Assembly: GCA_003194525.1 (NCBI GenBank)
Contig: NBIV01000046.1
Location: 124,001-188,000, forward strand
Length of the DNA: 64,000 nucleotides
From: Gracilariopsis chorda
Taxonomy: Eukaryota; Rhodophyta; Florideophyceae; Gracilariales; Gracilariaceae
Reading direction: 5' to 3'
Both the position numbers and the translations under genes were made by a program. The notes under the pieces were generated by a model. It saw nothing but the letters and a program-made list of their open reading frames with translations, did no database searches and was not told the origin of the DNA. Positions 1-64,000 of this stretch are shown here, piece after piece (position 1 is the stretch's first letter; each line of letters opens with the position of its first letter).

Positions 1-116
1 TCCCACGTGTCCATACCCACCGTAGTGGGGCGTAGTTCATATACACACTACACAACCGATAATATCGGGAAAACAATCAAGTACCAAGAATCCCTCCCTG
101 AGGGCGTTGCACTTCA
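1..116 (-). repeat. LTR end of a Gypsy element (cut by window edge)
   Basis: This stretch matches the last ~115 bp (plus-strand sense) of the two 824-bp LTRs at 27289-28112 and 38006-38829, with a few substitutions, and ends at the same ...GCACTTCA terminus. Another copy of the same Gypsy family therefore lies to the left, or only a solo LTR. It abuts the downstream end of the Copia element, so it may have inserted into it; the partner target duplication is outside the window. Confidence 0.9.
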
Positions 117-367
117 GAATGTGGATCACGTTGTCTGTGTTGACGCGAAGTTGAGACAGATCTTGGATGCTGTCGAACAATATCCGCTTCAGCTGAGCGA
201 AGAATCGTTGAGGTGTTGTTTGGGAGATACCAATAATTTCGAGAAAGTACTCGAGATACTCATGATAGTGGAGCGAATGGTCTCGCACCGGAAGAGTAGA
301 AATGGTTCGTCGAAGCGAATGCGAAAGAGAGCTAGGAGCTAGCGATAGAACGTAGAAGAAAGACAAC
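117..367. other. Copia 3' flank, no recognised gene
   Basis: This lies between the Gypsy LTR terminus and the stop of the Copia RNase H domain. It has a short minus-strand reading frame running into the LTR, but I recognise no domain. It is probably the 3' untranslated part of the Copia element; I could not identify that element's own LTR here. Confidence 0.4.
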
Positions 368-3300
368 CTAGGAAGCGTTGAGAAACTTTTGCAATGATTC
401 CGGAATGAGTCCCTCCGTCATCGATTGGTTCAAGTACTTGAAGGCGTGAGGGTTGATCTTTGTCAATGCGTCAGCTAGGTTCAAGGGTCCCGGTATCCAA
501 ATCAACTTGTTGATCTCGTTCGATTCAAAAGAATCACGTAGTCGAGCGACCGTGGGTCTCAATCGAAAGTCCTTTTGCTCGTGGAGAGTCGAAATGGTGG
601 TGAAAAGACCATTTGAGTCGACCAGGAGTGTCAGACGAGGGCGTGGTCGATTCCCATTCATTGACATAATGTAGGCAAGGGTTTCAGACATGTGGATTGC
701 TCGATCAGCTGTGTACGCAGCTGCCAGGATTTCTGCGCCAGCCGATGAGAATGAAACACGGTTTTGCTTTGAGCTATGCCAATCGATGTGGTGGTGCACA
801 ATGCCATTCTTCGAGTCGAATATTACGCCAGTTAGCGAGCCGGTTTGTCCATACGATGACGTTCCAGAGGCTGCATCACTCAGGCTGAGTACTTGGAGAA
901 GCTCAGGTTTGCTTTGAAGTGGTTCTTGCGGAGATTAGAAGTAAAGGTGAGGTTTCAGGGAACGAATGTGTGTCAGGGCAGCGTTAAGTTGACGAATGTT
1001 TGACACTTTGAGTTTCGACACATATTGCTGCATCTTGCTAGCGACAAGAGAAGCTTGCGGGAGTATGCCATGTCCCAGGAAATTCAGTTTGCCAGTTAGT
1101 CTCTGATATTCCCCGATTTCCTGTAGCGTGCAAGGTTCATCGTTTTGTTTCTTGCGCGAAGGGGTGAGATCAATACGGGTAATTGAGCTCAGGAATTCAT
1201 CCATGTTGATGGATACGGAGAAATCTGGGTGTTGTCGAATGAAAAGACGATTGAACACGATGTCTGACTCAGAGCTGAATCTTCCAACATCAAACTTCGC
1301 AGATATGGACTTCTGGAATTGTTGGATAGCTTCAGGCTCTCCAGCGAAGATCATGTCGTCGACAACTTTGGCAAGGATAAGCGTGAGCTTACTTCTCTTC
1401 CACAGAAGAAAGAACTGAGGAACACCAGGAAGATCGACGAATCCCTGCTCAAAGAGCCAGTTCTCAACACAGAGTTGCCAAAGCCGGCCTGACTCTACGA
1501 GGCCGTAGGCTGGGGCTAGGAGTTTCCATACCTCATTGACAAATTTCGTCCATCCTCGTGGAGGTTTCATGTAAATGTCCCTATTCAGTTTTCCAGCTTG
1601 AAGATATGCGGATTTTACATCAAGGGAGGCGAGAGTGAAATGAAACACTGTCGCAAGAGATAGAAGCAATCTAAGAGTAGGAAACTGGGCCGTTGAGGAA
1701 TCAGAGCGCAAATCGTGCTTCTGCTTGTCTTTGTTACCATGAGGAACAAGACGACACTTCAGTTTCAACTGGTTGCTTTCCCCATCGTGCTTGATTACGA
1801 AGAAGTGATGTGACGAAATCAAGTTGGCATTACGAGGAAGAGAGCGTATGGAAACAGGTACATAGGCCTTCCGTTCGGCATATGACTTCTTTTCCTTTTC
1901 AATAGCCTCATCTAGCAACCAACGTGGGGCACATTGAAGTTTATGCTCCGACAAAGGTTCGTTGCCGAGACATTGATAGAGGTTTCGGAGTATTGTCTGC
2001 TTTGCGGAGGTCAAGGTCGTGGATTTAGGCACGGTGCTCTTGACTGAGGCGTACTGACCAATATCCTTTGACGGGTGGTTGACTGGTGTGACCAGTGCGC
2101 TTTGAGCAAGGTAAGCAACGCTAGAGGGATGATCATTCCAATCGGCATAGTCGGATTGGTTGAAGTCAGTTTCGAATGGAAAAAGAGTTGGTAGGTCATC
2201 TGACGCTGTCACTAACTCGTTGTTTTGTGTGTTGTCAACGGGTGGTGAAATTGGACTTTCCGAGGTTGGATTTGTGGCCCGGTCAAGGACAAGTTCATTC
2301 CATCCAAGTTCTATTTCTTCCACTTCGCGAAGTAGGTTAGACTTGGGTTGGAGGCGTAAGTCTTCATACGCTACCGTATGGCTGTATCCTTTGAGATTCT
2401 TTGTCGAGGATACGATTACATAGTGTTCACTCGCTTCCTTGACGAATCCGGAATACCATTTTCCTCGTTTGGTTCCCTTTTTGAAGAAGTACACAGGGGT
2501 GCTAGGTTTAAGGAGAGTTCGGTGGAGGCAGTTCACATTCCTCGAACGAATGAAGCGATGGAGAGCATGGCGAGCAGTTTTCTCGTAATATGCGGAGAGA
2601 AGCTGCTTGCTGACGGGGGTCTGATCGAGTCCTGACAATGCGGGACGGTATCCACGCGCAAGTTCAAAACTTGACATGAATCTTGAGCCTGTGAGACTGT
2701 TCTTAAGAAAGACCGCTCGAGCGACAATCTCTTGATCAGAGTGAACTGGAAGTCCGTTAGCGGCAGCGAAGCCTCTTTCCTTAATGAGCTTTTGGGCAAA
2801 ATATCGAATAGCTTCATGAGATGATTCTGCAATGCCTAACTTGTTGTGGCGTCGTGCAGGCCGAGGTTTGTATTGGATGTTGTGTGAGGCGCACATGGTT
2901 AAGAAGTCGCCCTTGAAGAACTCAGGGTCCGCTGATAGTTCAACGGGTGGTCCGTTGATGCTAATCCAGTGGGTATTGAGACACTTCGACGCTTCTTTCA
3001 TTGTGCGTGAGAAACACAGGGCCGCTGCAGAAAAACCCGTTGCAGCGTCCTTCATGTGTAAAATTGGAAGGTTTCCAAGTTCCGCGATGAACATGAAATC
3101 CAACTGCACATGTTCGTTGAACTCTTTCAACAACCGAGAAAACGAAACCTTGCGAGATGCAAGTGGCCTTCCTGTTGAGGCACAGGTCTTGCAAGATGAG
3201 TACGCCTCACTTAGAAGTGACTCCAAGGTTCTGGTTAGTACTCCTGCACGGCTACAAATCCTTTTCATGTCCCTTGGATTGAAGTGTGTGTAGAGGTGGA

Positions 3301-3820
3301 AACGCTTCGCGAATCGTTCCTCATTTTCGATTAGTTTCTTGGCAGAGCGTCCTTTCCTGGGTTGAGCCAAGATCGATCTTACGGAAGTTGTGCATGAAGG
3401 AACGAGCAGGATATGAATTCTTTTATTCAAGTCACTTCCTGTGTGGTAAGTTGGTATAACAACCGGGACAGAGTTCGAGACAGTTCCTGTTGGGGCTTTG
3501 ATCTGGCTTTGTTCGCCGAGAATGTCGCATTGTGAAAGAACGTCAAGTCCAATGAGCAAAGGGCAGGTTCCTTCAACGACGTAGAAATGGATGGAAAACG
3601 AATTTTCTCTCTCATCACTGCTGTGGAGAGTCCATTTGGCGAACGTTGGTTTGGCATCTACACAGTCTTTGCCAAAACCATGGAGGAAAGGCGAGCAGTC
3701 AAGATCTTCCAGAACTATTTCTATCCCCATTGACGTGCAAAGTTGGGCAATAGAGTCGAGTCCACCAACACTTTTTGGACAACCAGGGTCGATAATGGGG
3801 TTCGGATCAGTTGAAAAGCT
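368..3820 (-). pseudogene. pol: Copia pol (protease-integrase-RT-RNase H), one in-frame stop
   Basis: Ty1/Copia polyprotein in the canonical order protease, integrase, reverse transcriptase, RNase H. Near the upstream end is DPGC, a variant of the aspartic-protease D-S/T-G motif. The integrase core shows D (KDAATGF), D (LSADPEF) and E (GIAESSHEA). The RT shows LDVKSAYLQ, AYGLVESGRLW and the catalytic VVDDM in place of the usual YVDD. RNase H follows (IDWHSS, then VDSNGL and NLADALTK). The frame is continuous from 3820 to 368 except for a TAA at 935-937 between RT and RNase H, which probably inactivates the copy. It lies one frame back (-1) from the gag ORF upstream. Confidence 0.9.
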
Positions 3821-3852
3821 TATGATGTCCGAATTGGCTCCTTCCCCCGCAG

Positions 3853-5289
3853 TTAAAGATGACTGCGTTGAGAGGGGTTGGAGCCCTGACGAAAAGACTT
3901 GTCGTTGGTGTCAGGTGGCTTTTGATGAGCGTATTTTTCCTTTCGAAGAGGTTTGGTCTGGAAACTCGGTTCTTTGCATTGCGAGTCGCCTCTGATGTGG
4001 TCCCTCTTCCCACAATCGTAGCAGTACGTATCCTTGATGTCCGTTCTGCGCTTCTTGTTCGAACCTTGTTTACCTTTCGACAAGCGATTACGAGAACTGA
4101 GATCGGATGGTCTGCGAGACGAGGCTGAACCAGGGTTATCGGAATGCTTTTGGAAGGCAGCGAGAGCTCTTTGGATACGGTTCTCAACCAGGTTGTCGAC
4201 GCGCTGAGTAGCAATGTTCTCGATGTCGTTCTTGGTGTACTGCTTTTCCATCTTCTTCGAAGTGAAAGCAAGGTTTCGTATCACCGTGACTGCGTCATCG
4301 AGATTCAAGCGACGTCGAGGAGTTGTCGAGAACATATCGTCGTTAGTATGCGTTTCGTTGCTTCCAGTTTTAAGATGATCGATCTGCTCCCTGTTCGAGT
4401 CCAGGAGTTGACTAACACCTTGTACCATGTCAGTAGCTTTGCGACGAACGGTATTAGCGTTGTCGGTAGGCTGTGGTACTGTTTCGTCATTTTCCACAAG
4501 ATCGGATAACCTATCGAACATTTGGAGCAGAGCCTGATGCGTTGAGGAGTTGATCAAAATTTTAAGATCAGCGTCCACCTTTTTGCGAGATTCAGCTAAA
4601 GCAACCAACTGAAGAATCGCATTCGTCAATGTTTCTTCACTCAGCATGGCATTATTGAGGAGTGTAATGGCCAATACTTCGCTAACCTGTGACGAAGTCG
4701 AGACACCCACATGCATCAAATGATCGGCAGCAAGACTTCGGAAACGAGCGACGAAAGCCTTCAAATCTTCACTACGGCGACGCTTGCACTGCATGACCTG
4801 TGTAAAAGAGGTGATGAGGCGAGTGACTACTGCAATAGGAGGGTCGACAGCAATCAGCTGAACGATTTCCTTGACAGCCTGAAGTTGATCATCTTGTTTG
4901 TAATCGATGAGCTTACTTCTTTGTGCTTCGTCAACAACACGTTTCTGCTCTCTGGACAAACCGCGGTCGTATAGTTGGCGACCAATTGTAGCGTACACGG
5001 TTTTGTACATTTTGTCCTCTCCAAGGTTTGCAGCTGCCTGAATAGTTTCGACCCATCGCGTAACATCCTTCCTGTACTCTTGGAAGTCGCCTTGCGGGTC
5101 AAACATTGGCGGGTCGCTGGGAGCGAGCGACTTTGGGAGTGTTGGAGCTGGGCCCATAACTGGGGTAGAGTTGGACATGGTCGCGCTCGAGGACTTCTTC
5201 GTCAGCGCACAGAAAGGGGAACGAGGAGCGATTGAATCTCTTCTTTGGCTTCTTGCCTTCGCTTCCCCGGGCCGGTTGGTCCGGCCCAA
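3853..5289 (-). CDS. gag: Copia Gag with CCHC zinc knuckle
   Basis: This 478-residue ORF sits just upstream of the Copia pol frame. It is rich in charged and helical sequence in the middle and basic near the C-terminus, where CYDCGKRDHIRGDSQC forms a CX2CX4HX6C zinc knuckle (the last spacing is longer than the usual X4). It acts as nucleocapsid and structural protein of the particle. The more likely start is an internal Met at MSNSTPVMGP, because the preceding ~37 residues are compositionally different. Gag and pol overlap in different frames; pol is -1 relative to gag, compatible with frameshift expression, though no canonical slippery heptamer was confirmed. Confidence 0.85.
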   Translation of the reverse strand: MGRTNRPGEAKARSQRRDSIAPRSPFCALTKKSSSATMSNSTPVMGPAPTLPKSLAPSDPPMFDPQGDFQEYRKDVTRWVETIQAAANLGEDKMYKTVYATIGRQLYDRGLSREQKRVVDEAQRSKLIDYKQDDQLQAVKEIVQLIAVDPPIAVVTRLITSFTQVMQCKRRRSEDLKAFVARFRSLAADHLMHVGVSTSSQVSEVLAITLLNNAMLSEETLTNAILQLVALAESRKKVDADLKILINSSTHQALLQMFDRLSDLVENDETVPQPTDNANTVRRKATDMVQGVSQLLDSNREQIDHLKTGSNETHTNDDMFSTTPRRRLNLDDAVTVIRNLAFTSKKMEKQYTKNDIENIATQRVDNLVENRIQRALAAFQKHSDNPGSASSRRPSDLSSRNRLSKGKQGSNKKRRTDIKDTYCYDCGKRDHIRGDSQCKEPSFQTKPLRKEKYAHQKPPDTNDKSFRQGSNPSQRSHL

Positions 5290-6015
5290 TTTATTGAGTA
5301 GTCCAAGCCAAAAATGCTCCGAGTATCCTCCTCAGCAGCGCGAGCAGCGCCCGAGCTCACTGAACTACATCTGGGTAGTGATAGTGATCTTAGTGATAGG
5401 ACTGTCTAGTAGGACAGGCTGTTACACTCATGACGTTTCGTTGTTTGCGGTCGCGCTTATCCTGGCACAGTTCCTACTGCTCGCTTCATCCGAAACAAAA
5501 TGAACGAATTGAGCAGGGCTGCACGTGTCAGGGTTAAAAGGGTAATAGGAAAAGCCTTCCCCTGTTAACCTGACTCTTGGCAGACACCTACCTCTATTCT
5601 TTTGTGAAGAGGTATACGTGAAGCTCGGATCAATGCATGTTGCATAATCCCTGCATTTCGCAGAGCACGACTCCTGGGAATCAACGCAAGCATTTCGCTG
5701 TGCCCTGGAACCTGTATGTAACACTCTTCAGTGGTAGGCGGACAAATATGAGGATGCGCTGGCCCTGAGCTTCTTTCATGGCGCTTCAATAGTCGACATT
5801 GTTCAAGACGAGTCTATGTGCAACTTCTGCAGTTTTTCCCGTTTAGCATGTAATGCTCTAGAATATCAGCATTATGTTTGATCACGTTTAACACCATTCT
5901 GGCAACCGGAATTCATGACCACTGTTCACAGTCTTCTCTCCTCATTACAACCACCTTCTGAGAAACTTACTCCCCCAACCGCCTGTTCAGTACCATCAGT
6001 TCTTTACATTCTTAC
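5290..6015. other. Intergenic, no gene seen
   Basis: This holds the leader side of the Copia element (its 5' LTR should be here in minus orientation, but with no second copy in the window I could not delimit it) followed by unique sequence up to the stop of the YchF gene. ORFs here are short and unconvincing. Confidence 0.4.
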
Positions 6016-7308
6016 TCAAACGTTGAAACGGAAGAGCATAACATCCCCGTCCTTTACCACATACCCCTTACCTTCCGATCGCATCATTCCTTTCTCCTTA
6101 GCGGCCTTTTCGCTGCCCAGTTCGCGCAGATCATCGTACGAAATCGTCTCCGCTCGAATGAAGCCCCTCTCAAAATCGTTATGGATCACACCAGCTGCTT
6201 GCGGTGCCTTCATTCCCTGTCGTATTGTCCAAGCTTTGGTTTCGCTTTTACCACTTGTGAAGTATGTCTGCAGGCCCAATACTTCGTATGTGGCGCGGAC
6301 CAACGCTCTCAGTCCACATTCTTCTTCAGTCACACCCAGAGCTTCCAAGAACTCTTTGCGTTCATCCGGCTCCAAGCTTACCAACTCTGATTCCACTTGT
6401 GCAGAAACCACAATCACGCCCGCATTCTCTCGTTTAGCATGTTCTCTTACTTGCTCTACGTACGAGTTACCTTCTGCCAGTTCCCCATCTGATACATTTG
6501 CCGCGTAGATTACCGGTTTTAGAGTTAGCAATCCAAGAGGTCTTAACGCGCTCTTTTCTTCTTCTGAGAGGTCAACGCCTCGCGCTGGTCTGCCTTCGTC
6601 TAGAACAGCGGCCACCTTTTGCAAAGCCGAAACTTCGTCCGCTGATGCCTCACTTTTTCCACGCTTTGAATTGACTTTCGCCATCCTCTTCTCCACTTGT
6701 GCCATATCGGCTAATGCTAGCTCCAAATTGATGGTTTCAATATCTCGCACCGGATCAACGGATCCGCTCACATGGATTACATCATCATTCTCAAAGCATC
6801 TCACCACGTGAACGATAGCGTCACACTCGCGAATGTTTGCCAGGAACTTGTTTCCGAGCCCTTCTCCCTCTGCCGCCCCCTTGACAAGCCCCGCCACATC
6901 AACGACCTCCACAGTAGCTGGCACCACCTTCTCACTCTCGTTCATATTTGCCAGGACTTCTAAACGCTCGTCCGGCACAACCGCAATGCCAACGTTGGGC
7001 TCAATCGTGCAGAATGGAAAGTTAGCTGCTTGCGCTGCAGCATTATCTACGAGCGCGTTAAATAGTGTTGACTTCCCAACATTCGGAAGACCCACGATAG
7101 CGCTGTTCAGCTTCATGGTGGGTCTGGACGCACGAAATGCGCGAGAGGGTCGCCCTGCCCCTTCAGAGAAAATCCCTGGAATAAAACAGCTTCGGCTTGT
7201 CAACAAATGTCCTACCGACGCTCTGTGGGTGACACATACTGGCCGTAGAGACCAGCATCTTAGCGGTTGCGTGAGAGGCTGCACGAAACAGAAGCGGGAA
7301 GCTATCAT
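6016..7308 (-). CDS. ychF: YchF/OLA1-family GTPase, probably organelle-targeted
   Basis: Obg-related translation-factor GTPase/ATPase of the YchF family (bacterial YchF, eukaryotic OLA1). The core begins at MKLNSAIVGLPNVGKS (Met65, P-loop 73-80), followed by DVAGLVKGA (G3) and AANVSD in place of the canonical NKxD, the change that lets this family use ATP. The C-terminus has the TGS domain (TYFTSGKSETKAWTIRQG) and the typical end KDGDVMLFRFNV. The ~64 residues before the core Met are Arg/Ser-rich with almost no acidic residues, like a plastid or mitochondrial transit peptide; a cytosolic form could start at 7116. Core length is normal and the ORF is intact, without introns. The bacterial-like core supports an organellar rather than cytosolic OLA1 role (inference). 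Confidence 0.93.
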   Translation of the reverse strand: MIASRFCFVQPLTQPLRCWSLRPVCVTHRASVGHLLTSRSCFIPGIFSEGAGRPSRAFRASRPTMKLNSAIVGLPNVGKSTLFNALVDNAAAQAANFPFCTIEPNVGIAVVPDERLEVLANMNESEKVVPATVEVVDVAGLVKGAAEGEGLGNKFLANIRECDAIVHVVRCFENDDVIHVSGSVDPVRDIETINLELALADMAQVEKRMAKVNSKRGKSEASADEVSALQKVAAVLDEGRPARGVDLSEEEKSALRPLGLLTLKPVIYAANVSDGELAEGNSYVEQVREHAKRENAGVIVVSAQVESELVSLEPDERKEFLEALGVTEEECGLRALVRATYEVLGLQTYFTSGKSETKAWTIRQGMKAPQAAGVIHNDFERGFIRAETISYDDLRELGSEKAAKEKGMMRSEGKGYVVKDGDVMLFRFNV

Positions 7309-7816
7309 TGTATACCAAGAGCGTTTTCATGAACAAGAAGGCCACTTCAGTGAACAGCGAATGGGTTTCACTTCTGTAACAAATGAAGAGATCAGGGCAG
7401 TTTTTATCACCACGATCAGAAGCGCGAGATGCAACAAGCTCCATTCATGAGACGGATCTTGGGTGCGAAGAGGTTTGTGGTAGGTTTCGCATAAAATACA
7501 GCCTCTGTTCTGAGCTTTTTGCCAAGGTATGTAAGGCTACAGTACTCATAGAGCAACGGCAGCGTTTGTACTGTACATGTCAGCATCGAGAATGCAGCAA
7601 TCTCGACCGCAAGAATGTGATCTGAGGTTGACCGGTCAGATACCGACGAGTCAATGAATGAGATCTTCAGTAACCCTTTGTCCCCGCTCGCGCATGATTG
7701 GAACTCAAAATCAATGCAGATGTCTACGAGGTAAGGGGGCTTCTGAACATATCCTGTGAAGTTATCTGTCCCTCAGGCATCTCAAGATACCTCTGTATCG
7801 CGGTTCAGGATTCAAC
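7309..7816. other. Divergent intergenic region (YchF / TPR-like gene)
   Basis: About 500 bp separate two divergently transcribed genes, so promoters for both should lie here. I see no recognisable TATA box or repeat that stands out, and only short ORFs. Confidence 0.4.
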
Positions 7817-8857
7817 ATGGCTTTTGTTTCCTCTTCGCCGATTTACAGTGGAAAGCGCCCACATCGTCGAAGCTCGATCAAGCGAACGAGGTGGCAATCA
7901 TGTGCACAGCCAAAAAAAGGAGTATCTGAACTGCGCGAATATGAACGGTATCTGACACAAGTTGCGAAGACAAGTCCACCACCATATCTAGATGGTTTGT
8001 TGCACGCTCTATCAGCCTCGAGCACACGCTTCACACCCCCCTCAATTCGCACCGACCTCCACCCCTTTCTGATTCCTCTCGTATACGACATTGAATCCGA
8101 AGTCACGACAGGCTTACTACGATGGCCGACACCGCCTGATGAAATGGACCTCCCAATTGTGCAATCATCCCCACGCGATCCATCTCTAAAGCTAATAGCC
8201 CCCAGTGCGAAGTCTTATGTCACCCGCCAGCTTGCGTCTGCGGACTTCGCGGGGAATTATGAGGTGCGAAACTCCCTGAGATCCGCCTGTTCTTTGGCCC
8301 TCGCTTATCAAAATGGAGATGTGGATCAGTCGGGAGTCGGGCTCGAGCGTTTCCTGATTTTGAAAGTGGGACCGTTTCCAGATATCTACGAAGGCCTTGT
8401 AGAGTTTCACAAAGCAAAAGGCGACACACAATCTGCGCTCATCACTTGTGAGCGATCTGCGAATGCGCATCCTGGATGGGGTCGAGCTCATGCCTTTCAC
8501 GCGAACTTTCTGCGCGAACTGGGAAGAGAAATGGAGGCCAGGGATGCCGCGCGCTTCTGCCTACAAATGCCGCTTTGGACAATAGGATCGGTTGAGACTT
8601 TGTTAGATATGGCGAGCTTGGCCGGTTACGAGGATTCAACAAGTTTATGTAAGATTTACAAAAGACTATATGAAGATGATAGGAAGCAAGAGATTGCGGA
8701 CGGTAAAGCCCCTCAACAGGTTGCGTTGGATAGAGCTGCATACTTACTTGACGTGTGCTTCACGGACGGCTCCGGATGGGAGAGCATTAAAGAGGACCTT
8801 GCAGCACTATATGACGAAGCCGATATGCCTGATTTCGCGACTTTTGTTAGATACTAG
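7817..8857 (+). CDS. TPR-like protein, probably plastid-targeted
   Basis: An intact 346-residue ORF. The N-terminus (MAFVSSSPIYSGKRPHRR) is rich in Ser, Arg and Lys and lacks acidic residues, as in plastid transit peptides. The middle has helix-turn-helix repeats resembling tetratricopeptide units (around YEGLVEFHKAKGDTQSALI and WGRAHAFHANFLRELG, spaced as consecutive TPRs). It resembles conserved TPR-like proteins of photosynthetic organisms; I do not recognise a specific named function. It is divergently arranged with the YchF gene. The role is probably protein-protein interaction in the plastid (inference). Confidence 0.65.
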   Translation: MAFVSSSPIYSGKRPHRRSSIKRTRWQSCAQPKKGVSELREYERYLTQVAKTSPPPYLDGLLHALSASSTRFTPPSIRTDLHPFLIPLVYDIESEVTTGLLRWPTPPDEMDLPIVQSSPRDPSLKLIAPSAKSYVTRQLASADFAGNYEVRNSLRSACSLALAYQNGDVDQSGVGLERFLILKVGPFPDIYEGLVEFHKAKGDTQSALITCERSANAHPGWGRAHAFHANFLRELGREMEARDAARFCLQMPLWTIGSVETLLDMASLAGYEDSTSLCKIYKRLYEDDRKQEIADGKAPQQVALDRAAYLLDVCFTDGSGWESIKEDLAALYDEADMPDFATFVRY

Positions 8858-11800
8858 ACTATCGTAGGTCGGGCTTAAGGTCTGATCAAGTAAAACTTCT
8901 GCTTCAGTCAACCAATGCCTTGAAGTCATGTTCAAACAATGTCTTTTGCGGGCGTGTCCCGCTTCAGGAGACGCTCCAGCAGTGACGTGCCAAGGATTCG
9001 GAGAGAAGTGCCTGGTGAACGGAACTGGAACGGTAAGAGCAAAGCACAGAGAACGTAGTACGTGGCCGGACTCTTGTTTCTTGTTGTGGTGTACCTTAGG
9101 ATTTTGTCCCGTATCCCACTTTCTTCGACGTTTCAGTTGAGCTAACCTTAGCGCCGAAGAGCAGCTTGGCAAGAAGGTACACCAAACTAATCCACTTCGC
9201 TCATTTTAAACGCCCGGATGGAATAGGTGGCGCGAGCCCATGCGCAAACGCGTGTGGTATGAAGGATCAGAGCCCAATTGCAGAAGTTATGTTGGATGGA
9301 ATACCGTCAATGGGAATGCTGACGTTAAAAACGGCTTTCGAAGAACAACAAGCGCTGCCAACCGCCGACGGCTCTCTTCCCGCTCCCTGTGTCGACTATC
9401 CTTGTAACTATTTGACTGTACCAAGGTACCTGATATGTAAGAGGAAGTTGTTGCTTTCATATGACAGCTCGCAAGCTCGATCTTTATTCTTCGGGCGGTG
9501 TAGGAGACACAGAGCTGTAGAGCCATGTACTCTGCTGCACCGAAAGGCAGAGCTTATCGCGTTCAGTGAGTCGCAGCAAGGGCTCACTGCTCCTACGGGG
9601 AGAGCAGGGTGGGAAGTTTTTCTTGTTCAGCAACACCGCAAGTGCGGGCGCGATCAACGACGGCCGGTGGACTCCACCGGCGGGAGTGCCGGCGAACAAG
9701 AAGAGCGCCGACCCGTTCAGTTATCTGGTAACGGCTGCTGCTGAACTGCCAAGTGAGCAGCCGCGATTGCGATCAACATGCTGTCTCTAGTAGCGTTCCT
9801 TGCAATTCCAAGGGCTAACGCTGGAGGGGTAAGATGGTTAGCGGCCTAACCTCGGCAACTCTCGTAGCGGCTTTTTTTCACAGAGATTTGCACCAGCTGC
9901 GATTCTGCCACACGCACTCAGTCGCTGTGGAAGAGCATGGTGGCAGTGTATATCTAACTTAGAGAGAGAGAGAGAAGTCTCTACTGAGCGGGGGCCGGAG
10001 CTGCTATGCGGAGAAAGGTTGGCGCCGGCGCTGAGCATGGCAGCCGTTGGGAGCATTTACTGCGGCCGCTGTAAGCTTTTGGAGGGTGCACTGAAAAGGC
10101 GCTGCATCAAGCTGTCATATCTGCTCTCTACTACTAGGAGGGAGGGAGAGGTGTCGCGTCTTTCCGCGGTGGCATCAGCTGGGCGTTCTGAAAACGTTGC
10201 CGATGGGCCGGGAGCGCCGTGTATGTCAAATCCGAAGCGAACGAGATGGATACCGTTCGCTTCGCACAATGCTGCGTACTGAGCCACTTTTGTTTGTTCT
10301 GCTTTGGCGGCGGCGCGCCGTTGCCCTGTCGATGTTTCACGGGTATGTCTTGCGTTATGCGGGCTGGCCACTTTCACGCCAACTACCACTGGCCTTTCTG
10401 ACAGTTCTCCTTGTTCATTGTGTATGTGCAGTCTTAGACGTTGATTCTCGATGTGCCTGTGACGGAAAACTGCATTCTCGGGATGCTGATTGCAGCAGAG
10501 GGTATATCGAGGATGATGTCGTTCAAAGGCAGAAGGGGTCACTCAACAGCACCATGTGAGACGGCACAGGAGCGCTCAGAACACTTGAGATTAGCGAACT
10601 CAAACCAGTGAGAACAAGTCGACGGTTCAGCACCTCACTCCAGCGGTCCATTGACGCTGACATCATTTTCGCGCATTCCTGCCTTGCGGTTGATTGGCCT
10701 CTTCTTCTTCTTCTTCTTCTTTATGGGCACACATTACCTGATTACGGCATTGTGGTAGAATCTAACACTACATGATTGGCCTCACGTTGCACAACAGTGC
10801 GACAAGCAAGTTATATCGAAGAACTCGTGCAATTACTGGAAATTTGGTATCTGTGCCCTCTCCCGCGGCCAGGGACGAATCGCGCCCCCTCTCGTGCCCC
10901 GCCATCCGCTCTCGTTCGTCGATACAGACTATACCCAGCCCCAGTGGGGTTTTCCAAAAACCGACACATTGACACGTAAAGGACATGGACCGGGCCTTGC
11001 CAATTTTTGGGTACTGACGTCTGCGAGAAAAGAAACGTAGGCCAATCTCCCCAGCTTACAAATGGCCATACCTCAACGGATGTTTCATGGCCATTTGTAC
11101 GGTTTGCAAACCATGGCGTTCCGTTACAGACTTCTCTCTTCGTCAGAACGGAAAACAGTCGCGAAAGGGAAGCATCAACTGCAGCGCTGATGATGTCCGG
11201 TATCTACTAGACTTGGTGGCGGATATTGAACTCTTAGGTAGAACAATAGTTGTTAGTTACAGCACTGTTGGTGTTAATCGTAAAAGCGAGGTTGATGGCG
11301 AGAGCGATACTGATATGTTAGGTTGCTGCCTGTATTCATAAAATGGGAGTATTTATTGTGTAACTTACGCAGAAATCAAGTTTTGTCACTTTGTACTGGG
11401 GTCGACGTACTCACTCCATACTGAGAAACTTTCAGCGAGTGCGGTTCCATTCTGTAGGAGCTCATTGGCTTCAGCTTTGTCATTCTCTCAGAGTGGCTTT
11501 TCTTGGAAAGGCCCACTACTCATACTTACCCTTCGGTACTTTGAAGCGTTCGAGCTAAACGGGAGCCATTCACGTTCCATCATTGCATGAAACTTGAGAG
11601 AGCGATGTGATTGGATGGAACACGCAACTCTGATGTGTACTGCGATACAATTGGCTGTGATGAAATGTACATATGCATTACTGTACCAGAAAAGTCCTCT
11701 GCATCACCCCACTCGCTGTACGAGACTGAATTCTCTAGTGTGATCGGCTGAAATCGTGCACTATGGCGTTATGTGAATTTAGACTTGCTAGCAATCACAA

Positions 11801-12139
11801 GACCTTGTGATTAAACTTACCACACACAACTTGTTAACTTTGGGTTGCATGAAGAGCAAGACTCGCTGTGGCTCTCGAGCCGATAGGGGGGTGGAGGTAG
11901 CCATCCTAACCCTTTTTTGCTTTAGGGTAAGTGGTACCGCGGTAAGAAGGGTAGTCAGATAGCCTTTTAACTGAAAGATCTAGCTATAATACCCATTCGT
12001 CTCTCTTCACCCCCTGACTTGTCCCTACTCAAAGAATCCCTTGTTGGGTAAATCATTCCACATAGTTTCCCAGCTTCACAAAAGCTGACAGTGAGTCATC
12101 TTTTGCAAACGTTTTGCTAACTCGGAAACACTAACTCCA
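8858..12139. other. 3.3-kb gene-poor region with simple repeats
   Basis: There are several overlapping ORFs of 60-190 codons on both strands but none with domain-like composition. There is an (AG)n tract near 9961-9976 and a (CTT)n tract at about 10700-10722. A GGTAGC...CCTAACCC motif near 11896-11912 resembles the repeat motif found around the sulfotransferase gene. I see no rRNA and no convincing tRNA. Confidence 0.4.
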
Positions 12140-13537
12140 ATGTCTGCTACGCCAGTTTTATCAAAGGAGTTCGAAGTTCAGGGGACTTTTCTTCGGGTTC
12201 GCAAAGAGCGTGTTGTGGACGGTGACACCATTCGTGTTTATCTGCCAAACTCGTCTAAGGCCGAATCGCTTCGCATTCTCAATTTGGATACGGAGGAATC
12301 TTTCAAGTTCTCTTCCAAACCAGTCACCCCATGGGGCAAAGCAGCAAAGAGTTACGCCGTCAGTTTCTTCAAAGGTCAAACTGAAGTTATCATTGAGTTC
12401 CCTGGAATCGAATCCGTAGAAGAGAGTCTTGAGAAATATCGCGGTACATTTGGGCGCCTATTAGTATGGGTTCATCGACTTGATGGTGTCGACTTGACGG
12501 AACGCATGATCAGGTTAGGTTATAGTCCATACTACAACAAATACGGCAACGCTGAGTTTGACAGTCACCGCCAACGGTATACTTTAGCAGAGCGTGCGGC
12601 GCAAATGGAAAACCGAGGAGTCTGGGATCAAGAAGGTGTGAATGGGCGTGTTATTCGCAATTACCCAGCGCTTTGCACATGGTGGAATCTGAGGGCAGGT
12701 ATCATAGATCGCTATCGTGCAGCGAGAAAGAGTGGTGCGGTGGTCTACAACACGCGGAAGGACTTTGCAAAGCTGTCCAAGTTGGCTGAAACAGGAGCGA
12801 CAGCAACGGTATTCACGGAAATCAGAGATCTTCGAAAAGCAAGGGGAGAAAGCGCCGGTGTAGGGGCAGTTGCTAGCATTGGGACCAATGATCGCCCGTT
12901 TGAGATTCAAATCCCAGACATAGACGCGGGAAATGGAGCAAAGACCCTGGAACTTATCCGCGCAAGGTACATAGGTTCTGAACGTTCGCCGAACCGAGGT
13001 TATTGTTATGTGAAAGGGTAACTTTTTGCGGTCGGAGATAAGCTGCACATTGTTGTAGAAAGTCCAACAGATGTTTTTGACGAACCGTGGATGGCCAACG
13101 AAGTGTATGATTCGCTGCCTGAAGATATGTTAGAGGTGGAACCTCCTATTAACGCGGTAGTCGCAAGTGAAGTCGAAGGACGCGATGCGAAAGACAGTTC
13201 AGAGGCAGGTTTAGTTCGTATTATCTCGCTCCTCCCGAATCCTGTTGGACGCGATTCGGGTAATGAAACTGTAACGCTCGTAGCTACAGGAGATAAAGTG
13301 GACATAACTGGCTGGTCTTTAGTCGACAAAAATGGGGGACGATTTGTCTTAAATGGATTTGTTGATTCATCCGAAAGAGTAATAACACTCGAAGCGAAGG
13401 TGAGGCTGTCAAACAATGGTAGCACCGTGAAACTTGAGGATGCCCAAAAGGCGCTGGTTCATGAAGTTTCCTATGGCAAGGAAGACGTGAGACAGGGCCA
13501 AGAGATTCGCTTCTCCATGGAAGCAAAGGCTCTCTGA
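12140..13537 (+). pseudogene. Staphylococcal-nuclease (SNc) + lamin-tail-domain protein, one in-frame TAA
   Basis: The first part (12140-13021) is an SNc-fold nuclease domain: VVDGDTIRV at residues 26-34 supplies the Ca-binding aspartates, and RILNLDTEES and YRGTFGRLLVWV match the active-site Arg/Glu strands. The second part (13091-13537) is a lamin-tail domain (LLPNPVGRDSGNE, DITGWSLVDKNGG, LSNNGSTVKL). Both are in the same frame; a TAA at 13019-13021 separates them, and sequence on both sides of the stop reads as protein (CYVKG, then LFAVGDKLHIVVE). No intron rescues it: the GT-AG pair at that point would shift the frame. SNc-lamin-tail combinations are known among bacterial nucleases. The stop is either a nonsense mutation (gene split) or a recoded codon. 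There is no signal peptide. Confidence 0.8.
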
Positions 13538-14986
13538 ATGTGCCTCAAGAGCTCTTCAGAGAACCTCCTCAATCCCGGTGAACGATCACTTAGAAAAAGC
13601 CAGGAGTTCTACCCAGGATACAACGCATGCAAATCTAATTCGCTGCCAAAGCTTGATGTTGTTGTGGTTTTAGTTGTCTTAGCTGCAGCATTGCCACGAG
13701 GGGAAGGATTCTTTTTGTCTCTGTTGAAGTGCGTTTATGTGGACTCTTGTCCCTAGTTCCGGGACATCGGCAGAGAGTCTCCTCGATACCCCTGTTATTT
13801 GGGGCGTTAAAGTTGTCGTGGCCCATATGGAACCACGATGCTAAATCGCTTTGCGCTGGATGCCTGCTGTGGTGAGGGATCACTGCAAGGTACTGGCGAG
13901 TCCCGCTAGGGCACATGCAGTTCCGCCCGTCGAGGCGTGCCGAACTTCCAAAAATGCTACAAAAGACTATGAAGTTACGCCGGATGAGGAAGCCAAATGG
14001 ATATGCGATTGGGTCTATTAGGGGAATTTAGCCGTCGAATAGATGATTAGCCTTCTACTTCTTCTAGAAAGTTAATGCCGCTGCCTCGGAATTAGAGGCA
14101 CGCGCCCGTAAACACACACACACCCCTACTATTCAGAGCTACCTTCGTTTTCTTCTCGAGAGAAGGAGGAGATCTCCTCCTATGACTTAAATATTCCAAC
14201 TGTTTTTCTGACCCACTTTCTCGTGAGTCCACTTCAGTATTCTTATAGAGGACTCGAACCTAAGGCTGTACTTCAACGAACAGTGACATTTGTTCTTGAA
14301 TGCATATCTAGCAACAAGAAGCAAAGAACAACACGACGAAAGGAAGGGGTTTAGAAGGTTCGGGGTTCTACAGAAAGAAGCATCACTGGCGAAAAGGGTC
14401 CGCAGTCGGGATACTCTGCAGAAGTTTGATTCTGGTTTCGTTCTGTTTTGGTATACTACCCTGTAGACGTAACGCTGCTGCTGCAAATGGGTAGAGACGG
14501 GATGCAGTAGTCATCGGCTACGCGGGCGATGGAAGCTAAGTTCTGCGTCACAAGAAAGTGAGGGTCCTTAAAAAGCCTTCTTACAGTGTCGGAACTAGGC
14601 GTTTAGTTAAGATGCGGAGCTACAAGAGTGGTGAAGGATCACAGCTACAATAAATACTCAGCGTTATATAGAAATAACTACTAAGAAGCCCTAACGCGTA
14701 TTCGGAAATCGGAGCACAGTTTGCAAATAACAACGAATACGGAAAGAAGAGGAGAGAGGGTAGGCGATATTGTCTGTCGATGGTGATCGAAGTTTTAGGT
14801 TTTACTTAGAAGAAGGAAGTTCTTCCAATAAGAAGTTCTCCCGAGATGTGTTGATCAAGGAATCACTAACGCCTTATTAAGACACAAGTCTAGTAAACAA
14901 TTTGGCCAATGCATGGACTCTTCCTCTCTCTCTCTCTCTCTCTTTTACGGGTACGCTAGTTTAATTCCTACTTAGCGCAGAGCGCT
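13538..14986. other. Intergenic, (CT)n tract
   Basis: No supported gene. A (CT)n microsatellite lies at about 14924-14943, immediately downstream of the LINE relic in its orientation, and a short (CA)n tract near 14113-14123. Several hairpin-prone AGGAGGAG/CTCCTCCT stretches occur near 14165-14183. Confidence 0.4.
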
Positions 14987-15499
14987 TCATATGAAGTAGC
15001 GCTCTCTCACGAGGTAAACCAGCATTCTTTCAGGCCATTTCTTGATGATCTCTTGAACACTAAGTCCTTGTCTATCACGCATATTCGGCAAACATAACCT
15101 TCTCGAAGAGTTTCGTAGAGGACATCGTAGAACAAAGTGCTCTACATCATTTAGCACTCCTGTTCTACATTGGCACACCAGTCGTCTTTTCAATAGGTAA
15201 GAACCCAGAGGATGTAAACAAGGAGTGTGACCAACTGCCAGTTGTGCCAATGCTACCTCTGATTCTCTTTGGGAAATGGTCTTCTGCAGCATTTGTGGGA
15301 CACTCTTTAAAATCGATTCACCTCTTCTCTTGCTTGAAAGCCGCCTCTTCACGTCTGCATAATCGACAGGTACTTCAACTTGGTTGTGTATCGGCAAATC
15401 CAGAGCTTCTTTCGCAATTGCATCGAAGAGTTCATTTTGGTAGAGGCCGCAATGACCTGGTACCCACAAAATATCTACAATGCAGCTCTCACTGTGCAA
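14987..15499 (-). pseudogene. LINE (non-LTR) relic: RNase H and Cys-rich tail
   Basis: A 170-residue ORF with the end of an RNase H domain (DILWVPGHCGLYQNELFD, the last catalytic region of LINE-encoded RNase H) followed by a Cys/His segment (CQCRTGVLNDVEHFVLRC) typical of the C-terminus of Jockey/I/R1-like LINEs. Everything upstream (endonuclease, RT) is missing, as in 5'-truncated LINE insertions. The pyrimidine tract at 14924-14943 sits just beyond its 3' end. Confidence 0.8.
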
Positions 15500-16365
15500 C
15501 TTTTTGCATGGTATAGCATTGAGTGCGACCTGCTAATACTCTAGTGCTTAGTTCCGGGATTTGGTTGATGGGCTCATGAAGGTCTAATTATGACATCGTT
15601 GTGCAAATCTTGGGCAAAGAATGTTGTTGGTGATGGTGTTTTCAGCAGACGCCACTAGTTCCGAGAGCATGGTAGGATTTAACCCTACCAAGAAGCGTTC
15701 TCTTGTCAAGAGGGCCAAAGGCTATCTTCGAAGAAAACAGAAACTGCTTTGCCGCACAACAGCCACAAACACCACGGCCAATGTTTGCCTAAGAAAGGCT
15801 CTATCTGTCCCGTAACACCGATCTTATTCTATGTCATCTGAATGTAGCCGATGACTACTGCTTGCTCCAACCTTGCAGAGGCAGTGTTACTCTCACTCAC
15901 AAATATCCCATGACGTAGTAGATCAGCGTTAAGCTTCTGCGGGAAGATCCGCTTGCGTATCCGTTTCGTTCTGGCGCGTCCAACTCGAGAGGACACCAGC
16001 TTAAGGCGAGTTCCTTCTATCGTACAACCCCACTATCACCCTTCACTTGGGGCCCTGTTTTCATTGGGCGGTCGCAGCTAAGGGATACGCGGGATAAGGG
16101 TTAGCGTCTTCGCCGCAGGCCCATTGTTCTCTTGTCAGGATCAGGACAGTATAGTTTCCCCTTATCCTTCTGACGAAATAAATAGTGCGCGCAGGCAGCT
16201 ACAGTCAGTGCGGTGTGACGCAAGCAAGCATTCGTGCGATCTCTACCTTTAGCGTGTAGTTTGTCTCCCTCCCGACACGAATTCTTTGTCTGACCGAACT
16301 AACAAGTTCTCTTGTCTATCAGTTCCGCAGCAATCCGATAGCGGCCCCCGCGCCTTCTTCACGAC
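15500..16365. other. Intergenic upstream of sulfotransferase gene
   Basis: No supported gene. An AAGGGTTAGCG motif at 16096-16106 recurs inverted at 17364-17374 and again at 18127-18137, bracketing the sulfotransferase gene. Confidence 0.4.
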
Positions 16366-17202
16366 ATGAGAACTTGTGTTCCCTGCTCACACCCTCCAAG
16401 AAGCTCTCTTCTCGTGTTGTTTGTAGCGCTCTGCCTGGCAACATCGATGACTATGTTCAGAGTTAAGACTCGAACAGATAACGAACTGCGCTGCGTTTTG
16501 TATGACCGCCCTCCACGCACGGGTTCAACAACCATCTCCACAGCGTTGCGCCGTTGTTTGCGCTCCAAGCACTTTTCTGAGACTCCGAAACTTCGCTCTA
16601 TGCCACAGGGGCAACGTCGGGCGTTGTACATCCAGCACATGCTGAAACACGCCAAACGGAAAAGAGCGATGCTAACGCGGCACGTGTACATCTCACAGCA
16701 CGACATAGATCAGCTTGCTTCCCGTTGCAGTCATCTATTATACATAACATCCTGCGCTCCGCTACAATTGCGATTGCGAAGCGCTCTAAAGCACATGATT
16801 GTGGGTGGGCATGGAAACGCCACGATCAACGCTTCATCGGCGCTTCTGGACCATGGAGACGTAAGCTTTCCGCGCGGTTCACTACGATCCAGGTTTGAGC
16901 TGGTCAACTACCCCTACCTCACTGCAGCGCACCAAAAGCAACGCATTTCTCGCGCTCTTTCTCCTGATTACGTCATTCGCCGCACGCACCTGCAGGCCGA
17001 CTTAGAAGAGTTGCTGAGGACGTTCGAATGTCGACCGAGCTTTGCTAGTGAGAATGTGCATGTCATCACGGAAGACAAGGGGGATACGGGTAACAGCACA
17101 TGCGCTCTGTGTAGCGACGAGTTATTCGACAGTCTCAGGAGACACGCAGAGCGCTACAATGAGCGCGGCCTGCTCATGGCGCGCCGATTCACTGACTGGT
17201 GA
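16366..17202 (+). CDS. Type II membrane carbohydrate sulfotransferase
   Basis: An intact 278-residue ORF. A hydrophobic segment at residues ~14-31 (LLVLFVALCLATSMTMF) follows a short N-terminal tail, giving the type II topology of Golgi sulfotransferases. PPRTGSTT at 49-56 is the 5'-phosphosulfate-binding loop for PAPS. The rest resembles the P-loop fold of the uronyl 2-O/heparan-type sulfotransferases. The role would be transfer of sulfate from PAPS to a polysaccharide, in red algae plausibly sulfated galactans (inference). It is smaller than many animal homologues and has no introns. Inverted copies of AAGGGTTAGCG lie on either side. Confidence 0.82.
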   Translation: MRTCVPCSHPPRSSLLVLFVALCLATSMTMFRVKTRTDNELRCVLYDRPPRTGSTTISTALRRCLRSKHFSETPKLRSMPQGQRRALYIQHMLKHAKRKRAMLTRHVYISQHDIDQLASRCSHLLYITSCAPLQLRLRSALKHMIVGGHGNATINASSALLDHGDVSFPRGSLRSRFELVNYPYLTAAHQKQRISRALSPDYVIRRTHLQADLEELLRTFECRPSFASENVHVITEDKGDTGNSTCALCSDELFDSLRRHAERYNERGLLMARRFTDW

Positions 17203-17223
17203 GTATTGAGTGGCCTTCTCTTA

Positions 17224-17242
17224 GGTGTACCGTTGGTACACC
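17224..17242. repeat. Perfect short hairpin after sulfotransferase stop
   Basis: GGTGTACC, a 3-nt loop, then GGTACACC: an 8-bp perfect stem about 20 bp downstream of the sulfotransferase stop codon. It could be a 3' UTR structure; function unknown. Confidence 0.5.
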
Positions 17243-17354
17243 ACGACACTGCGCTTTGCACAAGGTAGCAGTCTAACCCTTCAGCGGTCTACCCATTTAC
17301 TCCGTTTTTGCCTCCCAGAATGCTGCTTGCATCGGCGGCATAATGAAAAGGGTG

Positions 17355-18146
17355 GGTAGCGATCGCTAACCCTTTACCGTAGTACATACATTTCATAACA
17401 GGAACTGCTTCTGCTCGCTTGGATGACAACAGAGAAAATAGTACAGATCATTTCGTTCTCAGATGTCCCCGTGGAGCGGCATGCCGACGAAAGGAGCTTC
17501 CACCTCTTCGAGAAAGGCAAGGTCTCGGCGTCGAATCAATAGTAAGAACATGGCTAGAGAAGTTACTGGTATTCCCGCCCATCGAGTTGCGCTGACCTTC
17601 CAAACAGGCTACAAATTACGCTGGACGAGGAAGCCAAATGGACACACACACACACACGTCCTTCCTACGCTTTTCTCTTTGCCCTTGTTGATTGGAACGG
17701 TAAAGCGGGCTGGCAACACACGCCGTCAGATCCCTGCGTATTGTTCGAAAGAAAACCCTGTGAAAACCACGTGACTTCTTTCAAGGCCAGACCAGGTGCC
17801 GTGTCCGATTGCCCGGAGTTATTTTGTAATGGCAAGTCTGGTGGGTTAAGCACCTTCACTAACAAAGGAAGGCGACATGTTCGGGAAAGGTAAGGGGAAA
17901 GATACCGGGTCCCGTGAGGAGGCTAGTACCGTTTGCCTACTGTTTCGCACAGCATCGTGTGAGAGCTAACCACATATGCTGCACATGCGCCCCTTCCGTG
18001 TCCTGGCCGGGGCGATTTCCTTCTCACTTCCTAAGCTTAGTTGGAAGGGTTCAACGATATCCCGGGTCGAGGCAAGGGATTTCGTTCGGCTGAGTAACTT
18101 ATTTTTTCCCATTTCCCGACAACATTAAGGGTTAGCGATCGCTACC
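17355..18146. repeat. 20-bp inverted-repeat pair, possible MITE
   Basis: GGTAGCGATCGCTAACCCTT at 17355-17374 is an exact reverse complement of the sequence at 18127-18146. The 790 bp between has no convincing ORF and an (AC)n tract near 17640. This fits a non-autonomous inverted-repeat element, but no target duplication is clear and a third copy of part of the repeat (AAGGGTTAGCG) sits alone at 16096. Confidence 0.45.
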
Positions 18147-18760
18147 TTCTTTTATTCCTCGCCTCTCAAAAAGAGACAGATCTTTCGATTGTTCTCATAT
18201 TCAGTGTTCTTCAACCTGATTTTGGCGTCCAGAAAGCTTGTAGGTACCTTTGTACATGCGGACAGTGCATTTTTGCCTTTCCACTGGAGCATCTAGATTT
18301 ACAGTTTGCAAACGCATGATTGCCGCACTTCCCTCTGTACTGCGAAAGGTTGTAATCCAAATAAACTGTGGGCAAAGCTGATTTGCCTTCGCGAGGTGTG
18401 CCCATCTTCTTCGCGTCTAGTGAGGGAAGAAAATGGACTCGCGATCAGTGGACTCGCGACTCGGTCATCGTAATGAGAGGAGCTTGATAAGGGCTCATCT
18501 TTCGAAATTAGCAGCGTCAGCATGTAACCAACATCATCAAGTGTGTTGAACGAGCAGAAGAGTTCTGAAGCTGGGACTTGAAGAACTGAACACAGGCACC
18601 TCACAGAACTCGGAAAAGGCAGAAAGGATTATTCCGAACATCATGGTCTGTAAGCCCGGGATTGTTAAGATTCAAGCGAGGCATCTATCACCCATAGCGT
18701 CTATTTACCAAAAAGAAGTCACGCAGTGCTTGACCCACTGTATCCTTCTATCATTCATTC

Positions 18761-21496
18761 TCAACTGCTGCTGTCAGAAATTGGTCGCCTCCGTCTATTT
18801 TGAGGTGAGTGTGGTTTCTTCGCGATACGTGAGGAACTTCCATGATGCGTAAAATCCTTAGATGAAAGGACTCTAGTCTCTTGGGACAGAGATAATATCC
18901 TACTAGTAAGGTAGTCATTCCTATCGCACAACCCGAGACATTTTGAATAGAGACGAATCGCTACAGAATACCCCTCAGGCCCGCGGGCTTCTGCGGCTCG
19001 AGCTTTTCGCAACCACTTGTTGAATTGCCTCCGCTGGTCTTCTGTTAGTGAACGAGTTTGAGGATTCAGTTTCAATACTCCACTGAGGATCAGCGACTGG
19101 TTATCACATTCGTAAACAAATTCTACGCTGCTTGACCGTGCACGGGCCCGTTGATTTGACGCCTCCTGCAGCCTGCGTTGGTCTGACTGATGCTGATCTC
19201 TTCCATTTCGGACAAGGGTACCGGTGTTGTTGCTATTATGGGGAGAGAGACGGTGCGAGGCAGTGCGATTAACTCTGCGCAGTCTCTCTTGTGAGCGTTC
19301 ACGGGGAGCGCCAGAGGCAATTTCTTCTTCGTCCGAGCATAGATCAATTACATCGATGTCACAGTCAATCACTTCAACGTCACTGTCCGGAATCTGAATG
19401 AAACTAATGTTTCTACGATTGCCAGTTGGCGTTTTGTTCCTGGCAAGAGTCTGAGGTGTGCCGATCGGTGGGCTGCTACTCGGCGACTGTTGAGTTGCAT
19501 CAGGTATTGCGCCGCGAGTCAGTTTCTTCCCTCGGACCTGAGGCGGTAATGTTATGTTCTCAACGTTGGCAAGTGGTCGAACGTGGGAACTTGTAGCAGG
19601 CCTGGGTTCATTCGACGCTCGTCTCCTTCGCGAAATATTGCCACGCGTAGTGCTTCCTTTGTCAAGTGCAGTTCTCTGTGGTGGCGTCTTTGTCCGCGTT
19701 GTTGCCAATCTCCTCTTTACAGGCACAGACAGTGGATCAGAGTCAATATTGGAGTTATCGATTCTTCCATTTCGAGAGAACATCGACGTATCCTCGTCGT
19801 GATCTCTGTCATGGACCGCGTTCCTAAGTAACCGGCGATTGAGGCGCTCTTGGCCGTGTCGTGAGTTCGTTCGAGAGGAGGCGGTCCTCGTCTGCTTACG
19901 AGATGTGAACGGCGTCCGCCAGTTATCTTCGTCTGATGAGAGATTCGCCTTACCAGTGGGTGTAGTGATGACCTTACTCGGTGGTGTAAACCATTCATCA
20001 GCCGAGTCACTGTCATCTGAGACGTCAATAATACTAAACGATCTACGGTCAAGACTCCTCACTGACACCCTATCCCGTGACGATGACCGGCACAGAACAC
20101 TGTGGTTTTGGGGGACAGGCGAGCGTTTTGAAGTGTTTTGCCTGTTAGAGCGCAGGTTGCTTCGTAGACGCCTTTTAACTCCCTCCTCCTGAGATTGAAT
20201 AGAATTCAACGCTTCTGTGTTGGTTCGCGTCGTCCGACTGTTCAGGTTTGCTTGTTCCTTCTGAAGTTGCGATGCATCCGTCATTTTCACGTCTTCCTGT
20301 GTTTGTCTGGTGTATTGCGGAACAGACGCAGTCCGTGGCATTAATCGGATCGATGGTCGTTGTGTACGAGTGCGGTTAGGTGGAGGTTGTTGATCGCGTT
20401 GTTGGGCGCGTGTCTGGTCTTTGCTCCTTCGCCTGGGCTTTCGACGAGCTTTGTTATCGACGTCTCTCATGGGTGAGATGGTCTCATGTGCACTGTTAGA
20501 TTCAGGCGCGTTACTGATGGGGCTCTTCGTTGGGGATACGATAGCTTCCTTTGTATTTTTTGTCAGAAGAATCGACTCTGGCGTCAGCCACATTGCATCA
20601 GGATTCGTAGAGGACATAGACGGTAGCTGAGATCGAACAAAACTATTGACGGCCTCCTTTGATACTTGTTCCTTTCGCGCTCGAGCAACGTCGTCGCTGC
20701 ACATAACCATCAAACCTGCGTCAGCCTGCTGATCCGCAACCATCCGAAACGGTGAGTGATACAAGTTAAGCGCCGCATCATTGCCGCGAATCTCCGAAAC
20801 GACAAGCTGCCATCTGGGGACAACTCGATTCTGTTTGAGGGCGGCGCACATGCCGTTCCAAAGTTGAATGTTGCGCAAAACTCTGTCTGACACGATAATG
20901 ACGCCGGGAAACTGTTCTGTGCGCAAAGAGTTGAGCGTGGCATCTCGCGCTGCGCGAGCGGTACGGAATACCGTAACTCTAACCTCATCTAATGAAATGC
21001 TTAGTTGCTGCTGCCATTGTCGAGCTGTGGCGGCTGTGCGCGCCACAAGCAACACCGCACGTGCACCGCCCAAAGCCCGACGCATGTTGAGGGTGTGCGC
21101 GACAGCAGTTGCGACCTTCGTTCTGGGGAAGCGGCTCACCAAAGCGAGACACGGGGCTTGATACATAGCTAATGTGAGCAGGCGAGATGGTGGTGGAATC
21201 TGATCGATGGCGACAGATAAGGCGGAGGGAAGACCTAGCTGCTCGTCTGATGGAGGGGCGATGTCAAGTGATTGCGTTTGAGGGGGTATCATACGAGTTG
21301 GGTCTGATTCGCGGGGCTCGGAGGGAAGTTCGCTTTCGGAAGCGCATGGTGAGGCGGAGCGTGAGAGAGGTGGGGTGACGTCGTCTTGGAAAGCATCGTA
21401 GGCGTTGCGCACATCTTCGGATTGGAGGTAGAGGCGGGGAAGAAAGGGGGGCGCGGGGTTAAGGTCGAGTTCGCTGTCGGATGAGATTGGCTGCAT
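18761..21496 (-). CDS. 911-residue largely disordered protein, weak helicase-like N-terminal segment
   Basis: An intact, intronless ORF. Residues ~100-280 are globular: ALVSRFPRTKVATAVAHTL, then RAVLLVARTAATARQWQQQL, then GVIIVSDRVL, in the order of SF2/SNF2 motifs I, Ia and a following strand, but the Walker A lysine context (GKT/S) and the DExx box are absent, so it is not an active helicase as read. Residues ~290-750 are low complexity, Arg/Ser/Thr-rich with many SP/TP sites. Acidic DSDVEVIDCDIDVIDLCSDEEE resembles SUMO-interacting motifs. The C-terminus (FNKWLRKARAAEARGPEGY onward) looks like a TPR-type repeat as in ERCC6L-like proteins. A nuclear scaffold role is a guess. Confidence 0.6.
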   Translation of the reverse strand: MQPISSDSELDLNPAPPFLPRLYLQSEDVRNAYDAFQDDVTPPLSRSASPCASESELPSEPRESDPTRMIPPQTQSLDIAPPSDEQLGLPSALSVAIDQIPPPSRLLTLAMYQAPCLALVSRFPRTKVATAVAHTLNMRRALGGARAVLLVARTAATARQWQQQLSISLDEVRVTVFRTARAARDATLNSLRTEQFPGVIIVSDRVLRNIQLWNGMCAALKQNRVVPRWQLVVSEIRGNDAALNLYHSPFRMVADQQADAGLMVMCSDDVARARKEQVSKEAVNSFVRSQLPSMSSTNPDAMWLTPESILLTKNTKEAIVSPTKSPISNAPESNSAHETISPMRDVDNKARRKPRRRSKDQTRAQQRDQQPPPNRTRTQRPSIRLMPRTASVPQYTRQTQEDVKMTDASQLQKEQANLNSRTTRTNTEALNSIQSQEEGVKRRLRSNLRSNRQNTSKRSPVPQNHSVLCRSSSRDRVSVRSLDRRSFSIIDVSDDSDSADEWFTPPSKVITTPTGKANLSSDEDNWRTPFTSRKQTRTASSRTNSRHGQERLNRRLLRNAVHDRDHDEDTSMFSRNGRIDNSNIDSDPLSVPVKRRLATTRTKTPPQRTALDKGSTTRGNISRRRRASNEPRPATSSHVRPLANVENITLPPQVRGKKLTRGAIPDATQQSPSSSPPIGTPQTLARNKTPTGNRRNISFIQIPDSDVEVIDCDIDVIDLCSDEEEIASGAPRERSQERLRRVNRTASHRLSPHNSNNTGTLVRNGRDQHQSDQRRLQEASNQRARARSSSVEFVYECDNQSLILSGVLKLNPQTRSLTEDQRRQFNKWLRKARAAEARGPEGYSVAIRLYSKCLGLCDRNDYLTSRILSLSQETRVLSSKDFTHHGSSSRIAKKPHSPQNRRRRPISDSSS

Positions 21497-22386
21497 GGCG
21501 TCGGATGCCTCTGCCGGCGGCGAAGCGCGGGGTAGCGGACTTGTGAGCGCTTGGTAAGATAGATGAGCGCCGAGCTAAGGGGGTGCCACTCAGCGACGAA
21601 TGTGCTCACGAACGAATAGATTACTCCGTGGATATCTACACACGTGCGCCCTCGGCCAAAACTATCTATCCGTTCAAAAAAAGCTCCGAACAAAGGTCAT
21701 GCATGTCATGACCTTCTCATCATTCACAGGACGTACTGTAGCCTTGAGCGCAAAAGAAGGGCCGCTACCGCTAACCTAGTAGATACCGTTTACCCTTCGG
21801 TAGATACGCTCTGCTTTTTTCGTGGGAGAAGGTGCCGTTTGGAGTGCCCAAGCTGGGGTTACAACTCCATCAGCCGCACGGTCACCTTTCGTAGACTATG
21901 GACCATAGCCGTCGGGACGAACATCAGGTCCATTGGCTAACTTGTGGATGGCAAAGCCTCTAACCGCGTCGTGGTGTGGTACAAGTTCACGAGTAAGAAG
22001 GGATCATACCCTTTCTTGAAGCCTCATGTGTTCTCGATACAACGCAGAACTGAATGCGCGTCTACGCGTGCACTGAAGCACGTATCAGCGCAAGCACACT
22101 ATGCAATACTCCAGCTTGAAATACAATGTGCTTTGAAGTAGATGTTTATTCAGTCATCAATGCACCACTGTTTCCACACTAGGGTGTGCAGATGCATCAA
22201 CATGCGGCCTATTTTGCTTAACTAAGTTCTCAAACGCTTACTTTGCAGAGACGAAAAGCGTACAAATACTTGCAATCAGATCACGTGCGTCTGATCTGAA
22301 ACTGACAAACTCTCTGAATGCACCCAGAGCACGACATCATGATGCTCTAACATGGTACGAATCGTACATGTTCATTGGCTGTATCC
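21497..22386. other. Intergenic, no gene seen
   Basis: This separates the 911-residue gene from the 3' end of the alcohol dehydrogenase gene. Only small ORFs. GCTAACC motifs near 21770 resemble those around the sulfotransferase gene. Confidence 0.4.
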
Positions 22387-23508
22387 TTACTCCCAGTGCA
22401 AGATGTAACGATATCCCTTGTTCGTGTGGCTTTCCAACTGCTCCATTGCTTCATTCACCTGCTCCATGGGTATGTGTTCCGTCTTCCAAATGTCCGTATC
22501 TTTCATGAAGTCCATGTTCTCTACAACCTGGTTCATCATATCAATAGTCCTTTTTGTCCCACAAACAATACTTCCACCTATCCTCCTCTGGAACCCAACC
22601 AGCATTCCCCACGGCACAGACATCACGTTATCGACCTTGGGGACGAGGCCAACCTTGCAGAACGTACCGTTTGTACTTAAAAGGGGTAATTCCGATACCA
22701 CATTTGTGTTGCGTGGCGTAGTATCAATAATGAGATCGAGCTTACCCATGGCGCTCTTGCGATCCTCATCACTCTTCATGTTCACAAACTTGTGAGCCCC
22801 TGCTGCTAGAACACCCTCTTTTTTCGATGGCGATCCGCTCAGGGCCCAAACTACACAACCTCGCATTCGAGCAAGCTTGACAGCAGCCGTGCCGAGTCCA
22901 CCAATGCCCATCACGCCGACATTGCTCCCCGGCGTCGCGAAATCGCAAAGAGGTTCAAAAACAGTTCCACCGCCGCAAACCAGTGGACACGCCATCTCGG
23001 CCGGCAGGTTGTCCGGTACCTTGATTGCAAACTTCTCTTCAATTCGTTGATAACGAGCAAAGCAGCCGCCATGAAGATTGTACTGCAAAGGAGACGCACC
23101 AAATTTACCAGAGGAGGTGGAGAGATACAAGCCCTGATAGCCTTTCTCGCAAATGTTTTCGCGCCCAACTTGGCACCAGCGACATGTCCTGCAGGAATCA
23201 CGCATCCATCCAACGGCGACCTTGTCACCTACTTTTAGGTCTCGAACAGCGGAACCAAGATGGGTTACCTCTGCGATGCCTTCATGACCTAGAACGATAG
23301 GATAGTCAGTTGTACCGACATCGTTGTCTCGCATATGAATGTCAGTGTAGCACAGGCCGGTCATTAGGACTTTGACTTGAACCATGGTCGGCGTCATGGC
23401 CGGTAAAGTGACCGGTTGCAGCTTGAGCTTTCCTCCTTTCTCACTAACGACATAGCCTTCCGTGACGAGTGGCTTGTCCAAATCAAGGCCGTTCTGAACG
23501 CATGTCAT
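22387..23508 (-). CDS. Zinc-dependent medium-chain alcohol dehydrogenase
   Basis: An intact 373-residue ORF of the MDR superfamily, normal length. Catalytic zinc ligands are Cys53 (GLCYTDIH), His75-Glu76 (GHE) and Cys178. The structural zinc lobe has Cys106, 109, 112 and 120 (CRTCRWCQVGRENIC). The nucleotide-binding motif is GIGGLG at 201-206, followed by LSGSPSKKEG, where Ser/Lys suggests NADP(H). It oxidises primary alcohols or reduces aldehydes; closest in character to the cinnamyl-alcohol/YahK-like branch. No transit peptide is evident. The start is well placed. It lies just left of the Tc1 composite, reading away from it. Confidence 0.92.
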   Translation of the reverse strand: MTCVQNGLDLDKPLVTEGYVVSEKGGKLKLQPVTLPAMTPTMVQVKVLMTGLCYTDIHMRDNDVGTTDYPIVLGHEGIAEVTHLGSAVRDLKVGDKVAVGWMRDSCRTCRWCQVGRENICEKGYQGLYLSTSSGKFGASPLQYNLHGGCFARYQRIEEKFAIKVPDNLPAEMACPLVCGGGTVFEPLCDFATPGSNVGVMGIGGLGTAAVKLARMRGCVVWALSGSPSKKEGVLAAGAHKFVNMKSDEDRKSAMGKLDLIIDTTPRNTNVVSELPLLSTNGTFCKVGLVPKVDNVMSVPWGMLVGFQRRIGGSIVCGTKRTIDMMNQVVENMDFMKDTDIWKTEHIPMEQVNEAMEQLESHTNKGYRYILHWE

Positions 23509-24146
23509 TGCGTTTGATTACGTTACAATGGATTAGCGTATTCTTCAAGCAGCGGTTTTGTTTTAGATGGAGTGTGAAGTTCCGCAACCGCAAGAATGCT
23601 TCCAGATAGTGGAACGGTGCTGCTAGAGAGAGAAAAGGCAGGAACGGCGAGAGCGCTCATCTTATAGCGCGCCGCAGATCCGGGACAGCGGCGCCTCCTG
23701 GGGTGGCTGCGCCGTGATCGCGTATGTGCTTCTGTACGGATTGAAATTTTGATAGGAAACTGCCACATCTTGTAGATATCGTGTCTATCTTTGTCGACTG
23801 CCAGACGAATTCGCGGAGAGAATAGACGCTACCCGTCCGGAAGAGCGTCCAATACAAAAGAATAGTAAGATATCTAACCTTAATGTCTACAAGACAACTG
23901 TGTTCATACAGTGCGCGCAACTCCCTTAAGCACACGCACCCAACTGCCCATGGAAGGGTTTCAAGTGTGCAAGTATGACACTAATCACGCTTGCACAAGA
24001 GAAAAGGGTGCCAAAACTGATTGCTGTAGGCATTCATACCAGTTCCCGTTTCATACGGAGTACATGTATAAATCATACAGCGAAACAGTTTTAAGCACGC
24101 AAAATTCGTAATGACACATAAAGTAAAAGTGTACGTCTTTATTGTT

Positions 24147-24197
24147 TTAGTACTTTGTAGCACCACCACGCTTGTCCATCACAGCCAACAAACGTCT
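24147..24197 (-). pseudogene. Tc1/mariner transposase, C-terminal end
   Basis: Reads RRLLAVMDKRGGATKY then TAA, the standard C-terminus of Tc1-family transposases, on the far side of the piggyBac-like insertion from the piece at 27031-27288. Confidence 0.88.
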
Positions 24198-24359
24198 CTA
24201 GTGTCTATCAGACCGGTGCGCTGACCTCATATGAGGTCAGCGCAACGGCACGCAAAATTAAAAAAAAAATTGAAATCTGATCCGCATGGCCCCACATTTC
24301 AAATTTTGAACTTGAAACATGGCCAACCGGGTGGTCTTTCAACTATAAGTACTTGTAGA

Positions 24360-24399
24360 AGACGACCACTGAGCCATAACAGCAGCTCAGTGGTCGTCT
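24360..24399. repeat. Perfect 15-bp-stem hairpin with tRNA-like boxes beside it
   Basis: AGACGACCACTGAGC, a 10-nt loop, then GCTCAGTGGTCGTCT. The right arm plus the next 40 bp contain GCTCAGTGGTCG and GAGTTCGAACCTC at A-box and B-box spacing, but no matching acceptor stem, so it is at most a tRNA-derived relic. It lies in the 3' non-coding part of the piggyBac-like element. Confidence 0.6.
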
Positions 24400-24765
24400 G
24401 ATCACATGCGAGCAACAAAACATGAGTTCGAACCTCGCTGAGTTTCATAAAACTCCAAAACTCCTTCGGAAGCTCGACTAATTCTAAATATCTTTAAACT
24501 CTCAGAACGTTTATAAAACCCACTTGAACAACAGAAAGAATACGTTGAAATTTGTTAAAGGGGCAGTCTCGTAATAGAATTTAAATAATCTAACAAGTCT
24601 AAATAATGCGGATTGAATTAGTAGAGGGCTAAAAATAAATTGAACTTAATGTAAACTTTCGCATTCAAACTTAGATTTTTAATATAAAAAACGAAGGTTG
24701 ACAAGGTTGTGGACACCTTCATCAGCTTCCGAACTTCATTATACCGTGACAATCTTCAGTATGTT

Positions 24766-26822
24766 TCATAAAACAATCTCTATTAGTACCAGTGTGACAT
24801 AAAAACACTTCTTTTTCCTTTTTGATATAGCAGCCAGAACATAACAACTTGGACTTTGTATTAACTTTGCAGAAACTGCATCGTCCTTGATATAAAGCTT
24901 ATGTAATCTTGCCATCCTTTTTTTTCTCCTTCTATTCGTCTGCATTAAATGAAAGCCAGTGCCTGCAAACATTGGCTTTTCATGATCATTTTCACATTCT
25001 TCTTCATCTCTGCTCATTAGTCCTGTGGTATCCCATGTATTCTCAATTAGTTCATCAGCCAATTGGCAATAGAAGTGGTGCAGACTTTTCACGTTTCGGG
25101 TTCCATTTGCGGCTTTGTATAACTTCCAGGCGTCCACAATACAAATCGAAAAAGGAGAGCAGTTCACTCGAAATGACCACTCTTTCACTTCAATTTTCTT
25201 CTCCAGATTCAGATCATCTTGTCTGCATCTGTTATGGCGATCGACCATTGAACAGTTTTTGTAATACTCTTCACACACTTCGGGAATTGCGACCTCCATT
25301 TCCACTTTCTTAGAAATATTTCCCTCCCGTCTCCACCTTTCTCGAATAATACGACATCCAGGACTAACCGTGCCAGAGGTTGATACGAAATACCTTCTTT
25401 CCCTGTCCATCCACGTTACAGCCATTATATCATTATTGATAATGCTTCCTTTCGATAGCATAGATACAAAATCTCCCCTGTCTGATAAAGTAGTTTCGGA
25501 GAGATGTGTCATGGGATATTCACGATTAGCATTTTTGACAACTCCAGTAAACCTTAAACTCTTTTCCAGTAATGCTTTCGCTGCACTGAAAGACGCAAAA
25601 AAGGAATCCACACATTCCAAACTTTCTGATCCAAACCATGGTTGCACTAAGCGAAGTAAGACTGCCGTTCTATGGGCGTTATCAGAATCAAAAACTTGTT
25701 CCGGAATATTTGCACCCATATTGAGCTCAATGTTCAGCATTATGCCACTTCGTGCACAACATACGGCCTTCATTTCAAGACCATTTTCCGGCTTTCTGTC
25801 TAATGCCGTATAGTGCGGAAGCCCGACATCAATCCAATTACCACCTAATCCGTACCATCGTGACATTCCTTCGTCAACACATAAGGCATGTGATGGCGTG
25901 ACAAAAGACCGACGATGGTCATTGATTGCCTTCACGAAATCTGTTGCGAAGGACCAACGCGCGATTCCCTGCTCTTCAGTCACACCATTTCCGCTGAAGC
26001 ATATTGAACTTCTAAGCATTTCAAATATGTTCCGTGACATCGCAAGACCAATATTTGGCTGAGGAATAAACTTAGAAAAAGGCTCGAGGCTCCAAGGATC
26101 CCGTCTGTTAGAGAACTCAATGCGAGTCATGAGGATAAAAATTTCAAAGAATTTGAGCAATTCTCCCCCTGAAGTCCTCCGAACGTCTTTGCTTTCTAAC
26201 CGGACATTTGTTCTGTTCACTAAGAACTGCAAATGCTGCATAGGGAACATCCAAAGAAAGAAATCTAATGCACACATGTTTGGAGGAACGTGACGCGGTG
26301 AGATAAAATCTCCAGCTGGGCCAACCACTTTCCACTGATGCATTTGCATAAACCATTCAGAGGACTCAACGTCGTACAGGTTTCCCACACACGACCATGA
26401 ATCACAGTTGATTGGACAGGTGCATTTTCGCTTAATGAACTTGTTTGCGGTTGCAAAACTTGCATCTGAGATGGTGTCACAAGAGCATCTTCCTCGATAT
26501 TTTGCGTATTAATGGGTTCAACCTCGGTAATAGGCTCTTCTGCAGCATTCACGGCTTCGTCAACACCGGTACCTAGCTTGACACTAGATAGAGGTAGAGT
26601 TACTTCTTTTTCTCGGTTCGGTAGACGAAACTTCACAGTCAGAAAAGTAAGATTTCGATTGTTGATCTTACGAATGTCAACATTGAGGACAGAACCGTGT
26701 ACGGTTGTTGACTTCCATAGAGACCCGTAATAACCTTTGCATTCACCGTCATTTGTAACCAGACGAGCACGGCTGTTGACAGTTGTTCCAACAGTTCTGC
26801 GAAGATCTGTGGACGGGGCCAT
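24766..26822 (-). pseudogene. piggyBac-type transposase, one -1 frame change
   Basis: The main ORF (24766-26388, 540 residues from a GTG) is the DDE_Tnp_1_7 (piggyBac) domain: candidate catalytic Asp at 172 (CVDEGMSRW), 261 (CVDSFFAS) and 328 (WMDRERR), then YYKNCSMVDRHNRCRQDD. An upstream ORF (26265-26822) holds the N-terminal region and is joined by a -1 frame change close to 26390 (TGGGAAACC). Comparison with the relic at 40171 (VHERVW ... DPAGD) shows the two are one gene. The Cys-rich zinc-finger tail seen in the other copy (48.1 kb) is not evident here. It cuts and pastes the element; probably inactive as read. Confidence 0.88.
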
Positions 26823-27030
26823 TGTGTACGAATGTTGTTGACGATATTGCTTGATGTGACAGCTACGACTGTTGTTGATGTGTTGTGGACATGGTTCAGC
26901 GCTGCCGGCGTAGAAGACATGATGAGAAGATCAAAGCGAAAAAGTTTTTGGAAAAGTTTTGAGGTTTTGATAAAGTTCTAGAGTAATTAAAATTGACTTC
27001 ATATGAGGTCGCTGGTCAGATAGACACTAG

Positions 27031-27288
27031 GAATGGATAGGTACAGTTTTTGCATGTAGTCTACAGTCAAACTGCGCCATACATTTAGGATAGAATCCTT
27101 GAGCTCTTCGACACTCTCAAACTGCTTGCCATTGGCATAGAACTTTCTAGCCATTAGTCCCCAGACATTTTCAATTATATTTAGATCTGGAGGCTTATCA
27201 GGTCAACATAAAAAGCGAGCCTGATTTCCACGTAGCCATTTTCTAGTATAGTGCGAAAGACAAATTGACACACAATCCTGTTGTAAAA
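27031..27288 (-). pseudogene. Tc1/mariner transposase, middle part (second D and E)
   Basis: Read on the minus strand: QQDC supplies the second catalytic Asp and PDLNIIENVWGLMARK the catalytic Glu region, spaced as in the DD34E family. One in-frame stop precedes PDLN. The right side of this piece is cut by the Gypsy LTR (TAAAA duplication) and the left side by the piggyBac-like element at CTAG. Confidence 0.9.
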
Positions 27289-28112
27289 TGTGGTGCAATG
27301 CCCCAAAGGGGAAAAACACCGAAAGAAGTTCGGGATCTTCCTCTCACGAGGTGAACCCAGTTGGGTAGAGCCCTCCCAGAGCTGTCACGGCGAAGCCGGT
27401 TTGTAAGACCAGGGACACCTGTCGCGACTCGCGCAGGGAGGTAAAGGCGAAGAATCGGTATCCGCGTGAGCGGGGTGTGGTACTCACTAGAGGTATGTTT
27501 CCACGTAAGTGGGGGTGCGTGAGCGGATGCGCACACGAGGGCCGCGGATAGCGGGAGGTGCTACCCTAAAAAGGGGAAAAGGAAGGGCGAAGAGGAGGAA
27601 GAGAGGGCGAAGTGAGTCGCGAGAGCGACGGGGACGAACGGCGATGCTGGTAACAATATCCCTATACAGGACGAAACACCAATGCAATTGGAACAATTAT
27701 ACTCCCAGTGATGGGTCCCTTTAGATGTGCAAGGGGGTTAGATGTCCCGTGGTTTACGGCGTTTCCCTCCAAGGAGGAGTAGAGTACGCGCGCAAGCGGC
27801 AACAACTAGAGCCAATTCCCCAGGTTGGGGTCCCTTGTTGGGGAAGGTTTACTGGTGCGACGGCAGTGCGCCGTCGCACTAAGTACTAGCTTCCCAGAAA
27901 TGGGTGTGAAAATAATAAATAATATTAACTAAAATACTCCACATTTCGTGGCAACATCCACTACTGTGGCCAACCGCCAATTGACCCAAAACCGTGTCCC
28001 ACGTGTCCATATCCACCATAGTGGGGCGTAGTTCATATACACAATACACAACCGATAATATCGGGAAAGCGTTCAAGTACCAAGAATCCCTCCCTGAGGG
28101 CGTTGCACTTCA
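27289..28112 (-). repeat. Gypsy 3' LTR
   Basis: 824 bp, the partner of the LTR at 38006-38829, with about eight substitutions and no length difference. The left flank TAAAA matches the right flank of the other LTR. Confidence 0.92.
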
Positions 28113-28126
28113 TATCCCCCCCCTTA
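28113..28126 (-). other. Polypurine tract (plus-strand primer)
   Basis: On the minus strand AAGGGGGGGGATA immediately precedes the 3' LTR start TGAAGTG, the position and composition of a polypurine tract. Confidence 0.75.
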
Positions 28127-28169
28127 AGACGGGAAAACGACCGCGGACGCGGAGGATTCCCAGACGAAA

Positions 28170-29957
28170 ATGGGTGATAAAAGCGCGTGCTCTGTCCCCG
28201 GTTCTCCGGTAAATCCCTCTGCACCAGAGTCATCAAGCACACAAACGACAACAACAGCCACCCTCGACAAGGGAGAAATGAACGACGACAACAACATCAA
28301 CAACCACAGCCAACCTCCGAGACTTCTCAGGCGATACACCACCGGTTTCCGGTCAGTTCCCCTGCCTCAGGGCGATCGACATCCGGTACAACCGGGGAAT
28401 ATGGCTGCTGCAGACGACCATCCCTTCGCACTACCACCTTCGGTGGTGTCCTCCAGAACCACTCCGGTGTCCAACTGGCCAACCTACAACACCCTGGTGG
28501 GGCTCAACCCGATGAATCGGAATCACGCGTCGCGCCTGCGCCTTGCCCCGTGGTTTCACCCGGTCGCTGTCCTCAATGAGGGATTGGTCACCGCTTATGC
28601 GGATGGCTCAGACACCCTTCCGGGAGATCTGCCCAGAGCAGTCACCACGTCGTGGGATTGGCGTCACCAGATTGCGATTCCGCGTCACCACCTCCGAAGA
28701 AATTCGGGCGAGACCGTCGCTGCAGCACAGACCGCGTTGACGCGCATGGCGTACCAACGGCAGAGCCGGGCTCCATTCGATGTACCGGTCCCACCGGAGT
28801 TTGGCTTCGACGTTAGCTACTTCCGCACTCGCGGGGAGATTGGGTACGGCGAGAACCTGTTCCGCCTCGAGACCCTCGCTTGGAGGAATTTTCCCGCAGC
28901 GCGGCAAGAAGCCCTTTGCTGGGAGCGACCGATTATTCTGGCGGAGTTCAGGTACCTTCCCCGGCAATACCGGTCCAACTTTCTCCAAAACTTCATCCGC
29001 TACGAGCGGCGTTGGCGATCCCGATTCGGGTATTTTATCCCGTATCAGAACGTGGAGATAGAGCGGATTGCGCCGCCTCACCGACTAGGTCGGTATGTAG
29101 CACTCCCCGAGTGGTGGCGCTTCCATGAAGCCTGCCGGGGGTGCTACATAGAACTCCCGCCGGTACTTACGTACCTCGGTTCGCTGCTCATGCAGGATCC
29201 CCGGTCGGGGTTGTGGTCCGTAGTGGTTACGGAGTGGGCGGCCCGCACTGCGGCTTATATCCTCAACGAGGCGTACGACCAGTATCGTCTCTGGTTCCTT
29301 CAACCGCGTGTGCGGGCAGCGATCCGAAACCTGGATCTTCGCATCCCCCTTGGGGGCCAGGCCAACAATGAAGAGGTCCTCCAATTACTTGGGTACATCG
29401 ACAGCGTTAGCTGGAGTGAGGTCCCCCTGGAGCAAAACGGTCGTCTGGATGGCGGTAGCGGTAACACCGGTGGTCCGAGACTCGGTAGAAACACCGCCCT
29501 TGCGGGGGATTTTATCTACTTCGACCCCTGGGAGTTCCGGTAAATTTCCTCCGAGGAGGCGCGCGAGCTTCGCGATACGCCCCGGCAGGTGCCGGAAGAC
29601 CACCCGGTGGGGTACGTCGATTCTGACGACTACTACCGCGCATACGGCGGGGATGACCCAATGGTCGATAACGAACCGGAATAACCCGGGGAGATGGACG
29701 TAGAGGAAACTGGCACTAGCGCAGAAGCTTTCCCAGAGGGGGTATCTCCGGCCGAGCCGGCTGCTGTCCCTTCGGCGGCAAGTGCCGGACCTTCAATCCC
29801 CAGCGGGGTGACGGCGAATGAAAACGAAATCATCGCACGTTTCCTCCGGGGTGCCGGTCTTAGCGCTGCCGAGGTATCGGGGGATGTCACCACCATGGCG
29901 GACGCGTTGGCCTACCGCCTTGCTGGGGGTTACGCCCCGGACGATGGGGGTGAGTGA
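28170..29957 (+). CDS. Long antisense ORF inside the Gypsy element
   Basis: Opposite in orientation to gag-pol, between the chromodomain and the 3' LTR. The first 457 codons are open (28170-29543). The same frame continues as protein-like sequence through TAA at 29541-29543 and TAA at 29682-29684 to 29957 (595 codons in all). The N-terminus is low complexity; the middle is rich in Trp, Tyr, Phe and Arg (YLPRQYRSNFLQNFIRYERR, LPEWWRFHEACRGCYIELP), which is unlike a random shadow ORF. There is no known domain. Antisense extra ORFs are known in some plant Gypsy groups; this one I do not recognise. Confidence 0.6.
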
Positions 29958-30148
29958 AACCTCTAGTCCAGTTTCCTGGTTCTTCTTTCCCTGGCTATGC
30001 CAGTTAGTGTAGTGTAGTATTGTGGGGAGCTAGCTGCTCCCTTGAATAAACTTTCCCGTTTAGAACGGTGCTTCTCGGTTGAGTTCCCCGTCTTCGATGG
30101 ACCTTGTCTTGTTATCCTTTCCTTTCGCTCTCCGCTCGCACGGCAACT

Positions 30149-31995
30149 TTACCCAACTTGGGCATTAACCAGCGTGGCTGGGGCTGCAGTTCCCGTTTGA
30201 CGGTGGTATCGCAGGACCTGCGACCGTGGGAGGTGTTCAATTGGCTCCCACGTATCCCCACTGGGGTCGTACCCGTACCAGCGGACGCGGTATTGTAGAA
30301 TACCATCCTGGTCCCAGGTGTGTCCGACAAGTCAGTCTACTACGAACTCTCGTTCGTAGACCTGCCGGCCGTGCCGGGTGGTGGTTGTACTTCCTTGCGG
30401 GGGCTGCCCGCTGTGCGGTATAATGTCCCTTAGCAGGGTGTTCGGCGATAACTCCGGCGTTGCCGTGCGCTGTGATAGCGGCCGCTGCTCATGCGGGAAG
30501 ATATCCCTCAAGAGGGTGTGTGGTGCCACGGTTTTCACCGGCAAGTCATTCCCCATTGGGGTATGTTCATTTCCGCTTTCGCGGTATTGCGGGCGAACCG
30601 CCAGTCGGCGGGGGACTTGGGCTCCGCCTTCGCGGTTGAGCTCACGAACCGCGAGTTTGCGGGAAGATGACCGCTCCTGCGGGATCGGCATTTCCACAAT
30701 CCCCTCGGGGGTCCCGTGCGACACGGTGATTGGGTGGCAAACCGCCTCCCTGCCAGGCGCACGAGCGCTCTGCACCATACGTTCCGGCGATGCCGTGGTG
30801 TCCCCGGCTACTGATGGGTTGCCTGGGGCTAACTCCAGTACACCGGTATTTTGGTCAAAATTCCCCTTTGGGGGGTGCCGGGCAGGTGCCGATGATACCC
30901 TTTTCAGGGGAATTGCCGCTAAGCGCGGTGCACCATCTCCATGAGGAGAAGCAGCGTCCGGTACGACCGGTTTCGAGCGTGCGATGGCGCGCGTTTTTCC
31001 CGAGTTCCTCGGTTCTTCGCCGCAGCGATGCGGGGGTTGGCGCAAATTATTCCCCGTAGCGGGGGCTTCGATTCCGTCAACGACGGGAGGCGTTTCCGGT
31101 GCTTGCGAGCCAGGGCTTAAAGCTTCAACTGCGGCTTGGCTGCCTTTTTCCCCAAGAGGGGTGTGGGTATTTCCCTGTGAGGCCGGCATATCTGGGCGCC
31201 CCTTCTCCGCAAGGCGCGGGTCTGATCGACCTGATTGAACCGCTTCCGCGGGGACTTCCGCCAACGGCGGCTTCGAGGCATCGGGCGATTGCCTTTCCGC
31301 TGCTGCGGTATTGGAGTGAGGCTTCTCGTTTTCCCGTGACAAACGGTGTATTTGCCGCTTTTGCGGGGCCTGCGCGTCTGGTTCCTGCTGCACAGCACTG
31401 CCCGGGAACGGGGGATTAGTTTCGCGTGACATACTCCGTGCTCCACGGTCAGTGTTCCGTATGTTACGTTGTGTTTCCCGTTGCGACGGCGATATTGTTC
31501 CTCGAAGACGAGTGTTCTCCTCCCCCTCCTTAGACGGAGCGGCGGGATAAGGGATAACATTCCCCGCCTGGCGGGTATAGATGCGCGCCAATGGGGCAGA
31601 CGTGGTAGGGGGGGCGCTGAGGGGCCCGAATTACCCGGCTGAGCCGGTGAGTCCGACAGAGTCGGTAGGTCTGAGAGTACCCGGCTGGGGTGTGGTAGTA
31701 CCGTAGGTCTAGTACTCCCGGATGGTTCCGGTGTTGCAGAGTCCGTAGAAACGGGGTTGCCTGGATCCAGGACTACCTCTGACGAGGGAGGAGGGGCAAG
31801 GACAACACGATCACGGGAAATCCGTTCGTGCGTGTCGCCCATCTCTACCACGACAGTGTCGGTGTTAACAGAGATGACCTTGAAGGGTCCATCCGCCACA
31901 GGCGAGAGTTTGTGACGCTTCTCCCGTTCCGGGTTGTAGTACTCCTTCCTGATGAAGATGTAGTTATTTGCCCGAATCGGGGGGTCTTTCCTCGC
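30149..31995 (-). pseudogene. Integrase C-terminus, Pro-rich linker and chromodomain
   Basis: The first part (frame ending near 31600) holds the integrase GPY-like segment (NYIFIRKEYYNPEREK, VADGPFKVISVN). At a run of seven C (minus strand, near 31612) reading moves -1 into a ~400-residue Pro/Arg/Ser-rich linker (31591-30332). A TGA at 30332-30334 then interrupts the chromodomain, which spans it: YEREFVVD before the stop, then YRVRWYGYDPSGDTWEP and HLPRSQVLRYH after, ending at a TAA at 30149-30151. Chromodomains bind methylated histone tails and steer integration; CGA-to-TGA would explain the stop. Confidence 0.85.
30408..31366. repeat. Cluster of GC-rich mini-hairpins
   Basis: At least fourteen stems of 4-5 bp with 2-4 nt loops in 960 bp, for example CCGC/GCGG at 30408-30418, CCCT/AGGG at 30427-30438, CCCC/GGGG at 30551-30561, 30701-30710, 30863-30873 and 31150-31161, CCCCG/CGGGG at 31052-31064, CCGCC/GGCGG at 31258-31270. 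The same pattern runs through the LTRs, gag and pol of this element but not through neighbouring Copia or DIRS-like elements. Confidence 0.85.
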
Positions 31996-32990
31996 AAGCG
32001 AGCGTCAAAATTCCGCTTGTAAGTGGCTTGGGCCCGTGCCATAGACTTCCGCGCAGCGGGGACCAGCTTGGGAAGCCATTGCTTCCATTGCTGCCGGTAG
32101 ATACCCACAGATGGGAAATTGTCCAAGGTAGCTTGGGCTTTCAGCGCCACAGGCGGGGGTGTTCTAGATAGAACCAACTCGAATGGCGAAACTCCGGTAG
32201 TCCGGTGTACCTGCGTATTGTACGCGTAGGTTACCGCATCAGCGTACATGTCCCAGTTCTTTGGGTGGTCTGCGACGTAGGAACGTAACGCCGCGAGTAA
32301 CGTCGGGTTAAACCGTTCAACTTGCCCATAACACTGGGGGTGGTAGGTAGTCGTGAACAAGTTCTTGACATCCAGGATGCGACAAACATCCTGGAAGAAC
32401 TTGCTCACGAACTGCTTCCCGTTGTCGGAGAGCACCTCCACAGGGGGACCGTAGACAAAAATCCAGTGCGTCACCAGAGCCTGGGACACCGTGAGAGCGG
32501 TTATCCTCCGAAGAGGGACGGTCCGTACCAGCTTAGAAAAGCGGTCGGTAATGACAAGTAGAAACTTGTTTCCCCGTTTCATGGTGAGTAATGGTCTGAG
32601 AATATCGATCGCGATAAACTCGAGCGGCGCCCTTGCGGGGAATAGTTTCATCTTCTTCGCATTTTTGCGGAGCTTGACGCGATTCTTCGCGCATTCGCTA
32701 CAAAACCGCACGGTTGCGTAGCAATCCACCGCCATGGCGGGCCAATAGAAATCCCTTCGCAGGGTTAGGTAGAGTTTCCTCCCACCTGGGTGACCTCCAA
32801 TGCGGGCGTAGTGTGATAGATGTAACACCCGTGACTACAGGGAATGAGGTACCACAATCTGTGAGCGTGCTTCGACCTTCCTTACGAGGTAGCCTTTGTC
32901 GTTTACCCCGAAAGGGAGATCTTCACGACCGTTAAGACGGGCACGAATCCTCGTACAGAATGGCTCGCCGAATTGTTCTCGGATCATTTC
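31845..32990 (-). pseudogene. Gypsy integrase core with in-frame TAG
   Basis: The zinc-binding HHCC part (HLSHYARIGGHPGGRKLY, then CSECAKNR) is followed by the DDE core: AIDIL, LSDNGKQF and GQVERFN. A TAG at 32835-32837 sits just before the HHCC region in an otherwise continuous frame that starts near 33050. At a run of six C (minus strand, near 31990) the reading moves -1 into the C-terminal integrase segment. Confidence 0.88.
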
Positions 32991-34537
32991 TTCCAGTGAT
33001 ACCGGTACAAAGTTTTCCGGTAACGGGTCCCAGATTCATCTCGCGATGCGAGTAGTTCGTCAAAATCAGCATCCTCGTCCCAGTTTTCTGGCCCAGCCTC
33101 GACGGCACATTCCGGATCATCCGGGTCTCTGGCCATGAAACATGGGCCTTCATCACCCTCCGTTGGGAGTGCTTCCCCACTTGTGGGTAACCGCGACAAA
33201 GCGTCGGCCTGGGTGTTCTGCGCGCCCTTTTTGGAAATGACTTGAAAGTCATATTCCGCGAGGCGGAGTCTCCAGCGCATGAGGCGTCCCGACGGGTCGG
33301 AGATATTCATCAACCACCTCAATGAGGAATGATCCGTGTACACGGTGAAGTGAACTCCCATAAGGTAGGGGCGCAGAGTGGTCATCGCCCATACGACGGC
33401 GAGGCACTCTTTCTCCGATACGGAGTAGTTCCGCTCATGATCATTGAGCGAACGTGACCAATAACCAATTGGATGTCGTTCCCCCTCGGGGGTGGTTTGA
33501 AAAAGAGCACACCCGACTTGGTAGTCGCTCGAGTCCGTATCTACGGAGTATGGCAACCCAAGTTTTGGGAGATGTAGGATTGGTGCTGATGTGACAGCCT
33601 CCTTCAAGGAGTTAAAAGCTCCCGATTGCTCGGGCGTAAATGTTCCCAGTTTTGGGGGGTTCCCCTTTCGCAACAACGCGTTTATGGGCGCCGCAGTATC
33701 CGAAAAGTTTGGGATAAACCGTCGATAGACGTTGACCAGCCCCAGAAAAGAGCGCAGTTCCGTTTGAGTACGGGGTTCTTTCGCCTCAACGAGGGATTTG
33801 ACTCGAGTTTTCTCGATCGCTAACCGTCCAGGACGGATAATGTGACCCAGATAGTTCACAGTATCTGTGAAAAACTCGCATTTCCTCAACTTGAGGGTAG
33901 TTCCCGCATCGCGGAGTACGGTCAGCACGTCTCGGACGTGAGTGAGATGGTCGTCCAAAGAGTTGGAGAAGATGATAATATCGTCAAGGTAGACCAGACA
34001 ACTCCGCCACTTAAAGCGGTTGAGTAGAATATCTACTGCACGCTGAAAGGTGGCGGGGGCGTTGGTTAACCCAAATGGCATCCGCTTGAAGCGGTACGTT
34101 CCTGCGTGGCAGGTGAATGCGGTTCTGTCGCGATCCTCCGGTCTGACAGGTACTTGCCAATATTCCCAATTGGCATCAAGGGCCATGAACACGGTGGCGT
34201 CTCCAAGGGAGTCAATGCACTCGTCCATACGAGTAATGGTGTACGTGTCCCTAACAGTCACGGCATTGAGCCGGCGGTAGTCGACACAGAACCTCCAGGT
34301 TCCGTCGGCCTTTAAAGCCAGTACAACTGGGGATGCCCAGGGTGATTGAGCGGGCTCAATCACACCTGCGCGGAGCATCTTGTCCACTTGGGACTGCTCC
34401 TCTTCCCGAGCTTTCGGACCTGCCCTGTAAGGGGGTTGTGCAACCGGTCGCGCACCGGGGATTAAATCGATCCGGTGTTCCGTTGCATTAATCTCGCCAA
34501 GCGAGCCATCCCACATTGTGGTGAATTCCCGTAACAT
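32984..34537 (-). CDS. Gypsy reverse transcriptase and RNase H
   Basis: A 517-residue ORF. The RT shows DYRRLNAVTVRD, FKRMPFGLTNAPATFQ and catalytic YLDDIIIFS. RNase H shows DTDSSDYQVG, SEKECLAVVWA and YTDHSSLRWL. Tail sequence LSRLP marks the end of the RNase H domain. The ORF begins in the RT N-terminus; upstream residues (APRQKLRTM) continue in frame. Near 33030 a -1 change at GGG leads into the integrase frame. Mini-hairpins fall inside conserved codons here (for example CCTCAATGAGG within TDHSSLRWL). Confidence 0.93.
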   Translation of the reverse strand: MLREFTTMWDGSLGEINATEHRIDLIPGARPVAQPPYRAGPKAREEEQSQVDKMLRAGVIEPAQSPWASPVVLALKADGTWRFCVDYRRLNAVTVRDTYTITRMDECIDSLGDATVFMALDANWEYWQVPVRPEDRDRTAFTCHAGTYRFKRMPFGLTNAPATFQRAVDILLNRFKWRSCLVYLDDIIIFSNSLDDHLTHVRDVLTVLRDAGTTLKLRKCEFFTDTVNYLGHIIRPGRLAIEKTRVKSLVEAKEPRTQTELRSFLGLVNVYRRFIPNFSDTAAPINALLRKGNPPKLGTFTPEQSGAFNSLKEAVTSAPILHLPKLGLPYSVDTDSSDYQVGCALFQTTPEGERHPIGYWSRSLNDHERNYSVSEKECLAVVWAMTTLRPYLMGVHFTVYTDHSSLRWLMNISDPSGRLMRWRLRLAEYDFQVISKKGAQNTQADALSRLPTSGEALPTEGDEGPCFMARDPDDPECAVEAGPENWDEDADFDELLASRDESGTRYRKTLYRYHWKK

Positions 34538-34790
34538 AGTACGGAGTTTTTGTCGCGGTGCGACTATGGCACGTGGCTGAATTCCAGCGCTTCCAGTGCT
34601 TTTTCCGGATCAATCCGGTCGTTGCTCGATGGAGCATTGTCCTTTGGAACAGGTGTGGTTCGCAATTCCGAGTTACTCGGTATGTTCGACGCTGAAGTAG
34701 CGGTTTCCTCCCCCTCCTTAGACTTGACGTCTTCGGACGGCGGGGCGAACTCCTCAGAAGAGGTGGTAACTCCGAGTACATCGGTGGCTG

Positions 34791-35708
34791 TCATCGTTGT
34801 TGGCAGCATTCCCATAGGATGGGGGTTACACTCCCAATTACTTGGTGTTTGACCAGATACTGGGGGTGTTTGCCAAGGTTGGCAACCAATATCCGGAAAG
34901 GGACATCCGGGGAAATGGAGACAATTCCATTAGCCAGCGCCAGCTGGGATTTCTCGCACAGCGAGGCGAGGGGTTGTCTAACCTGAAGACCGTGTTGACG
35001 GGAATTTACCTGCACCCAGACTTGGGACTCAGCCGGTATAGAAACCGAGGCAGCGACGCGGAGCTTGGTGGACTCGCGGGACGCCGGCAGTGGTTCCTGC
35101 GCAGCAGGGAGCGGAACTTGTTTCCGAGAGGACCGCTTTAGCGGGCGGCGAACAATTGGAACCGACGATCCGTCGTCAAGTTCTACACGCCTGAGGCGGG
35201 GCCTGATTGCGTCGACAAATCTGTCGCAGTAATCACATCCCAGTATGACTGGTGCTGCCAATGAACGGCAAACGATGAAGTCCAACTTCACCACAGAGGT
35301 ACCAAGTCTCACGACGAGGTCCACTGTGCCCACCGTTTGTAACGGATTGTTGTTTGCATCCGAAATGTCGGGGACCGCGTCAGAGCGGATACGCGACCGC
35401 ACAAGCGGGGGTAACAATGATTCCACAACAAAGTTGGGGCCTGCACCTGTATCCAGGACGGTGAGAAACCTCACCATAACCTGGGGATCAAGGCCAAGGT
35501 CGGCATAGACCTTATAATTGCGTTTGGCCAAGACCAACACTCTACCGGGAATCCGGGGATTTTTACTCCGTATCCACGGGCGACGCAACACACCGAGGTG
35601 CGCAGAGTCCGCGTGAGCGGTGTCTTTCCTCGAGAGGACTTTCACCGGGGAGCGAGGCGAGGACGCCTCGGGCGCCAACAGCCTCGTTCTTGAGGACGCC
35701 TCTCCCAA
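34791..35708 (-). CDS. Gypsy aspartic protease region
   Basis: A 305-residue ORF with FLTVLDTGAGPNFV, the DTG active site of retropepsins, and VILGCDYCDRFVD, the later hydrophobic-G motif. It cleaves the polyproteins. It is in the -1 frame relative to gag; the reading then moves -1 again at a run of five C (minus strand, near 34820) into a spacer ORF (34564-34815) before RT. Confidence 0.85.
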   Translation of the reverse strand: MGEASSRTRLLAPEASSPRSPVKVLSRKDTAHADSAHLGVLRRPWIRSKNPRIPGRVLVLAKRNYKVYADLGLDPQVMVRFLTVLDTGAGPNFVVESLLPPLVRSRIRSDAVPDISDANNNPLQTVGTVDLVVRLGTSVVKLDFIVCRSLAAPVILGCDYCDRFVDAIRPRLRRVELDDGSSVPIVRRPLKRSSRKQVPLPAAQEPLPASRESTKLRVAASVSIPAESQVWVQVNSRQHGLQVRQPLASLCEKSQLALANGIVSISPDVPFRILVANLGKHPQYLVKHQVIGSVTPILWECCQQR

Positions 35709-35725
35709 AGGGGAGACTCCCTCAG

Positions 35726-37900
35726 TTAATTTTCCGCCTTCGGCGGTGGGTTGGTTTCCTCGACAACGAGTGCTTCATCCCGTTGACGGGGGTTTCTATC
35801 CGCATAAGCGGAGGTTGCAACGGATGGTTGCGTGATCTCCCGAATCGGGGTGTATGAAGCTTGCCGCGCACGCGGGGTGTGTGGTAGGGCGTGGGAAAAG
35901 TCCGTTTTAGCACGGAGGTAGGAAGCCGTCGGGACGGAACGTTTCTCCTCTGGAGTGAGGGCCTCATAATTTGCCACCACCTTGGCCATATCCTTCAGTG
36001 AACAAAGACAATGAGGAGAGGTATGGCCATGGGCATAGCACAGGTGGCAAATGAGAGCCAATACCGCGACACGCGGATTATTATTCCGAGTATCGGAGAA
36101 GCGAACCGCAGGGCTGGTGTCAGTCCATCCAGGCCGTTGATAACGGGAATGACCGTTTGAAAACGGGAGTCGTTGGGGTTGAACCCGACTGTTACCACTG
36201 TACAAAACGGGGTCTTCCGTTCCCGTATCACGGGTCATCTCCGTCGTTGACGGCAAATCACTGGTGGGTATCGACACACCATCCCCCTGCACTAAATGCA
36301 CGGTATCAAATCCCTGTCCAGGGTTCCCATCCGCGGTGAGCGGGAGAGACGAAGCTTCGCTTTCCAGCAACAACGCCTGGGCGGATTTAGACCGATTGTT
36401 CGGAGTTCTTGCACGAAGTGCATCCCCTTCCGCTCGGGCGTGTTGGACCAGCTCGAGGTAGGTGATCCTCCGCTTGTCCTCCCGATAACGGGTAACTAAA
36501 CTCCGGATTGCCGGGTCAAGACCATCGATGAACATGGTACTGCGCTCCCCAGCGGGGTATACGTTACCACATCTGTGGAAAGCCTTGTTAAGGCGCACCG
36601 AGTAATCGGTCTCGGTATCTCCAGCACGCTGGCGTGTATCTCGCAAAGCGAGGATAGCCTGCTGAATAGCGGTGTTGGTGGCGTAGGAGCGCAGAAGATA
36701 CTGCACAGCCTCCGGCCAGCAAGTAACTCCTCCCTCGGAGGCGCGAGAAGATCCTCTGACAGAGGTGTATTGGTCCTCCGCCACTCCCCGTAAGAAGTAC
36801 GGTAAAGCCAAATAGGCTTGTCCCTCATTCATACCGAGGATATCGGCCTCCGCTACAAAGCGGGATAGGAAATCCAGTACTAGGACTGGGTCCCCTCCAG
36901 TAAAATACTGGTTCCGGAGCGAGAGCTGCATTCGCTTAATGCATTCTCGCACCTTTCCCGTACCACGGGGCGTACGTCCAAGTGACGAATCTTCGAGCCG
37001 GTAGTACCGGTATGATAAAAGCTTCCGGTAATCCGGGTTTGTCGGTTTCAATTCCCGGAGACCGGGGTGTCTTCTCCCCTTCTGGCGGGTTCGGACCACA
37101 CCTTCAGTGGCCGATGTCCGCTTCGAGCGGGAGGAGTAGCCTTGCTTCTCGTCCTCCGAGTCGGAGTCCGAGGAGCTCGAGCTAACCGAATGGTTTCGGG
37201 ATGAGTCCGACGATGTCGAAGAATCGGAGTCCGAATATTTTCGGTGGTGTTTCCGTCGATGACGGCGTTTCTTCTTCCCAGCAAGCTGGTCGTTGTACGA
37301 TGCCTCGTTTACCGGATCACCCGGGGATGGTTTGTCCATGAGGACGAACTGCTCCAGCGTCTCCAGGCGGGCACCAATCCGATCAAATTGGGCTTCAACT
37401 CCTTCGATGAAGGCGGCGGGTTGCCCCAAACTCTCCAACACGGAGTTGACGTCAGACCGTAAAATACGGAGTTCCTTGGCAACCTCCTTTACGGGGGTTG
37501 CCGAGACCACCTCTTGGAGGGATTTTAGTTCCCCTACAAGGGTGTCATGGGCGGTCCACAGAGCGCGGACCTGGGATTCCAGGGAAGTCCCCTGGAGGGT
37601 GTTATCGCCCGTTTCACGGGGGCTTGAAGCCGCGACAGCGGGAGCAGGCCGGGGTGCCTGGGCCACTGCGGCAACAGCCGGAGTCGATGCTGCATTCCCC
37701 TGCGGGGGTGATAACGAGGGCAAAAGGAGGTTCCGGGGTTCCCGGTCGGGGGTATCATTCCGCGATGAAGCGGCGCCAGTACGGCTGGAACTTTTCCGTA
37801 TAGGGATACGGGGTACGAACCGAACTTCGGATGTGTCTGCGTTGTCGCGGGAGCGACTACGCGTAACCACTGGCTCCGCATCGGAGGGATTTCTCGACAT
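35726..37900 (-). CDS. gag: Gypsy Gag, Ser-rich with zinc knuckle
   Basis: An intact 724-residue ORF. The N-terminal third is low complexity; a basic then Ser/Asp-rich stretch (RRHRRKHHRK, then SDSDSSTSSDSS) resembles an SR-type domain. A retrotransposon gag core follows (YLALPYFLRGVAEDQYTSV, LRDTRQRAGDTETDYSVRLN). The zinc knuckle is CHLCYAHGHTSPHC (CX2CX4HX4C) near the C-terminus. It forms the particle and binds genomic RNA. It is the only main gene of this element that reads intact. The protease frame lies -1 relative to it. Confidence 0.9.
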   Translation of the reverse strand: MSRNPSDAEPVVTRSRSRDNADTSEVRFVPRIPIRKSSSRTGAASSRNDTPDREPRNLLLPSLSPPQGNAASTPAVAAVAQAPRPAPAVAASSPRETGDNTLQGTSLESQVRALWTAHDTLVGELKSLQEVVSATPVKEVAKELRILRSDVNSVLESLGQPAAFIEGVEAQFDRIGARLETLEQFVLMDKPSPGDPVNEASYNDQLAGKKKRRHRRKHHRKYSDSDSSTSSDSSRNHSVSSSSSDSDSEDEKQGYSSRSKRTSATEGVVRTRQKGRRHPGLRELKPTNPDYRKLLSYRYYRLEDSSLGRTPRGTGKVRECIKRMQLSLRNQYFTGGDPVLVLDFLSRFVAEADILGMNEGQAYLALPYFLRGVAEDQYTSVRGSSRASEGGVTCWPEAVQYLLRSYATNTAIQQAILALRDTRQRAGDTETDYSVRLNKAFHRCGNVYPAGERSTMFIDGLDPAIRSLVTRYREDKRRITYLELVQHARAEGDALRARTPNNRSKSAQALLLESEASSLPLTADGNPGQGFDTVHLVQGDGVSIPTSDLPSTTEMTRDTGTEDPVLYSGNSRVQPQRLPFSNGHSRYQRPGWTDTSPAVRFSDTRNNNPRVAVLALICHLCYAHGHTSPHCLCSLKDMAKVVANYEALTPEEKRSVPTASYLRAKTDFSHALPHTPRARQASYTPIREITQPSVATSAYADRNPRQRDEALVVEETNPPPKAEN

Positions 37901-37987
37901 GAAAAAATACCGTTACGACGGGAAACGATCACGGAACTTCCGGTAAATAAAAACAAACCTCGTAAGAGGGAAAACAAAAACAGATTC

Positions 37988-38005
37988 TAAGTCAGGAGAC
38001 CACTT
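37988..38005 (-). other. Candidate primer-binding site
   Basis: On the minus strand the bases after the 5' LTR read AAGTGGTCTCCTGAC. TGG 3 nt after the LTR, pairing with a tRNA 3' CCA, fits a primer site; I cannot assign the tRNA. Confidence 0.4.
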
Positions 38006-38829
38006 TGTGGTGCAATGCCCCAAAGGGGAAAAACACCGAAAGACGTTCGGGATCTTCCTCTCACGAGGTGAACCCAGTTGGGTAGAGCCCTCCCAGAGCT
38101 GTCACGGCGAAGCCGGTTTGTAAGACCAGGGACACCTGTCGCGACTCGCGCAGGGAGGTAAAGGCGAAGAATCGGTATCCGCGTGAGCGGGGTGTGGTCC
38201 TCACTAGAGGTATGTTTCCACGTAAGTGGGGGTGCGTGAGCGGATGCGCACACGAGGGCCGCGGATAGCGGGAGGTGCTACCCTAAAAAGGGGAAAAGGA
38301 AGGGCGAAGAGGAGGAAGAAAGGGCGAAGTGAGTCGCGAGAGCGACGGGGACGAACGGCGATGCTGGTAACAATATCCCTATACAGGACGAAACACCAAT
38401 GCAATTGGAACAATTATACTCCCAGTGATGGGTCCCTTTAGATGTGCAAGGGGGTTAGATGTCCCGTGGTTTACGGCGTTTCCCTCCAAGGAGGAGTAGA
38501 GTACGCGCGCAAGCGGCAACAACTAGAGCCAATTCCCCAGGTTGGGGTCCCTTGTTGGGGATGGTTTACTGGTGCGACGGCAGTGCGCCATGGCACTAAG
38601 TACTAGCTTCCCAGAAATGGGTGTGAAAATAATAAATAATATTAACTAAAATACTCCACATTTCGTGGCAACATCCAATACTGTGGCCAACCGCCAATTG
38701 ACCCAAAACCGTGTCCCACGTGTCCATATCCACCATAGTGGGGCGTAGTTCATATACACACTACACAACCGATAATATCGGGAAAGCGTTCAAGTACCAA
38801 GAATCCCTCCCTGAGGGCGTTGCACTTCA
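38006..38829 (-). repeat. Gypsy 5' LTR
   Basis: 824 bp; on the minus strand it begins TGAAGTGCAACG and ends CATTGCACCACA. It carries CCCCAAAGGGG and similar mini-hairpins like the rest of the element. It should hold the promoter of the genomic RNA. Confidence 0.92.
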
Positions 38830-39640
38830 TAAAATCCAGGTTGACATAGGTCCGAATATTTCCTAAGTCCAAGGCAGTAAACCCACCTCTAATGTATCAA
38901 AGTACTTCTTAGAATTCTGAGTGCCAGTCGAAAACATCAGATCACTGACACCATACAATGATATTACACCCCATACCATGACTGGGTTGCTTCCAACAAC
39001 ACGGGATGAGAAGCGCCAGGGCTCCGTACCCAAATTATGCCATTAATACGACAGACAATCTAAACCATCAATTTTGAACTTCTTCTCATCCAAAAACAGT
39101 ATTTTGTTCCACAACAATTTTCTTTTGATATGTTTCGTCGGGCCCATTGAAGAAGTGCAACCTTATGATGCTCGGTCATCTTCGGTCCTTGCATCATCTC
39201 TGAGAACTTGAGCGTATCATCTCCTTTCGATAGCTGATGTACGCGACGAGCGGATATGTTGAGATTTAGATCTTTTTTCAGATCGGATGCATTAGAATTA
39301 CCCTTCCGTGCTTCACTTAACAATGCGCGATGTTGCTGCGGTGACAGTTTGCGAAGTGTTTTGGCAATACTTAGTGAGGTTCGTTTCGGATTCGAACTTC
39401 AACAACTTCGGACCGTCCCAACTGAGCGTTTTACTTGCTATACTATTTGTCGTAGAGAGTTTCCTTCGTGGTGGAGTGCGAATATTTATCCTTTTTCGAA
39501 CTGAGACTAGTACTTTCTCTTGCCATTTTGGAGTTTTGCATTGAGAGAAGTAATGAGCAGGGTATTTGCAGTGACTGATACGATGTAATACAAGCCCAGG
39601 ATTTTGAATTGGAAGAAAGTTCCGCCTTTTTTGTGACATG
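38830..39640 (-). pseudogene. Tc1/mariner transposase, N-terminal and first catalytic part
   Basis: HTH-region sequence (SARRVHQLSKGDD) is followed by MMQGPKMTEHHKVALLQWAR and the first catalytic Asp in the context FLDEKKFK (in the frame next to the 39060-39323 ORF), then WGVISLYGVSD. Stops and frame changes are present. The reading continues across the Gypsy insertion: the last codons here (TWIL) join QQDC at 27288, where the second catalytic Asp lies, once the 5-bp TAAAA duplication is counted once. Confidence 0.85.
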
Positions 39641-39849
39641 TGTCATATATTGTCTCGTGTGTTTAAAACAGTTTCGGAACATGTTTTAATGATTTCAGAA
39701 GCGTACTTGTTCTCTATGACAAAACCTCACAGGTGTTTTCACTTAAATGATCTACAACGTTCAATCACAGCCTCATACAGAGATTATATGCCGAACCACA
39801 AAATCAAAGGTTGTGGCTGGGTGTGCTTAAGGAAGTTGCGCGCACTGTA

Positions 39850-40170
39850 TGAGTCCAAAATTGCTCATGTGAGTACAAAATTTAAAACAATACTTCACTA
39901 AAACTACTTCACCAATATTAGAACCTTCTCAGCCCAGATTCCAGAGCAAAATTCCCGCCTTCAGTTCCAAGCAAAAACCACCGGTCTGTTCCAACACACC
40001 AGTCCAACATTCCCAAACTGTGGCTCTACATACTCTAAATCCCCGGAATAATGCCGAGACCGTTAGATCCATGTCTGAGTGTTGGTAACGTCGTAAATAC
40101 TCGTGCCACACGGAGCACTTCTCACGTAGAATTTAAGCGTTTATTCGGCTCTCTTTGAAAGACTAGGAGC
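39850..40170. other. Sequence between Tc1 end and piggyBac relic
   Basis: This may include the left end of the second piggyBac element, but I could not find a terminus matching TGTCTATC. No gene. Confidence 0.3.
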
Positions 40171-40779
40171 TTGATTGGAAATGTCCTCAGTATTTTGGTG
40201 TTCATTGAAACTGTACGTCACCAAAAGTCATTGACTGTTGATTGGAAACTACCCACACGTACTAAGCGATGCTGTATGAAACTGTGCACTTTAAATCCCG
40301 GTACACCTGAGCAAGAAGTAATATTGCCCGTGACAGACGATACCACCATTCAGCCTACAAATGATACACAAACCGTGACCGAAAAGCAAAATGCCATTCT
40401 TCCCGCGAGTTATAGCCCATCTGCTACTGGAGTAGGAGAGGTGAGCATTCAAGTGCATGAACGTGTTTGGACCAATAAGCAAGTTCATCTTGATTTAAAT
40501 GGATCTATACCGGACCGGTCATGGAAGGTGATTGATCCAGCTGGGGATATAATTCTACAAAACCATTCTCAATATGCCATGCAACCATACGATTTTTCCG
40601 TATGGATGTTTCCACATGAATATTTACAGATCATAACACAGCCTACAAACGTAAAGCTGGAGTCCGTCGGTCACGTTGCCATGACCTGTGAGGAAATGCT
40701 AACGTTTTTTGTTATATTGATTCTGATGTCACGATTCGAGTTCACCAGTCGTAGGTCTCTGTGGTCCAGTCATTCGGTT

Positions 40780-41305
40780 TGTAGTAGAATAATACGTCCT
40801 TTGGCCAACTGTGGTAGTAGTCTACTAGGGGGTAGTAGCGGCAGAGAGCCAGCCACTGGGGTGACAGTTCACTGGGTCTACTAGTGACGCGGGCACCAAC
40901 TGGCAGCGAGGCGCAATGGACGGGCGCTATCTCAAGTCCCTACAGGTCGGAAGAATAATAGCGATGGCTTGGAGGCCTTTGGAGTCCTACTGGCTGCATA
41001 TGGCGGCAAGAAGACGGTGAGGGTGCTTGCCTTTACTCTTCGGAGATCGGCGGCACTCGAGCCAACCTGTATAGCTGGCGAGGCGCTCTGATCTCCGGAA
41101 ACTATCCTACAAAACTACATAAAATTAGCTACATAATAAAACCTATGGCCACAGTGCCTTGGCACTCGCACTGTCATCTCGTATCTTCTGCATAGGCACC
41201 CAGCTTGGCCACGTGGAATATTTCGTCCAGCAATGTTCTGACCTCTGCCAGCCTAGCCCCATGGTAACTTCACCACTGCACCTGCCCAATGGTCATCCTC
41301 CTACA
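40780..41305. mobile_element. Probable solo LTR (526 bp)
   Basis: It begins TGTAGTAG and ends CTCCTACA (5-bp inverted TGTAG/CTACA termini). The flanks are CGGTT (40775-40779) and TGGTT (41306-41310), a 5-bp target duplication with one C-to-T difference. Removal gives an uninterrupted transposase reading (HSVSKY). No ORF inside. The LTR family is unknown. Confidence 0.75.
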
Positions 41306-42237
41306 TGGTTTCTAAATACATTGCCACGCCAAAGTTTGGAACGATAATGTCCTGCAACCGATTTGAGGCTGTTTTGTCCTGCATCACTTTCAGTAAGTAC
41401 ACAGAAAGTGAAAACTGTGGCAAGCGATGGTGGCATGTGGGCAGGTTTGTCGATGCCATCAATGGACATCAATGTGACCATGTGGTACCGTCACATAATT
41501 TATGTTTTGATGAAAGCATTTCACGTGGTATGGAGTTGGCGAAGACTGGGTCTCGACACGGCTTCCCCATTACGTGGCAATGAAACGTAAGCCGGAAAAT
41601 GGCTGTGAGATAAAAACCGTTTGTTGCTGTGTTAGCGGAATAGTTCTTGGCATAGAACTCATACTTTCCTCTCAAGAAACATCTGACACACGTTATGAAT
41701 CACATCATCTACATGGTACTGCTATCTTGTTACGTCTGAGAAAACCCTGGCTTCATACAAATAGGGTTGTATGTGCCGACTCCAAATTGGCGTCAGTAAC
41801 GACTGCTACGGCACTTCTTCATTACGGGTTACGATTTACCGGAGTCGTTAAGAACGCTACCAAACAGTACCCAATGACTTTTTTGTCCCAGCAGGAGCTG
41901 TCAAGGAGAGGGGATCAGGTTGTCATGGTAAGTGAACGTAAGAATAGCTGCCCATCTCTTCTGGCCGTTGTAGGGATGGACAGAGAACGCCGTTAGTTCT
42001 TAAGCACAAGTTGAACAACTCTGCCATCTCAGCCAATAGTTAGGTCCAGATGGAGAGCAGTTGGAAATGACGCTCAGTTTTTCACAATGGAAATACCTAT
42101 TCCAAAGGTTATCAACACTTACTATCAGACATGTTCCCACATTGATAGGTAAAATCGATGCCGCCAGGACAATCCTAATCTTGAAAAGATATTTGAGGTT
42201 AAGGACTGGTCACTAAGGCTTAATACTACATTGATTT

Positions 42238-42420
42238 CGGCCAGGGTATCTTTGATCACCTCTTGTAATGACCCATCCACCGCTCCAGCATCCTGGCGCA
42301 GGGCTACCTATTAGGTTACCTACTTATGATAACGGCACCCCGACGGCGGGTGGGTGGTTAAATGACCCAGCCGTGTGCCAGGATGCCCATCGACCGGAGA
42401 GGTAGTCATCCGTTTCTCTG
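42238..42420 (+). repeat. Left direct repeat of DIRS-like element
   Basis: 183 bp, starting CGGCCAGGGTATC and ending CCGTTTCTCTG, nearly identical to 46574-46756. The arms contain AGCATCCTGGCGC and, inverted, GTGCCAGGATGCC, so each repeat can fold. Confidence 0.9.
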
Positions 42421-42493
42421 CACATTGAGAAACGATTCCCCGTGCAGCTAGGCGCGGCGGTTCGACACATCTTGCCACACCGATCTCGTCGGT

Positions 42494-43525
42494 ATGGGTA
42501 TGTCAGGAGCAACACCTCCCGAAGGGCAAACGCCGCGGGTGCTTCCAGCCCTTGACGCGGCCACTACGGCTGTTATTAGCACTCTTTTTGACGCTAAGCT
42601 ACAGGCTTCATTCGCAGCTCATACCAATGCTGCTCTGCAGCCAGGCCCGGCGAGCGAAGGCGCGCCACCGCAAGATCCACAGCATCCAGTCTCCCCTTCT
42701 GGTGGGAGCGCCCCACCTCCACAACTCAGCGGAACAGCAGCTCAACCGTCCGGCACTGCCGCCGCCCTCGCCGCCGCAGCCTCAGGAACCGGTGCCGAGA
42801 ACCCCAATCAGAGAGGCGAAGGATCTTATTCCGAAGGAGAAGACCCAGAAGAAGACACTTACGGGCCTCAGGCCTTCGCACCCAAGCGGTACAAGGCCCA
42901 CCGTTGGGCAGAGATACCAGTCCGGTTCGAAATCCCACCAAGGTTTGACCCCTCCTACCCTGTCGGGTTTGAGCCAGAGAGTATCGCGCACTATCGAACT
43001 TTCTCAATCCCCGGAAGTTCTACAGGGCGCGCTGAGGAGGGTTCCGGTCTGTACGCCACCGCTGCGTACCTTACTGAGGCTTCTAACGCGCTTTTCGTCA
43101 CCGTCAATGACCTTGTCAGCGTCCTCAATCCACTACCGGACGAGACAGACTCCAAAGGTAAGCGAGATCTACGCAGCGCCATCACCGCGTTCTTTGACGC
43201 TCAACTCTGCACGTTTGGGATTTATGAGCTCACGGCATCACGGTACGAGGTATTTGCAGGGAAGCAAGGGGCGTTTGGAGTTGCCGATCCGGAGCTCTTG
43301 TCCGCCTACATCAATCCCCCCGCCACATACAGCTCCACTGGGAGGCAAGGCTTCCGCCGTCAGAAAGCTCAAGAGATCCGATACGCCGCACTTACCGCCG
43401 GTTGCAACCGCGGACGTTTGTCGGAAACTCTCCGCGACCTTACGCAGCCCAAACCTTCGAAGGGAGATCGAGGTAGAGGTAGGGGTAGAACCAGTGGCCG
43501 CGGGAGAGGCCGAGGTAAACGTTAA
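42494..43525 (+). CDS. gag: DIRS-like Gag, Arg/Gly-rich tail
   Basis: An intact 343-residue ORF. The first ~130 residues are Ala/Pro/Gly-rich and disordered, the middle is globular (AYLTEASNALFVTVNDLVSV, AITAFFDAQLCTFG), and the end is an RGG-type RNA-binding tail (GDRGRGRGRTSGRGRGRGKR). The position before RT and the tail suggest the nucleocapsid-like protein of the element; there is no zinc knuckle. Confidence 0.7.
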   Translation: MGMSGATPPEGQTPRVLPALDAATTAVISTLFDAKLQASFAAHTNAALQPGPASEGAPPQDPQHPVSPSGGSAPPPQLSGTAAQPSGTAAALAAAASGTGAENPNQRGEGSYSEGEDPEEDTYGPQAFAPKRYKAHRWAEIPVRFEIPPRFDPSYPVGFEPESIAHYRTFSIPGSSTGRAEEGSGLYATAAYLTEASNALFVTVNDLVSVLNPLPDETDSKGKRDLRSAITAFFDAQLCTFGIYELTASRYEVFAGKQGAFGVADPELLSAYINPPATYSSTGRQGFRRQKAQEIRYAALTAGCNRGRLSETLRDLTQPKPSKGDRGRGRGRTSGRGRGRGKR

Positions 43526-43679
43526 CGATGTTGCCGCCCTCCGTGCGGGTGGGCCAGGCGTTGAGGGCCTGATATAAGATCGGAGCAAGCGACTGGTTAG
43601 TTCGACAGCTGCGCTTTGGTCTACAGCTCCCGTGGACACGGGGTGTCCCGTACCGCACGCCACGCCCGTACTAGATGAA

Positions 43680-44526
43680 GAAAGAGGAGCAGGAGTTCGC
43701 GAGGGAGGAGATCGGTCGATGGCTAAGCTTGGGGTTTGTACGCTGAGCAACGCCGGAAGCGGGACAGCAGCTGCGCCGCAAAGGGCAGGTTTTTCCTGCT
43801 TTTATCACCGACACGGCTGGAAAGCAGCGGTTGGTGGTCGACTACAAGAGAGCGAACGAGTGTATGGAAAGTCGTACGTTCCGCATGGACCAGATATCAG
43901 ATCTGGCAGCGGTCCTGGGACCGGGCGATCACCTCTTCAAGGCCGACGTCAAGGACGCCTACTATCATCTGCGTCTGCGGCACGCGGACCTGGTTCGATT
44001 GGCATTCATGGTGGGAAACGGCATCTACATACCCCTCTGTATGAATTGCGGTTTCGCAGTCGCGCCCTGGTTTTACACGAAAGCGATGCACCCGGTCGTC
44101 GCCTTCCTCCGTGCTCTGGGACACCGGGCGTTCGCCTACTTGGACGACTTCTTCGGGGCCGCGAAGGCAGGCCGGGGGCGGACAACGACGGACAAAGAAG
44201 ATACGCAGCAGCTGGGATCGTTCATTCGCGCTCTGTTCGGTCGGCTCGGGCTGCTTTTGCATCCGTAGAAGTGCTAGTTCAAGGGAGAAACCTGCCTCGA
44301 GATCCTCGGGATTGTCGTGGACACACGGCGACAGCAGTTCCTACTCTCCCCACAGACGCTCGGGAAGTTGGAACTCGCTGCGCTGCGGCTGCTTCGACAG
44401 TCATCAAGGAACCGCCGCCACGTCCGCGCCTGGGACATCCGACGGTTCGCTGGTCTCACGAATGCCGCCTCGCCCGCGGTTATCGACGCCCGACTGCGTC
44501 TGCGCGAACTGTTCGACGCATTGTAG
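43680..44526 (+). pseudogene. DIRS-like reverse transcriptase, three in-frame stops
   Basis: Reads in one frame: EEIGRWLSLGFV, then LVVDYKRANECM, FKADVKDAYYHLRL, CGFAVAPWFYTKAMHP and catalytic AYLDDFFGAA, then a connection segment (ILGIVVDTRRQQFLLS). Stops are TGA 43744-43746, TAG 44266-44268 and TAG 44275-44277, with no frame shift. TGA falls where Arg (CGA) fits the context. Confidence 0.85.
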
Positions 44527-44666
44527 GGGAACATGGCGAGCCCCAAGCGTGGTCACGACTGCTCAGAAACCGGTCAAGTCGTGCCAGAAGGGCGAGGACA
44601 GGGGCCAGAGGGCTTATCATACCTCTCTCCAAAAATTTTGCTCCACAGGGCACTCCGTAGAACTCC

Positions 44667-45491
44667 TTGCGGAGGGCGCGGATTTCTCGCTGGAGCCCCA
44701 GTCTCGCACGGCCCAGTCGCGACCCGCAATTATCTCACGCAGCACTTCGGGACTTGCACTGGTGGACCAGCCTCAGCAGAAATCCCTTTGTCGCCCGGCA
44801 CATATGGTCAAGACCGGACGTATGCGTCTTCACAGACGCCAGCACGGCGTGGTGGGGAGCTGCTTGGAACGGAACCGTACCTGCTGCGGGCTTCTTCACA
44901 GAGGAAGAGGAAGGCTCTCATATCAACGAGTTGGAACTCACAGCAGCCCTCTACGCGCTCAAGAGATTTCTCGTATTCGCCCTTCACCGCCATGTGCAGC
45001 TCGTGACAGACTCCCTAGTCACCGGCCACATCGTCCGCAACCTCACAAGCCGGTCTCCGCGCCTACTCTGCAAGCTTCGTCGCCTGCGCTCTATTTGCTA
45101 GGCAAACGGCGTCACGCTGTCCACGCGCCACCTACCCTCTGTCCTCAATTGCTGGGCCGACCGGCTTTCGCGGCGGCGCGACAGCTTCACTTGGGACATT
45201 CCTCGCGATGCTCGGCTACTTCTAGAAAGGCGTCTACGTCTGCGATTTTCACCTCTCGATGGCAAAGCCTTACCAGGCGGCCGACCGCCTCCAGGCATAC
45301 CAGTTGTCCTTCCGCGCCCGTCCCTCATAGGAGTGTGGGCCCGCAAAATGTTAGCGGACGAGAATGGGGTACTCATCGCCCCCCAATGGGAAGCTCAGCA
45401 ATGGTATCAGTCAGCCGCCGCCCGGACACGGTCAATGCGGCTGAAAGAGTCACTGACCCCACCGTGGGAAATGGTCATGTTCAGATTCTAA
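44667..45491 (+). pseudogene. DIRS-like RNase H and linker region
   Basis: In the -1 frame relative to RT: VCVFTDASTAWWGAAW (first Asp), SHINELELTAALYAL (Glu), VQLVTDSLVTGHIVRN (Asp). After a TAG at 45099-45101 the same frame continues with NGVTLSTRHLPSVLNCWADR, the segment typical of DIRS elements between RNase H and recombinase, to a TAA at 45489-45491. Confidence 0.85.
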
Positions 45492-46543
45492 GAGAAGCAG
45501 GCACGCGCTGGCGCGCACAAGGGGTGGCGGGGGCGCAGGCTTTGCTTGAAAATGCGGCGGGTTCGCGTGAAGCATCCCATCTCCTGGCTCGTACACTCTC
45601 TACTACTACGCCGGAAAGCTACCAACGCCACTGGGAAGCGTTCACACGATAATGTCAAGCAGAACACCTTGCCGCCCTTCACGCCTTACCATCGACTATA
45701 TCATGCTACATCGGTACACTCTTCGCCCGCGCCACCATAAGAGGTGGCTCCCGTCGCTCTTACGTGGCGGCCATTGGAACACAGCATCGTCGATTCGGAC
45801 TACAAGACACCTGCACTGATCTCTTAGTTGTTGCAACGCAGCAAGGCTACCGCACGCAAGACGCGGCTCGCACTTCTGGCGCACCTCTCAGATCTGCAGC
45901 ATTGCCTGCTCCGCTCGCTGCCCGGGCTCTCCATATGCCTTTAGCCTCCCCATCTACCCGAGATCTACAGCACTGGGGCTTAATTGCTCTATGCTTCTTG
46001 CTATGTGTTCATCCGACGAGCATGCGCAATTTGTGTCGTCAGGACGTGAAGCTCGCAGAAGACGACATAACATTGCAGATGCGCGTATTCAGATATGGGG
46101 AAACAGCGTTCGCGCCACGCATCGCACTGTACATTCCTCGTTGCTCCGGACCCGACTCAGCTGGATGCATCTACACGTTGATCGCTTCGCTCGTACGGGC
46201 CACTACTGCTCCGCACTTCTGGCTGTTTCCAGGCACAACGGATAGTCAACCAGCCTCCACCGCTTCGGTCGCCGCAGCGCCTATTGTCTTCACAGAAAAT
46301 ACCGCACCTCCATCCGGGTCACAATTTACTGTTCGCTCCCTTCGGAGCGGGGGTATTTCGGAAGCCTATGCGGCAGGGGTCCCTCTTCCCGTTATAATGC
46401 GTCTTTCGAACCACCACTCAGAAGCAGTGGTTCACAAACACTACCTCGATGCTCTGATGCCTTCTACGCCTGCTGCACGTCTATTTTTCGCGCGTTTCAC
46501 GCGCTCTGCCCGGTCCGCTACTAGTGGCCTCGGTCTCGCTTAA
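45484..46543 (+). pseudogene. DIRS-like tyrosine recombinase
   Basis: Again -1 relative to the RNase H frame. The N-terminal core-binding region (LARTLSTTTPESYQRHWEAF) is cut by a TAA at 45650-45652; the catalytic part (45764-46543) is open. HPTSMRNLCRQDV carries the first Arg, RSLRSGGISEAYAAGVPLPV the second box, NHHSEAVVHKHYL the His and nucleophile Tyr. It integrates the circular cDNA. Confidence 0.85.
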
Positions 46544-46573
46544 TTAGCAATTGAGCGCAGTGGGTCAGGATTA

Positions 46574-46756
46574 CGGCCAGAGTATCTTTGATCACCTCTT
46601 GTAATGACCCATCCACCGCTCCAGCATCCTAGCGCAGGGCTACCTATTAGGTTACCTACTTATGATAACGGCACCCCGACGGCGGCTGGGTGGTTAAATG
46701 ACCCAGCCGTGTGCCAGGATGCCCATCGACCGGAGAGGTAGTCATCCGTTTCTCTG
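46574..46756 (+). repeat. Right direct repeat of DIRS-like element
   Basis: The same length and orientation as the left repeat. It follows the recombinase stop by about 30 bp. Confidence 0.9.
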
Positions 46757-47008
46757 ACTGCCCACCCGCCCTACACTCGCTGCTGCGCTGCCAGCCATTT
46801 CCGTTTCTGTAGTGTTCCTTAGCCTTACGCATACAGCAGTATGCTACACTTTTAGACCATATCGATAGCTCCTGGTAAAATTTGTGTTCGAGGAATTTGT
46901 ATTGTTGACTGTTGGTTGCTTTACAAGGGAAGTATGGGAGCAAGATATTGTTTGACGCAGAAAGATTTTTACGCCAAACTTGCAGAACAGCTGATTGACA
47001 ATTCTTAA

Positions 47009-47928
47009 CATGTGACAGGTGGAAACGGCCTTCGGCAGTGGGCGGCGCTGCGCGCCGCGTTGGTTTTGTACCTTTGTGTATTTCGTGGCGTTCGGAGGCT
47101 CTCCGAGCACTTTGCTCGCTTGCGCTCGCAATACCGCTCGTAGAACCACGGGGCGCCGCGGCGCCTAGAGTATATGGAGCCGTTAGGGTTTTTTTTGGTG
47201 CCTAAATTGACTGCAGTGCCAGCCAATGATGAGAAAGCGAGACACGTTGCTTTGTATAACTGAGTGGCACTGCAGTCATTATGGGAGTGCCAGCCAGTAA
47301 GCAGCAAGCTTTGCTGCTGCTGCTGCTGCTGAATTTTTTAAATGTTAGGGAGGCGTTGCGCCAAATGGCAGTTTTGCATGCGCGTAGAGGGGCATACAGG
47401 GCGGTTTATTGGCGCACTGCCTCCATTCCATCAAGAACCCCCCCTCATACATGAACAAATCATTATAATAGAGACAAGTGGAAACGGCCTTCGGCCGTGG
47501 GCGGCGCTGTGCGCCGCGTTGTTTTTGTAGCTTTGTGTATTTAGTAGCGTTTGGAGGCTCTCCGAGCACTTTGCTCGCTTGCGCTCGCAATAGCACTCGT
47601 AGAACCACGGGGCGCCGCGGTGCCTAGAATATGTAGAGCCGTAATGGTTTTTGTTTAGGTACCTAATTTACTGCAGTGCCAGCCAATGATGAGAAAGCGC
47701 AACACGTTGCTTTGTGTAACTGGGTGGCACTGCAGTCATTATGGGCGTGCCAGTCAGCAAGCAGAAAGCTTTGCTGCTGCTGCTGCTGCTGAATTTTTGT
47801 AAGTGGTAGGGAGGCGTTGCGCCAAATGGGCGTTTTGCATGCGCGTAGAGGGGCATACAGGGCGGTTTATTGGCGCACTGCCTCCATTCAATCAACAACA
47901 CCCCCCTCATACATGTGTAAATCATTAA
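47009..47928. mobile_element. TTAA-flanked tandem dimer (2 x ~459 bp)
   Basis: Two direct copies, each starting near GTGGAAACGGCCTTCGG (47019 and 47478), about 95% alike, each with a (CTG)n stretch and palindromes such as GGCACTGCAGT. TTAA lies at both edges (47005-47008 and 47925-47928), and taking the insert out rejoins the piggyBac relic reading frame. It looks like a non-autonomous element with piggyBac target choice, inserted as a dimer or expanded after insertion. No protein coding. Confidence 0.75.
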
Positions 47929-48243
47929 GAGTGGGGTGTTGGGATTGGCATCAGACAAAGAAATAATATTGATGAAGAAATATCTGAGGCTCTAATGGTC
48001 ACTGGTACTGGAATAAATTTGCTTGCAACCAATAAAAAACGAAATCTGAATAATGGCTCTATCTCTAAAGCCCCCTATCAAGCGAGATGCAAAGTATGCA
48101 ATGGGGATAAGAAGTCTAAATATCTATGTTCTTAATGCTTTAAGCTCAATACAAAAGTATGGATATGTCACAGTCAGACGGGACGTGACTGCTTTAAAAA
48201 GCATCTTGTAGACAAGCATTTCAAAAAGTCCAATAGTATGTAA

Positions 48244-49314
48244 GTGCTTTTATGTCACGTGCTCTGACATTTTTAGTGATAAAAGCAAAAGGGATGTGGT
48301 TCTTACCTATACCTGTCTACGTTTCTTATTCGGGTTATTTGACTGGCCTATTCAGTTAACTGTTTAAAGCGTAGTACTCCTATTTGAAATGTCACCTTAT
48401 TCTTTCTCATGATATAGTGGGCGCTGTTAAGCTTACTGAAACAGTGACTTTAACAGAAACGTCGACTTTCTTTTCAGAAGGATTAGCTCTCTTGATGAGC
48501 ACAGCGAGTTGAAATCACGACTTATTTTCAGTTGCAAATGTGGCCGTGAAGCTCTAGAGAGGTAATGCTCGGTGCACTAACTTTTCGATATATGTAGTAA
48601 ACTAAGAATGAGTTGTAGCTCTTTTTGTAATTTAATTGACTGCTATTTCGTTACACGGATTCAATTGAGTAGATTTGGCGGTTCTGTAGATAATAGTGCT
48701 GGATCACTCGTTTTTGTGAACAGAGCAACGCTTGTCAATAGTTGGAACGTGGTTTACAGCCCACTCGTTCCAAGTGGAGGCAGTAAATATATGACCTCGC
48801 TGATCTGCCCTCTCCGGAATAAAGAGGATTACAGACAGTGAGAATGAAAAAAGCTACAAAGTAGAATCGCTTGCGGTTTTTAATAACACCTTGGGCGCAA
48901 AAAGGAGTATCGTTAACAATATTGAGAACAAAATGTAGAAAACAATCACTGGCGTAAAAGAGGACACTAAACAAAACGGTCTTCAGCCTCTTTCTGAATC
49001 GAAACTTAACACTCTATCCACAAAGCGTAAAAAACAGTGACCTACTCACCCCAGCAACTAACCTCATAGTACTCGCGCTCTTGGCGCGCATTGCGCCGCA
49101 GGCCCCACTCCTCACCATCTGAGTTAGTCATCTCTGCCTGTCTCCTCCGCTTGCTCCTGTCACGGTTGTGGTGCCTCCCAAAACACCCGCCTGTGCTCCC
49201 TCTGCGGTTTTCAACTCCACCCAAAACCACCATTTCCATTTCTGCGCAACTTTCGTGGTTCTCAGCGTCGCCTGCCCTCCCCAAAAATAATTTTTTGTTG
49301 CCACGCTGCCCCAC
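48244..49314. other. No gene recognised
   Basis: AT-rich sequence after the piggyBac tail. Short ORFs on both strands (48608-48841 plus, 48735-48974 minus) lack domain-like features. Confidence 0.35.
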
Positions 49315-49740
49315 CTCCCCCACACACTACTTGGTTGGTCGCTACCCCCCATTTCACCCACTACCTGGTTGCCTTGATGGCGACCTTTCCCGCACATCAC
49401 TTGGCTGCCACGCCGCCATCCCTCTTGCACAGAATACCTGGTTACCACGTGGCGATCCTCCCCACCTCGCACACTAAATGGTTGGCAGGCCGCCCCATCT
49501 TTTACACACTACTTGGTTGGCGTGCCGCCGCCTCTCCCGCACATCAATTCGTTGCCACGCCACCGCTTCTCCTCCACATACTTCTAGGTTGCCGCTCCGC
49601 TGGCCCCCCTTCTTCCAGCATACTACTTGCTTGCCGCGCCACCGCCTATCCCGCACTTTTCTTGGTTGCCGCGCCGCCGCACTGCCCCTTGCACACTACT
49701 TGCTTGCTGTCGCCGTCGCCTCCCCTACGCTCACACTAAA
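49315..49740. repeat. Degenerate minisatellite
   Basis: About ten to twelve diverged units of roughly 35-45 bp, consensus near CACACTACTTGGTTGCCGCGCC, pyrimidine-rich between. All three plus-strand frames are open for long stretches because of the repeat, so the ORFs across it (49091-49477, 49335-49739, 49478-49828) are not taken as genes. Confidence 0.75.
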
Positions 49741-50610
49741 AGGTTTTTCTGGCGTACAATCCCCCCGTATTTACCTTTGCGTTAGAGCATGCGCACTAGA
49801 TGGTTCTGGAAAGCCTTTGTGTCGTTAAACAACCCTTGCCTCTGGCTTGCCGTATGGTACGATCACCTGAAGCTTCTAGTTGCGGCTCATCGCAGTTACT
49901 GCACGCTCCGCATAACTCTTTTTGCCCTTTTATCACCAGTACAGACGGTGAACTGGGAACTACAAAGTCATAAATAAGTCCTCGCGATTTCATTACCCCG
50001 CAAGGAAAGTTGAGTATAAGACGAGCTACTTTGTAAGTCCTGAAAAAGGCCTATGTAGCTACTACCCCTTTAGTGGAGTTAGCACTTGGCTGCGCTATGG
50101 TTTGCAAACCGAATACTGGTTGGGAGTTGACTGGGGACTTGAAATAAGCCAGAAGGGAGCGTACTTGCCCTATAACTGGCCCAGCGGGGGTGAGTGTAGC
50201 TGCTCATACGGGGCAGGGTCTCTCGTCGCTCGGCCCAGACCTTAGTGAAGACGAGGAAGTTTTAGGGAGAACAATCGCCGCGCATGTTGCCGTAAGGGAT
50301 TAGAGGAGGCCAACCGGTGAACACATGTCACGCTGTTAGTAACCTCTCCTGGACAATCTATAAGTTACAAGCACCCTATTTCTGGATTGGGCAGAACTTG
50401 GACAGGCCACTGAAATCGCATCTCATTGAGAGATGCTTGCTCGGAGTCAGAGGTCTGACCTTTAGGGAACCAGAGATAGCATTTCCTGCCAGTGAACCTG
50501 CCTACACAAAAATTAGTACAAGGATCCCTCGACCGGTAGGGGAACTGTGAAGGCTTCCATCAGCCAGCCTCCCTTAGTCTGGCGTCGAGTGATACTCCGC
50601 GAGGAAATCT
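49741..50610. other. Possible Copia flank
   Basis: Upstream of a Copia gag relic; an LTR might be expected, but with no second copy I cannot delimit it. No gene. Confidence 0.3.
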
Positions 50611-51117
50611 GTGACTTACCACGAAAAGAAACGAATACCCAGTCTAAAACGGTGCCCCGATTACTACACTTGGCGCATACATATTAGGGATCTCATGCAC
50701 TCCCTGCAATCATTATTCGTGCTGTCGGAACTTCATCTAACTGAGGGTTCCGCTGCAGCTCGAAATAGATGGGACTATGCCGATCGTAGAGCAAGATCAA
50801 CCATCGTCCAAAACCTTGACACGCAACCGATCGTCACAGTCTCGAAACTACTCGAACGAGAAAATTGATCTGCTTTGGAGGTATGGAATAAACTGGAGTA
50901 TATGTATAAGAAGGAAAACATACAGTCCAAACTGAACCTCCGCCTATGTGGAAGAGCAACCGTACGGACACAGGAAGTAGGCAATGAGAGATGCATGCAG
51001 AGGATGGATAACGTAGTACGGGATCAGAGCACAAGGGGACAGTTGCCTAGGATGGGCCGATTGGGCGGACCGACTGGCAACTTGGAGACGTTGTACACGT
51101 GGCCGAAGGTTGGGCGC
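50611..51117 (+). pseudogene. Copia gag relic with in-frame TGA
   Basis: PSLKRCPDYYTWRIHIRDLM and, after the stop, ALEVWNKLEYMYKKENIQSK match the start and middle of the gag-polypeptide family of Copia (UBN2-like). The TGA at 50866-50868 is the only break; the frame is the same on both sides. The rest of the element is missing. Confidence 0.75.
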
Positions 51118-52003
51118 TGAAGGTTACCGGGCAACAAGTACCGATACTCCCGCACGGACATGTTGTTATTTAATTAATTTTTAGAGGTAGGGGATACGGC
51201 CCAGGATGGTCATTGGCCTCTCTCTCCCAGTAATACACAGCAGTTGAGATAGAACCCCGAGGGACGACAGGTGTATGTGTTATGGTAAGTGCGCCAACCC
51301 CCTCGCCGAGTAAAAGCAGACGCCATCCCACCAAACCGACTAGTATCTTGTTTTTGTTGGCAATACCGACTGCCCACTAGCCTTTTTACTAACCGGCACG
51401 GTAAACCAATAGCGGCGCACCACTGCCAACACTCTACATGTGTCCCTCACCACGCCTGACGCAGATGCCCGTTCTTTTTCGCAGCCCAGTGTCTCCTTAC
51501 TTCGACCGGTTTGAACCATCGAGCCCACGTCGGTGTTCTCGGAATGCTAGATAGAGGTGCTAGATCGCAAGTTTCTTAGGCAAAAGCTCAAAAATACTAC
51601 GAAAATGATAGATTTTGCTAGTTTCTGGCGCTTGCCAAGTAAAAAAATTCTTTTTTGGAATTCACACTTCCATATCTTACAGAGCCTTGCCTCACCTGCA
51701 CTGCGCATCGCTAGTTTCAAGTTTAGAGCAAGTTCATTCTCCACTAAAAGCTAGATACAGATCTCGAAATGGCACTGGCCGCTGCGCGGCAAGCGCCATT
51801 TCGAGCACCCAACCAAAACTAACATTTTTATTTCCATCTTTTGAATTTCAAACTTCATGCTGCCCTAGTTTGACTTCCAAATCATCCTCAAGAACTCATC
51901 TGGGCAGCTCTCTCCGTTCTCACACACCGGATGCACCGTGCATCAGATTCCAATACCACCCACTCCGTCGTCCTAACAGCCTCAACGACACTCCTAAACA
52001 TCA
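51118..52003. other. Junction to the methyltransferase cluster
   Basis: No gene recognised. It contains the hairpin at 51763-51805 and may contain the left boundary of the cluster that follows. Confidence 0.35.
51763..51805. repeat. Compound palindrome
   Basis: The outer arms CTCGAAATGGC and GCCATTTCGAG are perfect (11 bp); inside them GCCGC and GCGGC form a second stem. It stands about 200 bp outside the last gene of the 52-64 kb cluster. Confidence 0.7.
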
Positions 52004-52807
52004 CTAGCCTTCTTCTCCCTCTTCTCTCTTTCCATGCCGCCTCTTCAACCGACTGTTAACCTCCAATCCTTCTTCGTCCTTCTCCTCGAACCTCCTTTTC
52101 ATGACCCCTCTACTTCCAGGACTAACCGGAGACCCACTCCCGACAGCACCTCCCACCCCACCTTCCCCTCCACCTCCATACATCTTGTTCCGCATATCTT
52201 TGAATAGATGCACAGCCCTTTCCACCAGTAAAAGCCGCTTCTCCAACTCCAAAATCCGTCCTCGCAACTCCTGATTCTCTTTTCACAGGCTCCACAACTC
52301 CTCTCCCACACACGCCACAACCCAATCGACGTGCTGCTCTGCCCACACCCCAGCCTCCCTCACCCTCCGGCGCAACTCAGCCACAGCACCCATCGGCACT
52401 TCTTCCTCCGGCGCACTCAGAACCATCCCTCCCAACTCCACGACAACCTCCTCAATACACTCATCCAAACGCTCTTTAAGCCCTCCCCCAGCGCTCCTCA
52501 ATAGTTCATTCACATCGCCGTAGAACCCATCCATTCGTCTCCCTCCACCTCTCCCTACCCCTCCTCCTCGACCACCCTCGCCCGCACCTCCCTCCCCACC
52601 ATCCCCTCACATCATCGTCCCAACTCCAAGCTCCCCGAGCCCAACAACCGCCTTTTCGTCGCGCCTTTCACCATCACCATCCCATTCCTCATCCCTCTTC
52701 TCCCCCGGAGACGTCTCCGGCACCTCTTTCATCTCCGCTTTATCCAACAACGCCAGGAGCTCCTCATCATTCACGGATCTGCTCGACATGGCTACTACAT
52801 TCCCCAC
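52004..52807 (-). pseudogene. Basic/acidic coiled-coil protein, two in-frame TGA
   Basis: One frame from Met at 52807 to 52004, broken by TGA at 52607-52609 and TGA at 52283-52285. The N-terminus is acidic (DEELLALLDKAEM), then Gly/Arg-rich, then helical (MDGFYGDVNELLRSAGG, LRRRVREAGVWAEQHVDWV) with a leucine-rich coiled coil (RGRILELEKRLLLVERAVH) across the second stop, and a basic tail. I do not recognise the family. Both stops would be Arg if CGA. It is in the same orientation as the ParB-like gene. Confidence 0.55.
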
Positions 52808-53013
52808 CCCAACGGTGCTCCGGTTCCCAACCCTCTACCGCCAAGGGTGCACACTCCAACTACTTATCCTTCCCCATTTTTTCAATCCCCTGTTTTCGCA
52901 CCATTTCCCACCGCCATACCACGTGTCCTACCAATGATCAGAAACAGCCTATCCAGGACAACATTTTAAAACTCAGTCACCCTAAGTATGTAGAGGTAGA
53001 AATACAATGCTAT

Positions 53014-54210
53014 CTAAAGGAATGGTCGAAAACAAGACCCAAAAGGCCTCGGTTGCTCTCCCAGACTCGCAACATACCTCTCAAAATTGTACTCTAAGTC
53101 CATATCCACAGCCATATCTAAAAGCAACAACACAAAAAAGATAGTGTTCTCTACTACAGGCCCCAGTCCCCTTACATTGTGCAAAGAAGTCTCCCTCACA
53201 AATGTAGATATCAAACACGTAAATACCACAGGGAACACCCTTCCACTAAAGAGCCTAATAGCAGCCACACCATCTGTTATCCCCACCACCTTCTTCAAAC
53301 CCCCGCATACAGTCACGCAAACACCAAAAATCAGCTCACCAATACCTCTCTGCACATATCGAAGCCCTATCTCATTGTTAATGCTGTCCCCAGTCACAAA
53401 GAACATCGTCAGCCGCTCCACAACATATGACAGAGCCCCAAACCTGAACCCACCACTGAAAAATGCAACAGCGCCAGTCTTAAGTTCCGTTCTAAGCGAC
53501 ATTGGGGTTCCCAAGAAATGATAGGTAACAGAAATACAAGCATTCAACGGCACCAGACCTCCCACTGTGAATCCAAGTAGTCTGTTTCGAATCACAGAAA
53601 ACCTTCTCAGCCGTTCCCTCCCCCTCAATCGTACAAAAGCCAATGAACCAAAATACCTCCTATGCAATGAGGACACAATATCGAAGAGAAGCCAATTCAA
53701 AACCGTCTCCAATATCACCAAAAATAAAATCTTCGGAGACATCATATCATCACCCACCACATAATGCATTAAAACTGGTTTCAAAACCCCATAAAGAACA
53801 CCAATGGCTAATGAAAACATAAACGCATATGTGTAACACCCATTAAAGCTGAACATGTGTCCAAGGCTTTTAGAAAGGTTTGACGCACTCTCCAGATACT
53901 CATTTACATGCGTACTGCCATACAGCATGTGCAAAAAATTTGCATTCGTTAAGATATGATTATATGTCGGTATAGAGTCGAGAACTTCGTATATCTTCGT
54001 CACATCCTCTAAAACTCCAGCAGTCAGCAACCTCGAGGCCCCTCGCACAACACCCTTCTCCGTATCCGTGTTGTACCGAATTTCAAGTACTTCATCAAAC
54101 CTCATCACCGTCTCATTGGGAAAGATGTCCACATGTATACGGGTCCTCCGGTCACTGACCGAAAATTGCAAATAGTAGTCATGGTGCGTGTGGATGTTCT
54201 CAAATGACAT
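53014..54210 (-). CDS. Multi-pass membrane protein, unknown family
   Basis: An intact 398-residue ORF. About six or seven hydrophobic segments, including YAFMFSLAIGVLYGVLKPVL, ILFLVILETVLNWLLFDIV, LLGFTVGGLVPLNACISV and TIFFVLLLLDMAVDM. The N-terminal ~120 residues are soluble-looking (HTHHDYYLQFSVSDRRTRIH). The spacing of charged loops recalls carrier or Mpv17-like proteins (for example LRGRERLRRF between segments), but no diagnostic motif is present. It is the only gene of the 52-64 kb cluster with neither stop nor frame change. The flanks are AT-rich. Confidence 0.7.
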   Translation of the reverse strand: MSFENIHTHHDYYLQFSVSDRRTRIHVDIFPNETVMRFDEVLEIRYNTDTEKGVVRGASRLLTAGVLEDVTKIYEVLDSIPTYNHILTNANFLHMLYGSTHVNEYLESASNLSKSLGHMFSFNGCYTYAFMFSLAIGVLYGVLKPVLMHYVVGDDMMSPKILFLVILETVLNWLLFDIVSSLHRRYFGSLAFVRLRGRERLRRFSVIRNRLLGFTVGGLVPLNACISVTYHFLGTPMSLRTELKTGAVAFFSGGFRFGALSYVVERLTMFFVTGDSINNEIGLRYVQRGIGELIFGVCVTVCGGLKKVVGITDGVAAIRLFSGRVFPVVFTCLISTFVRETSLHNVRGLGPVVENTIFFVLLLLDMAVDMDLEYNFERYVASLGEQPRPFGSCFRPFL

Positions 54211-54844
54211 GAATCTTCAAGAGTCGTGAATGAATGTTCAAAAGTCGATAATTTATGTCTAACCTCTTCACTTGAACCAACTTCGTCAGTGCTTAAATGC
54301 ACAGCTTATCATCTTCTCATTTGCTCACCCCTTTTGTCCTTCCCAACACACAAAATAATATTTTGAACCTCTACACGATAATGCCTTCACCCTCTTCACT
54401 CTTCTTCATACATCAAGCACGCCACAATGCATTCATGTATGAAAAGAACCAGTACTTTCTATATCAACAGAATGGATAATCGCGGTATTTGGCTATAACA
54501 ACGGGATCCTTCACACCCGTACAATCACCTTCAATTCTCATACATAATCCCATACTCAATTTTACATCCATTCGTGTTTCATATGAGCTGCCCCTTCATT
54601 CTCCCCTCCAATACACCCATCCCAAGTTTCTTCTCATACTTGTAGACCTTTCTTTATGGAATAGAACAAAGCGAAATCTTTTTAGACATCATCCCTTCAT
54701 TATTACGCATCATTCGAATGAAGCCGCATAAAAAGTAATCCCCATCGTAGTAAACCTCTCCCATTCACTATAAACATTCACGATAAAGATCAAAAAGCAA
54801 TCATCAGATATAACAAACGTATATCACTAGTTTACTTATCATTA
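54211..54844. other. AT-rich intergenic
   Basis: About 630 bp between the stop of the oxygenase-like ORF and the start of the membrane protein gene; no ORF of note, no repeat seen. Confidence 0.4.
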
Positions 54845-57262
54845 TCAATCGATTTCATCGTCCTCACCTATCAGACCCTCTGCTCTTTTTGGAACCATTT
54901 CACCCTCATCGTCATCCTCCTGTTCATAATCTCCATCAGTGTTGATTTCTGCTGGCTTCAGTATATGCTCATCGTCTTCCTCATCCGACGGGTTCTCACC
55001 TTCGGCTTCTTGCATAACTACATCTCTATCTTCAGCTTCATCTCCCCGCTCCTCTTCCACTCCTCTCACCTCAGATAAATCGCCACGGTCCTCTTCATCA
55101 TTAAAAAAGGGAGGGCAGAAACCGCTTTGCCTATGCACCGCATCCGGGAGATTGTATCCCTCAGGTACAAAGTACATATGGTATCGCATGCAATAGCCTT
55201 TCGCTATTGCATCATTGTACTTAGCCCTAGCATGAAATACATCCCCTCTTCCAATGAACACAGAAAACCGTGGAACTCTGAAGTTCCAAACCATCATAAA
55301 AGCCGAAAGCTCTTTCAAGTTACCCCGTGTCATTGTTAGAGTATGTGACCGTTCACAAACCCAAATCATGAACGCATCCGGTCCCGATGCCACTGCAAAA
55401 TACCCCGGGTTTACATTTCTCATCCTGTCACTCTCCGTCAAACCGCTCAAATCCGTGTGTAGCACCTGCCTCGGACAATCCTCTCCAGTACAAAGGATAC
55501 GGCCACCCATTTGAGGGGCATACATCGTTCCACCTTCAGACAACCCGAGAGCCGCTGCAATCTGACCGAGTCTTGCATCCAACATGGCTCTCTTTCGAGC
55601 AAGAACCGCACCGTTTTCAAGCTCTTCAATTCTGTCCGCAATCCCTCGTTTGGTTGTGATGAAAGGCCCCACCGCCTTCATATCATTCTTAACATCCTCT
55701 ACCCCTCCTGCATTGATGATCATATTCCAGAAAACACGATTCGCTTCTTTCGTGAGATCCGGTTGCGAAACAAATTCGCGTTCGAAGAAGTCCATCAGTT
55801 CTCCTATCACATCTTCGTCCATTTGCAGTCCCCTTTTCGAAGCCTCACTAGCCATGCCTTCATCTGTCCCGAAACTTTCCAGCACACAAAACCCTCTCTC
55901 TGACAGCTCCACTCTCTTCTTCGCAAAGCAAACACGAGCCAAGTCCTCTCTCTCAAAAGCGGCCATCCATAACGCTTCCTCTTCATTCGGTGCCGTTCCT
56001 GATGACGGCATCTTCACGCCCAGCATTGCACGTGTCATAGTACCCATCTCTTTGTGCATGTTGCGCGACGCACGGCAGTACACAGCATGATGAATAATTC
56101 GGAAGTCATCAGGTGATAGGCACTCCGCCCGATGTTGCTTCCTCAGATTTATCCTCTGCATCCATGGATGGGAATGATTCACTGCATTTCCGCTTGCAGG
56201 CCACTCACTCGGCAACGAGTATACCAGGTCCACCCAAGACATGTCCGCTCCCATAGCCAGCTCTCCTGGCGTACGTAAGCCAGCTGGAAGCTTGTCAGGA
56301 CTCTTATCGTCAAAGCTGCCTACGGTTTGCTGCTCCTCTGCCTCGTCTTCCTCATCACCCACAAAGTCCTCCTGAGCTTCATCTTCGCTTGACTCGAGCA
56401 CAATGATCTCCTGTGCTGTCAACCACCTCTTCAAATCTCTCCTTTCCATACTACGCAGCACCTCCACCACCTCCTGCGAGAAACCAAATCCAGGTCGCTT
56501 CACACCAGGTGCAGTCGGCTTACGATTCGATCGTCTCTGCCTCTTCACCGGTGGCTCAAAATCAACTGAATCTTCATTTTCATCTTCGTCCAGGACCTCC
56601 ACTTTACGCTTTCTTGAGATTCGCTTACTTCTTCGAGGCTCCTGGTCAGCGTTCGGAGGCTCCTGAGCAGCTTCCTCATTCAGATCAAGCAACTCGATCA
56701 CGTCCACATTGGCCGCAGAGGGAGCAACAGCAGTAGCATCCTGTCCCTGCATGCCCGACAAAGCGCTGGAAAACTTCCTACGAACCTCTTTCACCTTATT
56801 ACTCACTCTGGACTCCAGTGAGCTGCGGTTCCCTTTCGTATACCACTTTCTCAGACGAAATATGATATACTTTGACACAGTCTGGTCAGAATCGCCGATG
56901 GTAACCGTGGTATTCATCACTTCCTGTACATTCTTTTTCTCCTTCATGGAACTCCCCAGCTCACTGCAAATGTCATACGTTCTAGAAGCGCAGTCGAAGA
57001 AGTACTTTCGGAAATCCTCAAACGGTCCCATCTTCACAGTGGCCACCGACCTCACTCGAACATGCGCCTGTAGACATTGGTTAGTAAAACGAAACTTATC
57101 CCCTGACATTCCAAGCAGAATATCACTAGACACATGAGTGATTCCAATTTGAGGCGTCTCCTGCCACACCACATCGAAGAACTCTAACAGACCGGGATTA
57201 CGCGCAAACTTCAGAGCAAGAGCAGAATGGCGATTGAAATGACGTATCTTCCCTTCTTTCCC
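54845..57262 (-). CDS. 2OG-Fe(II)-oxygenase-like protein, -1 frame continuation of the ParB-like gene
   Basis: The ORF is open from 57262 (no ATG near its start; the first start-type codon is GTG at 57172), so it probably continues the upstream gene. Residues are numbered from 57172. The first ~130 are helical; ~150-330 are acidic/basic low complexity (RRSKRISRKRKVEVLDEDE). Near residue 569 QVLHTDLSG gives an HxD motif, near 646 GRGDVFHARAKY gives the distal His, and near 662 YCMRYHMYFVPEG the Arg, in the order of Fe(II)/2-oxoglutarate dioxygenases. The end is acidic. In phage and some eukaryotic systems such domains oxidise modified bases; the substrate here is unknown. Calling it an oxygenase rests on motif order alone. 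Confidence 0.6.
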   Translation of the reverse strand, partial: GKEGKIRHFNRHSALALKFARNPGLLEFFDVVWQETPQIGITHVSSDILLGMSGDKFRFTNQCLQAHVRVRSVATVKMGPFEDFRKYFFDCASRTYDICSELGSSMKEKKNVQEVMNTTVTIGDSDQTVSKYIIFRLRKWYTKGNRSSLESRVSNKVKEVRRKFSSALSGMQGQDATAVAPSAANVDVIELLDLNEEAAQEPPNADQEPRRSKRISRKRKVEVLDEDENEDSVDFEPPVKRQRRSNRKPTAPGVKRPGFGFSQEVVEVLRSMERRDLKRWLTAQEIIVLESSEDEAQEDFVGDEEDEAEEQQTVGSFDDKSPDKLPAGLRTPGELAMGADMSWVDLVYSLPSEWPASGNAVNHSHPWMQRINLRKQHRAECLSPDDFRIIHHAVYCRASRNMHKEMGTMTRAMLGVKMPSSGTAPNEEEALWMAAFEREDLARVCFAKKRVELSERGFCVLESFGTDEGMASEASKRGLQMDEDVIGELMDFFEREFVSQPDLTKEANRVFWNMIINAGGVEDVKNDMKAVGPFITTKRGIADRIEELENGAVLARKRAMLDARLGQIAAALGLSEGGTMYAPQMGGRILCTGEDCPRQVLHTDLSGLTESDRMRNVNPGYFAVASGPDAFMIWVCERSHTLTMTRGNLKELSAFMMVWNFRVPRFSVFIGRGDVFHARAKYNDAIAKGYCMRYHMYFVPEGYNLPDAVHRQSGFCPPFFNDEEDRGDLSEVRGVEEERGDEAEDRDVVMQEAEGENPSDEEDDEHILKPAEINTDGDYEQEDDDEGEMVPKRAEGLIGEDDEID

Positions 57263-58788
57263 CTCTCACTGCTCCACAACAACCCCGTGATTTGGCTTGG
57301 TTTAAGCTTCGACAAATCATACCCATCCTGCTCTACGCCATTACGAATAAACGAAACAGCAGTGTGAATCTTATCTGCGAAGGGCATCACCAGAACATTG
57401 GAGCTCAAATCATTCAACGTCTTCCCCAGCCACAACATCTCATTCAATGTCATTCTCCGGCCGTCGTTCCGTTCCCAAAGCATGATGTTCAAACGAGCAG
57501 TAATCCGTGCCCATTTCGCACCATCCTGCTCGAGTTCCAGTAGAACACTCACTCGATGGAAGCCGTCCACCAAAACCACAGGAACAATCAAACGCCCACT
57601 CGCATCAATAGCGTCACGAACCGGCACATCCTCCAACAGGGCCACCGCAATCGACCCAAGAGAAGGGAGCCATCCGAATTTCCTCAGTTTGTTCGAAGTA
57701 TCTCGAAGATGTTTGTCATTCTTCGAACGAACCATGTTCTTCGGAAATCGAATGTTGTGGATATCCACTACGCCATTGTGCTGGTCATAATCATGTCGAT
57801 TGATGTCTAAGACCCCCAAACTGTTATCCACCTCTTCCCAAGGAACAGCATCACCGTCATCATATAAAACCCTCTCCTCCGGATCAAGATCGTTCCTGGA
57901 GAGTACAGGCACCTCTATGACGTCATCATCGGAGCTTGCTCCGACTTCAGGGCCTCCTCGGTTACCAGAGCCGCCCGCGAGAGCACCTGATGTTCCTCCA
58001 CCGCTCTGACGGGTTTTCACCAGAGCCTCTCCACCGCTCTCAAGGCTCTTCACCGGCGCTTTGGTCACCAAAGTGCTTGATGGTGTACCAGCAACAGCGG
58101 GAATGCGCTCGACTTGTCTTGCAGTGGTCCTGGAAGCTGTACTTCTGTGGACAGTTTTCACATTTGCTCCTGACTGCGGTGGATCCGACTCATTCCTCTC
58201 TCCGCCTTCATTTGTGACACTCATCATCGCATTGTCCCATGCATATAAACCCGCTGAAACCATCTCCTTCAAAGTTGCGGGTGGTTCCTCGGGACCCCCA
58301 AAAACATAAGGGTACTTCTCATCTTGGTGTGACGAAGTATTTGTCTTAAAGATAACCACCAAGTCCTCTCTAGGTCTCTGCGTAGAGGACAGGGGATGGT
58401 TGTGTAGTGAACGACAGAAGCTCGTCCCCGGCCCCGCAGCAACCCCCAAACCACGCAAGTTTGCCTCTCCTACCTTCACCTTCGCATCACTACTCCCAAC
58501 TCGTACGAACAGATTGACCTCCTCATCGCCCTTAAGCACCTGACCCTTATTGCCCCCAATTGATGGCTCAGGGTGGCTGGTAGTTCGGGTGGCGCCCTGG
58601 CTCTTCACTTTGCCTTGCGTGGTCGGCATCTCGATAACACGTCTCTTCGGCGAAACAGGCTTCCTCGGAGTCCGTTTCCGTGGTGGCGCGTTTATCTTAT
58701 TCCCAGTGGAATCCATGGTTGAGTACTTCGAAAGTCCCGCGCTTGCGCTTTCTTGGCACCCGCTGACGTCAAATGCTCCCGTGATCAC
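57211..58788 (-). CDS. ParB-like (Spo0J/ParB N-terminal) domain protein
   Basis: 525 residues. The first ~300 are disordered and basic; the likelier start is MDSTGNKINAPPRKR (Met ~25). ParB-like fold from ~340: VVDIHNIRFPKNMVRS, KFGWLPSLGSIAV, VVLVDGFHRVSVLLEL (the nucleotide-binding box near 403-412), and NEMLWLGKTLNDLSSN (helical DNA-binding part). In bacteria and phages this domain is a CTPase/nuclease that is often linked to DNA-modifying enzymes. The last ~15 residues are probably out of frame: at 57256-57262 the minus strand reads G GGA AAG in phase, and the -1 frame from there continues into the oxygenase-like ORF. Confidence 0.72.
   Translation of the reverse strand: MITGAFDVSGCQESASAGLSKYSTMDSTGNKINAPPRKRTPRKPVSPKRRVIEMPTTQGKVKSQGATRTTSHPEPSIGGNKGQVLKGDEEVNLFVRVGSSDAKVKVGEANLRGLGVAAGPGTSFCRSLHNHPLSSTQRPREDLVVIFKTNTSSHQDEKYPYVFGGPEEPPATLKEMVSAGLYAWDNAMMSVTNEGGERNESDPPQSGANVKTVHRSTASRTTARQVERIPAVAGTPSSTLVTKAPVKSLESGGEALVKTRQSGGGTSGALAGGSGNRGGPEVGASSDDDVIEVPVLSRNDLDPEERVLYDDGDAVPWEEVDNSLGVLDINRHDYDQHNGVVDIHNIRFPKNMVRSKNDKHLRDTSNKLRKFGWLPSLGSIAVALLEDVPVRDAIDASGRLIVPVVLVDGFHRVSVLLELEQDGAKWARITARLNIMLWERNDGRRMTLNEMLWLGKTLNDLSSNVLVMPFADKIHTAVSFIRNGVEQDGYDLSKLKPSQITGLLWSSERGKKGRYVISIAILLLL
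57256..57262 (-). promoter_or_regulatory. Candidate -1 frameshift heptamer GGGAAAG
   Basis: It fits X XXY YYZ in the zero frame of the ParB-like ORF (AGG GGA AAG). Slipping back gives GGG AAA GAA and enters the oxygenase-like frame, which is open from here. The alternative is loss of one base from the G4 or A3 run. I did not confirm a downstream pseudoknot. Confidence 0.35.
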
Positions 58789-58929
58789 GTATGCTTGGTT
58801 CCAAAGAGAAGGACGTAAGCACTATATATCGTTTTCAAGACGTTTCATGACATCCATTGTCGTCAACGTAGCATCCCTGCAATTCCCCTCCCAATTGCTT
58901 GCATTTCAAAAAGAATTTGATAATTTTTT

Positions 58930-59077
58930 GGTCGAGGTCCGTGGTCCGAGGTGTCGTGGTGCTCCATCGCGATAACGATGGAGCGCCAGGACGCGAAATT
59001 TTAATTAAAATTCATGCCTGGCGCTCCATCGTAATCGCGATGGAGCACCGTGACACCTCGGAACACGGAACTCGACC
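58930..59077. repeat. 148-bp nested palindrome between divergent genes
   Basis: Two ~65-bp arms match with roughly eight mismatches around an AT core (AATTTTAATTAAAATT). Each arm has its own hairpin: GCTCCATCG, a 6-nt loop, CGATGGAGC, 9-bp perfect stems. The outer ends are GGTCGAG and CTCGACC. It can form a cruciform with two side hairpins. It lies 142 bp from the ParB-like start and 280 bp from the first ATG of the methyltransferase frame, so it could be a replication origin, a recombination site or a shared promoter element. Confidence 0.85.
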
Positions 59078-59356
59078 CAAAACGAAGAGAAACATAATCC
59101 GTGGCAACCAAGTCAAAAGCGTCTTGCGCATTCTTCGCAACCGCATTCGTTGGGTCGGTTTGGGCGATTGAAAACTTCTATTGAACCCGAAGAACAACTT
59201 TTTCTTGTTAAGCAAAGCACCGGAGTGGTCGTCTCCAACAGTGTTACCCCTTTCCTTCGAAGCTACCGCGACCACTCCCTTTCTGCCATCCGCCCTGTCT
59301 CACCGCTTGGAACCTCCCGTGACTGCTGCGACGTCCGCTTACGACACCGCTATTTC

Positions 59357-62300
59357 ATGAGCTCCTCTATAGAAGAAGTTACCATGGTGTCCAGCCCAGC
59401 CTCCACTGTAACCGCGAAGGAAACGGGTTCATTCAAGATGCACTGAACCGGAGAAGAGCTTATTGATGCTTATCTGGCAGTTCTTGATGACTACGCAGCG
59501 ACGAGGCAAAATGTGGATGAGCCGAGAAGTTTGAAGCACACCGACTTTGTGGAGTTCGCGGTACAAAGTCGCAACGTTCCTGACTCTGCCAAGAAAATGT
59601 TTCTCACTCTCATCGGACCGGATTACATCTCGTATTCGGACTCCGAGCTCCGTAACATGTCTCTCAGAGGCCCTCCACGTCAACTCTATCTTATGGCAAG
59701 AATGGTGGACGTAAAGGACCGTGAAGAAGACAAGCGTGTATGGGACGTTTGGAAGGTTTATTGTAAAGGGGAAGGGCGTAAAGGAATTCCCCGTAACGTG
59801 TTGCTATCTGTCTTTTGCAAGTCCCGTGTTCTGGGAGCAACCAAGAAATCTTCCGCTTTCCACACGGATCCTTGCACCGACTTTGAAATGGTCATTGGGT
59901 TTTCTATGGTGCAAAAGATTGCCATGGATAAGAAAGGAAGTGGTAGGAAGAGGAAAAGCGGCATGGCAGCTAAGAAGTTCTCGAAAGTGGGTTTGTCGGA
60001 CAAGACCCAGAGTCAGAGAGTCGGGTATGGTGTGCAGCTGGTGACCAGGGCTCGGCATTGTTTCGCCCAATTCGTCGGGTTTCCCAACGTTGAGTTTATG
60101 ATCTTGCCTTACATTCGACTCGACTATATCAGTGTAGTCTTCACCGATATCGCACAACGCTGCATGGGCTTCCAACACAAAGATTATTCCAAACCGTTAG
60201 TGGAGGAGAAGAACGTCACCACTGTAGAAGAAAACGTTACCAAATGGGCATGGAATCTGCCGGATCCAGTGGATACAGCGCTTCGCCTTTGTGCCAAAGA
60301 ATACCTTGATGACCTTTGAAATGCGGTGGTACAATAGAAACTGTTCGACATCTCTGCTCCCAGCAAATTGGATGCCCTCAAAAGGTTCATCATCACGAGA
60401 ACGAGACTGTTCCCTCTGCGGTTTGAGAACTTTAGTGAATCTCTTGTCACTACGGTTCAAGAGGCCATAAAGCCTCTGAAGCTCATTGCATTGCATGGGA
60501 GCAATGTCAAATTACATCAAACTGTGAAACCAAAGCCCGCAGAAGACGTTGAGATCATTATGGAGCCGGTAGAAACTGGTACGGCTGGTGGTGGGAACGA
60601 ACATGCTGAGCGTGTGGAAGGTGGTGATAAAGGTTTGTTGGAAGAAGTGGAAGAGATAGAGATGCTAGAGGATGCGGAACGCGGTACTGCAGAACTTGGT
60701 ACTGCACCAAAGGTCACTGAAGGACTGCAGACAACAGCTTTGTCGCAGAACTTATCGTATGATGTCGAAGGCACGGGGATTCGTGCACCACCGTACCCTA
60801 CGACTTTGGATGATGTGATAGCTTACAAGTATTTTGAGAAGGAGATGTCCTGCAATTTCCATCTCCACAACTGCAAGTTCGAAAATCTCATCGACATTGA
60901 CGACAACAAGTCTGGCGAAAGCGAGGTATCTATTGAAGGAAGGGTACAGTTCCTGATTTCCGATCCGCCATATGCGACTCGTTCTGAGCGTCTTTTGGAG
61001 AACATCGAACACGATATTCTGACCGAGAAGGGCATGAGCAGGTCAGCGAGAAGGTATTCAAAGCTTCTACGTCCTGGTGGACATATTATACAGTTCTGCT
61101 CATGGGATCAATTACCGTTGTGGCGGGATGTGCTACGGAAAGTTACCTACATGGATGACTCTGATACGAAGCGTTACTCCTTTGTCGTCGACGAACAGCC
61201 CCTCCATTTCGTACGGTATTTAGGTAATACGACGGGTAACGTTGGGAGAAGAAGTTGCCGGTTGCACCAGACGACAGAAAACGCTGTACATGCTGTTCGT
61301 TCTGGAGTTCCTTATGCACAACAGCACCGGATGGTCAACTATGAGAACTTCAATTATGTTGCTTCATGATACCCAGCGTATCATGCAATCATGGATCAGG
61401 TGCCGCCGATGTGTAATAGTGAGATGCTCATGTGGTCTGTGAAAAACCCGGATGGGAAGTATACGAGGAAGAGGGTGCGACCGGAACAGAAGTGTAGAGC
61501 ACTGTTGAAAGAGCTGATTTGCAGGTTCAGTCAGCCAGGAGACCTCGTGGTCGACATGTTTGCCGGAACGTTCTCGACAGCGATGGCGTGCATGGAACTG
61601 CCCTAGCATCGGAAGTTTGTGGGGTGTGAACCGGACAAAGCTTGCTTTGAACACGCCAGGCATGCCGCTATTGTTCGCTTCGCTTCCATAATACGGGAAG
61701 GACACACGGATATTGCGAAGAGCCAGGAGCTTCGAAAGATGGCCCATTGTGTTTCCTCTGCATTGCCAATGGGAAGAAGCAGGCACACCGTGTTATGGAC
61801 GGCTGTCGACGGATTTCCACCGTACCAAATTCTTCCCCCACACCTTGTCGACTTTCTCTCCACTTTGTGGCAAAGTGAAATTCTAAGAAAGTTGGGAAGG
61901 AAGAAAGCTATAGATGGATGGCCGAGGGAGCTGCAGGGAAGAATGAATCTGGAGAACATGAAGTCTCTATTGGAAATGCAGGCTGTGCAATGGTTGCGAG
62001 TGGGCAACTCTACTATTCGTCACGAAAAGGCTGGTGTTGGAGTGATTGCAACTCGTCGAATTGCTGCAGGCGAGGTAGTGTGCTATTTCTACGGGACGTT
62101 GGTTTATCATGACCTTTCGAATCAGAAAGAAGCGCACAAGACCTACGGGGAGGGAGTCATGGTTGTGACGAAGGATCGCTTCCGGAAGTATGCGGTGGAG
62201 ACAGAAGTCTACGGTCAACAGTTCCAATCAATTCCGCATCGAAAACAGCTGACCTACTGGCATGGAAAACAATTAATCCCCATTTTGTGGGTGGTTCCTG

Positions 62301-62542
62301 CCCCTTTTTGTATTGCGGGGTATATCAACGATCCAAAGTACGTGGAAGGGGATAAACAGTTAGATGCCATGGTGGATGGCCTAGTGAAGAAAAGGGAGGC
62401 TAATGTGCGAATGAAACGGACACCGGGAGTGGGACGAACACCAGGCGGAATAACGGACTACAAACTTATTAAGATGGAGGCGACAGCCGACATAGAGCAA
62501 GGAGAGGAACTCTTCGCCAGATACGGTGATGTTTGTGACTGA
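59357..62542 (+). pseudogene. DNA methyltransferase (beta-class) + SET domain, five in-frame stops
   Basis: One reading frame, no frame shift, from ATG 59357 to TGA 62540-62542 (1061 codons). Stops: TGA 59444, TGA 60317, TAG 60335, TGA 61367, TAG 61604. Part 1 (to ~60319) is an unrecognised globular domain. Part 2: catalytic DPPY at 60962-60973 (SDPPYATRSE), LLRPGGHIIQFCSWDQLP, EMLMWSVKN, then VDMFAGTFSTAMAC (SAM-binding motif, 61550 on), the beta-class order of N6-adenine/N4-cytosine DNA methyltransferases. Part 3 is a SET domain: GVGVIATRRIAAGEVVCYFYG, AGYINDP, ADIEQGEELFARYGD. Methyl transfer to DNA and to protein lysine in one chain would be unusual. Stops TGA and TAG fit CGA and CAG decay. 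Confidence 0.75.
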
Positions 62543-62884
62543 CAAACCCTTTTGAAGGTGGAGGATGGAACGATAGTCATTGATTAGTTTCTTGTTATAA
62601 ACCTTTGTCCACAGCTTGGCTAAAGGGTGACGTTTATAATTTGAACGGATGTGTAGTCCTAACTTAGGAGAACATCACTCTTCAGCAAGGATATAAGATA
62701 CAAAGCGATATAGATGTGATACAGAAACGTCCATTTTCGGTACCACAGAGGATTGTACTCTCAAGATTTCACAAAAAACAAAGAATTTTGTGCGCATTGG
62801 GTGGCGAGATTTTCCCGGACAACACACGGCGTGCGCCATCCCAGAGCGTCACTAGCCACTTGAGAAAGAGGTTAGACTCCAAGA

Positions 62885-63991
62885 ATGGCGCCGAAGGGAA
62901 AGAAGCGAGGCCCGGCAAGGGGTGGTGTGGCGAGTGTGCCTAAGACGGGGCGAAAGGCTATTGAGAAGCGAACGGCGAGTGGAACGAAAGCGAAATCATG
63001 TGTTCCCAGGAGCGAATTATCGGGGAGGAGGTCAGGAGAAGATGATTCGAAGACAGGGGGAAGAGTTGGGGCAAAGAACGTCTGATCCGAGCGCACAACG
63101 AGTGAGAGCACGGCGAATGAGAATTTGAAGGCTGATGCCCACGCGCATGTAGCACGTGGGAGAGATTCGGTTCGGGAACAGCGATCTATGCCTGGGTCTG
63201 GTGGTGGGGTGGAGGGTAAGAAAGGGTCGGTTCCTAGGAGAAGGGAGGAGGTACCAGATCAGGGAGGGTTGAAAGCAAATGCGCGGGTCGAAGACCGAAA
63301 AAAAGATGAAGAAATGCCGGAAAAGAAACAAATGGAAGAGGCAGTTGCGCTGAAGAGAGGTGGGGCCCCAAGGGGAAATCAATATGGAGGAGAGGTAAAT
63401 GTCCCTTTGGTAGAGAGTGATGGGGACAAAGAGGATCACATTGTGAAGGGGAGATGGACGAGAGAGAGAATAAAGGAAGGAGTGGGACGCCGCTCTGATT
63501 TAAAGCAAACGCGAGAAGTGGAAGAAGTGGTCAGAGCGACGGATGGAATACAGGAAGCATGGAGAAGCGGAGAAAATACGAGCACCCCGGTACGGGCGCG
63601 AAAGGTGCAAATGGCTCAAGACTTGGAAAGTGATAAAGGATGCAGAACGCCGTGGACTCCGGAAGGAATGCAAGAGAGGAAACGAAGTGTTCATCGGTCG
63701 CCAAGTGAGCCTGCTGAGGAGCGACGGCTGCCTGTCAATATTTCGGGAGATGCAGGGAATGAAGACATCGGTGTGATGTGTCGATCTTCGTTAGTTGAGA
63801 GGGTCAATATGTGGAAGGCAGAACTCGGGCAGATCAAAGGGGACCACTGCAGCCTAAAGATATCGCTTAAGCTGACGCAAGAGGAACTGAAGGGGATGAA
63901 AGAAGAGATGAGCGAGAAGAATATGCTGATAGATAGCTTACGGGAAGGGATGAAGGTGAGACGAGGGGAGAGAAACGGATCTGAAGGTTAA
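62885..63991 (+). pseudogene. Basic low-complexity protein with C-terminal coiled coil, one in-frame TGA
   Basis: One frame from MAPKGKKRGPARGG, broken only by TGA at 63083-63085, then open to TAA at 63989-63991. The N-terminal two-thirds are Lys/Arg/Glu/Gly-rich and disordered; the last ~70 residues form a heptad-like coiled coil (LKISLKLTQEELKGMKEEMS). No family recognised; it is similar in style to the protein at 52004-52807, which has the same mix of low complexity and coiled coil. The gene lies downstream of the methyltransferase-SET frame in the same direction, 340 bp on. Confidence 0.5.
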
Positions 63992-64000
63992 AAGGAATTG

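What the first reader, a model, noticed from the sequence alone, without database searches (positions are those of the whole stretch)
52004..63991. Cluster joining ParB-like, 2OG-oxygenase-like, beta-class DNA methyltransferase and SET domains
Seen: a leftward ParB-like gene running into an HxD...H...R oxygenase-like ORF, and a rightward frame with DPPY methyltransferase motifs followed by SET motifs, with a membrane protein and two coiled-coil proteins around them. Known: in phages, ParB domains, 2OG oxygenases and DNA methyltransferases are associated in base-modification systems; SET domains are a eukaryotic chromatin function. Inference: a mobile or viral-derived eukaryotic element carrying its own DNA- and histone-modifying set. 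I know of no described element with this composition.
Basis: partly seen in the sequence, partly recalled or inferred. Interest (0 to 1): 0.92.

Follow-up and report, generated by a model that had tools for sequence, protein, structure and literature searches.

The report
Red-algal transposon carrying chromatin-modifying enzymes
A red seaweed genome holds many copies of a large jumping gene that carries, besides its own transposase, a DNA methylase fused to a histone-methylase domain and a separate oxygenase, so it seems to bring along its own tools for marking DNA and chromatin.

The parts
51528..64000 (.). Plavaka-type DNA transposon, left 12.5 kb; the element goes on outside the window to window-equivalent 69119 (G000:C46:193119; L009 base 5119), 17592 bp in all
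   Evidence: Comparison with four other copies: one 17.6-kb match to C63 at 93.9%, same two ends in C6; ends also found in C112 and C35
51528..51550 (+). Left terminal inverted repeat, 23 bp; partner at 69097-69119 outside the window; 20 of 23 positions pair
51526..51527 (.). 2-bp target site duplication CA, repeated after the right end; other copies have AT, TA, AA; C6 does not match (TT/TG)
   Evidence: 4 of 5 two-ended copies have a perfect 2-bp duplication
52004..52834 (-). Gene A, coiled-coil-like protein (by eye), open in copy C35a (277 aa); interrupted in the window copy; not scanned against Pfam
   Evidence: Frame mapping over 7 copies
53014..54210 (-). Gene B, membrane-protein-like ORF (by eye) of 398 aa, no Pfam family
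54845..57172 (-). Gene C, C-terminal part: 2-oxoglutarate/Fe(II) dioxygenase domain (HxD...H...R)
57211..58788 (-). Gene C, N-terminal part: ParB-like motif region (DGxHR); one protein with the dioxygenase in other copies
   Evidence: Intact 1417-aa fused frame in L037 448-4701 and C550; ParB identity motif level only, profiles negative
58925..59082 (.). Long palindrome (66-nt arms, 91% complementary) between the divergent genes C and D
   Evidence: present in the 7 copies held, doubled in two; an 86-bp perfect palindrome and a second near-perfect one at the same place in L037
59513..61369 (+). Gene D, N-terminal domain of unknown family and N6/N4 DNA methyltransferase part 1 (DPPY)
61619..62542 (+). 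Gene D, methyltransferase end and SET domain; one open frame with the part before in C53, C241, C745 (1065 aa)
   Evidence: SET E 5.6e-7; shared frames
62720..64000 (+). Gene E, coiled-coil-like protein (by eye), continues to about 65227 outside the window
   Evidence: Frame mapping; no above-cut-off Pfam family for the two parts scanned

Best explanation
A probably autonomous, recently amplified DNA transposon of the Plavaka group. Shown: terminal inverted repeats and 2-bp duplications, many copies, a Plavaka-type transposase, and a conserved cargo of one ParB-like/2OG-dioxygenase protein and one N6/N4-DNA-methyltransferase/SET protein, coded divergently on either side of a palindrome. Inferred: the two cargo proteins are an element-targeted writer/eraser pair. 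The methyltransferase-SET protein marks element DNA and nearby histones. The ParB-like/2OG protein binds the central palindrome, perhaps spreads, and oxidatively removes a methyl mark there. Together they keep the transposon expressible, or time its expression, against host silencing.
For: Ends and duplications. Copies: 40 scored places, the window copy included, for a central probe, 66 matches for the 2OG half, 114 Plavaka matches. Transposase PF18759 E 4.1e-19, 70 bits genome-wide for this element. Cassette order: of 150 methyltransferase matches, 59 have a SET within 3 kb, all 59 downstream on the same strand; 73 have a Plavaka match within 12 kb, 71 of them downstream on the opposite strand; 40 have gene C within 15 kb, all 40 upstream and divergent. 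dN/dS between families 0.159 (2OG half), 0.203 (ParB half), 0.148 (gene D N-part) against 0.71 for one pair of sister copies. Young family: gene C 99% identical and intact in C204 and C550. 2OG fold. Palindrome at the same place in two families with dS above 1.
Against: No activity was measured. No single copy was shown to have genes C, D and the transposase all intact: C550 has intact gene C and an open transposase frame but only a 398-aa methyltransferase frame, and C745 has an open gene D but a broken gene C. The ParB domain failed every profile test. The 2OG fold hits are PhyH-like enzymes (named so from recall) with mostly small-molecule substrates, so its substrate may not be DNA. The methyltransferase could restrain copy number instead. 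91 of 150 methyltransferase matches have no SET and 77 no Plavaka match nearby (fragments and contig ends included). The palindrome also stands in deletion derivatives and may be a deletion hotspot or promoter hairpin. The termini match neither published fungal Plavaka clade.
Confidence: 0.6

Rival explanations
1. Same transposon, but the cargo restrains it: the methyltransferase-SET protein silences or licenses copies (copy-number control or hiding from host surveillance), and the 2OG protein is a minor regulator.
For: Writers of DNA and histone methylation are often repressive on repeats (recalled). The cargo is under purifying selection. The 1065-aa writer frame is open in three copies with both domains matched.
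Against: An eraser-like enzyme is encoded by the same unit; published transposon dioxygenases are read as anti-silencing (PMC12730594, first part of the discussion), though without experiment.
Confidence: 0.25
2. A conventional transposon in which most of the cargo is passenger DNA captured by chance and only the transposase matters.
For: Derivatives without gene C or D are common (of 40 palindrome places, 8 have only a Plavaka match nearby and 18 a methyltransferase and Plavaka match but no gene C match). Many C46-family copies have interrupted cargo.
Against: dN/dS 0.13-0.20 between families and fixed gene order; ten unnamed proteins from other sources in which both motif sets of gene C align.
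Confidence: 0.1
3. Virus-derived or viral element.
For: One Pfam hit to a phage capsid family far below cut-off (E 0.041); methyltransferase and ParB domains occur fused in phages (PMC12704722, passages); the 2OG fold also matches viral 2OG enzymes (best E 5.2e-6), as any 2OG fold would.
Against: No capsid, polymerase or packaging family above cut-off in the eleven translations scanned; no relatives of gene C in viral contigs or phages (these scans use few patterns); clear transposon ends and Plavaka transposase.
Confidence: 0.02

Closest known systems
TET-positive Plavaka and other fungal DNA transposons (Kojima 2025, PMC12730594; abstract, passages and first part of the discussion seen)
   Same: Plavaka-group transposase, 2-bp target duplications, captured 2OG dioxygenase thought to counter silencing
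   Different: Fungal hosts, TET/JBP-type dioxygenase; 'ParB' and 'red alga' do not occur in its main text; termini TGT..ACA or CATCA..TGATG, here CGTCGG..CCGACG
Plavaka 'giant repeats' of Amoebidium (PMC11244446; passages seen)
   Same: [quoted passage not shown] that paper found database hits of such genes in dinoflagellates or red algae
   Different: Up to 50 kb, tyrosine recombinases named as cargo; 'SET domain', 'ParB' and 'adenine methyltransferase' do not occur in its main text
HarbingerS and MuDR transposons with SET genes in Phytophthora (one sentence in PMC12730594; the Repbase reports not seen)
   Same: DNA transposon carrying a SET histone methyltransferase
   Different: Other transposase superfamilies; whether SET is fused to anything there was not seen
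Phage ParB-CTPase/N6_N4-methyltransferase fusions (PMC12704722; passages seen)
   Same: ParB-like and N6_N4 methyltransferase domains combined in mobile elements
   Different: There fused to each other in phages; here the ParB-like part is fused to a dioxygenase and ParB identity is unproven

Membership tests
Plavaka DNA transposons | Transposase matching Plavaka (PF18759) above the curated cut-off | tested here: met
   69.4 bits against 26.3; 70 bits genome-wide for this element; 0 of 14 control genomes ring
Plavaka DNA transposons | 2- or 3-bp target site duplication | tested here: met
   4 of 5 two-ended copies have a perfect 2-bp duplication
PlavakaA and PlavakaB (fungal clades) | Termini TGT..ACA (A) or CATCA..TGATG (B) | tested here: not met
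   Ends are CGTCGGTGTT..ACACCGACG; so it is not filed in PlavakaA or PlavakaB, only as carrying a Plavaka-type transposase
[quoted passage not shown]
   CPRC and HILDH are present in transposase frames of C46/C63, but many H(3-4)H strings occur by chance there and the catalytic D, D, E were not mapped
N6_N4 DNA methyltransferase (PF01555) | Profile match above cut-off, with DPPY and FxGxx motifs | tested here: met
   52 bits against 26.7; DPPY and MFGGTF seen directly in the same C63 frame
SET domain (PF00856) | Profile match above cut-off over the full profile | tested here: met
   30.4 bits against 22.4, profile 1-105 of 105
2OG/Fe(II) dioxygenase fold | Double-stranded beta-helix fold with HxD...H and R | tested here: met
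   one of 11 aligned sequences (P0001) lacks the D
TET/JBP dioxygenases | Tet_JBP profile match (PF12851) or TET/JBP among the fold matches | tested here: inconclusive
   No Tet_JBP match for 11 gene C-type proteins in Pfam at E up to 10; own-genome search empty but no control rang; fold rows shown do not settle it
ParB/sulfiredoxin-like domain | ParB profile or fold match | tested here: inconclusive
   Pfam, PHROGs, NCBIfam, PADLOC, PDB profile and hhalign against P1 ParB and a piece of SopB all without support; first fold model too poor, pLDDT 35.8
Eukaryotic virus or provirus | Structural or replication genes | tested here: not met
   None above cut-off in the eleven translations scanned, gene A not among them

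The most novel reading that the evidence does not exclude
The transposon family, not the host, supplies much of the DNA methylation of this alga. A review says that G. [quoted passage not shown] The selfish elements would then write, through the methyltransferase-SET fusion, and erase, through the dioxygenase fusion guided by the palindrome, an element-borne epigenetic mark that the host genome has come to live with.
Probability: 0.12. Interest if true: 0.93.

Novelty: new variant of a known kind. Interest (0 to 1): 0.72.

Why it matters
It shows a DNA transposon carrying both a writer (DNA methyltransferase fused to SET) and a likely eraser in one mobile unit, in a lineage where the source of DNA methylation is unclear. 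It makes testable whether selfish elements bring and maintain their own epigenetic marks. It also warns that public G. chorda entries such as 'DNA adenine methyltransferase YhdJ' match this transposon's gene D and are probably not host genes.

Tried and rejected
Viral origin: IMG/VR scans with the gene C profile (one peptide pattern) and with P0011 (six patterns) gave no relative; phage tblastn gave one meaningless hit, E 3. The viral structure library gives 2OG matches of similar strength to PDB, which shows the common fold only. ParB confirmation failed by every profile route; I kept the name only as 'ParB-like motifs'. The first structure job, 936 residues with 4 sequences, was useless; the second, 421 residues with 10 sequences, worked. 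I see no TET/JBP entry among the fold rows shown, which excludes nothing. MT-A70 and Tet_JBP own-genome searches were empty but uninformative because no control rang. The PF00145 absence rests on a six-frame search without introns. dN/dS is a Nei-Gojobori count of my own script with synonymous sites near saturation (pS 0.61-0.66 between families); the C46-against-C63 row was out of frame (25% identity) and was dropped, while C63 against C204 gave 0.128. In the homolog search only the 7989 candidates sharing most words were scored. Four of the paper searches found more papers than they listed, so their unseen rows are unchecked. The genome paper of Lee 2018 is not held.
Full report
What it is. 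The window is G000:C46:124001-188000 of a 91.3-Mb assembly. Fragments of the element's gene D are in public databases under Gracilariopsis chorda, one of them on a contig of 1356646 bases, the length of C1 of this assembly, so I take the host to be that red alga. A probe from the middle of the block hits 40 scored places of 101 candidates, the window copy included; the long matches to other places are 90-94% identical. Comparison with four other copies gives common ends at window 51528 and window-equivalent 69119, 17592 bp. C63 matches end to end; C6 has an internal deletion; C167 and C67 match only the left 9 kb or so. The ends are 23-bp inverted repeats, 20 of 23 paired, flanked by 2-bp duplications in four of five two-ended copies (CA, AT, TA, AA; C6 shows TT/TG). 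This is a terminal-inverted-repeat DNA transposon. The finding covers about 12.0 of its 17.6 kb.

Transposase. In the right end, outside the window, the minus strand codes for a Plavaka transposase: PF18759, E 4.1e-19, 69.4 bits against a cut-off of 26.3. The own genome has 114 matches; none of 14 control genomes rings. The 2-bp duplication agrees with what Kojima reports for Plavaka (2 or 3 bp; PMC12730594, passages), but the termini fit neither of his two fungal clades, so I place it by transposase and not in those clades.

Gene models. Mapping open frames over seven copies gives six genes: A coiled-coil-like (-), B membrane-like (-), C (-), D (+), E coiled-coil-like (+), F transposase (-); the descriptions of A, B and E are by eye. 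Genes C and D each run as one long frame in the best copies, with no sign of an intron. Gene C is intact at 1417 aa in C204 (L037) and C550. An open frame of 1065 aa holds both the methyltransferase and the SET match in C53, C241 and C745. In the window copy both genes are interrupted. No single copy was shown to be intact in C, D and F together, so autonomy is inferred.

Unit and selection. I tested whether the parts stay together using genome-wide matches. Of 150 methyltransferase matches, 59 have a SET within 3 kb, all downstream on the same strand, and 91 have none. 73 have a Plavaka match within 12 kb, 71 of them convergent, and 77 have none. 40 have gene C within 15 kb, all divergent, and 110 have none. 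Of 66 gene C matches, 48 have a methyltransferase within 12 kb, all divergent, and 18 have none. Of 85 SET matches, 26 have no methyltransferase nearby; the ten strongest SET matches are among these and look like host genes. The lists are lower bounds and include fragments and contig ends. Between the window family and C204 (67% protein identity in the 2OG half), dN/dS is 0.159 (2OG half), 0.203 (ParB half), 0.128 (2OG core) and 0.148 (gene D N-part), with dS 1.27-1.49, near saturation; for one pair of sister copies it is 0.71. So the cargo was under purifying selection over transposition history while single copies decay. The C204 family is young: gene C is 99% identical in C204 and C550, both intact.

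Central palindrome. Between genes C and D lies a palindrome with 66-nt arms, present in the seven copies held and doubled in two. C204 has two palindromes there, one perfect over 86 bp. That 86-bp sequence occurs in 40 scored places (of 55 candidates), 31 of them identical over the whole length. It could be an operator or loading site for the ParB-like protein, a bidirectional promoter element, or a deletion hotspot.

Relatives elsewhere. Gene C has ten relatives outside the genome in which both motif sets align, all unnamed entries from sources lgn, ena and jgi. The methyltransferase has three unnamed relatives besides four G. chorda entries. IMG/VR and phage scans with gene C found none. What stands beside these relatives on their contigs could not be read.

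Mechanism. Shown: the parts, their fusions, their order, their selection. Inferred: that the methyltransferase-SET protein writes and the dioxygenase erases, on the element, to escape or tune silencing. A 5mC eraser would be odd, as no C5 methyltransferase is found in this assembly (six frames, introns ignored), although a review passage says that around 8% of this genome is methylated, biased to non-CG (citing a paper that I could not read). That conflict makes the element's own methyltransferase a candidate source of DNA marks here, and it is cheap to test.

Known or new. Transposons with a TET/JBP enzyme, including Plavaka, are published, and SET-bearing transposons are mentioned there (PMC12730594); Plavaka giant repeats are described in Amoebidium, with database hits in dinoflagellates or red algae (PMC11244446, passages). 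I saw no paper on this combination, on a transposon-borne methyltransferase-SET fusion, or on this G. chorda element in the listings of searches of an open-access library; four of these listed only their best rows. Repbase and most subscription papers were not searchable. Hence a new variant of a known kind.

Noticed in passing
window 27289-38831: LTR-retrotransposon-like element: about 825-bp direct repeats at 27289-28113 and 38004-38831 flank integrase- and reverse-transcriptase-like ORFs (by eye); further matches at window-equivalent 75992-84000 and in C167.
   Followed up: partly
window 42494-46543: ORFs that look like a DIRS-type or tyrosine-recombinase element (45764-46543 recombinase-like); by eye only.
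   Followed up: no
window 935-3730 and 24766-26388: A copia-like polyprotein ORF and a piggyBac-like transposase ORF, named by eye only.
   Followed up: no
L037:4764-4849 and 40 genome places: 86-bp perfect palindrome, 31 of 40 scored places identical, in full elements and deletion derivatives.
   Followed up: partly
own genome G000: No C5-cytosine methyltransferase match (PF00145) in the assembly although a review reports non-CG methylation for this species.
   Followed up: partly
P0004-P0007: Public G. chorda protein entries, one named DNA adenine methyltransferase YhdJ, match this transposon's gene D at 68-87% identity.
   Followed up: partly
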